Translations under genes and position numbers: made by a program
Notes under the pieces: model-generated
Told to the model about the DNA's origin: nothing
The model's input: only the letters and a program-made list of their open reading frames with translations
The model's database searches: none
From: Pegea sp. RAD2-039
Lineage: Eukaryota; Chordata; Thaliacea; Salpida; Salpidae
Assembly: GCA_034620365.1 (NCBI GenBank)
Contig: JAQGEQ010000343.1
Location: 1-64,000 of the forward strand
DNA length: 64,000 bases
Direction of reading: 5' to 3'
In this document: in pieces, positions 1 to 64,000 of the stretch
How the letters are laid out: each line of letters starts with the position of its first letter
Numbering within the stretch: position 1 is the first letter of the stretch

Positions 1-160
1 AACAAACAAACCACTTTCTGTATTTACCTGTTTCTGTTTATTTTTCAGTTTGTTTATTTTCCTGTTTGTTTATTGATTCGTGTTTTACTAGCAACCAACA
101 TTTTGTTACAATTGAAATATTGATTGAAACTTCTAGCAACTTCTTGTTACTAGCTGTCAG

Positions 161-3100
161 TGGTCTTCTACCGTCCTCTTCATCTTCAAATAACAAAATC
201 GGGAAGCGCGATCCTTCTTTAGATGTTTATCTTGAAGATTTTGAATCTTGGAATTACAATATCTTTGAATTAGAAAAAATCACTTTAAAAAAGTTAGTTT
301 TTAGAATATGTCATGAAAATCTGAGGTTTTATGAAAAGTTGAAGTCTTGATCTTCATCTGATCTTCACCTAATCTTCATCTGATCTTCATCTGATCTTCT
401 CCTGATCTTCATCTGATCTTCATCTGATCTTCACCTGATCTTCATCTGATCTTCTTCATCTGATCTTCATCTAATCTTCACCTGATCTTCATCTGATCTT
501 CACTCAATCTTTATCTGATCTTCATCTGATCTTCTCCTGATCTTCATCTGATCTTTACCTGATCTTCATCTGATCTTCTTCATCTGATCTTCATCTAATC
601 TTCACCTGATCTTTATCTAATCTTCACCTGATCTTCATCTGATCTTCTTCATCTGATCTTCACCTGATCTTCACCTGATCTTCATCTAATCTTCATCTAA
701 TCTTCACCTAATCTTCATCTAATCTTCACCTGATCTTCATCTAATCTTCACCTAATCTTCATCTGATCTTCACCTGATCTTCACCTAATCTTCATCTGAT
801 CTTCATCTAATCTTCACCTGATCTTCACCTAATCTTCATCTGATCCTCTTCTGATCTTCATCTGATCTTCACCTAATCCTCATCTGATCTTCATCTGATC
901 TTCTCCTGATCTTCATATGATCTTCACCTGATCTTCATCTGATCTTCACCTAATCTTCACCTAATCTTCATCTGATCTTCATCTAATCTTCACCTGATCT
1001 TTATCTAATCTTCACCTGATCTTCACCTAATCCTCATCTGATCTTCATCTGATCTTCTCCTGATCTTCATATGATCTTCACCTGATCTTCATCTGATCTT
1101 CTTCATCTGATCTTCATCTAATCTTCACCTGATCTTCATCTAATCTTCACCTGATCTTCATCTGATCTTCTTCATCTGATCTTCATCTAATCTTCACCTG
1201 ATCTTCACCTAATCTTCATCTGATCTTCACCTAATCTTCATCTAATCTTCACCTGATCTTCATCTGATCTTCACATAATCTTCATCTGATCTTCACTTGA
1301 TCTTCACCTGATCTTCATCTGATCTTCATCTGATCTTCTCCTGATCTTCATCTGATCTTCACCTGATCTTCATCTGATCTTCATCTGATCTTCACCTGAT
1401 CTTCATCTGATCTTCTTCATCTGATCTTCACCTGATCTTCATCTGATCTTCACCTGATCTTCATCTAATCTTCATCTAATCTTCATCTGATCTTCACCTA
1501 ATCTTCATCTGATCTTCATCTAATCTTCACCTAATCTTCATCTGATCTTCATCTGATCTTCACTTGATCTTCACCTGATCTTCATCTGATCTTCACCTAA
1601 TCTTCATCTGATCTTCACCTAATCCTCATCTGATCTTCACTTGATCCTCATCTGATCTTCATCTGATCTTCTTCTTCTGAACCTCATGAAGCAAACCTCC
1701 AAATTCATCTAAACATTGATCTTCATCTTCACAGACCTTTAGTACATCTGGGACTTCATGCTCTCAACAAATTCAATGTATGTGACGTCCTTCAGTGTTC
1801 ACAGAACACATTACACGCCTGGCTAGTTGGAATCGAATCCAAATATCTATCTACAAACCCATACCACAATTCAACTCATGCTGCTGACGTATTACACGCG
1901 ACCGCTTACTTCCTCAACAAGAAACGTCTCCAAGTGAGTCTCCAACATCCAATTTCATCTTATAACCTCCATCTAGAGTTGGATGGAACCTTTAGATCAA
2001 GCAGCGATTTTACTAGCAGCAATTATTCACGATGTAGAACATCCTGGGAAGACAAATGCTTTTCTCATCAACACCAGTGACAGTTTAGCTCTGATGTACA
2101 ATGACACGTGAGTCTTTAATCTTCCCAGATCACTGATCTCTGATCCCAGCATCTTCAGAGCTGTTCTTGAGATGTATCATGCAGCCGCTGCTTTTAAATT
2201 CACTGTTAAAGATGACAACTTAAACATCTTCAAAAATATGACCAGGTGTGACGTCATCAACGATTATACATTCTGTAGTGACGTCATAGCTTCACGCTAA
2301 CATATCGTGTTTATTGACAAGCGCGCGATGCTTGTGACGTCACAAATGTTTAGAAATATGAACGAGTAGATGTTAACTCGTGTTATTAAATCGATTTATT
2401 TTTCTGTTTACTTTCAACTTGTATTTCGATGACGTCATCACTTCGATTTTGTAGAGAGAACTTTATGACGCTTCGACAATCGATTATTGATATGGTTTTA
2501 GCAACTGAACTCACGAAACATTTTGAACATGTCAATAAATTTATCAGTATCGTCACCAAAGCTCATGGAAACGCTGGATTCTTGGATCAGGTGATCTTCC
2601 TCATCTGATCCTCATCTGATCTTCACCTAATCTTCACCTGATCTTCACTTGATCTTCATCTAATCTTCACCTGATCCTCATCTGATCCTCACCTGATCTT
2701 CATCTGAGCTTCACCTAATCCTCACCTGATCTTCACCTAATCTTCATCTAATCTTCACCTCATCTTCACTTAATCTTCACCTGATCTTCACTTAATCTTC
2801 ATCTAATCTTCACCTGATCTTCTTCTGATCTTCACCTGATCTTCACTTGATCTTCACCTGATCTTCACCTGATCTTCTTCTGATCTTCACCTGATCTTCA
2901 TCTGAGCTTCACCTAATCCTCACCTGATCTTCACCTAATCTTCATCTAATCTTCACCTCATCTTCACTTAATCTTCATCTGATCTTCACCTGATCTTCAC
3001 TTAATCTTCATCTAATCTTCACCTGATCTTCACTTGATCTTCACCTGATCTTCACCTGATCTTCACTTGATCTTCATCTAATCTTCACCTGATCTTCACT

Positions 3101-3934
3101 TGATCTTCGTCTGATCTTCTTCTGATCTTCACCTCATCTTCACTTAATCTTCATCTAATCTTCATCTGATCTTCACCTGATCTTCACTTGATCTTCATCT
3201 AATCTTCACCTGATCTTCACTTGATCTTCATCTAATCTTCACCTCATCTTCACTTAATCTTCACCTCATCTTCATCTGATCTTCACCTAATCCTCACCTG
3301 ATCTTCATCTGATCTTCATCTTCAGCAGACCCCCTATCGAACTGGAAGAGCGTCTTCGAACGCGAACAGCAAGGAGACTCAAGATTTAAAGAACTTGATC
3401 AAAAGAGTGATGATAAAAGTGGCAGATGTCTGTAATCCGGTTAAGAAGAGGACTCTATGTGCGGAGTGGACCCGGAGGATTTCGGAGGAGTACTTTGCAC
3501 AGGTTTGAGATTCAACATCTTTAAATCATCTTTCAAGATTTGATCTCAGACTGATGAAGAGAAAAGATTAGGGTTGACTCCCTCGTTGCCCCTGTTCGAT
3601 CGCAACACGTGCAACCTCCCAAAGTCGCAGAGTTCATTCATCGAGTGGTTTCTTATCGATATGTGTGAAGCGTGGCACGGTGGGAGACGCGACGCGACGC
3701 GATCTTCTTCTTATCTCATTTCTTTCAGAGTTCTGTGGAATTGAAGAACTCATCGCGAATCTCCATGACAACCACAATTACTGGAAGCAACTGGAAGCTC
3801 TTGGGATCAAAAACTTGGATGATCTAGGCGACGAAATCGGGTTAGAAGATCACAACATCCGGGACACAAAAGATGAAGGAGCCGAAAGCGCTTCGACGCT
3901 CGAATCAATCGTCGAAAATCATTTAAATGAATGA
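161..3934 (+). CDS. PDE8: PDE8-type high-affinity cAMP phosphodiesterase (5'-partial)
   Basis: Cyclic-nucleotide phosphodiesterase that would hydrolyse cAMP in the cytosol; only the C-terminal catalytic part is in the window. Eight exons join in phase: 161-292, 1735-1933, 1977-2107, 2159-2245, 2455-2590, 3326-3502, 3550-3679, 3729-3934 (TGA). Visible in order: the class I PDE entry block ([10 protein letters not shown], then PLVHLGL), the metal-binding motif [14 protein letters not shown], the second metal motif [28 protein letters not shown], the HFEHVNKF helix, ADVCNP, and [19 protein letters not shown], which carries the invariant glutamine. The wording of the HNSTHAADV and YNDTAVLE blocks matches PDE8 better than other PDE families. 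REC/PAS exons would lie left of base 1; the first exon boundary (161) is inferred. Two introns are swollen by an 11-bp minisatellite. Family assignment is strong; the ohnolog (8A/8B) cannot be told. Confidence 0.93.
350..1680 (+). repeat. 11-bp minisatellite GATCTTCAYCT in PDE8 intron
   Basis: About 120 head-to-tail units of GATCTTCATCT / AATCTTCACCT and variants fill nearly the whole intron 293-1734, with some 14-bp slips (GATCTTCTTCATCT). Read in the direction of transcription each unit has a TCTGATC/TCTAATC word (branch-point-like) and a pyrimidine tract, and I see no AG inside the array. The exon acceptor (ttcacag at 1728-1734) follows directly. Confidence 0.95.
2597..3322 (+). repeat. 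11-bp minisatellite, second PDE8 array
   Basis: Same 11-bp family as the array at 350-1680, here filling the intron 2591-3325 between the exons encoding HFEHVNKF and ADVCNP. Units GATCTTCACCT, AATCTTCATCT and GATCTTCACTT are mixed. Two units carry GAGCTTC, the only AGs noticed. The last unit runs straight into the acceptor ttcag. Confidence 0.94.
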
Positions 3935-4860
3935 AAAATGAAAATAGAAGAAATTAACAATCGCGAGAAGGCTATGACGTCATTGATCGCGATGACGTCA
4001 CTTCTCTATCAGATCACCCCTAAAGAGTCATTCCGTTTTTCTTCCCATCTTCTGGATCTACATCACTTTTTGATGACGTCATCGTGCGCGAGTCAGTTTC
4101 TATGGCAACCGCGCGCCCCGGTGGTTTCCCTTCTTTCAATTGATGTTCACTCGAGCGAAACGAAGCGATCGCGGTTTGCTATCCACTCTGACGTCACATG
4201 ATCAGGCTCACGACATATTTATGACGTCACCGATCGCTTACGTACGATGACGTCATCAGAACGTCACAGCTTTAAGTGGTTTTTTTTGTTTTCTTCTTTT
4301 TATATTTTAATTATTTTCTTTTTTCTTCCTCCAGTTCAGATGTCGTTTTTTTTTTCAATCTTTTTTTTTTCACTTTTAAACAATTCCGAATCCTTCGCGA
4401 AACTTCGGTGTTTTTTTGATGTCGTCACATCTGTCTGTGCATGATCATTTCAACCGCGTTCGTATCTCGATCTGATGACGTCATCAGCCGGCTTCGACTT
4501 TTTTTTCATTGTTCAATTTTTTTTTTTTCTTTTTGTTTATTATTTTTTTTTTGTTGTTGTTTTTATTCGAATTTTGTTGTTGTTTTTATTCGAATTTTGT
4601 TGTTGTTTTTATTCGAATTTTGTTGTTGTTTTTTTTTCTGATATTTCTGAAGAAAAACCTGATATGAAAGTTTTTCCAATTTTCGTTTAGCCGCCCAAAA
4701 GACCCTTTTCATCAGATTTGAGCTTTAAAGAAGCTTCTCGATGCTTTTAGCGGTGATTATTTGCAACAAACTGATCCTCGTTAAATATTGAATTTGATAA
4801 TAAATGTCTTGTAGGTCGATTATATCTTTTGATATTTTCAAAAAGTTCAAAATTTATGAA
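3935..4860 (+). other. PDE8 3' UTR / downstream region
   Basis: Non-coding stretch after the PDE8 stop. It holds seven copies of the palindrome TGACGTCA (for example 3975, 3993, 4074, 4189, 4222, 4248, 4476), T-rich tracts, and a short tandem repeat of about 23 bp (TTGTTGTTGTTTTTATTCGAA) at roughly 4548-4640. Short open frames here are T-rich noise. Confidence 0.6.
4799..4804 (+). terminator. AATAAA polyadenylation signal, candidate for PDE8
   Basis: Canonical AATAAA about 865 bp after the PDE8 stop, at the junction between the GC-richer transcribed region and strongly AT-rich DNA. Position and hexamer are seen; use is inferred. Confidence 0.4.
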
Positions 4861-5840
4861 TGAAAAGACACGTGTTGTAGATATTTATTTTTAAATTTAA
4901 ATCAGATAGTTACGTAATAATTGAAAAATAAACAAATTTAAAATAGTATTTAAGAAAATTTCAAATTAAAACTCATTTTTTAAATTAAACTTTTCAAATT
5001 TTGATTTGTAACATCCTGAAATTAAATCTTCCTGTTTTAAATATATTTTTTTGATTTTTAGAAATAATTCAATTTTATTTTCAAAAAAATTGTTTTATGA
5101 AACTTTTTTAGAAATCAGTTTTGAATAATTTTTGATAAAATTCTCTCTTAACATCAACAAATTGATTATTTAAATGAAAATGATTATTTTTCTTACTTAA
5201 CTATTACAAAAGTTTGATTTTGTTGCTTATAAAATGATACTTTGTATCAAAACAGATTTATAAAGAGATGTTCAGTTTCTTTAAAAAGATTTTTTTAACT
5301 TATGTTGAAGTTATTTCAGAAAAAATATAAAAGAAAAATCAGAGGCTTTAGAATATTTTGTTGAAAGATTTATGAATTCATCTAACTTATAGATTTTAGA
5401 TGTAAATATTTTGTTTAATTATATTATAATAATTTTTATAAAGATTTATAAATATTATATTTATAATAAGGGTTTTATTGCTATATGTGTTTCCTAGAAA
5501 CTAATTTATTATATAAATTACTGTATTTATAGATAAAAATAAATTAGATAAAATTTATTCTTTAATTTCTGTTAGGCTCCAGACTGCTTGTTAAGAATAT
5601 TCTAATCTTTTTTAAAAGCTTCTTTTCACTTTTAAGAACTCTATAAATTCATTTTTTATTTATTTATTGGTGTTTTTTTATCAGCAAAAAACAGAATTCT
5701 GACAAATTTTATTGAATAGTAAAAAGAAGATAGTTTCAGTTTTTCAATTATAAAAATTATACAAATGATAAGTTTGGTTTTTAGAGGTTTTTTAGACATC
5801 TAATAGATAAGATTTTTTTTATTTATTAGGATTTAATTAA
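4861..5840. other. AT-rich intergenic DNA
   Basis: Very AT-rich, with many stops in all frames. No gene, RNA or organised repeat was recognised. The right end should hold the promoter or outron of the PWWP gene. Confidence 0.6.
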
Positions 5841-5846
5841 CTGCAG
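5841..5846 (+). promoter_or_regulatory. 3' splice site just upstream of the PWWP start codon
   Basis: ctgcag preceded by an AT-rich tract (taattaactgcag), 17 nt before the ATG at 5864. It is either the end of a 5'-UTR intron or a trans-splice acceptor; the same arrangement recurs at other genes in the window. Confidence 0.55.
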
Positions 5847-5863
5847 ATAAAAAAGTCTGAAAA

Positions 5864-6539
5864 ATGCCACAAAATAAGTCTGATAAATCTGTAAGAGATA
5901 TATTTGAAAATATGGAATCAAAAACTGAAAATGAAAAATTAGATGAAACATCAACGAGAAAAAGAAGCAAAAACCTAAAAATTAAATCTTTAAATAGAAA
6001 TGAAAATAACAAAAATTCTAAAGCAAGTTGTATGATATGTAAAAAATTATCTGATCAAAAATTAAAAGAATTGGAAGAAATCAGATCAAATTTACCAAAA
6101 AAATGCCCTAAATATAAACTAGAAGCTGTTCATTACTGGTTTCATAACCGAATACCAACAGCTTTAATAACCAAAAGAATTTTAGGTATGAAAGGTGCTT
6201 CAAATAACAACCAACTTAATAAATCAAAGATTAGATGGGGAAAGTTACCAGGTTATGTTTGGTGGCCTTGCAAAGTTATTAATAATACAAATAATTCGAC
6301 AGTAAAAGTGGAATGGTACTCCGATAAAACTACATCTTATCTAACAGCATCAAAATTATTACCATTTGTAAAATACTTTCATCAAAAGTAAATTTTTAAA
6401 CTTTCATATTTGCTGGTTTAAAATCTAAGTTATTTGCAGAAAGAATGAAAGTAAAGGAAGTTCTTTTCAAGGTGCTGTTGAATTAGCAAAAGAAGAGTAT
6501 CAGAAGATGAGTAGCTCATCTTTAATCAGTCTTCTCTAA
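5864..6539 (+). CDS. small PWWP-domain protein
   Basis: 207-residue protein in two exons, 5864-6387 and 6440-6539, with a 52-bp intron and phase 2/1 match. The N-terminal half (residues 1-110) is lysine-rich and has one Cys-x-x-Cys (CMIC) and a YKLEAVHYWFHNR segment. Residues about 125-200 form a PWWP-type fold: KIRWGKLPGYVWWPCKV, then VKVEWYSDKTTSYL, and a C-terminal helix FQGAVELAKEEYQ supplied by exon 2, which is the helix expected after the PWWP barrel and supports the splice. PWWP domains bind DNA and methylated histone H3, so a chromatin role is likely. I cannot assign it to a named PWWP protein. ATG 5864 is the first Met after the upstream splice acceptor. Confidence 0.8.
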
Positions 6540-6578
6540 GGACTTCATCTCATGGATTTACAGATTTTTGTATTTTTA

Positions 6579-6584
6579 AATAAA
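6579..6584 (+). terminator. AATAAA polyadenylation signal of the PWWP gene
   Basis: AATAAA 40 bp after the TAA at 6537-6539, correctly oriented. Confidence 0.6.
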
Positions 6585-6932
6585 ATTTGTTGATTTGAAT
6601 CTAAAGTTTGAATTTTTAAAAACATCAGTCTTTGAAAATATTTTAAAATTTTAAAATAATTGAATAACCAGAAAGCTCTTTTGTAGTTTAGTTAATCTTT
6701 TGGTCTAAATTTAAATCTGTTTTTAGTTTTTCTGCTACTAATAATTTAAACTTATTAACTGAAACCACAAATCTATTTACCACCAATCAATTTATCTCTG
6801 TGAATGCTAAGTGATTAAATTTAGAATTAATCTAACTAAAGATGTGTTTAAAAACGTCACTAAGACATCTTCCAATTTTACAAAAGCAACTTGTCTATCT
6901 TTCAAATCAAGAAAACAGAATTTATGAAAACA

Positions 6933-6938
6933 TTTATT
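6933..6938 (-). terminator. AATAAA polyadenylation signal of EXOSC3
   Basis: AATAAA on the minus strand 13 nt beyond the EXOSC3 stop codon (6951-6953). Confidence 0.6.
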
Positions 6939-6950
6939 TGAAAAACCAAA

Positions 6951-8630
6951 TCAAACAGCTTTACTTATCAAAACTTTAATCTGTTGATTAGAAAGGTCTT
7001 CAGAAGCTTTGATCAATCGCATAATACAGTCTACTATATGAATAGTTTGACTTGCGACATATATATGTCCGTTGTGACCAATTATTACTTCGAATTGAAA
7101 CCTAGAACCAAGCTCATTAACCAAGCAGCAGTCATCTGATAAAAGTCTTCTAGCATGATTAATCGAAACTTTAAAAGAAAAGCTAAATGATTCAGGTGGT
7201 GGGTGAATGACTCCCATACATTTATTCTGTGAAATAAAATGTCAGCTGAGTTTAAGGCTTCATCTAATTACCTTTCCGTTAGCTTGGATCACACAGGTTA
7301 TTTCTGGTTCTACGTTCTTGTCAGCAACAATTACTTTTCCGAATATCAAATCACCGATAAGAATTTTTGGTCGATTTTTTTTTGAGGCACCTTCGAACGA
7401 TAAGTTGTGAATGATCGCCTATAAAATATTTGAAATTTAGAAGCAAGTGAGTCTTCAGCACCTTCAACCACCAAGCACAAGATTTTTTTATAAGAAAAGT
7501 TATTATTGACTTGGTGTTGTTGGTCGAGGAGTTTTTACAAGTCAAGGTGCTAGAAACAAGCGAGTCCTCAGCACCTTCAACCACCAAACACAAGATTTCT
7601 TTGTAAGGCAAGTTATTATTGACTTGGTGTTGGTGGCCGAGGAGTTTTTACAAGTCAAGATGCTAGAAGCAAGTGAGTCTTCAGCACCTTCAACCACCAA
7701 ACACCAGATTTGTTTGTAAGACAAATTATTATTGACTTGGTGTTGGTGGCCGAGGAGTTTTTACAAATCAAGGTGCTAGAAGTAAGTGAGTCCTCAGCAC
7801 CTTCAACCACCAAGCACAAGATCTGTTTATAAGACAAGTTATTATTGACTTGGTGTTGGTGGTCGAGGAGTTTTTACAAGTCAAGGTGCTAGAAGCAAGT
7901 GAGTCCTCAGCACCTTCAACCACCAAGCACAAGATTTGTTTGTAAGACAAGTTATTATTGACTTGGTGTTGGTGGTCGAGGAGTTTTTACAAGTCAAGGT
8001 GCTAGAAACAAGTGAGTCTTCAGCACCTTCAACCACCAAACACAAGATTTGTTTGTAAGACAAGTTATTATTGACTTGGTGTTGTTGGTCGAGGAGTTTT
8101 TACAAGTCAAGGTGCTAGAAACAAGCGAGTCCTCAGCACCTTCAACCACCAAACACAAGATTTCTTTGTAAGGCAAGTTATTATTGACTTGGTGTTGGTG
8201 GCCGAGGAGTTTTTACAAGTCAAGATGCTAGAAGCAAGTGAGTCTTCAGCACCTTCAACCACCAAACACCAGATTTGTTTGTAAGACAAATTATTATTGA
8301 CTTGGTGTTGTTGGCCGAGGAGTTTTTACAAATCAAGATGCTAGAAACAACAATTACCTGGTCGCTACAACCAATATTTACACGAAAATAATCTCCAAGT
8401 TTTGAGGTAACAACACCAACAACATTATCTCCTTTTGTAGCTACATATCTTCTCTGTTTATAATTCACCCAGAATGTATCCTTCTTGGCACTTACTAACT
8501 GACCAGACTTTCTTACAACAACTTTATCTTTTTGATGGACCAGACCAGGTCCCAACTTTGGATGTTTCGAGAACTCTTCAATAACATCTGTGACGTCATC
8601 TCCGGGTAAAACTGATATATTTTTCCACAT
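6951..8630 (-). CDS. EXOSC3: exosome complex component RRP40 (EXOSC3)
   Basis: Non-catalytic cap subunit of the RNA exosome, which binds RNA in nucleus and cytoplasm. Three exons: 8358-8630, 7272-7418, 6951-7226, all in phase; 231 residues, close to the usual 240-275. Visible: N-terminal LPGDDV, GPGL, the S1-domain region YWV-like FWVNYKQRRYVATKGD, VVGVVTSKLGDYFRVNIG, then NLSFEGASKKNRP and IGDLIFGKVIVADKN at the S1 end, and the KH-region MGVI...EVIIGHNGHIYVASQTI. These match human EXOSC3 block for block. ATG 8630 is preferred over an in-frame non-ATG extension to 8681 because a 3' splice site lies at 8641-8642. Intron 1 contains a 113-bp tandem repeat. A 53-residue membrane protein gene lies 195 bp upstream on the same strand. 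Confidence 0.93.
7432..8350 (-). repeat. 113-bp tandem repeat in EXOSC3 intron 1
   Basis: About eight head-to-tail copies of a 113-bp unit (landmarks on the + strand: CAGCACCTTCAACCACCAA, then TTATTGACTTGGTGTTG, then GAGGAGTTTTTACAAGTC). Units are over 90% alike by eye, so the array is young. The minus strand stays open across it and gives repeated 60-residue frames, which are artefacts. Two more units sit in inverted orientation at 41855-42060. Confidence 0.93.
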
Positions 8631-8640
8631 ATTATTTAGG

Positions 8641-8642
8641 CT
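8641..8642 (-). promoter_or_regulatory. 3' splice site 10 nt upstream of the EXOSC3 start
   Basis: Minus-strand TTATTTCTAG|CCTAAATAAT|ATG: a strong pyrimidine-AG acceptor right before the start codon. Either a 5'-UTR intron end or a trans-splice site. Confidence 0.55.
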
Positions 8643-8824
8643 AGAAATAAGTTTTATAAATAAGCAAGTTGAAAATGACATTTTTGTTTTCAGATATTTG
8701 TTTATAAGTTGAATAATAAGTATAAAAAATAAATTTAGAAAACTTTGTGATAAAATATATCAAACAAAGTAAATGTTTTTTTAAGTCTTCATCTTCTTTA
8801 TTGACTCATTCATCAATTTTAAAT

Positions 8825-8986
8825 TTAATTCTCTTTTTTCAAATTGTTCTTTTCTGGCTTTGGAACAAGAGCTTGAAAAAATGGAATTCTTCTTAAAACA
8901 AAAACCCAAGCGAGAAAGTAAAGAGCCAATAAAAAAATTAGAAAGAAAATCAGATATAAGAATACTTGAGCGATTATAATTAACAT
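8825..8986 (-). CDS. 53-residue single-pass membrane protein
   Basis: ATG at 8986, TAA at 8825. One long hydrophobic segment (residues 3-31, VFLYLIFFLIFLLALYFLAW) is followed by a basic-aromatic stretch VLRRIPFFQALVPKP and a lysine-rich tail. This frame makes a much better membrane protein than the longer overlapping non-ATG frame at 8781-8996. Support for a gene: a strong 3' splice site (TTTTTTCAG, AG at 9007-9008) ends 20 nt before the ATG, as at other genes here. The WxxxxxRxxxFFxxLV pattern faintly resembles small integral membrane protein 13, but I do not claim orthology. It may share a transcript with EXOSC3 downstream. Confidence 0.5.
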   Translation of the reverse strand: MLIIIAQVFLYLIFFLIFLLALYFLAWVFVLRRIPFFQALVPKPEKNNLKKEN

Positions 8987-9006
8987 TATTTTCCAAATTT
9001 GACTTT

Positions 9007-9008
9007 CT
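9007..9008 (-). promoter_or_regulatory. 3' splice site upstream of the 53-residue ORF
   Basis: Minus-strand GAAATTTTTTCAG|AAAGTC, a textbook acceptor, 20 nt before the ATG at 8986. Confidence 0.5.
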
Positions 9009-9009
9009 G

Positions 9010-10780
9010 AAAAAATTTCAAAAAATTTTTAAGTTTAAAAAGTTTTTAAATCATTTTCAGTTTTAAAATATTATAAAAAATATAAAATAAATTTTATTAA
9101 AAAGTATTTTATTTTAAATTAGAAAAAAAATTTTTATAAAAAATTATAAATCACAAATTTGTAAACTTTTTGGCAGATATAATTTAATATAAACTATAAT
9201 AATTTCAAAAGCTTATATATCTTAAATTTATTAAATCAAATATAAATTATCTTCAACTAAATCAAAAATAACAAAACTATAATTTCTTTAAAATGTTTAG
9301 AAATAATTTTAATTTAACTTTTCAAATATTTTTATAATTTTGAAACGAGTCTCTGATTCTGTTCACCAACAATTTGGTCTTTTTTCAAACCAACAATTTG
9401 GTCGTTTTTGAAAAAATATTTTCTAAAAAGTGTTTTATATTTAATTCTAATAAACTTAATTAAATAACTGAAATAATTTTCAATTAGAAAATAGAATTTA
9501 TAAATTATGGTTAAGTATTAGATATAGTAAGTCTACCGAAAATAAATATTAAAAAATTCTTTAATTGCAGCAAACTTTATAAACTTTTTTACAACGAACC
9601 TTCAAACTAATTTTAATCGTCTCAGAGATTGTTCCATTCCAAGAAAAACTTTTGTCAGCAAAAATTAAATATAAAAATTTAATAATACCATAAAATATCT
9701 TTAAAAAATATTTAATATAAATGTTTATTCATAAGTATTATACAAATAACTGAACAAACGTCTTTTACGCGATACCTTCCTAGTTGCTAGTATTGTTGTT
9801 CAACGATTTCATTTGGCGCTTACAGGATATATAAAGATACTTAAGTTTTTAAAGATCAAATATTTATTAATTTAATTTTTCCCTAAGTCCTGTCACTTAT
9901 TTAATTTCCTTTTTAAGATTGTAATTTGCATTTTTGTATGAGTTTTCTACAACGACTTGGATTTGTAAGCGAGTGAAGATTCATCAGAAGTTTTAAGCTC
10001 TCCTGATCAGACTTTATTGGATTTCTTTCCATTCAATAACCTCGGAAAAAAGTTCCTCTAAAAGTTTCTACATACTGCAATTCGTTAAAGGTCATTTTTG
10101 TGTCTCTGACGAGCTAAAGAACTATGGGTCCTACAGAGCCATCCAACCAACAACTTTTATACTGAATAAAAGAACAACCTTCTTATCAGCTTCGCCTGAC
10201 ATCTGAACGAATCTCTGACCTCTGATCATCTATGTATTCTGCTGCCTTCTTCAAACCCAAGTCCTTCTCGAGATGTACCAAAGTGCTTCGAAAGTCTTCT
10301 AGAAGTTGACTTCTGTTGCTACATGAGCCACTCGCTGTTAACAAACTTTCTCGTCTGTCCAATTCGACCCACACTCTCCCAGTAACACTGTTTGCTGATT
10401 TGGTGGATACTTTAAACTTTGTTGCAATGAAAAACCATTTTTAATTATTCAAATAGAATAAGGTATAGCAAAAAGAAATTATCTTAACTGTTGCTAAGTT
10501 CCAATAACGCCAAAACCGAATTGGAAAACTTAATTATTAGAATAATGATTTCTTCAAATAATTTATTCAGATTTAATTTCTATGTTTTTAATTAAATCAA
10601 TTTTGAAGTAGAAAGTTATTTTGATGCTGAAAAACTTTGAAATATTTCATCAAAACTTCTTTAGATGTGAAGTTCTCTTACAATTATTAATTAAATTTTT
10701 ATCAATAAATCTGAAACATTTGTACCAAATGCTGGTAACTAGTATCATGTCTGAAAATTATTATTTTTGGTTAATATCAG
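9010..10780. other. AT-rich intergenic DNA with a more complex patch
   Basis: 9010-9730 is AT-rich, with a short repeated phrase CAACAATTTGGTC at about 9367 and 9389. 9730-10440 has higher complexity and holds one open frame, described separately. No firm gene. Confidence 0.5.
10186..10434 (-). other. orphan open frame, possible exon or retroelement fragment
   Basis: Minus-strand frame of about 80 codons without an ATG, ending at 10186. It reads as ordinary protein (QLLEDFRSTLVHLEKDLGLK), with mixed charge and no repeat bias, unlike the AT-rich surroundings. No splice partners or family were recognised; it could be an exon, a pseudogene piece or chance. Confidence 0.2.
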
Positions 10781-10786
10781 GCCCTA

Positions 10787-13700
10787 CTTTGACCACGTCT
10801 GTACATGTGCTTTGACCACGTCTGTACATGTGCTTTGACCACGTCTGTACATGTGCTTTGACCACGTCTGCACATGTGCTTTGACCACGTCTGTACATGT
10901 GCTTTGACCACGTCTGTACATGTGCTTTGACCACGTCTGTACATGTGCTTTGACCATGTCTGTACATGTGCTTTGACCATGTCTGTACATGTTCTTTGAC
11001 CACGTCTGTACATGTGCTTTGACCACGTCTGTACATGTGCTTTGACCACGTCTGTACATGTGCTTTGACCACGTCTGTACATGTGCTTTGACCATGTCTG
11101 TACATGTGCTTTGACCACGTCTGTACATGTGCTTTGACCACGTCTGTACATGTGCTTTGACCATGTCTGTACATGTTCTTTGACCACGTCTGTACATGTG
11201 CTTTGACCACGTCTGTACATGTGCTTTGACCACGTCTGTACATGTGCTTTGACCACGTCTGTACATGTGATTTGACCATGTCTGTACATGTGCTTTGACC
11301 ACGTCTGTACATGTGCTTTGACCACGTCTGTACATGTGCTTTGACCATGTCTGTACATGTTCTTTGACCACGTCTGTACATGTGCTTTGACCACGTCTGT
11401 ACATGTGCTTTGACCACGTCTGTACATGTGCTTTGACCACGTCTGTACATGTGCTTTGACCACGTCTGTACATGTGCTTTGACCACGTCTGTACATGTGC
11501 TTTGACCACGTCTGTACATGTGCTTTGACCACGTCTGTACATGTGCTTTGACCACGTCTGTACATGTGCTTTGACCACGTCTGTACATGTGCTTTGACCA
11601 CGTCTGTACATGTGCTTTGACCACGTCTGTACATGTGCTTTGACCATGTCTGTACATGTGCTTTGACCACGTCTGTACATGTACTTTGACCATGTCTGTA
11701 CATGTGCTTTGAGCACGTCTGTACATACTGGGTCTTTTCTTTTAAAATTGATAAAATCTCCTACTTTGACCACGTCTGTACATGTGCTTTGACCACGTCT
11801 GTACATGTACTTTGACCACGTCTGTACATGTGCTTTGACCACGTCTGCACATGTGCTTTGACCACGTCTGTACATATTGGGTCTTTTCTTTTAAAATTGA
11901 TAAAATCTCCTACTTTGACCACGTCTGTACATGTGCTTTGACCACGTCTGTACATGTGCTTTGACCACGTCTGTACATGTACTTTGACCACGTCTGTACA
12001 TGTGCTTTGACCATGTCTATAGATGTACTTTGACCACGTCTGTAGATGTGCTTTGACCACGTCTGTACATGTGCTTTGATCACGTCTGTACATGTGCTTT
12101 GACCACGTCTGTACATGTGCTTTGACCACGTCTGTACATGTGCTTTGACCACGTCTGTACATGTGCTTTGACCACGTCTGTGCATGTGCTTTGACCATGT
12201 CTATAGATGTACTTTGACCACGTCTGTACATGTGCTTTGACCACGTCTGTACATGTGCTTTGACCACGTCTGTACATGTGCTTTAACCACGTCTGTACAT
12301 GTACTTTTACCACGTCTGTACATGTGCTTTGACCACGTCTGTACATGTGCTTTGACCACGTCTGTACATGTGCTTTGACCACGTCTGTACATGTACTTTG
12401 ACCATGTCTATAGATGTGCTTTGACCACGTCTGTACATGTGCTTTGACCACGTCTGTACATGTTCTTTGACCACGTCTGTACATGTGCTTTGACCATGTC
12501 TGTACATGTGCTTTGACCATGTCTGTACATGTGCTTTGACCACGTCTGTACATGTGCTTTGACCACGTCTGTACATGTGCTTTGACCACGTCTGTACATG
12601 TACTTTGACCATGTCTATAGATGTGCTTTGACCACGTCTGTACATGTGCTTTGACCACGTCTGTACATGTTCTTTGACCACGTCTGTACATGTGCTTTGA
12701 CCATGTCTGTACATGTGCTTTGACCATGTCTGTACATGTACTTTTACCACGTCTGTACATGTGCTTTGACCACGTCTGTACATGTTCTTTGACCACGTCT
12801 GTACATGTGCTTTGACCACGTCTGTACATGTACTTTGACCATGTCTATAGATGTGCTTTGACCACGTCTGTACATGTGCTTTGACCACGTCTGTACATGT
12901 ACTTTGACCATGTCTGTACATGTGCTTTGACCATGTCTGTACATGTGCTTTGACCACGTCTGTACATGTACTTTGACCATGTCTATAGATGTGCTTTGAC
13001 CACGTCTGTACATGTGCTTTGACCACGTCTGTACATGTGCTTTGACCACGTCTGTAGATGTGCTTTGACCACATCTGTACATGTTCTTTGACCATGTCTG
13101 TACATGTGCTTTGACCACGTCTGTACATGTGCTTTGACCACGTCTGTACATGTGCTTTGACCACGTCTGTACATGTGCTTTGACCATGTCTGTACATGTG
13201 CTTTGACCATGTCTGTACATGTTCTTTGACCACGTCTGTACATGTGCTTTGACCACGTCTGTACATGTGCTTTGACCACGTCTGTACATGTGCTTTGACC
13301 ACGTCTGTACATGTGCTTTGACCATGTCTGTACATGTGCTTTGACCACGTCTGTACATGTGCTTTGACCACGTCTGTACATGTGCTTTGACCATGTCTGT
13401 ACATGTTCTTTGACCACGTCTGTACATGTGCTTTGACCACGTCTGTACATGTGCTTTGACCACGTCTGTACATGTGCTTTGACCACGTCTGTACATGTGC
13501 TTTAACCACGTCTGTACATGTACTTTTACCACGTCTGTACATGTGCTTTGACCACGTCTGTACATGTGCTTTGACCACGTCTGTACATGTGCTTTGACCA
13601 CGTCTGTACATGTACTTTGACCATGTCTATAGATGTGCTTTGACCACGTCTGTACATGTGCTTTGACCACGTCTGTACATGTGCTTTGACCACGTCTGTA

Positions 13701-14346
13701 GATGTGCTTTGACCACATCTGTACATGTTCTTTGACCATGTCTGTACATGTGCTTTGACCACGTCTGTACATGTGCTTTGACCACGTCTGTACATGTGCT
13801 TTGACCACGTCTGTACATGTGCTTTGACCACGTCTGTACATGTGCTTTGACCACGTCTGTACATGTGCTTTGACCATGTCTGTACATGTGCTTTGACCAT
13901 GTCTGTACATGTGCTTTGACCACGTCTGTACATGTGCTTTGACCACGTCTGTACATGTGCTTTGACCACGTCTGTACATGTGCTTTGACCACGTCTGTAC
14001 ATGTGCTTTGACCACGTCTGTACATGTGCTTTGACCACGTCTATACATGTACTTTGACCACGTCTGTACATGTGCTTTGACCACGTCTGTACATGTACTT
14101 TGACCACGTCTGTACATGTGCTTTGACCACGTCTATACATGTGCTTTGACCACGTCTGTACATGTGCTTTGACCATGTCTATAGATGTGCTTTGACCACG
14201 TCTGTAGATGTGCTTTGACCACGTCTATACATGTACTTTGACCACGTCTGTACATGTGCTTTGACCACGTCTGTACATGTGCTTTTACCACGTCTGTACA
14301 TGTGCTTTGACCACGTCTGCACATGTGCTTTGACCACGTCTGTACA
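10787..14346. repeat. 23-bp satellite array, about 150 units
   Basis: Head-to-tail units of TTTGACCACGTCTGTACATG + TGC (23 bp) over 3.5 kb. Because 23 is not a multiple of 3 and the minus strand lacks stops, all three minus frames stay open for 300-457 codons with a 23-residue period; these are not proteins. Variants (CATGTC for CACGTC, TATAGATG for TGTACATG, TTC or TAC for the final TGC) recur in blocks, for example around 12403-12640 and 13605-13740, showing duplication of multi-unit segments. It lies between the 5' side of the small membrane protein gene and the 3' end of ST7. Confidence 0.95.
11724..11912. repeat. array-flank sequence duplicated inside the 23-bp satellite
   Basis: A 38-bp phrase (GGGTCTTTTCTTTTAAAATT + GATAAAAT) interrupts the array at 11727-11762 and 11877-11912 and also forms its right border at 14350-14378. 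Border sequence has therefore been copied into the array, by unequal exchange or segment duplication. Confidence 0.85.
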
Positions 14347-14379
14347 TATTGGGTCTTTTCTTTTAAAATTGATAAAATT

Positions 14380-15013
14380 TTAAAAAGCGAAATATTTTTA
14401 AGAAGATGAAACTGAATTATAAAATTGAAAAAATTTATTTTTTGTAAAACTGATAATTTTAATGTAAATTTTTAGAAAACTTTTTGTTTAAAATCCAAAT
14501 AATCCAATTTCTTCATTAAAACGAGAGTGAAGTTTCTAGTTTTGTTTTATTTCATCAAATTTATTAAAACTACGAAAACCATGTTGCCACAAAATGTTGT
14601 AAAAACATGATCATCAAAGTTGATACAAAAGTATTAACTAAATGAATATCAGAAAATTATTCTCCAGTTTTTAAGAGCAAAAAATTACTTCACCAAATTT
14701 GACAACATTTTAAATTGGATTGAAGTTAGATTAAAGCACAGTTGATGCCGAAAAACAAAAAAGTACAAAGTGCTGTTGATTAAAAGATCCAATTTTGTGT
14801 ATCTATTGATGAAGTAGCAGCTTTTAGGTTAAAGCTTCAAACGTATGTCTCATGATAAGCAAATAGATTTAGACATTTGTTAAAAGATGCCAGACAGATG
14901 CTGGCATGAAGGAGTCAATCTTCTGTAAGATGATTACAAACGGAGCGAATAAGAGACTTAAGAACTGAAAAAAAACTAAAATATTGTCAAATTGGAACAA
15001 TTTTGTGGATTTT
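14380..15013. other. intergenic DNA, ST7 3' flank
   Basis: AT-rich, no gene seen. It must contain the 3' UTR and poly(A) site of the minus-strand ST7 gene; no AATAAA was found close to the stop. Confidence 0.5.
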
Positions 15014-18000
15014 TCAAACCTCAGCTGTTGTTTTTGCACAAAATATCATCGAATCAGGATACTGATGTGTTAGAACAGCTATGAGAGCTGTTATCGTGCA
15101 AACACAAGCAACTATCACGATATAAAGAGGCCATTCTTTTTTAGGATATACAGAAACGTAATGGAAAGCTGGCAAGTAATAAAGCTGTTAATTTATTAAA
15201 TTATTTATCAATTGATTATTATTATATAAAGTATAAACTTAATAAATATTTGATAATTATTCAAAAGTTACTAATATTACGAAATACAAATGAGGTAAAA
15301 ATAAGTTGTTTGTAAAACAATTATTCGGTAATAACATAATATAAATTAAATATTTGATAAGATAACAAATACATGATAAAAGTACATTATAATTATTATA
15401 TTATTTATATATAAAGAGAAATTTTAAACCAGTTACTTCAACACAAAACCCAAAAACAAAATAACAAATTTCATCAATTATCAACAACCAACCAGCAACA
15501 CCAACTAGCAACAACCACTAGAAACACCAACTAGCAACACCAACTAGCAACAACCACTAGCAACACCAACTAGCAACAACCACTAGCAACAACCAACTAG
15601 CAACAACCACTAGCAACACCAACTAGCAACAACCACTAGCAACACCAACTAGCAACAACCACTAGCAACACCAACTAGCAACAACCACTAGCAACAACCA
15701 ACTAGCAACAACCACTAGCAACACCAACTAGCAACAACCACTAGCAACACCAACTAGCAACAACCACTAGCAACACCAACTAGCAACAACCACTAGCAAC
15801 AACCAACTAGCAACAACCACTAGCAACAACCAACTAGCAACAACCACTAGCAACAACCAACTAGCAACAACCACTAGCAACACCAACTAGCAACAACCAC
15901 TAGCAACACCAACCAGCAACAACCAACTAGCAACCAGCAACAATAACTAGCAACCAGCAACAATCAATTAGCAACCAGCAACAATCAATTAGCAAATAGC
16001 AACACCACTAACAACCAGCAACAACCAACCAGCAACACCAACTAGCAAAAACCACTAGCAACAACCAACTAGCAACCAGCAACAACAATTAGCAACCAGC
16101 AACACCAACTAGCAACCAGCAACAACCAACTAGCAACAACCACTAGCAACCAGCAACAATCAATTAGCAACCAGCAACAACCAATTAGAAACCAGCAACA
16201 ACCAACTAGCAACAACAATTAGCAACCAGCAACTAGCAACAACAACTAGCAACCAGCAACAACCAACTAGGAACCAGCAACAACCAACTAGCAACCAGCA
16301 ACACCAACTAGCAACAACCAACTAGCAACACCAACCAGCAACAACCATTAGCAACTAGCAACCAGCCAAATAGAAACAAGTGGTTACCAGGTAGCAGTTC
16401 TCTGTCAGCACTCTCAGTACAATTAGGATAAGGATAGAACAAGTTGCCCTTTTCAAGTGGGTAGGGAATCATACGAAATGCTGGAAAGAAATCTTTATGA
16501 AAAAAAATTAAAATTTAAGAAGAATTGAAGATAGAAATCAACTTACTTCCCTCCCAAGTGCAATGTAATAAGTTAATTGCTCCATTAACGTGCTTCCAAT
16601 GTGGTAGATGATAAAAGGAATAAGCAATTGCTTCAGAATCTCCACGTTTCAAGATGTGCTCAGGTGGTAAGATTAAGCTCTTCATTTCAAGAAGATACTA
16701 GAAGATGAAGATACACAAGACACTAAATAGGAAGATTTTGAAGATTACCTTTGGTGTATGAGGATTAAACTCAACAGCGCGATGTATTGCTTCAACTGCA
16801 CTTAATTCTGCTGAAGATAAACCCCTTTTATTAGCAACTTCACGAGAAAACTTATCACAGACAGATCTCGATTTTAAAAGAGCAGCTGTGTAACAAATAG
16901 TTGCTGATTTTGGTAAACTGATATCTAAAAAAGACAAGTTTTAGATTGATAAATTCATATTTGAACAACTAACCATCGTATTTATGTAATAGAGCTTGTA
17001 CATCTGCATACGCTTGGATTTCTAGTAAAGCTTCCATTAAATTCTCGTGGATATTCAACATATTCATCAACGGGAACTCTTTCATTAACTAAAAACCAAC
17101 TTTAAATTATTTAAACTTTTATGAAAAGATACTCACGTCTCTCATCATTTTAATTGCTTCCCGAGTCCGTCCTAATTTCCGTGTACACATCGCTAAACGC
17201 CGTTTGATGTATACCAAGACATTAGTATCACGACCTATAAAATGTAGTTGAACCATTTTGTTAAAAAGCCAGAATTGTCCTCACGATGTTCAGCTTCTAA
17301 CACTGGGTTGTGGTGTTGTAAAATTTGACTTTTTCTGTATAAAACTTCACCACATTTCAAAGCTTTTCTGAATAAACGTTCAGCCTGGAATTAGAGGAAT
17401 TATAAAACTTAATTTTCTTTTTATTCAACTTGAAAAAAGTAAAAATTAGTGATTTGGTTGAATAAAAACAGTTTGTTACTAACTTTACAAGTTGTTTAAA
17501 ATCCATCTTATGATGTAAATAACAACAAATACATCTAAAATAGATAAATGATAAAAAGAATGATGAAAACAAACACTACCTCTAATATAGTTGTTGCTTC
17601 TTCTTCTGCTAGCAAGATATAACCAGCTGCACATCTAGAAAATAATTTATAATTTTATGAATGAGTTTATTTGATAATTACTCTGAATCTTCTTTAAGAG
17701 CTTGATGAGCGGCACGGATGCGAGCTTGCGGGTTCCGTTCTCTCCACGCTTTCTGCATGACTATCAAAATGGTTTTATGGTGATGTAGATGATATACAAC
17801 TTACTATTATCAGATAAACGCAAATGATCTGATTCACTTGTAAAATAAGTTTGATGGTCTTGCGCTGATAAATTCATATCATAAAAAGTTAAAGGTTCTT
17901 GACCAGTAACCCACTGATATCTGAACAAGATCAGATTACAGAATGATTTTAATGATTTCAGTAACTTACCGATTATATTCTGACCCTCTTAACAAATTTA

Positions 18001-19602
18001 AAGGGTTTTTCCAAACTTTAAATTCTAGAAATAACAAGTTAGTTATTTGAAATTATTTAAATATTACCACTAACTTTGTTTTCCTTCAGTTATTTGATTG
18101 GAATTTGTTTCATTTTCGTCTGAACCTATATTAAGATGATTTGTTGAAACTTGCTCGATAAAAGAAGTCCCATATTTTCGAAAATACCACCATTCAACAA
18201 TCTACAAACCCATAATAAGCAAGATATGAAAAGTTTATTACAATATTTATGGACAATAAACATAAATAATATAAAATAAATAGACGTTTTATGGAATAAT
18301 AAGCAAGACATGAAAACAGTTAGTGAATCATTTAAACAATTTAAAATATTTTATTTAATTACATTTTTTATTACAATAAACGCGAAGGAGGGTGCCTCTC
18401 GCTAACACACATTCTCACAAATATTATCAAAATAAAAAAAAATGCTAAATATTTTTATGTGGAAATCGACTGACCAATATAATCCCTGAAATAAGTGAAG
18501 AAGTTCCAGTCAGAGCTACATAAAATCTTGGACTCAAAGAACCCAGAAAGATACTCACTAAAATTCAAATTCACAAATTAACAAAAACGAAGTCACTGAA
18601 GCGTGACGAACACTTTTTTGAATATTTCATTTTTTATTTAACTTTTGTGAAAAATTTTTACATAAAATATATCTAATATAAAATTATGATAATAAAAATT
18701 AGTAAATAAAAATATTGAAATTAAATGAATTAATTTTGATGAAGTTAGATAAATTTAAAAAATATTTATTTGTTTTTGATATTGATTGAGATAAAATATA
18801 AAAATTTTATCATTATTTTTAAATATAAAGATAAAATCTAAATACTAATGAGAAATAAACAAATAAAAATTAAACGATATTTGATAAATATCAATAGTGC
18901 TTAAAGTATAAAAATAAATAATTATTTAAATATAAAAATTTATAAAAGTTGAAATAAATAAATAATAATTTATTATAAATTTATAAATTTTATTAACTTT
19001 TAAACCAACTTTATTGAAAAACAAATAAAAATTAAAAAATAAAAACAAAATATAAATTCAAAAACATAAATTGAATAATAACAATAAATTTATTAAGTTA
19101 TTTATTAAATAAAATGTTTAAATTTTAACAAATTTTTATTTACTAACATGATAAGACGATAATAGAAAATTAATCTAAACAAAAAATAAATAAAAACAAA
19201 ATACTAAAAAATTTTGTTTTGAAAAACTTATAAACAGTTTTTTAAAATAAATTTAAAAATATTTTTATCAAAATTAAAAGCGAAATAATAAAATATTATC
19301 AGCAATTTAAAAAAAAAATATTTACATTTCATTGTTTTTGTTGTGAAAATTGTTATGCAAAAAAAAATTAGAAAAAAAATAAACAAAATTTGAAAAATTT
19401 ATTTACTTGTATTGATATATTCAAATATTCTTAAAGGTCCACGAAAAAAATAAATTAGAAATATAACTAGTAAAATCCAAATAAGCCAAAGATAATGCCA
19501 AGACCAACAACTTATAATACTCCAGTAGCAGATTTTTATGTTATTCCACAAGCTTTCAACAGCAGATTTTATCAACGTGAGGCAGTGAAAAGGTTTAGAC
19601 AT
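15014..19602 (-). CDS. ST7: suppressor of tumorigenicity 7 (ST7/ST7L) homologue
   Basis: Multi-pass membrane protein of the ST7 family, 532 residues (human about 575-585), molecular role poorly known. Fourteen exons, all phases agree: 19407-19602, 18475-18557, 18075-18201, 17970-18024, 17805-17920, 17682-17760, 17580-17634, 17285-17384, 17137-17234, 16974-17088, 16749-16924, 16547-16697, 16388-16480, 15014-15168. Visible blocks: [10 protein letters not shown] and a first membrane segment, [211 protein letters not shown]. The protein stops shortly after the last membrane segment, shorter than vertebrate forms. ATG 19602 is the only in-frame Met before the first block. Intron 13 holds a 13-bp minisatellite. 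Confidence 0.95.
15483..16372 (-). repeat. 13-bp minisatellite in ST7 intron 13
   Basis: About 65 units of ACTAGCAACAACC / ACTAGCAACACCA (+ strand), more degenerate toward 15900-16370. It begins almost at the splice donor (16387) of the minus-strand gene. Confidence 0.92.
18365..18425 (-). mobile_element. partial copy of the GCGAGAGG-hairpin dispersed element
   Basis: The minus strand reads GTGTGTTAGCGAGAGG, then CACCCTCCTTCGCG and TTTATT: the 3' core of a family seen six more times in the window, here lacking the hairpin loop. It lies in ST7 intron 2. Confidence 0.75.
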
Positions 19603-20950
19603 AACTTGGTATTGACATGCTGTAAGATGTGGAACCACGGGCAGAACACCAACAAATATAAGAAGTATGCAGTTATGTTTGCAACGTACTAAATGCACTG
19701 GCTTTTACGTGAGCATTCTGTGTTTTCTACTTTTTTAAGATTTAAAATATAGGATTGTAATGATAAGAAAAGTTAAAAATTAAAGAAAAACAATAAATTT
19801 AATTTGGAAAAATGAAAATGAAACCAAATTCTTTGCGGTCGGGTCGGATTATAAACAAAATTCTGATCATAAACAAAATTCAAAAGTAAAAAAAAATATA
19901 ACTTATCAACATATTTGATAATTAAAAATACTGTTTTAGATTTAAATCATTTTAAGACAGTGTTAAAAAGATTTTTTTGAAATATTTTTTCTTCACAGAT
20001 AAGTACTAACAATAAAAAAATTAATAGAATACACCCTTTTAGATATTTATTTTTTTTCAATAAGCAAGAACTAAGTTGGTAATGTTTATAAATAAAATAA
20101 ACTGTATAAAATATTATTTATAAAACGGACACAACGTAATAAAACATCTTTTGAAAAGAACAACTTTTTTGTATCTATTTTTTTTATTAAAGATATAAAA
20201 GAGTTAGTTTAAAGCTACTAAAGTCATAAGTGAATAAAATATTTCCTTTTTTAGTTTGTTTTATAGATAAACAAACTTTTTTTTGAATTTATCTTTAGAT
20301 TTCCATTTTCTTAACAGCTTAGATTGTTACTTTTATAATTTTTTAGGATAAGTTTATTTTAAGTTTAGTATTATTGTCAGGAAATTATACATATCACGAT
20401 ATTAAATTGGCAGAAGTAAATATAATTTTTTTCTTAGTAATAAAATAATTAATTCGATTAAAATAAGTTTTTATTAATTGTTTTCCACAAGATTAAATTA
20501 ATATCAACTAATTATAAAACTTTAAATACATCAGAAATTCTAATTATATTATTAACAAATTAATAAGTCTAATAGTAATAACTCATATTAAACAAATTAC
20601 TAAAACAAAAAAGCAAATACATTTTTACAATTTTGTAAAATACTGATGTAGTTATTTTATTTGCTTATAGGAAAAATAACTTGCGATTTTGTAATATGAA
20701 TGATTACCAACAATCTTTTCCTAAAGTAAAAAATTTTAATATGCTCATCTGTAATAATTACAAGTAGTAAATTATTATCTAATAATTACAAAATAATATT
20801 AACTGCACAAAATACATTAGTCAACTTATAATATTAATAAAAAGGTTTAATTATAAAAGAAATTTAAAAACTATTTTTATAAGTTATATGCACTAAAAAA
20901 ATAAGCCATTTTGTTTTTGTCAACAGTATAGTATGAGCGATATATTGTTT
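19603..20950. other. divergent intergenic region between ST7 and HEXIM
   Basis: Very AT-rich; the start regions of ST7 (-) and HEXIM (+) face away from each other, so both promoters should be here. No element can be named. Confidence 0.5.
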
Positions 20951-21005
20951 TCAGTCCTAGTACGATTTAGTCGATTACTTAGTACCGCTATTGTGTTGTG
21001 AGAGA

Positions 21006-21719
21006 ATGAATGATTGTAAAGAAAATCAGATGGAAGATTGTGAAGAGGTGTTTGAAGAAAATAAACAATTAAATAGTGATGATATCCAAAATAAAAATGA
21101 ATCCAGTAAAGTTTTAGTTAATAATTTACAGGTGGATAAAGAAGAAAATAAAGATGAAAGTACTACCAGTTCAATAGTTAATCTAGAAAAAAAGAAAAGC
21201 CGACGTCGGAAAAGATCTAAAAAATCGAGATGGAAGCCTTATAAACGTCTTAGTTCAGATGAAAAGTTATTATTGCCAGAAAAAGATATAATTCGATATG
21301 AAGGAAACAGACAGGAGTTGTTAGAGATGGGCAGACCAAGTGCCCCGTTTAATACAACCCAGTATATAATGTCAGGTTATTCACCAATTGAAATAAAGCC
21401 TGAACCTGTTTATTCTGCTGATGAAAAAGTTCTGACAAATGATTATAACCAAGAGAGTTACTGGCTAACTTATTCAAAATCTCTTCAAGAAAAGTATTTT
21501 GAAATGTGCCGTGGTTCTGTTAGTCGATCTCATAAATATTTGGCTACAAAAGTTAACAAGCTGAAAAAACAACTTCAAAAAGCTAAAAAAGAAAACTATG
21601 AAATCTCTCAAAGTGTTGGTATTGCTTATAAAGATTCTGAAAATTTTGCTGATCAATTACAAAAGATTTATGAAAAAATGTTGAATAAATCAGAAAATAA
21701 TCAAGAAAATAAAGCCTGA
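21006..21719 (+). CDS. HEXIM: HEXIM homologue (7SK snRNP inhibitor of P-TEFb)
   Basis: Nuclear protein that, bound to 7SK RNA, inhibits P-TEFb (CDK9-cyclin T). Single exon, 237 residues, start ATG 21006 (an upstream in-frame TTG at 20991 is not a start). Order: acidic N-terminus; arginine-lysine RNA-binding motif KKKSRRRKRSKKSRWKPYKR at about residues 64-83; the P-TEFb inhibitory motif PSAPFNTTQYIM (PYNTT in vertebrates, here Phe for Tyr) at about 113-124; an acidic stretch; and a C-terminal heptad coiled coil (KYLATKVNKLKKQLQKAKKE) matching the cyclin T-binding dimerisation domain. All four hallmarks are in the right order. A 3' splice site (gttttcag, AG at 20953-20954) lies 51 nt upstream. 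Confidence 0.9.
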   Translation: MNDCKENQMEDCEEVFEENKQLNSDDIQNKNESSKVLVNNLQVDKEENKDESTTSSIVNLEKKKSRRRKRSKKSRWKPYKRLSSDEKLLLPEKDIIRYEGNRQELLEMGRPSAPFNTTQYIMSGYSPIEIKPEPVYSADEKVLTNDYNQESYWLTYSKSLQEKYFEMCRGSVSRSHKYLATKVNKLKKQLQKAKKENYEISQSVGIAYKDSENFADQLQKIYEKMLNKSENNQENKA

Positions 21720-21843
21720 AGAAGTTTTTGTTTCTTTTTTCTAAAGATTTAAATCTTTTAATGTAAAATATTAAAATTCTTTCTGTTTTTAGTGGTTTTT
21801 GTCATTTTTTTTTAACTGTAGTTTTTTGAGTAAATATTTGCCC
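21720..21843 (+). promoter_or_regulatory. short HEXIM-DDHD1 intercistronic region with 3' splice site
   Basis: Only 124 bp separate the HEXIM stop from the DDHD1 ATG. The space is T-rich, lacks AATAAA, and ends in catttttttttaactgtag (AG at 21820-21821), an acceptor 22 nt before the ATG. This is the layout of a polycistronic unit resolved by trans-splicing. Confidence 0.5.
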
Positions 21844-24800
21844 ATGGATATTTCATCTTCACTCAATTGTATTGCTTCTGAAGATTTTAATCATCATCTT
21901 GATGATGAGGAGTATTGTGATCTCACAATTGATGATATAAACATCGATTTACAACCAAGTCAAGGGTCTACAACTATATCTGAAGACAATTTAATTGAAG
22001 ATATACAAAAGGTATACTTTGTCGTTTAAGGTATTTATAATTATAATTTGGTAGAAAGTATTTAGATATTTATATTTAAAATTAATTATTTAATTTTTAT
22101 TTGTTTGATTTTAACTAAAATTAATTTATTTTGAAGTGATTTATTACTTTGCTTATATAAATTATTTATATTTATATAAATTTATTTATTAATGATTAAT
22201 TAATTGTAGTTTTATTTTGAAAGTAATCTTGGAATTGTTTTTTTATAATTTCAAATTATTAAAACATTTATTTGCTTCAGTTAAATATTAAATTTGTCTT
22301 TTTATTGTTTCAAATTATTCAAAATTTTCAGACTTTATTTGAAATTTGAAATTAAATAAAAATTTAAATCGAAATTTCATAGGTTCAACCATTCAGTAAA
22401 GAACAAGTCAGATGGTTTTACGTAAGCGGCACAAAAAAAAACAAACCAAATCCGATGATAGGATGTGATTCAATTCGAGTTGAGGAGGCTTATCAAGTTT
22501 ATCTTCAAAATCCTTCAAATTTTGATGAAAAAATCTGTATCAGAGGAGGATTATATGAAGTAAATTTTGCTGATAAATGCTGCTACCCAATTTATTGGAG
22601 TAATATCAACGATATTGGTGATTGTCTCATACGTGGCACTTGGTTCTATGATAATTGGTTGCCATTAGCAACAGAAAACGCGACAGTAATTGAAAATGAG
22701 CATCAAGCTAGATGGAAAGGATATGACATCAACCTTATAAAAGTAATAGAAATAAAGTTTTGATTTAAATTGAAATTTTGGTTTAAAACAGGAATTAATG
22801 AATAATAAAGTAATGCACAGTGTCCAATTGAAAGATTTTCATGTGGAATGGACGAGCGTTACTGACGTCATCCTTTACAAAGACGCGACAGCTCATCGAG
22901 CGATTAGAAACATCGGTCAACGAATTGGAGTTTCAAAAGTAATTTTTCAAAATCTCAATTTTTTCAATCAGCTGATTTTTTTTTGGCTCACAGGCGACAT
23001 CTAGTGGCTATCGTTTACATAGAGGATATAAACATATAGCTGATCCTTGTGAAGATTTCGCCCCTGTTTCCAACCTCATCTTTGTAATCCATGGTATTGG
23101 AGCTCGTGGGGATCGGTTAGTTGGGTTTTTTGTGGGATTATTTCACTAAGTTTATGTAGAAGGAAGGTAGCAAGAAATACAAACGAATTTCGGGGACTTT
23201 GTCGAAAATTTGAAGATGAAAAAGATGAGTTAAATCGATCTATTTATATTCCAGTAGAATGGAGATCTCGTTTGAAATTAAATGAAGATCTAATCGCTTC
23301 TATAACTCCGAATAAAGTTTGTTCAACTTTTCAAATTTTAAAACCACGTGACAAAAATAACTTCTGATGAGTCAATTAAATAATTGATGAATCATCAAAA
23401 ACTCAGATATTAGTCTCATCTGATGTCTTTGGTGACTTCAAGATGACTTTTAATTTATTAAATTGAAGTGAAAAGTTGAAATTATTCATTAACTCAGGGA
23501 TTAAGTATACGAAGACTTCTACACAACACAGCACTTGATATCATGTATTACACAAGCTACAAATATCGAAATGAAGTTGTAAATGGTTTAAGAGCTGAAT
23601 TAAATCGAGTCTTTAACATCTTCATCAGTCGAAATCCAACTTTCAGTGGGAAGGTGATCCCTATTATCTTTCGAGATCTTTATTTAATCTTCATCTGATC
23701 TTCACCTAATCTTCATCTGATCTTCATCTTTATTTTCACCTAATCTTCTTCTGGTCTTCATCTAATCTTCATCTGATCTTCTGATCTTCTTCTGATCTTC
23801 ACCTGGTCTTCATCTAATCTTCATCTGATCTTCACCTAATCTTCATCTAATCTTCATCTGATCTTCTTCATCTGATCTTCACCTAATCTTCATCTGATCT
23901 TCACCTCATCTTCACTTAATCTTCATCTAATCTTCATCTGATCTTCATCTGATCTTCACCTAATCTTCATCTAATCTTCATCTGATCTTCTTCATCTGAT
24001 CTTCACCTAATCTTCATCTGATCTTCACCTCATCTTCATCTAATCTTCATCTAATCTTCACCTAATCTTCATCTAATCTTCATCTGATTTTCACTTAATT
24101 TTCATCTAATCTTCTTCTGATCTTCATCTGATCTTCATCTACAGATCAGTGTCTTTGCACATTCACTCGGAAACATCATCATCCACGACATCTTGACTAA
24201 ATGGAAACCAGATGACTGTGATCTTAATGTAAGTCTTCATCCAAATCTTCACAAATCTTATTTTGATCTTCATCAGCCGGTTAAATCATCAAATCTTGAA
24301 TCTTCATCTGATCCCAGTTTATCTTTTGAGATCGATAATCTTTTCAGTTTGGGATCACCTCTTGGGATCTTCTTCTGCCTCCGAGGACATCATCCTGATG
24401 GAGATTATCAAAAGATTCTACCTCCGCATTGCAGGTGACACTTCAATTTGATCTTCATCAATCTTATGAAGACTTTTACAGAAGGATCTTCAATATTTAT
24501 CACCCAGCAGACCCAGTTGCTTACAGACTTGAACCTCTGATTTATGAACATTACACCAATGTTAAACCTGTCCAGGTATCTTTGTGATCTTTGTCTGATC
24601 TTCACTTGATCTTCACCTGATTCTCATCTGATCTTCTTTATCTAATCTTCACCTAATCTTTATCTAATCTTCTCCTGATCTTTACTTGACCTTCATCTGA
24701 TCTTCTTTATATAATCTTCACTTAATCTTCATCTAATCTTCTTCTTCATCTAATCTTCATCTAATCTTCATCTGATCTTTACCTGATCCTCATCTAATCT

Positions 24801-25962
24801 TCTCCTGATCTTCAATACATCTTCATCTGATCTTCATATAATCTTCACCTAATCTTCACCTAATCTTCACCTGATCTTCATCTGATCTTCACCTGATCTT
24901 CATCTAATCTTCACCTGATCTTCATCTGATCTTCTCCTGATCTTCATCTGATCTTCACCTGATCTTCATCTGATCTTCACCTGATCTTCATCTAATCTTC
25001 ACCTGATCTTCATCTGATCTTCTCCTGATCTTCATCTGATCTTCATCTGATCTTCACCTGATCTTCATCTGATCTTCATCTGATCTTCACCTGATCTTCA
25101 TCTGATCTTCACCTGATCTTCACCTGATCTTCATCTGATCTTCACCTGATCTTCATCTAATCTTCATCTAATCTTCATCTGATCTTCACCTAATCTTCAC
25201 CTGATCTTCTTTACCTGATCCTCATCTGATCTTCACCTGATCTTCATCTGATCTTCACCTGATCTTCATCTAATCTTCACCTGATCTTCATCTAATCTTC
25301 ACCTGATCTTCATCTGATCTTCATCTGATCTTCACCTAATCTTCACCTGATCTTCTTTACCTGATCCTCATCTGATCTTCACCTGATCTTCATCTGATCT
25401 TCACTTGATCTTCATCTGATCTTCACCTAATCTTCACCTAATCTTCACCTGATCTTCACCTAATCTTCATCTGATCTTCATCTTCTCAGATTGAATCAGT
25501 TTATGAAATAAACAAGAACAAACTCACTACGGAAGTTGAAGAAGCTGCAAGTGTGTCTTCAAAGATCAACCCAGCACCGGATGTTGACAACGAAGTTTAC
25601 GAGACACCAAACAAGTCCTCATATCTCAGGTAAGATCCAAAAAAGTTGTCTTCATCATCTAAATCTTCATCAACAGGAGTGTAACTGGAGGAGCTTTTAG
25701 ACTTGGTAGTCGATTGTTTAATCGTTCATCAACTCAAGAAAAAACAGAATCAAACAACTCAAGTTTCGATTCAGTTGATCCTGTTCTAACTGAAAATCAG
25801 TTGGACTCATCAACTCATCGACTCCTTCCATTTCGACTTGATTATGTCCTTCATGAGAGCTTTACTGAGAGTAAACTCGGTTATGCATCTTTTACTTCAC
25901 ATACATCTTATTGGAGGAACCAAGATTTAGCTCTCTTCATCACGAAACAACTCAATGAATGA
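21844..25962 (+). CDS. DDHD1: DDHD1-type intracellular phospholipase A1 (PA-PLA1)
   Basis: Lipase of the intracellular PLA1 family, expected to cleave phosphatidic acid and related lipids at membranes. Eleven exons, phases agree, 623 residues: 21844-22011, 22383-22742, 22792-22938, 22994-23115, 23160-23316, 23498-23653, 24145-24228, 24277-24434, 24482-24575, 25490-25629, 25677-25962. Visible: WWE-like N-terminal region (VRWFYVSGT, CIRGGLYEVNFADKCCYPIY, IRGTWFYDNWLPL), SGYRLHRGY, LIFVIHGIGARGDR, IPVEWRSRL, ITPNK, DIMYYTS, the catalytic serine motif FAHSLGNIIIHD (AHSLG for the usual SHSLG), and the DDHD domain with FSLGSPLGIFFCLRG, FNIYHPADPVAYRLEPL and RLDYVLHESF...SHTSYW. Shorter than human DDHD1 mainly at the N-terminus and in the spacer. 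Introns 6 and 9 carry 11-bp minisatellites. Confidence 0.95.
23683..24140 (+). repeat. 11-bp minisatellite in DDHD1 intron 6
   Basis: Same family as in PDE8 (GATCTTCATCT / AATCTTCACCT), same orientation relative to transcription, no internal AG noticed; ends in the acceptor ctacag before the exon encoding AHSLG. Confidence 0.94.
24590..25486 (+). repeat. 11-bp minisatellite in DDHD1 intron 9
   Basis: Roughly 80 units of the same family fill the intron 24576-25489. Higher-order runs (ATCT-ACCT-ATCT-TCCT patterns) recur, for example 24883-25010 and 24985-25100. Ends in tcttctcag. Confidence 0.94.
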
Positions 25963-26550
25963 TTTCTTGCCTATTCTTCTAATCTGTTCAATCATATCTT
26001 TAAGCACTGTATCAACTTTTTCATTAAAACCTTTTCTTGTGTCTGTTCTTGTGGAATGTAACTTTAAAGGTCTTTTTGCCCTTATATGGTCGTCTTAAGT
26101 TATTAAAAATATAAGTTCAATTTTCAGAAGTTTTCTTAAAATTAGAAAAATTTGAAGAGTTTTGAATCTTCTTAAAAAGCAAATAGATAAAAGTTACTAC
26201 TAAAGATCCTTTTAAATATCTTGAATGTCTCGTTAAAGGATCTTCATCTGATCTTTAAACTCGTTAAAGGATCGTTTTAAGGTCTTGATGAAGATCAGAA
26301 TGATTGAAAACTTTCACAAAAAGTAAAAACATATTTCTAGAAAGCACCAAGTTCACTCAAGAAACAATAACCTCAAATTTTGACCAAATCAGCTCAGGGT
26401 CCCAAGATGATGTCGCTGGACTCTTTGTGGAGTCTCACATCTCAAACGACTCCTTGGTTAGAATCCAACATACGAAGATAACTTTTAAATTTTGTTTCCG
26501 AAAAAGCATTTTGCTGAAAATCAAGAATTTTTGTAATTCTGAAAACTTGG
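25963..26550. other. DDHD1 3' flank
   Basis: No gene. Contains a repeated phrase around TCGTTAAAGGATC (26231, 26260) and AT-rich sequence; the 3' UTR of DDHD1 should be here. Confidence 0.45.
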
Positions 26551-26812
26551 AATAATTTATTTTGTGGCAAATTTTGAAGTATCGTAAATAGAAAATAAGT
26601 TTATTTTTATGGCCCACTTCGGCCGAGAACGACCATTTATACCAGGACAGAAATTATGGAGGTTCAGTTGTTGCTCACGCCAACAAGGTTACAGTGGAAC
26701 AGAAGGACTGATGCAGCTGGCGTCGTAGGAGCTTCTGGAAAGACACTGAGCACAGCGACGAACTGCCTACGAGGTTCCAACTCCGGTTTTAAATTCGGAG
26801 TTTTGCGTTTCT
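26551..26812 (+). mobile_element. 260-bp dispersed element, copy 1
   Basis: A 260-bp block with landmarks AATAATTTATTTTGTGGC, GGCCCACTTCGGCCGAGAAC, ACGAGGTTCCAACTCCGG, nearly identical to 48162-48421. It is GC-richer than its surroundings and has no coding capacity. GGTTCCAACTCC resembles a pol III B box, so a SINE is possible but unproven. Confidence 0.7.
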
Positions 26813-27540
26813 TAGAAGTGTTTTTTAATAATTTGTCGGAATATTTGTTTCTTTACAAATATATCAGTAAAGTTATTTGGCTTCACTAGTGATAGTCTTT
26901 CTATCTCTGCTTTAAGTCCTACACTATTAAACCATCTGTATATGTTTCTAATTTTATGTTATTTGATGATTTTTTAACTTAAAAACTCTGCCAACTATCA
27001 TTAGAAAAATTTGAATTAAAATTACATGATTTACAAATTAAAAAATAATAATAAAGTTAATTACTAAAGATACTTTGATTAATAAATTTCACAAATTTAA
27101 AAACTTATTTCTATTTATCTGACTAATAATTAGATCTAAACATATTTTTAAGTTTGGTCAGAATTACCTAAAAAACGATTTAATTTGATTTCAGAAACTC
27201 CGAAAAACTTTAATTTAAGTTTTTAAATGATTTAAAAAAGTTATTAAAAGAAAAATAATTATTTTATAGAAATTTTAAAGTTTTAAATACTTTATGTTTC
27301 TACCTTATTTGGATTTTATGAAAGTTTTAAATTTTTTTAATCAAAAACTTATCGTTGTTCATTTTTATATTTTTCAAAAAGTGTTTTTAAACAAAATTGA
27401 AATATTCATCACTTTGATGAAACGACAAGAAAAGCTCACACAAAACATCAAATATTCCAATCTTCAAACATCGATTCATCTACGCGAGAAGCTCTATATT
27501 GACATCAAAGACTTTTAATATTTAAGAAGAGATCAGTTGT
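26813..27540. other. AT-rich intergenic DNA
   Basis: A 74-codon open frame at 27294-27518 is F/I/K/N-biased and has no recognisable features. Nothing else seen. Confidence 0.45.
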
Positions 27541-27620
27541 ATCAGACATCCGATCACGAAGTTGCGGTTCGTCATCGGCGCGCGAATAAGTCATTCACAA
27601 CTCATATTAGCGCAGTCATC

Positions 27621-27652
27621 ATGTTCTTATCTGAAGCCCCTGGGGGCAACAG
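27621..27652 (+). other. candidate first coding exon (weak)
   Basis: ATG followed by ten codons (MFLSEAPGGN) and a perfect donor AG|GTAAGG, preceded by a GC-rich patch (27540-27600) unusual for the AT-rich surroundings. A phase-compatible downstream frame, acceptor ccaag at 29141-29145 and exon 29146-29239, would add an acidic end (FKNEDNFENDEDIESLF) and TAA, giving 41 residues. The family is unknown and the gene is doubtful. Confidence 0.2.
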
Positions 27653-28090
27653 GTAAGGATTACTCATACTGATCTAATTCTATCATGTTTTCTCAATTTA
27701 TATAATCTTCAGTAAGTCTAGTGTTTGTGGGTTTTGTTGGTCATAAATATTTTGAAGATATGAAATAATGATTATATTCTTTTATATAAATAAGATAGTT
27801 TAGTTGTTAAAGGAAGTAATTCAAATGAAGCTTACACTGAAAAAGTAAATCTTCATCTTCTAAATCTGTTTGATCAATAAGTGAATGTTTCAAAATGTTT
27901 TTTTCTAGAATTTTCTAGAGTTTTTTCAATATTTTAAAATTATCTCATCGAAATTTATAAAAATATTATTTTAGTTCATAATGAAGTTTTAGATTTACCG
28001 AAAAAGTTTTCTATTTCTATAGAAGATTAATATTATGAAGGAAATGAAGACATCTCTTTACTTAGAGAATTTCTTTGAAATTTTTCTTAT

Positions 28091-28462
28091 ATTATCAACA
28101 TTCTATGTAATTGTTCACTGTTATATGTTTTGAGGACTACTGAAATGTCATGTGTTACATCTTTTACTTTCTATATTTCTATCTTATAAGAATATCACTG
28201 AAGATAAATTTTATTGTCACAGTGATTACAGTTAGATTTTTTTAAATTAATAATTATATATGTTATAATTATTTATATATATATATTATTAACATTCCAT
28301 GTAATTGTTCACTGTTATATGTTTTGAGGACTACTGAAATACCATGTGTTACATCTTTTACTTTCTATATTTTTAACTAAATAGATGTTAATTGTAAGAA
28401 TGTGTGTTAGTGAGAGATGCTCTCTTCAGGTACCCTCCTTTGCGTTTATTGAAATAAATAAA
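28091..28462 (+). mobile_element. GCGAGAGG-hairpin dispersed element (with duplicated head)
   Basis: Contains GTTTTGAGGACTACTGAAAT twice (28125, 28319), then GTGTGTTAGTGAGAGATGCT, CTCTTCAGGTACCCTCC and an AATAAATAAA end. Member of the family also seen at 35913, 40036, 42870, 44752 and 56108. Confidence 0.8.
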
Positions 28463-29659
28463 TATCAGAAAACTCATTAGCAATTTTTTTGACGGATTTC
28501 AAATTCGTAAAAGTTCTTTTTCTATTTTTATTGAAATTGTTTTGATGATATAAGACTATTTTCTTATTTTATTAAATTTTTATTTCTGTAATCAGATTAA
28601 AAACCAACAAAAACGTTTAAAAAGTAATAAAAGTTATCATTCCAAAAAACTTGAGTGGAGTTTTTAATCACTTAAATGTCTCTAAACTTATAAAGTTTTT
28701 TCTACATAACAAGTTTGCAGAACTGTTTGTTAGTTATTGTCAATTTTATTTTTGCATTTGGTTCTCTAAGATTTTGTTTCAAAAGATTTATAGATGCTAC
28801 TAACAAAGTAAATTTTGTAATAATTAATTTTGGTGTATATTGGATAATGTGACATTGATGAGTGAAAAGATGACATTTTATTAATGTTACATTTTGAATA
28901 ATAAATATATAAGATTATAAAAAGTTTATTTTATAAATATTATATTTTAGTAATAAATTTCAGAATTAAATTTAAGTTTTCTGTAAAATAAAAATATTTT
29001 ATTTCAATAAACGTTTAGTTTGAAGATTAGAGTTATTTTAAAAGTTTAAATTATCTAAACGTTTTTCTGTTGCAAATTTATTATAATATTTTCTATCAGT
29101 TATTTTTAAGAAACAAATTTATTGTAAATTTTGATCAATACCAAGCTTTAAAAATGAAGATAATTTTGAAAATGATGAAGATATTGAAAGCCTTTTCGTT
29201 AAAGCTCTTCATGTTGATGTTTTTAATTTACATGATTAATAGAGAAATTAAAAACTTTTCCAAAACTCCAGAAACACAACCAACATTTTTATTAAATGTA
29301 TTAAACTGTATTGGTAATGTTGTTTGTTACCTTACTGTTTTTTATGCTTGTCATTTCTGTATGAGTTTTACTGACTTCAGATGATTAATAACAAACTTGT
29401 CATTTAGTTTTGTGATTATTTTATTATTTAAATGATTTTGTTGTCAATTAAAAATCAAGCTTTGTGTTTTTAAAGTTGAAGCCTTGTCAAAATAAATTGT
29501 CAATTGAATAAAAAAAGTATTTTATATTGTTTAGTAACTTTAATTTACAAATTTAACTTGAATCTAGGCTTTTCAAATCTATTATCAAAGTTATAAATGA
29601 GTTTTTATTCAAATCCAACCTTATTGTATCTCGCATTTTACTACCAGTATCTGTTTACT

Positions 29660-32445
29660 TCTTTTGATGGTTTCTTTCATTTTTACGACCCAAGTGGCCA
29701 TCGTCAACATTAACGAAGTTTTAGTGCGATAGTATCTTTTCTACCTTTAATCAAATCATCACTAATTCTGTGGTAAAAATGAATTTTCAAGATTTAAAGG
29801 TTCTCATCAGTAAATGAAAATCAAAAGATGCTTTTGACAATTAAAGATAAAATTGATTTATTAATAAAATCTCCAAAAAATTCATTCATAAATTTCAAAC
29901 AACTTTTCTAAATGGTCTCTTGATCACAGATATTGGAATTATCAAACCTAATTATTTGAAAGAATTTATTTAAAATTCATTTACAAACTTCTTAAATATT
30001 CTTCTAATCGAAAAATAGATCTTGAAGAAAGACAGCTGCAACAATCTTCTAATAAAAATATTTCAAATTTTCAGTTCAAAAAAATTCTGATTTTTGAGAA
30101 CTTTTTAGATTTAATGAAATATCTGAAATATTTTTTAGAATCTCCACAAGAAACTTGTTTAACTGACTGAGTTTCGAAGCAGTAGACGGAAGATCTGTCT
30201 GCGCATGCGCATTCTAGTCTAGTGGACAAGTAGAACCACCCCTACTCATCCGCTGTTCGATGACACGGCCCAGTGACCTAGGAAAGTGACCACCAAGTCA
30301 ACAGATTGTAGGTTTTGTGTTCACTTCATTCTTTAGAAGCAACACCAAAGCTAAAACTGGGACAGTAGCTTGGGACAGTGGCCTGGGATAGTAGCTTGGC
30401 TCAGTGACCTAGGACAGTGACCACAAAGTCAACAGATTTCAGACTGTCCCTGTCTTAGATGGTCCTACGACCAGGGCTGATGAGGCACATTTCATTTGAT
30501 GACTTTGGACAATGACCTGGGACAGTAGCTTGGGACAGTGGCCTGGGACAGAGAGGCCTGGGACAGTGGCTTGAAGCATTTGCTTGGGGCAGCAACCAGG
30601 GACAGCAATCTTGAGGTCGATAAATCATAGATCTCAGACTCCCTGTCCTAGGTGGTCCTACGACCAGGGCCAATGTTCAGTGACACGGCCCAGTTACCTA
30701 GGACAGTGACCACGAAGTCAACAGATTTCAGACTATCCCTGTCCTAGATGGTCCTACGACTAGGGTTGATGAGACACATTTTATTTGGGACAGCAGCTTG
30801 GGACAGTGACCTAGGACAGTGACCACGAAGTCAATAGATTGTGGACTTTCTCTGTCCTAGATGGTCCTACAACCAGGGCTGATGAGGCACATTTTATTTG
30901 GGACAGTAGCTTGGGACAGTGACCTAGGACAGTGACCACAAAGTCAATAGATTGAAACCAGTTTTAATGTGAACTTCATAATTTTCTATCTGAGTTCACT
31001 TCTAAGACAACCAAAAGGTGATGTAGTAATTAGAAGACATATTTTTCGCGCTCGATAGATGACGTAATATTACGCGATAAATCGAATATTTTACAACTCG
31101 TCGCTTATTTAACTAATTGATTAAACGAATTGTTGAAATCAAAACATATAAAATTTATTTCTTTTAATGATTTCTTTCATTTTTACGACCCAAGTAGCCA
31201 TCGTCAACATTAACGAAGTTTTAGTGCGATAGTATCTTTTCTACTTTTAATCAAATCGTCACTAATTCTGTGGTAAAAATGAATTTTTAAGATTTAAAGG
31301 TTCTCATCAGTAAATGAAAATCAAGATGCTTTTGACAATTAAAGATAAAATTGATTTATTGATAAAATCTCCAAAAAATTCATTCATAAATTTCAAACAA
31401 CTTTTCTAAATGGTCTCTTGATCACAAATATTGGAATTATCAAACCTAATTATTTGAAAGAATTTATTTAAAATTCATTTAAAAACTTCCTAAATATTCT
31501 TCTAATCGAAAAATAGATTTTGAAGAAAGCCGCAACAATCTCCTAATAAAAATATTTCAAATTTTCAGTTCAAAAAAATTCTGATTTTTGAGAACTTTTT
31601 AGATTTAATGAAAGATCTGAAATATTTTTTAGAATCTCCACAAGAAACTTGTTTAACTGACTGAGTTTCGAAGCAGTAGACGGAAGATCTGTCTGCGCAT
31701 GCGCATTCTAGTCTAGTGGACAAGTAGAACCACCCCTACTCATCCGCTGTTCGATGACACGGCCAGTGACCTAGGAAAGTGACCACCAAGTCAACAGATT
31801 GTAGGTTTTGTGTTCACTTCATTCTTTAGAAGCAACACCAAAGCTAAAACTGGGACAGTAGCTTGGGACAGTGGCCTGGGATAGTAGCTTGGCTCAGTGA
31901 CCTAGGACAGTGACCACAAAGTCAACAGATTTCAGACTGTCCCTGTCTTAGATGGTCCTACGACCAGGGCTGATGAGGCACATTTCATTTGATGGCTTTG
32001 GACAATGACCTGGGACAGTAGCTTGGGACAGTGGCCTGGGACAGAGAGGCCTGGGACAGTGGCTTGAAGCATTTGCTTGGGGCAGCAACCAGGGACAGCA
32101 ATCTTGAGGTCGATAAATCATAGATCTCAGATTCCCTGTCCTAGGTGGTCCTACGACCAGGGCTGATGAGGCACATTTTATTTGGGACAGTAGCTTGGGA
32201 CAGTGACCTAGGACAGTGACCACAAAGTCAATAGATTGAAATCAGTTTTAATGTGAACTTCATAATTTTCTATCTGAGTTCACTTTTATATCTCCAAAAG
32301 GTGATGTAGTAATTAGAAGACATATTTTCCGCGCTCGATAGATGACGTAATATTACGCGATAAATCGAATATTTTACAACTCGTCGCTTATTTAACTAAT
32401 TGATTAAACGAATTGTTGAAATCAAAACATAAAAAATTTATTTCA
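29660..32445. repeat. direct tandem duplication of about 1.5 kb
   Basis: Copy A (29660-31159) and copy B (31160-32445) start with TTTCTTTCATTTTTACGACC and end with TTGTTGAAATCAAAACATA; they are nearly identical, but B lacks part of the internal sub-repeats. The middle holds GGGACAGT-rich sub-repeats (GACCTAGGACAGTGACCAC; GGTCCTACGACCAGGGCTGA) repeated three to four times in A and two to three in B. Both copies carry the palindrome CGTAATATTACG. No coding capacity. Confidence 0.88.
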
Positions 32446-33959
32446 AATTTTTAAAAATACTCAAAAAGCTAAGAATTTCACTTTTCCATTTTTAGCTTGA
32501 AAACTCAAAAACTCCGATCCATTGAAGACATAAGAGTATGATAATAAAATGAAGAATAGATAGAATTAGAAAAATAAAACCTTTAAATGAAAAAATTGAT
32601 TTGAATTCTCGGTGTATGAAGTATATTGACATCATGTTATCGAGCTTTTGAAGAAAAAATGATAATATCAAGATCTTTATAACAAATAAATAAGTCTGAT
32701 ATTCATCACTCATCACGAAAACCTAATCTTCAAATCTTCATTCAAATTATGAATAAGAAATCTTTCATGAATTCTAAAAACTAATTTCTCAAAATTTCGA
32801 CTCTTTTCAGATATTCTAAAAGTTTAAGGAAAAATTATTTGACTGAAATTTATTTGTAGATAGAAATATTTAAAACAAACTTTTTATATTTATTATTTAA
32901 AAATATAAATTAAAAATACTTTATTTTTTATAAGAATATTTAATTTATAATCGTATAATATCAAATAAACATAAAAAATATATTCTAAAGATTTAAATTA
33001 AAATGAAACTGTTCTAGAAACTTCTTATGAAGTTTGATAAAACTCATGTTTAAACAAAAATACTTTTTTTACTTTAGCAGCTTACAGATAAAAATATCAA
33101 ATGATTTTTTATTATTTACTACAGTTTTCCAACTTTTTGAAATTGTTTTTTTATCTAGAAAATTACTCAATAACTAAATCTAGAAAACAATCTAAGAAAA
33201 GAAATCTGTAATTAATAAAAAAGTGAAGTGACAAGTTTGTAGATCTAAGATTTTTAAAGAAGTTTTTCATCAGATTTTCAAAAGAAAAGTCACAAATTTT
33301 ATTGCTTTTATAAATAGTTCTAAAAAAGTTGTGAGTTTTTTTGAAAGACAAAAACTCAGCTGATAATTACTTTTTTATCTTAAAGTACTTCAAAATATAT
33401 TTTTATATTTGAATAAGTCTTTGTAGTCAAACTTATTATACAATATCTTGATTATATTAAATTGTAAATATATAAATTGGTTTGCTTGTATGGTTTAAAG
33501 TATTATTTTTACTAAAAACTTAAAAATACATTCTGAAAAATGAAGATAATTGAATAATTATGAAAATGGCTTTTAGCTTTCAAATATAAAATTTGAAAAT
33601 AATCACAAGAATCATTTTGTAAATTTTATTCTTTTAATAATTCACTAAATTAAATGACTTCAAAAAGAAAATATAAAATTGTAATTATACATTTTAATCA
33701 CAACAGTACAAATCGATAAAAATTGAGATATTCAATTTTATACAAATTTACAAATTTACAACTGAAAGTGTTTTTCTACATTTTCTATTTGGTGATAATT
33801 ATGATGTAAAAACTTTCGTAAAAATTATCAGAATCTAAACTTTATACAATTAGAAATAAAATTTGAATCAAGTAACAAATTAAAGGAAATTAATTTCTAG
33901 GTTTTCTTGAATAACTAAAATAATTAATTTTACTAAATTACCAACTTGTCAAAAGTCAG
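32446..33959. other. AT-rich intergenic DNA
   Basis: Only short F/L/K-biased frames on both strands, none convincing. The left side lies downstream of the large minus-strand gene. Confidence 0.5.
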
Positions 33960-44689
<10,730 letters not shown>

Positions 44690-44751
44690 ATGCTGTTCAA
44701 ATAAACTTTATTTCAATAAAAGTAAAAACTAATTCAGTTTGTTTCTTTAAT

Positions 44752-44893
44752 TCTGTTTTGAGGACTACTGAAATGCCATGTGTTACATCTTTTACTTTCT
44801 ATATTTTTGACTAAATAGATGTTATTTGTAAGAATGTGTTAGCGAGAGGTGCTCTCTTCAGGCACCCTCCTTCACGTTTATTGTAATAAATTA
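44752..44893 (+). mobile_element. GCGAGAGG-hairpin dispersed element
   Basis: GTTTTGAGGACTACTGAAAT to CTTCACGTTTATTGTAATAA, about 140 bp, in the space between the two DGG genes. Confidence 0.82.
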
Positions 44894-44946
44894 ACTTTTA
44901 GAAGAGTCTACAATTGTTTGCTTAAAATAAAATATTGAATATGTTA

Positions 44947-44952
44947 TTTATT
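44947..44952 (-). terminator. AATAAA polyadenylation signal of the single-module DGG gene
   Basis: Minus-strand AATAAA 26 nt past the stop at 44978. It supports a separate end for this gene rather than one fused transcript. Confidence 0.55.
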
Positions 44953-44977
44953 TAATCTGATTAAATAACTGTTTATA

Positions 44978-46843
44978 TTAAATCTTTACAGTAGTGTTCA
45001 AGACTTTGTCTTTATCGGTTGCAGAGTCTGTGATATTCTGTGATTCCTTTTGAATAAGGCTTGATTGTGTTGTGCCAGCATCTGAAGAAAAAAACTATTT
45101 CAAAAGATACTATTTTGTAGTTTTGAAATATTTTTAATCGGAAATTATTTTTAAGTTAATAATAATTAAAGTTTTTGTTTTATTATTCTTCTAATGAAAT
45201 AATTTAATTTGATCAAGATAACTGTTTCAATAAAATATAAATCAAATTAGCTTTTGAAAAAACTTGATTAAATGGTATTTAAATCAGCAGACATTTTATC
45301 AAATTATTTCTATTAATTTATCAGTTATTAATTTTCCAAACTTACATTTTTTCTGCTCTTTAGGAAGAACTGTAAAACAAAAGACGTTTTTTTAATAATT
45401 ACTAAATATTAAATTTTTAAACAGTAAATTTTCTTACCTGATATAATATGAGTTATTATTTTTCGTAATACAACTGTCACTTCAGAATTACTTACAGACG
45501 CAGCGTTTAATCTATAAAATAATTAGTCGCTTACAACGTACAACTTAGAAATTAAAAAAAGTAAAACGAACTTTGAAAGTAAGAAGTAGCCCAGGAAAAA
45601 TTGCTTTCCTGTTGTTTGAATACTGCTCGATAAGATGTTAGTTTGTCGGCCTCGACTCGATTTAGTCGAATCACTCAACACTGTCGAGCCCCATAACTAC
45701 AAAAAATTCATTTAAACGAAAGATATTTCAAATTGGCGCCGCTGCAGAAGCTTTTAAGTAGTCTGCACTCAATTGTAAGCTCTTATCTGAGAGTAAAGTT
45801 TGTTTAGCAGCGATTTTTTCAATAATGTTTTAATAGCAAAGTTGTGAAATACAGAAGCTAGCTTTTGAACGAATCAAAAATTTAGAAAATCGTTTTTTTC
45901 AAACTTACTTCTTTGTTATAAAGAACAAAATACACTTCACAAATGCTAGGATCTGAACCAGCGTAACTGATTTGAGTTGTAGTGTATTGAACATCATAAT
46001 TAAGTTCTTTAAAGCTAACGAGATCCATTCCACCGATGTAACCATGGTTATCAGCGCCCGCATTTCCTCGAACCTTAATATATTTTTCGTGTTTTTCAGT
46101 ATTTTTAAATTTTAATTATCAGCCACTACTACTTGTAGACTCATTCGGTTGATTCAAACTACTTACATTTAGCTTTGCTGTTTGTAAATGAGGAGTTTCT
46201 CCAACCCACAACAAAGCTAAGAAAGGATGAGACTTCATTGAAGTGAAACCGAATGAATCGTAGCTGAAAAAAGCGAATTTTATTCACAAATGGAGTGTTT
46301 CAACTCCAAATTTTTAAATTAAAAGCTTCTTGATAAATTCTAAAACTTTAAACGAATTTAAATCAAGAATTTGATTAACTATATATAAAATATAATCCAA
46401 AATTTATAGTTATTATGTATTTATCCACGACAAACTTACATATAATCTTCATCATATGTAATTCCATTCACCAGGTATTTAAACCCTGCCACTTCAAAAT
46501 TCACCTGAAAACTGAAATTTAAAATTTTGAAGATCAATTAAAGTTTAAACTGACAATATTTCCATTATCAAACATATCATTGCCTCCATCGGTTATAAAA
46601 TGAGCGCCACCGTCATATTTGTAGTTGAACCAGTCTGGTATCAACTCTTCAATCTCTAAATGGTTTATATTGATTCCTCGACTTAGGCTTTGGATGACTC
46701 CACTTATATTTGAATCTAAATTAAAAGTTGGTTTTGATATACACTCGAATTTGAAGTAGTGACTCACATGCTTCAGTTGAATATGTTGATAAGATCACCA
46801 CAAAGATGAAAATGAAGCAATTGTTTGCAAGTTTATTTATCAT
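44978..46843 (-). CDS. secreted single-module DGG protein, family unrecognised
   Basis: Nine exons, 296 residues: 46768-46843, 46555-46715, 46440-46504, 46167-46263, 45909-46073, 45572-45696, 45438-45511, 45346-45369 (24-nt micro-exon), 44978-45081 (TAA). It begins with a clear signal peptide (MINKLANNCFIFIFVVILST), then one full module: FNYKYDGGAHFITDGGNDMF, HPFLALLW, VRGNAGADNHG, DPSICEVYF, LWGS...FFLGYFLLSK, and a Ser/Thr-rich end. Exon phases equal those of modules II-IV of the gene downstream, so the two genes are paralogues. Expected to be secreted. Candidate 3' splice site gagcag 17 nt before the ATG. Confidence 0.78.
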
Positions 46844-48161
46844 TTTCTTATTTGGGTTTACTGCTCTTATCAAAAGTATTCCACTTGAAACTGATATAAA
46901 AATGTTTTAAAATCTTATCATCATAATTTTGATGAAAATAAATGGAATTAAAAGGCAATTTTTCTTGAAAATATGATTTTATTGATAATGTAGACTCTGA
47001 TTTATTCAGTAAAAGTTTAATTAAGTTAAGATGTTTGACTCAAAGTTTTAAAATCTTTAAATAGATCTAACGTCATTAACTAACACGTTACTAACGAGAC
47101 AATTTCAGATTCTAATCAATTTATCTTAACTACTTTATTATTAAAAATTAATTCAAAGATTTGATTGGTTTACAGAATACAGATATCGAATCTAAACCTT
47201 AAATAACTCTTGAAAATTAACTAATTTTATGATAACTACATTACGGTGTGCTTCTAATCAGTCTTTATAACTTTAAACTATTCAACAAGATAATAAAACT
47301 TTACATTCAAACAATACAATAAAAACTTTTAAAAGAAATTAGTAAATAATATTCATAAAAAAAAATGATTTTTAACTTTTATTTAAAACTTTACAAATAT
47401 AAGCAGGTTTCCTAGGAATCAGCAAGAAGCTAATAACCATTAAATGAGTTTTTTTTCTTATATAGAGATTCTATGTACAAAGCAAACACAAGTGTTGGTT
47501 TTTTACCTGTTGAATAGACATCAAAGAGACATTTGGTGAAAAGCTAATAAAATGTCTTATCAAAAGTTTAATGTATAGTCTGCTAAAACACCTGAACAAA
47601 TGTTTCAAACGTGTTCTAGAGAATTTACAAGAAAAGTTTAATGTTTTTAAGCGTGTTTGTAGTTTACTTAAAAAATTGAAACTTGTATTTTTAGCTGTTC
47701 ACTGAGTTCAATTTGCATAAAAAATTCAAATAAGTTTGCAGATTTTATAAAGCTATTTGAGTGCATTTAAAGTACCAGCTAATAAATGAGCTTTCAAAAA
47801 GTTTTAATTTTGATTTCAATTATCTTTCAAAGTACAAACGTGTCCCAAACTAATTTTTTTCTGGTAGGTTATTAAGTAGTATCAATAAATCACATGAAGT
47901 AACTTAATTGAAAGCAGCAAACTTGAATAAGAAATTGTTTGATTGCAGTAACTTTAATTCTACAAATATTACGTTTTTTGAGCTTTGTAACAAAAATAAT
48001 CAATTTTTTTGAAATATTTATTATAATTAAATATAAACTCAGATTCTTAAAACGATTTATAAATTTTTTCAGTTTAAATTTAACAAGATTAGAGATTTAA
48101 AATTTTATAAGCCATTTTGAAAATATTAATTTATTTTATTTAAATTTTTGCAAAAAAAAAT
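46844..48161. other. AT-rich intergenic DNA upstream of the DGG genes
   Basis: No gene or organised repeat seen; it should contain the promoter of the minus-strand DGG gene. Confidence 0.5.
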
Positions 48162-48421
48162 AATAATTTATTTTGTGGCAAATTTTGAAGTATTGTAAAT
48201 AGAAAATAAGTTTATTTTTATGGCCCACTTCGGCCGAGAACGACCATTTATACCAGGACAGAAATTATGGAGGTTCAGTTGTTGCCCACGTCAACAAGGT
48301 TACAGCGGAACAGAAGGACTGATGCAGCTGGCGTCGCAGGAGCTTCTGGAAAGACACTGAGTACAGCGACAAACTGCCTACGAGGTTCCAACTCCGGTTT
48401 TAAAATCAAAGTTTTGCGTTT
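48162..48421 (+). mobile_element. 260-bp dispersed element, copy 2
   Basis: Near-identical to 26551-26812, same orientation; the right junction differs (TTAGCAGACTAACAAGG instead of TTCTTAGAAG), which defines the 3' end of the element. Confidence 0.7.
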
Positions 48422-48890
48422 AGCAGACTAACAAGGCCCTTCTACCCGGGTTTCTTATGGACGTTTCCTTCTCGCAAATATGTGGCCTACTGGCCTTAAA
48501 CCCGAGACCTGCGGGTCAGTTGGACGTGTGAGGTGACCGTTATCCGCCTTGGCTTAAACCTAGGACATTCTGTATGTCAGGCGGACGTGATAACTGCTAC
48601 GGAGACCGACAATCATATAAAAAGCAGAAACTCAATAATTAGCTTTCTACTTTTATCACGAGTTTGTTTATTAGATTGACTTTCTAAAGTATAAGTGTAG
48701 CTATTAACCAGACTAACAAGAGCCTTTTACCCGGGTTTTTATGGGCCACAAATACGTGTCCACCTGGAATTTGAGACGCGAGACCTGCGTGACAACCGCC
48801 ACAATACAAAGACGGGCAATTAGATATCTGGCCGGATTATTTGGTTGTGTTCAAAAAGACTTCTGATTTGCACCAACGTTCTATTAAGAC
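48422..48890. repeat. GC-rich composite repeat, possible retroelement remnant
   Basis: Two diverged direct copies of a phrase beginning AGACTAACAAG...CCTT.TACCCGGGTTT (about 48425 and 48702), each followed by GAGACCTGCG and CGCC-rich text, with a TATAAAAAG word at about 48616 between them. The base composition is foreign to the AT-rich surroundings. No protein or clear LTR ends; class unknown. Confidence 0.45.
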
Positions 48891-50445
48891 GCAAATTTTA
48901 TTTCAAATTGATAAATATCATTTAAAAAAAATTTTTTAATTTAAAAATATTTTATTTTTTTACTTTTAGTAAACTGATTTTTTAATTTTAATATTTTCAA
49001 GAATGTAAATTTTAGAGTAAATTATACTTTACTTAAATAACGAAATATAAAAATGACAAAAATATTCACGGTTTGAATATATTTTTTGAAATGCATTTTT
49101 AATATTTCATGATTTATAAATTCAAATTTGAATAAAATTAAAAAGTTTTTCTTCTAAGTTTGTTTTATTTAAAATCCCCGGTCCTGAAACTGAATTGAGA
49201 TTTATTATGTCATCAGCGACTTGGTGATTTGTGTTTACTTTAAAAGTTTGAGAAATCAGAAAATATAAATTAATATGTAACAAAATTACACCAAAAAAAT
49301 AAGATGAAAAAAAACAAATAAAAAATTTTGTTAGAATCAAATTATCTTTGGTTTTATTTAATTTCGCCAAATTTATTTTGTCGTCTTTCATATTTCACAA
49401 AAAACAGAAATTTCTTTTTAAAATTTGTAATTCTGAAAAAATATTAATTGAATAATTCTAAATATATTTTTGTTTTTCAAATTAATTTTACTAAAAATTA
49501 GAACTTTTTTAAACTTTTTATTAAAAAAAAAATTTTTAATAAATAAGGTCATGACCTAGAAACCCAAAAAAAACAAAAAAAAATATCTGAAAGTATTTTT
49601 TAAAACTACAAAAAAACTTTTATAGAAATAAAAGATTAAAACATTTTTCAATCACTACAACTATAAATATAAAAATTGTTTCTTAAAAAACGACTAATAA
49701 ATTACAAATTCAAAAAAACAATTTTCTTTTTTCGCTAATTTCATGAATAATTTTATTAATTAAAGTTAGTGACGTCACGACTTCTCGCGAAATATTCATC
49801 GAAACCACGAAATGACTAATAGAGTATATTTTGAAAATTAATGTTTGTATGAATTTTTAAATAAATTAGTAATTGCTTTAAATCTAATTTTTTCGATTTA
49901 AAATTATTTACATTAAAAGATAGAAATTAGTTTTTGAAATTTATCAAAATTTAATTTACAGTAACCAAAAACCAGGTCAATATAATTTTTAAATTGAAAT
50001 TAAATGTCTTTTTATTGTTTCCAACTCGTTCAAACTCAACTAGGTATTGTGCAGCCAAGCATGACGAACTGAAGGATTGCTAAAAGACAAAATACCTTTT
50101 TTCTAAATAGTCACGTACCAAATTGATACTAGCTTCTTTTATTTCTAATTAATAATGAGACTTTTAAGTTGTTGTTGCCAAGCTAAAATTTATTTAAGTT
50201 CAAATCAGTAAAAAAAAAATTGGCAAAAATATTTTGAATTTAATCATTAACAAGTACTAATTTGAAATATTTAGACTAATTGATATACTTTAGAAGTCTT
50301 TATAAGCGTTTTTAATAACAATAAAACAAAAATTTTAACTTTCAAAAGCTCGTAAACTTTGTACAAATTAAAAAAAACATAAAAATATTTAAAAAAGACA
50401 AGTTTTTTTGAATAAAACATGCAGCTTGTATCACATAATCCAACT
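48891..50445. other. AT-rich intergenic DNA, LOXL 3' flank
   Basis: No gene seen; one TGACGTCA at 49770. Short frames on the minus strand (49122-49391, 50271-50495) are biased noise; the second overlaps the last LOXL exon out of frame. Confidence 0.5.
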
Positions 50446-53400
50446 TTATGGATAAATTTCTTCAGTGTAATAACGTGAGATTGTATCAGCGTCATAATCT
50501 TCAGCTAAAGACACGAAAATTTAATGATTTTTTAACAAAGTTTTGAACCAACTTACGAAAATGACAGTTCCAAGCCCATATCCGACTACCATCATATTGC
50601 AAATTACAATAAACTTGATTATTACTAAAATCACTTTCAGCAACTAGTTTATGAGGATTAACATGAACCTAAAAAAACATCTCATTAAAACCTCTTAGAT
50701 CTTCATCACTTACTTACTCTTAAAAGGTAGTTCCCCGGTTTCACGTCGGTTATATCAATCCATTGACAGTCGATACTGTATCTAAAAACAAACAAAATCG
50801 CATAGCAACCAAGTCACGCTTATTCGGTTTCCTGCTTAGCAACGCTTCACTAACCACGTGCGCACATACACACGCGCATAGCAACCACGTGTGTGACGTC
50901 ATCACAACTTACCGGTAGTTGTCAGCGCAACCAACAGCAATTCCTTGTTCGCCACCGGAAGGTGAATCACAATCGAATCGCGCTTCGACTCCTGGAGAAC
51001 ATTCGCTGTCCTCCAAACAGAAGCTCGCTTTGTGTCCTTCGGCGACGCGCGAGAAATTAAGGTTCAGGATGTCGTAGTGAGTGAACTCATCCATACTATG
51101 ATAGTGGCTGAAAAAATTTGTGTCTTTAACACCATATAAGGAGATGATGAAGATTACCGATGACATTGATGCCAAATCCATTGATTCTTACTCTTCGCGG
51201 GTTTAAAATCCGCTTTTCCGCGATTCCAAACACGCGAAGAGAACCGAACCAATCTACGCGATCCGTACGGCCAATCAGCGTCATCTGCTGACGGCGAAAG
51301 ACATCCTTCTTCATCTAGAGACATACGCGATTGATGACGTCATAGTAGTACGCGAGAAGTAGCTTACGCGAGCAGTAGAGATAGCTAAGAGCGCGATCAT
51401 CAAGATGAAGAGAATGTTGCATCAGCGGGATGTCAGTGACTAGATCCGGAGCATCTGAAGATGACGTCATCAGTCGAGAAGCGATCTATGATGTCATCGA
51501 GTCTTACTATATGCGCACATTACGCCAGCTAGTGGCGGCTTTGCTCTTCCTTCTCCGCAAGTCTGAGGAATGACATCACGTTGACATTCTTGTAAACTCG
51601 TCTCGTCTCCGCGACACTTGACTCCCGTCATCACTACTTCTGTAAGCTCCGAAGGAAAGTAGATGACATCCTGGAAGATCAGAAGATCAGAAAAAGATCA
51701 GAAGAAGATCAGAAGAAGATCAGAAGAAGATCAGAAGAAGATTAGAAGAAGATCAGAAGAAGATCAGAAGAAGATCAGAAGAAGATCAGAAGAAGATCAG
51801 AAGAAGATCAGAAGAAGATCAGAAGAAGATCAGAAGAAGATCAGAAGAAGATCAGAAGAAGATCAGAAGAAGATCAGAAGAAGATCAGAAGAAGATCAGA
51901 AGAAGATCAGAAGAAGATCAGAAGAAGATCAGAAGAAGATCAGAAGAAGATCAGAAGAAGATCAGAAGAAGATCAGAAGAAGATCAGAAGAAGATCAGAA
52001 GAAGATCAGAAGAAGATCAGAAGAAGATCAGAAGAAGATCAGAAGAAGATCAAGATGAAGATTAAGATGAAGATTAAGATGAAGATCAAGATCAAGATGA
52101 AGATGAAGAAGAAGATGAAGATCAGGAAGATGAAGATCAGGAGAAGATAAAGATCAGGAAGAACATCAAGATCAAGAGAAGATGAAGATCAGGAAGATCA
52201 AGATCAAGATGAAGATCAGGAGAAGATCAAGATCATGAAGATGAGGATCAAGATCATGAAGATGAAGATCAGGAAGAGTTGGTCCTTACTTTTAGGGCAT
52301 ATGCAGCAAATCCAAATCCGAGTTGTTTACAGGCAACAATAGCTTCCATCACGCCCCAATTATCACTACAAACTAAACCCCATTTCTTCTTAACTCTCAC
52401 TTCAACTACTCCTTCTTCCTGAAGTCTACCTCCAGCTAACTTGATCTGAAAACAAGAAGACATCAAGATCTAATCTCTAAAGATCTTAATCTACTTTTTC
52501 ATCCAGTCTCAACTCAGGGACTCTACAGATCACTCCACTTTCTTCACCATGAGAACACTCAGGGTCACTACCAGACGCCCCACCTTCTTCGTTCATAGTG
52601 ACGTGATAATCGCGCGAATATGACAATGGGTCCTGATCACAATCACTCAATTTCGACTCGTTACCATGACAAGTCATATTAGTGACCCAAATCGGGCCGT
52701 GACCTACACAACATCTTAAAAATGGACCACAACTTTTGGCAAGACCTAACCTTCTCCAAAGCCGGAATTTTTGACCGCTCTTTTAGCGGTCCCGAAACCC
52801 ATCTCACGACAAGCCACACTAGCGTCCTTTAAGTCCCATTCTGTGTGGCAAACAGTCCCCCAGCGCCCAAAACGGAGTATTTCTATCCGGCCCTCCCCGA
52901 CATTTGATCCAGCGCGAACCCGCGTATTTACTGTGGACTAAAAACCAAAAAATCAAAAACCAGACCACAAAAAGTGGTCCGCAAACCTTAAAAGTATTCG
53001 GGACAGTCCCAAATGGTCTGTCAGGGTCATCATTAACTTCATACTTTCTCATATGAGTGTTGAAAGTGAAACCAGTCTGACAGCGGACCACAAGTGGTGA
53101 CCCTTGACAGGCTTCATGGTCATGAGAGTCCAGGACAGCGTAGTCACAGTTACCAATGACGGTCTCTTTTCCAGTACATGTGACGTTACCCATGACGTAA
53201 GCAAGCTTCTTGCGGCCCTCTTTAGCGCTACAAGCGGATGTTCAGTGGAGCGGAACAAATGCATCGAACTCACAGATAAGTAGTGACGTCATCAACCGCT
53301 TGACCATCAGGAAAGCCCAACTGTCCACAAGTTACGTAAGCAATCTTGGATAAGTCCTGGCCCTCATTTACACAAACTTTCCTCCATTTTTTACCTTCTT

Positions 53401-54106
53401 TAATCTATTAATAGAAAAAAAGCTTCGATGACGTCACAATGATGTAATCGCGCTTACTTCAACATAACCGTGGCTTATAGGGATCGTTCTTTTGTGTCCT
53501 TTTGGAAGACGGAGCCTGACAATGTCCATGACACCTTCCTACAAACCACCAAAAAGTCATAATTTATGTTAAAAGTGGTCAGGGGACCTCAAACTCAAGT
53601 GGCCAGAGACGGACTGGGCTACAGACCACGGACACGTCTTCATGATGACTACAATCACTCAAACCCCAGCCCCCAAAATCACAAGAAGCTAAAGATCCTT
53701 CCGGGCCAAGACACACTACGTCATCCATCCAAATCTTTCCTGTAACAAAAACTTCAATCATTTGATGACGTAATAAGCGATGACGTCACCTTCGCCGCTT
53801 CCAAAATGCGCGCTGTGTTTGTAAGCAAGTGCCCCGTCCCAACCTAAAGACCGGCAAATTACTCGGGCGTTAATCAAGTTCCAGTTGTCATCGCAAACTG
53901 TCCCCCATTCGCCCCCGTAGAATACCTCCACACGCCCCTCATGATCTTCATCTCCGCCTCGGAGACGATACTGAGGATGAAGATCAGTTTAAGATGATCA
54001 GATTGATGTGAAGATCTCTTACCAAAGTCTCATTTTTGGTTGTTTCTGATGCGTTTGTAAAAAAACTAAAACTGAAGAAAATAAAACATAAAAAATAAAA
54101 GAACAT
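50446..54106 (-). CDS. LOXL: lysyl oxidase-like protein with four SRCR domains (LOXL2/3/4 type)
   Basis: Secreted copper amine oxidase that oxidises lysines of collagen and elastin. Sixteen exons, phases agree, 712 residues: 54023-54106, 53790-53970, 53615-53739, 53458-53538, 53274-53404, 53073-53227, 52751-52930, 52495-52703, 52290-52445, 51508-51670, 51368-51454, 51158-51314, 50913-51107, 50718-50781, 50557-50668, 50446-50504. It starts with a signal peptide ([16 protein letters not shown]). SRCR1 ([15 protein letters not shown]), SRCR2 (VRLRLPKG), SRCR3 ([16 protein letters not shown]), SRCR4 ([16 protein letters not shown]) follow. The catalytic domain has APDLV, the copper site [24 protein letters not shown] with the LTQ lysine, the LTQ tyrosine in [18 protein letters not shown] and ESDFSNN. 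All catalytic residues are intact. Intron 9 carries the 11-bp minisatellite. Strong 3' splice site 12 nt before the ATG. Confidence 0.95.
51671..52280 (-). repeat. 11-bp minisatellite in LOXL intron 9
   Basis: In transcript sense, GATCTTCTTCT repeated about 33 times almost perfectly (51671-52060 on the + strand as AGAAGAAGATC), then degenerate GATCTTCATCTTGATC text to 52280. Same family and same sense orientation as in PDE8 and DDHD1 although the gene is on the other strand. The + strand frame [13 protein letters not shown]... across it is an artefact. Confidence 0.94.
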
Positions 54107-54118
54107 TTTGAGGTCTTT

Positions 54119-54120
54119 CT
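54119..54120 (-). promoter_or_regulatory. 3' splice site 12 nt upstream of the LOXL start
   Basis: Minus-strand TTTTTGATTGATTTCAG|AAAGACC, with a branch-like TTGAT and pyrimidines, directly before the signal-peptide ATG. Confidence 0.6.
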
Positions 54121-54788
54121 GAAATCAATCAAAAACGCGCGACGTCTTCTATTTATGTGTCTCTGCGTCTCGAACTTTTTCTAATCAACCAAACCGAATT
54201 TTTCTTCTTTAAAAATCTCTCAATATTTTGTGGTGTGTTTCTAGTTATTGCGCAATCGTAGTCTAGACTATCTCTCATTGAGTTTTTGATTCAAGCGAAC
54301 AAAAGTATTAGGTAATCATTTTAATATGATTTATCATCAAAAGAACATTTAAAGAACAGATGTGAGATGTTATAAGTAATTAAAATATCAAAATTTCAAA
54401 GAATTTAATTATTTTATTTCATAAATTAACATTTTTAAGTTATGTAATTTTTTCAAGATATTTTGTAAAATTTTTCTTGTCAATCTGCTTGTAATGTCTA
54501 TAAGAATCTGTATTTCCTGAGTTTTTGAAGATATTCTATTTAAAAGTGATATTGAATAACTAAACATAAAAGATTTTTGAAAAAAATAGTTTTTTGATCT
54601 CATAGAAAAAAAACATTTTTATGAAAAGTTTCAAAAAAACAAAAAATTGTTTTCAATTTAAAGATAGAAATTCTGATCGTTAAATTTGGTGTTTCTAGAA
54701 TACCCTTAGTGACGTCATAATAAATTGATTATGTAAAATATCTTAGAATACATAAAAGGTTTACAAAACGATAAAAAAATTTAAAGAA
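54121..54788. other. divergent intergenic region between LOXL and the 7-TM gene
   Basis: AT-rich, one TGACGTCA at 54710; both promoters or outrons should be here. Confidence 0.45.
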
Positions 54789-57700
54789 ATGAGCGCTTCA
54801 TGTTTTAATGGTATAGACGTTTCAATAACTGTCATTATTCTACAATTTCTGGCAAGTTTTTTTCAATTTGTAGCAGCTACATATTTAGGTTATAAATGGT
54901 TCACTAAACAGTCTGTAGAAAGTTTGAAAAGTCTGTATACTGCATTGTTTTTACTTTCTATGTTCATTACTTCATTAATAAACGGAATAATTTTCACGAA
55001 ACTGAGAAAGGTTTGTTTAAAATAAAGTTTTTTGAAATTTTAATCTTGTTTTAATATTTTAAATTAGAATAAATTGATAAATAAAAGTTTTTAGGAAACA
55101 TTTTAAGGAAAAAATAAAAACAATTTTTATAAAAAACAATTTTTAAAAGTATTTAAAAATAAAAGTAATTATCAAAATTTAGTAAAAATGAATTTAAAAT
55201 GTTTGAATTTAAATTTGGCAACACATTTTTTTTACAAATATTCTAAAAATTTGTTGAATTTCAAAAATTTTTTCAATTTTTTTCAATTTTTTTCGAAACA
55301 CAACTTTCTGTAAAAACCACAAAATTAGAAAAAATTAAATAATTTTAATTAAATTTATCGAATAAACAGAATAAACTGATTATAAATAAACTTGTAAAAT
55401 TTAGAAAAATATTTACTTTGAAAATAAAGCAGTTTATATTCAAAGTTTACAATTATGACTTTTATAATTTTTTAGTTTAAATTTTATTAATTTAGGAAGC
55501 ATTAGACGAAGAGACGTTCACATCTACAGTCTTATTTCATCTAGGAACTGCTTTCAGATTATTTTATTTCGTTTTCTTATCACTTATGTTGAAAAGCTAT
55601 GTAAGTATGAAACCTACAAAATTCTAACTCTAGTTAAATTGGTTTAAATACTTTAGAACCTAATATTTTGAATAATTAAGTTTATACTTATATAACTTCA
55701 AATATTTAACTTACAAAACCTTAGAGAGAAAATATTTTATATTTAGATAAATTTAAATTATTATTCTTTAAAATGAATTTCTTTAGCTACAAAACAGTTC
55801 AAATTATAGACAGAAAATTTTCGAATTTTGAATGTCGAATTTTGAATTTTGAATGTCGAGTTTTGAATTTTGAATGTCGAATTTTAAATTTTGAATTTCG
55901 AATTTTGAATGTCAAATTTTGAATTTCGAATTTCGAATTTCGAGTTTTAAATTTTGAATGTCGAATTTTAAATTTTGAATTTCGAATTTTGAATGTCAAA
56001 TTTTGAATTTCGAATTTTGAATGTCGAGTTTTGAATGTCGAATTTTGAATTGTATTTTTAAAAGTATTTAGGGTTTAATTTTATAATAAATTTGACGTGT
56101 AAGCTTAATACTTTGAGGACTACTGAAATGTCATGTGTTACATCTTTTGCTTTTATATTTTTGACTAAATGGATGTTATTTGTGAGAATGTGTGTTAGCG
56201 AGAGGTGCTCTCTTCAGGCACCCTCCTTCGCATTTATTGTAATAAATAAGATAAACACTATTTATGTCAATCTATTTGCTGTTATCAGCTGATATTATTG
56301 TTGTTAATAATTTAAAATTATAAATTTAAGTTGCAACAAGAGAAAGTAAAGACAAGCAAACTCGTTAAAGTTTCTGTTTTTATTGTAACTCTTGGATTAG
56401 GAGTGGCTCTTATAATAAGAACTATAATAAAGATAACAGATTTACCAACAACAGATGATTTCATCTTACAAGACGCGGCCTTTATAGTCGGTAAGATTCC
56501 ATCTACTAGCAGAAGACCAGTTTAATGTTTTTGTTTCAGCATCTTTCCTTACGGGGTTTTCTATTTTCTGGGTTGGCTTCAAATCTCCTTCTAATGTTTC
56601 CAAAAGTAAAAAAAGTAAATGAAGTTTTTGGAACTGAAAATTTTTTACAATTTCAAAAAATATTTTAAAAATTAGGAAAACAAAGTATAGAAAACGTTGA
56701 TAGAAATCAGGAACAAAATACAAGAAGACGAAAAAGTAAAATTAAAAGAATGAAATATATCCTAAACCGAAGAGACCTTTTAGTACCAGGATTAAATTTT
56801 ATAGGAATGGCTGCTCTCAGTAAGTAGATTATTTTGCCGCTTACGTAAATGTCTCAGTTGTTAACTGTTGTTAATACTGTTAATACTGTTGTTTGTGTTT
56901 ACTGTTGTTTGTGTTAACTGTTGTTTGTGTTTACTGTTGTTTGTGTTTACTGTTGTTTGTGTTTACTGTTGTTTGTGTTTACTGTTGTTTGTGTTTACTG
57001 TTGTTTGTGTTGAGTGTTGTTTGTGTTTACTGTTGTTTGTGTTTGCTGTTGTTTATGTTTACTGTTGTTTGTCTTTACTGTTGTTTGTGTTTACTGTTGT
57101 TTGTGTTTACTGTTGTTTGTGTTTACTGTTGTTTGTGTTTACTGTTGTTTGTGTTTACTGTTGTTTGTGTTTACTGTTGTTTGTGTTTACTGTTGTTTGT
57201 GTTTACTGTTGTTTGTGTTTACTGTTGTTTGTGTTTACTGTTGTTTGTGTTTACTGTTGTTTGTGTTTACTGTTGTTTGTGTTTACTGTTGTTTGTGTTT
57301 ACTGTTGTTTGTGTTTACTGTTGTTTGTGTTTACTGTTGTTTGTGTTTACTGTTGTTTGTGTTGAGTGTTGTTTGTGTTTACTGTTGTTTGTGTTTGCTG
57401 TTGTTTATGTTTACTGTTGTTTGTCTTTACTGTTGTTTGTGTTTACTGTTGTTTGTGTTGAGTGTTGTTTGTGTTTACTGTTGTTTGTGTTTACTGTTGT
57501 TTGTGTTTACTGTTGTTTGTGTTTATTGTTGTTTGTGTTTACTGTTGTTTGTGTTGAGTGTTGTTTGTGTTTAATGTTGTTTGTGTTTACTGTTGTTTGT
57601 GTTTGCTGTTGTTTGTGTTTACTGTTGTTTGTGTTTACTGTTGTTTGTGTTTACTGTTGTTTGTCTTTACTGTTGTTTGTGTTTATTGTTGTTTGTGTTT

Positions 57701-60700
57701 ACTGTTGTTTGTGTTTATTGTTGTTTGTGTTTACTGTTGTTGGTGTTTACTGTTGTTTATGTTTACTGTTGTTTGTGTTTACTGTTGTTTGTGTTTACTG
57801 TTGTTTGTGTTTACTGTTGTTTGTGTTTACTGTTGTTTGTGTTTACTGTTGTTTGTGTTTACTGTTGTTTGTGTTTACTGTTGTTTGTGTTTATTGTTGT
57901 TTGTGTTTGCTGTCGTTTGTGTTTATTGTTGTTTGTGTTTACTGTTGTTGGTGTTTACTGTTGTTTATGTTTACTGTTGTTTGTGTTTACTGTTGTTTGT
58001 GTTTACTGTTGTTTGTGTTTATTGTTGTTTGTGTTTACTGTTGTTTGTGTTTGCTGTCGTTTGTGTTTATTGTTGTTTGTGTTTACTGTTGTTGGTGTTT
58101 ATTGTTGTTTGTGTTTACTGTTGTTGGTGTTTACTGTTGTTTATGTTTACTGTTGTTTGTGTTTACTGTTGTTTGTGTTTATTGTTGTTTGTGTTTATTG
58201 TTGTTTGTGTTTACTGTTGTTTGTGTTTGCTGTCGTTTGTGTTTATTGTTGTTTGTGTTTACTGTTGTTTGTCTTTACTGTTGTTTGTGTTTATTGTTGT
58301 ATGTGTTTACAGTTGTTTGTGTTTACTGTTGTTTGCGTTTACTGTTGTTTGTGCTTACTGTTGTTTGTGTTTACTGTTGTTTGTGTTTACTGTTGTTTAT
58401 GTTTACTGTTGTTTGTGTTTACTGTTGTTTATGTTTACTGTTGTTTGTGTTTACTGTTGTTTATGTTTACTGTTGTTTGTGTTTACTGTTGTTTGTGTTT
58501 ACTGTTGTTTGTGTTTACTGTTGTTTATGTTTACTGTTGTTTGTGTTTACTGTTGTTTGCGTTTACTGTTGTTTGTGTAAACTGTTGTTTGTGTTTACTG
58601 TTGTTTGTGTTTACTGTTGTTTATGTTTACAGTTGTTTGTGTTTACTGTTGTTTGTGTTTATTGTTGTTTGTGTTTACAGTTGTTTGTGTTTACTGTTGT
58701 TTGTGTTTACTGTTCTTTGTGTTTACTGTTGTTTGTGTTTACTGTTGTTTGTGTTTACTGTTGTTTGTGTTTACTGTTGTTTGTGTTTACAGTTGTTTGT
58801 GTTTATTGTTGTTTGTGTTTACTGTTGTTTGTGTTTACTGTTGTTTGTGTTTACTGTTGTTTGTGTTTACTGTTGTTTGTGTTTACTGTTGTTTGTGTTG
58901 ACTGTTGTTTGTGTTTATTGTTGTCTGTGTTTGCTGTTGTTTGTGTTTACTGTTGTTTGTGTTTACTGTTGTTTGTGTTTACTGTTGCTTGTGTTTACTG
59001 TTGTTTATGTTTACTGTTGTTTGTGTTTACTGTTGTTTGTGTTTACTGTTGTTTGTGTTTACTGTTGCTTGTGTTTACTGTTGTTTATGTTTACTGTTGT
59101 TTGTGTTTACTGTTGTTTGTGTTTACTGTTGTTTGTGTTTACTGTTGTTTATGTTTACTGTTGTTTGTGTTTACTGTTGTTTGTGTTTACTGTTGTTTGT
59201 GTTTACTGTTGTTTGTGTTTACTGTTGTTTGTGTTTACTGTTGTTTGTGTTTACTGTTGTTTGTGTTTACTGTTGTTTGTGTTTACTGTTGTTTGTGTTT
59301 ACAGTTGTTTGTTTGTGTTTACTGTTTTTTGTGTTTACTGTTGTTTGTGTTTACTGTTGTTTGTGTTTACTGTTGTTTGTGCTTACTGTTGTTTGTGTTT
59401 ACAGTTGTTTGTCTTTACTGTTGTTTGTGTTTACTGTTGTTTGCGTTTACTGTTGTTTGTGTTTGCAGTTGTTTGTGTTTACTGTTGTTTGTGTTTACTG
59501 TTGTTTGTGTTTACTGTTGTTTGTGTTTACTGTTGTTTGTGTTTATTGTTGTTTGTGTTTACAGTTGTTTGTGTTTACTTGTTTGTGTTTATTGTTGTTT
59601 GTGTTTACTGTTGTTTGTGTTTGTTTTACTGTTGTTTATGTTTACTGTTGTTTGTGTTTACTGTTGTTTGTGTTTACTGTTGTTTGTGTTTACTGTTGTT
59701 TGTGTTTACTTGTTTGTGTTTACTGTTGTTTTATGTTTTTGTGTTTACTGTTGTTTGTGTTTACTGTTGTTTGTGTTTACTGTTGTTTGTGTTTACTGTT
59801 GTTTGTGTTTACTGTTTTTTGTGTTTACTGTTGTTTGTGTTTACTGTTGTTTGTGTTTACTGTTGTTTGTGCTTACTGTTGTTTGTGTTTACAGTTGTTT
59901 GTCTTTACTGTTGTTTGTGTTTACTGTTGTTTGCGTTTACTGTTGTTTGTGTAAACTGTTGTTTGTGTTTACTTTTGTTTGGGTTTACTGTTGTTTGTGT
60001 TTATTGTTGTTTGTGTTTACTTTTTTTTGTGTTTACTGTTGTTTGTGTTGAGTGTTGTTTGTGTTTACTGTTGTTTGTGTTTACTGTTGTTTGGGTTTAC
60101 TGTTGTTTGTGTTTACTGTTGTTTGTGTTTACTGTTGTTTGTGTTTACTGTTGTTTGTGTTTACTGTTGTTTGTGTTTACTGTTGTTTGGGTTTACTGTT
60201 GTTTGTGTTTACTGTTGTTTGTGCTTACTGTTGTTTGTGTTTACAGTTGTTTGTCTTTACTGTTGTTTGTGTTTACTGTTGTTTGCGTTTACTGTTGTTT
60301 GTGTTTACAGTTGTTTGTGTTTACTGTTGTTTGTGTTTACTGTTGTTTGTGTTTACTGTTGTTTGTGTTTACTGTTGTTTGTGTTTACTGTTGTTTGTGT
60401 TTACTGTTGTTTGTGTTTACTGTTGTTTGTGTTTACTGTTGTTTGTGTTTATTGTTGTTTGTGTTTACTGTTGTTTGTGTTTATTGTTGTTTGTGTTTAC
60501 TGTTGTTGGTGTTTACTGTTGTTTATGTTTACTGTTGTTTGTGTTTACTGTTGTTTGTGTTTACTGTTGTTTGTGTTTACTGTTGTTTGTGTTTGCTGTT
60601 GTTTGTGTTTACTGTTGTTTGTGTTTACTGTTGTTTGTGTTTACTGTTGTTTGTGTTTACTGTTGTTTGTGTTTACTGTTGTTTGTGTTTACTGTTGTTT

Positions 60701-61982
60701 GTGTTTATTGTTGTTGTGTGTTTGTGTTTTACTGTTGTTTGTGTTTACTGTTGTTTGTGTTTACTGTTGTTTGTTTACTGTTGTTTGTTTACTGTTGTTT
60801 GTGTTTACTGTTGTTTGTGTTTACTGTTGTTTGTGTTTACTGTTGTTTGGGTTTACTGTTGTTTGTGTTTACTGTTGTTTGTGTTTACTGTTGTTTGTGT
60901 TTACTGTTGTTTGTGTTTACTGTTGTTTGTGTTTACTGTTGTTTGTGTTTACTGTTGTTTGGGTTTACTGTTGTTTGTGTTTACTGTTGTTTGTGTTTAC
61001 TGTTGTTTGTGTTTACTGTTGTTTGTGTTTACTGTTGTTTGTGTTTACTGTTGTTTGTGTTTACTGTTGTTTGTGTTTACTGTTGTTTGGGTTTACTGTT
61101 GTTTGTGTTTACTGTTGTTTGTGTTTACTGTTGTTTGTGTTTACTGTTGTTTGTGTTTACTGTTGTTTGTGTTTACTGTTGTTTGTGTTTACTGTTGTTT
61201 GTGTTTACTGTTGTTTGTGTTTACTGTTGTTTGTGTTTACTGTTGTTTGTGTTTACTGTTGTTTGTGTTTACTGTTGTTTGTGTTTACTGTTGTTTGTGT
61301 TTACTGTTGTTTGTTTACTGTTGTTTGTGTTTACTGTTGTTTGTGTTTACTGTTGTTTGTGTTTACTGTTGTTTGTGTTTACTGTTGTTTGTGTTTACTG
61401 TTGTTTGTGTTTACTGTTGTTTGTGTTTACTGTTGTTTGTGTTTACTGTTGTTTGGGTTTACTGTTGTTTGTGTTTACTGTTGTTTGTGTTTACTGTTGT
61501 TTGTGTTTACTGTTGTTTGTGTTTACTGTTGTTTGTGTTTACTGTTGTTTGTGTTTACTATTGTTTGTGTTTACTGTTGTTTGTGTTTACTGTTGTTAAT
61601 CTTCTTTAAAATAACCTGAAATATTTTTGCAGATTTTTTGCTGAAGATACTCCCTTTAAGTTGTGAAAACGACAAAAGTTTAGATGAAACTCAAACAAGT
61701 TTCAGGAACCATTCTTTAATTAACGTCATGAAAATATTTGGAGTTATAATTCTAACAATAGTAGATAATATCAAGAATAACGTTCCAACAGAAACTATTA
61801 TTCAACCAACTTTTATAAACCCTGAATTCAGTGAAAGAAAAAGTAAAACGAGAAAAATTACTAAGAAACAAGGAAGTCAAAGAAAATCAAAGACAAGGAA
61901 CTCGAAACAACCCAAGAAATCAGTTACTAGTGATTTAAAGCGGCGAGAAAATTATGTTTTGGAATATATCGAAGCTAGTTGA
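54789..61982 (+). CDS. multi-pass (about seven TM) membrane protein, unrecognised
   Basis: Six exons, 351 residues, phases agree: 54789-55010, 55496-55600, 56331-56490, 56540-56614, 56676-56819, 61633-61982. Hydrophobic segments: ITVIILQFLASFFQFVAATY; LYTALFLLSMFITSLINGII; HLGTAFRLFYFVFLSLML; VSVFIVTLGLGVALIIR; AFIVGASFLTGFSIFWVGF; a split one across the last junction (LNFIGMAALS + NFLLKILPL); and VMKIFGVIILTIVDNI. A basic loop (RKQS...RRRKSKIKRMK) precedes the sixth and a Lys/Arg-rich tail ends the protein. Seven segments with basic loops would suit a receptor-like topology, but no family motif was recognised. Intron 5 is 4.8 kb, nearly all 16-bp minisatellite. ATG 54789 is the first Met of the open frame. 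Confidence 0.7.
55800..56055. repeat. degenerate GAATTTTGAATGTC minisatellite
   Basis: About 18 imperfect units of GAATTTTGAATGTC / GAATTTTGAATTTC in intron 2 of the 7-TM gene. Confidence 0.85.
56108..56252 (+). mobile_element. GCGAGAGG-hairpin dispersed element
   Basis: TTTGAGGACTACTGAAATGT to TTCGCATTTATTGTAATAAA, about 145 bp, in intron 2 of the 7-TM gene and in sense with it. Confidence 0.82.
56866..61596 (+). repeat. 16-bp minisatellite GTTTACTGTTGTTTGT, about 295 units
   Basis: 4.7 kb of head-to-tail 16-mers filling intron 5 of the 7-TM gene. Variants (TTTATTG, GTTGAGTG, TTTACAG, TTTGCTG, GGGTTTAC) are interspersed; occasional deletions change frame. All three + frames stay open for up to 1342 codons with a 16-residue C/L/V/F/Y period; this is an artefact of a stop-free unit whose length is not a multiple of 3. 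Confidence 0.96.
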
Positions 61983-64000
61983 AGTAAAAATATGAAAATC
62001 AAAAAGTTGTGTTTGAATATTAATAAATTTTCGAATATTTCTTAAGAAGTTTTTATTGATAAGTTGAAAAAATTCAAATTTTTTTGTGATTTCAAATTTA
62101 AGATAAATAATTATATCAGAGTTACGAAACATGAATCACAATAAGATGGTCGAATCTTTGAAATATTTAAAAGATTCGTATTGTGGTTCCAAGTTATTTT
62201 TCGAGATCACCTTCAACCACCAGTTACAATATCAGTCTTATTTGAATATCATTTATGAGTTAGAACATTACTATATCAGAAATTTAATTAATTAGTTTAT
62301 TGAATAAACGCTTCAAATGATAAATTGTAAAACTTTTATAGTGAGCAATATAAATCACAAGAAATTAAAAAGTATCAAGTAGTTTACCATCAAGAGTTTA
62401 TACAAAAAGTAAAACTTCAAAAGCAAATTTAGATATAATAAAATTAGATAGAAAGTCAGAATAACTGACAGTATTATACATCGTTTGTCAGCAAATTACT
62501 CAAGTCATCATTTTATGAGAGCTAATAAAGTTTGTGGTTGTATATAATCAGATTTAAAAGTTCAAAATATGGTTACTCTACTGAAAAAGCCATTAGTCCA
62601 TTGGTTGTTAATTAAGTTATTAACTTTTCAGTTTAATTTTTAATACACTTTTCTATTTAATGTATTTCTAGCATATAATTCAAACTCTTTTATAATATTG
62701 TAATACAGTCAGATTGAAGATTTCAAATCATGGTAACCCTGTTGAAAAAGCTATTAGTGCATTGTGGGTGTTAATTAAATTGAGTTAATTTCAAACAAAA
62801 ACCTCTGAAACAAATTAATTGAATCAATTACCAAATATTTGTATATTGTTTACTGGGTTAAACGCTTTTAAGTTTTATTTATGAAGTAGTAAGTCAACAT
62901 AAACCTCTAACTTTTTATGTAATAGTGACAGAAAACGTATGACTTGTTGTATTAGTCGTCTTCAATATTGACAAGAAAAGACAAAAGCACTTGACAACAA
63001 AATTTTTTATATTATTTTAAAACACTAAAAAATTAAACCGCTAGTTGGCGCTGTTGGTTTTATAATTCCATAAAAATTTTATGAAAATGTTTTACAAAAA
63101 GTTCGTATTAATTGCAAACCAAACCAGTTATTAAAAAATAAATTTGACAAAATTGTCAGAGCTACAAAGTCCAAAGTCCAAGGCATACAAAGAAAAAAAT
63201 TGAAGATAATGGATCAAAAGATAAATAATAAAAAGAAAAGTAAAAGAAGATACATAATTCATCCTTAAGAAAATAAAATGTAAGGAACTGGTTGCCTTTA
63301 AACGATAGTTTTAATATTTTATCTAAGTTGATACAACTGTAAGCTGCTTACAAAGATATCAATAATTGAATAATCTAAATAATAAAATAATTTGAAGATA
63401 ATTTTGATGAATAATTAGGTTTGTTCTTAAAACTTAGAAAGATTTTATATAAAATTTTAAATATAGGTTTGAAAATGATAGAAAGTTAAAATTTTTCTAG
63501 TTTTTATAGAAAGCTTTTTACGTTTTATAATAAAATGAGAAGAAATTAAAGAAGCAAATAAAATGAAATATTTTGATTTTAATACAAAAAATAACAAGAA
63601 TATGTCAAGAAGTATCAAAGAAGTCAATTAAATATTTGAAAGAAAAGATAATGTAGTTGATAAACTAAAGATTGGAATTCCTTAAATTAAAATCTTAAAA
63701 TTTTATGAAATATAATTTAAGTAATTTCTTCATCAAGTAAATAACACTTTCTTATCAGATTTTTGATTCATATATTAACCTATCTCTTTTCAATCTAAAT
63801 ATAAACAAACAGGCAATTGAAGAAAATATTTATTGTATAAAAAAGTTTTAATCAATTTGTAGTTATAAAAAGTTAACAGAAATAAACTCCAAGATAATCA
63901 AATAGTTTTTAAACTTCTTTCTTGTACCAGTTAACCACAATTCTTCTGCTACTTATTTAATTTAGAGAGAGCTTTGTAGCTTTATTAGTTCATTTTTTAA
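61983..64000. other. AT-rich DNA downstream of the 7-TM gene
   Basis: A related phrase (TGTTGAAAAAGCYATTAGT) occurs at about 62580 and 62742, suggesting an old local duplication. No gene seen. Confidence 0.5.
62022..62027 (+). terminator. AATAAA polyadenylation signal of the 7-TM gene
   Basis: AATAAA 40 nt after the TGA at 61980-61982. Confidence 0.55.

Follow-up and report, generated by a model that had tools for sequence, protein, structure and literature searches.

Why do the tandem arrays of an 11-bp unit, GATCTTCNYCT, lie inside introns in this stretch of DNA, and why do they all read the same way along the transcript? The window, that is, the whole stretch analysed, covers the opening 64 kb of contig C247, which has 621,894 bases. 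A preliminary description had noticed five arrays there, each placed within an intron, with the sense strand reading GATCTTC whichever DNA strand carries the gene. Both observations are borne out by hand reading and by the Pfam matches of the host genes (PDEase_I, DDHD and SRCR/lysyl-oxidase), four arrays lying in plus-strand genes and one in a minus-strand gene; the arrays are real and the repeat extends outside the window. TRF reports the 11-bp arrays at 348-1675, 2601-3318, 23675-25483 and 51681-52229, the third being a single row over two arrays plus the intervening exons (Table 1).

Pfam scores for the hosts are 111.2 bits for PDEase_I, 136.8 bits for DDHD and, with exons joined across the array intron 51671..52289, 78.2 bits for SRCR and 27.2 bits for Lysyl_oxidase. 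The names PDE8, DDHD1 and LOXL given previously are supported as families, the exact orthologues going beyond what Pfam supports. The gene model, which combines typical splice sites with 26 long open frames taken from random loci and from the window, describes animal-like genes with many introns near 50 nt. Since it errs in the window, where it merges the two DDHD arrays into one intron, misses an acceptor of the lysyl-oxidase gene and splits a PDE exon, the window introns were read by hand. Exon 223-292, upstream of intron 293..1734, lies outside the Pfam domain and comes from the gene model only.

Table 1. Array introns, arrays and single units in the window (positions in the window; strand of the gene)
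Feature	Position	Strand	Remarks
PDEase_I gene intron, 11-bp array inside	293..1734	+	AG-free run 1,345 nt; hand reading
11-bp array, ~119 copies, PDEase_I gene	348..1675	+	sense 0 AG, 0 GT
Acceptor with its own single unit TTGATCTTCATCTTCACAG, PDEase_I gene	1716..1734	+	direct reading
Second PDEase_I intron	2591..3325	+	donor GTGATCTTCC, acceptor GATCTTCATCTTCAG
11-bp array, ~65 copies, second PDEase_I intron	2601..3318	+	sense 2 AG, in GAGCTTC
DDHD gene intron, array 23675-24140	23654..24144	+	acceptor GATCTTCATCTACAG
48-nt DDHD intron, one unit at acceptor (TTGATCTTCATCAG, 24263-24276)	24229..24276	+	
47-nt DDHD intron, one unit 30 nt from end, AG in between	24435..24481	+	
DDHD gene intron, array ~24590-25483	~24576..25489	+	911 nt before acceptor without AG
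SRCR/lysyl-oxidase gene intron, within SRCR domain	51671..52289	-	612 nt AG-free before acceptor
11-bp array, ~49 copies, SRCR/lysyl-oxidase gene	51681..52229	-	sense GATCTTCTTCT, 0 AG

The window carries other repeats as well. By-eye comparison places a 113-bp repeat at 7438-8350 and 41855-42059 in opposite orientations. A 23-bp array of ~155 copies (10787-14347) has long open frames on the minus strand, and a 16-bp array of ~296 copies spanning 4.7 kb (56884-61597) leaves the plus strand open for more than 1,000 codons. There is also a (TTA)64 run at 37377-37568. On the minus strand, the introns 43243-43299 and 44221-44277, each of 57 nt, are identical, which suggests a probable recent local duplication.

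How far does the family reach? Throughout the genome searched (105.7 Mb, 387 contigs), the 22-mer made of two GATCTTCNYCT units gave 489 + 527 matches, and its reversed control 0 + 0. These exact matches of the 11-bp pair total 1,016; a 14-bp pair was matched 849 times and a 17-bp pattern 490 times, each reversed control giving 0, and a looser end-of-array pattern was found at 60 places against 31 for its reversed control, itself C/T-rich. The 11-bp pair was absent from 13 random 10-kb stretches, one of which (L016) has a (CTT)n-like array with no TRATC. A family array is present in 27 of the 31 further loci fetched by pattern; L032, L040 and L047 hold a single 22-mer only and L038 a different repeat. 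The antisense 22-mers of L032 and L038 were rejected as arrays, since they fall within coding exons or straddle an exon edge (KDEDQ, LEDEDV).

Among fetched loci TRF finds periods of 11, 14, 15, 17, 31 and 51 plus higher-order units, all with a common grammar of TRATC plus C/T runs; one triplet separates periods 11, 14 and 17. Copy number, period and host genes differ widely. At least two arrays occur in one gene or locus for PDEase_I, DDHD, L023, L029, L037 and L044, and these imperfect tandem arrays in introns, often several per gene, amount to local intronic repeat expansion. Array loci are GC-richer outside the repeats than random loci (37.6% vs 27.5%). They also contain 115 copies of the strongly over-represented palindrome TGACGTCA in 74.8 kb, where 0.8 would be expected; the window has 21 (0.5 expected), and random loci have 12 over 130 kb (0.8 expected). 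On another contig (G000:C50:553767-608055), five plus-strand array clusters follow one another with gaps of 12.9-13.8 kb among the matches listed, as a tandemly duplicated gene sharing one array intron would give.

The orientation found in the window holds outside it: the main array is sense to the best gene model in 27/27 array loci, which represent 26 independent loci because L035 and L043 are paralogues (97.2% identity over 1,811 bp, in one assembly). A Pfam match above cut-off backs that strand in 15 of the 27 (L022, L024, L025, L026, L027, L028, L033, L034, L037, L039, L044, L045, L048, L049 and L051); left out of these 15 are L041, where the only match is a reverse transcriptase, and L001, which is below cut-off. 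Near the L041 array lies an RVT_1 fragment (36.6 bits), and the array's host gene is therefore uncertain. Because a preference of the acceptor model for pyrimidines might bias the calls towards sense, splice preferences were removed as a control; 21 of the 27 loci then agree, 4 tie and 2 disagree (L033 and L035), the strand of L033 being settled by its 7tm domain in Pfam. Neighbouring clusters offer a measure free of gene calls: those at most 2.4 kb apart share their strand in 12/12 pairs among the matches listed, two of these pairs being from the window and some possibly one interrupted array. Within the same matches listed, the strand is shared by 6/6 pairs at 3-20 kb and 6/24 beyond 20 kb. 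One extra array, L031:1-256, runs opposite to its nearest gene, past the stop codon of that gene, which need not be its host. Arrays in antisense or between genes, which the preliminary description had named as evidence against it, were not equally common in the loci read, a minority of the genome-wide copies. In introns without arrays, sense pyrimidine tracts exceed purine tracts (12 vs 3 and 6 vs 2).

What does this orientation give to the transcript? Over the 3,955 bp of window arrays there are 2 AG in sense vs 767 in antisense (in coordinate order 0, 2, 0, 0 and 0 vs 248, 133, 85, 166 and 135), and both sense AG are those of two GAGCTTC units, as had been noticed. Across family arrays AG per 100 nt is 0-1.1 in sense and 12-27 in antisense. 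The longest AG-free run has a median of 465 and a maximum of 1,345 nt in 28 array-intron rows, which include L038, L043 and one merged DDHD row; for 87 other introns of at least 100 nt these values are 54 and 186 nt. At least 150 nt without AG lie directly upstream of the acceptor in 16 of the 28 rows, which places them among long AG exclusion zones, and in the hand-read window introns this stretch measures 417, 467, 911 and 612 nt, the fifth having 41 nt. Scarcity of AG beyond composition, the expectation behind a proposed shuffling of the units, did not appear: equally few AG are obtained in 16-25% of letter re-orderings for four arrays and in 79% for the fifth. Nor was there a signal of AG purging within 806 units, where 7 of ~93 single substitutions could create AG. 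AG-freeness is partly a by-product of a C/T-rich strand lying in sense; it is the orientation that is the significant and strong fact.

Some intronic arrays unrelated to the family contain AG, at 7.6 per 100 in L030:2206-2430, 4.6 in L038 and 5.4 at window 15475-16366, and others are AG-free. In L038:985-1436, an intronic 22-bp array, each unit has TTGATC, a C-rich run and CAG in sense; this unit is a repeated complete 3′ splice-site-like module, counter to the AG-free rule. The window array 15475-16366 has a 26-bp unit, lies in an intron of a minus-strand gene matching Pfam ST7 (800.9 bits), and contains both AG and GT in sense.

The arrays often span from a few bases past the donor to a few bases before the acceptor, and units reach both sites in the intron ends compared. 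The last unit had been taken as the 3′ end of the intron, and four of the five window arrays do reach to within 10 nt of the acceptor; the array 348..1675 ends 59 nt short of an acceptor that has a unit of its own. The last YTRAY lies at a normal distance from the intron end, with a median of 15 nt in array and short introns alike and quartiles of 11-21 nt in array introns, a spacing that differs from that of distant-branch-point exons.

The reading of the unit as branch point plus pyrimidine tract is weaker than the claims on location and orientation. The YTRAY class does peak in 164 short introns at 7-17 nt from their end, where it was counted 65 times and a scrambled motif 26 times, and YTRAY motifs are mildly enriched near the 3′ end of 189 ordinary introns. 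CTGAT is not, being seen 12 times 9-24 nt from the end of these 189 introns vs 14.1 expected, so that it is no commoner there than in the part lying further upstream, which goes against CTGAT as a positioned branch point. A derivation of the unit from a native 3′ splice-site module stands in part, one- or two-unit versions occurring in some ~48-nt introns (L040, L034, L032) without the module being common natively. The same is true of the single unit said to precede the acceptor in two short DDHD introns, found in the 48-nt one and displaced from the end in the 47-nt one (Table 1). In short introns of random loci RATCTTC shows no excess (2 sense vs 2 antisense), whereas in non-array short introns of array loci it is found 19 times in sense vs 3 in antisense, and the excess therefore seems to be a property of the gene or region. 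The sequence TRATCTTCATCTTCAG occurs 35 times in the genome and its control once.

We put at about an even chance that the arrays are local expansions of splice-compatible intron sequence, whose orientation is kept since the antisense is AG- and purine-rich. They would be local tandem expansions of sequence to which the splicing machinery is indifferent. Each transcribed unit would present a TRATC resembling a branch point, together with a short stretch of pyrimidines and almost no AG or GT, and because of this near-absence a gain or loss of units would create neither a new acceptor nor a new donor. From any of the branch points, the first downstream AG would be the true acceptor, with a unit ~15 nt upstream. 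Purine-rich sequence is exon-enhancer-like. A reversed array would bring such sequence into the intron together with the antisense density of AG given above; antisense arrays would be lost, and the proposal is that the remaining ones are therefore in gene sense. Growth by slippage or unequal exchange, the purging of antisense arrays and the use of repeated branch points are steps that we infer. Sense-facing splice-site-like units may allow introns to grow without upsetting splicing. A fuller version, to which we give a rather low probability, is that complete AG-free branch-point-plus-pyrimidine modules would enlarge introns up to ~30-fold, with tens of interchangeable putative branch points for one acceptor. 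If this were true, lariat branch points would be dispersed and intron length would drift freely, added units being silent to splicing.

The main rival to local expansion with selection against antisense is an orientation inherited from pyrimidine tracts, which explains much of the same data. Slippage would start from the C/T-rich pyrimidine tract of the intron itself, sense being passed on with no need of selection against antisense. The sequence left outside the array is shorter towards the acceptor, with a median of 8 nt, than towards the donor, with 21 nt (n=27, Wilcoxon p=0.02, motif-run measure), acceptors of ~48-nt introns bear the one- and two-unit versions, and RATCTTC is in sense excess in the other short introns of array loci. 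However, the sign test on the same flanks is borderline (19/27, p=0.05), the array is nearer the acceptor in 7 of the 11 introns that have 60 nt or more beyond it, and the unit is not in excess in random genes. This origin bias alone appears possible but somewhat doubtful.

C/T-rich arrays are possible binding sites of pyrimidine-binding proteins. A regulatory role in splicing, where the arrays might serve such proteins as platforms or tune splicing through many alternative branch points, would fit the regular spacing of TRATC and of C/T runs over several periods; in human, more alternative splicing accompanies AG-exclusion zones that are long, according to the available text of PMC1431707. 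The wide variation of copy number, period and host genes argues against such a function, which we consider unlikely. Transcription could also set the orientation, if purine-rich transcripts formed stable RNA:DNA hybrids or triplexes blocking elongation, so that only arrays with pyrimidine sense persisted. The sense strand is strongly C/T-rich (T 0.47, C 0.30) and the units look like interrupted TTC/ATC triplet runs, but the homopurine strand is broken by TRA interruptions; the explanation predicts the same orientation as the splicing account and seems to us quite improbable. Least probable is a repeat that makes new introns, its unit needing a single change to become a donor (CTRATC to GTRATC) or an acceptor. 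Several introns are all array from GT to AG, with the unit-like donors GTAATCTTC, GTGATCTTC and GTTTGATCTTC, whereas other array introns retain ~50-480 nt of unique sequence and an ordinary GTAAG or GTGAG donor.

The arrays combine, in a new form, intronic repeat expansion with long AG-exclusion zones. Like human AG exclusion zones and distant-branch-point exons, they keep a long region upstream of the acceptor free of AG; in the accessible part of Gooding et al. 2006, zones of at least 150 nt are reported in 165 of 67,334 human introns, with 381 nt in PTB, 438 nt in nPTB and 590 nt in Fugu PTB, and the first AG past the branch point is used (PMC1431707). Human zones are rare, shorter and usually served by one distant branch point (PMC1431707), whereas here the zone is made by a tandem array, up to ~0.9 kb before the acceptor and 1,345 nt AG-free inside one intron. 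The arrays are not distant-branch-point exons, because the branch-point candidate lies at a normal distance. In ‘sequence stuttering’ of chicken dot chromosomes, local imperfect tandem repeats likewise enlarge introns, several per gene and in GC-richer genes, but there the repeated sequence is often that of an exon border with its splice sites, and the available portion of the article gives no common motif or strand rule (PMC12954441). Here, one motif grammar and one orientation are common to unrelated genes. Purifying selection against spurious AG in pyrimidine tracts, as far as the accessible text describes it, also yields a strand asymmetry through avoidance of AG in sense; it concerns the base composition of Drosophila short introns, unlike the kilobase-scale arrays here (PMC10946897). 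Among the titles and abstracts listed by searches of PubMed Central, no description of sense-oriented branch-point-like intronic arrays was found.

The arrays represent a natural experiment on permissible intron content, in which a common repeat grammar has spread to unrelated genes by the tens, with a single orientation in the loci read. If branch points prove to be dispersed along the arrays, these introns would show directly what number of them a single intron may contain, over what distance the spliceosome scans for AG (up to ~0.9 kb here) and how introns can be lengthened harmlessly.
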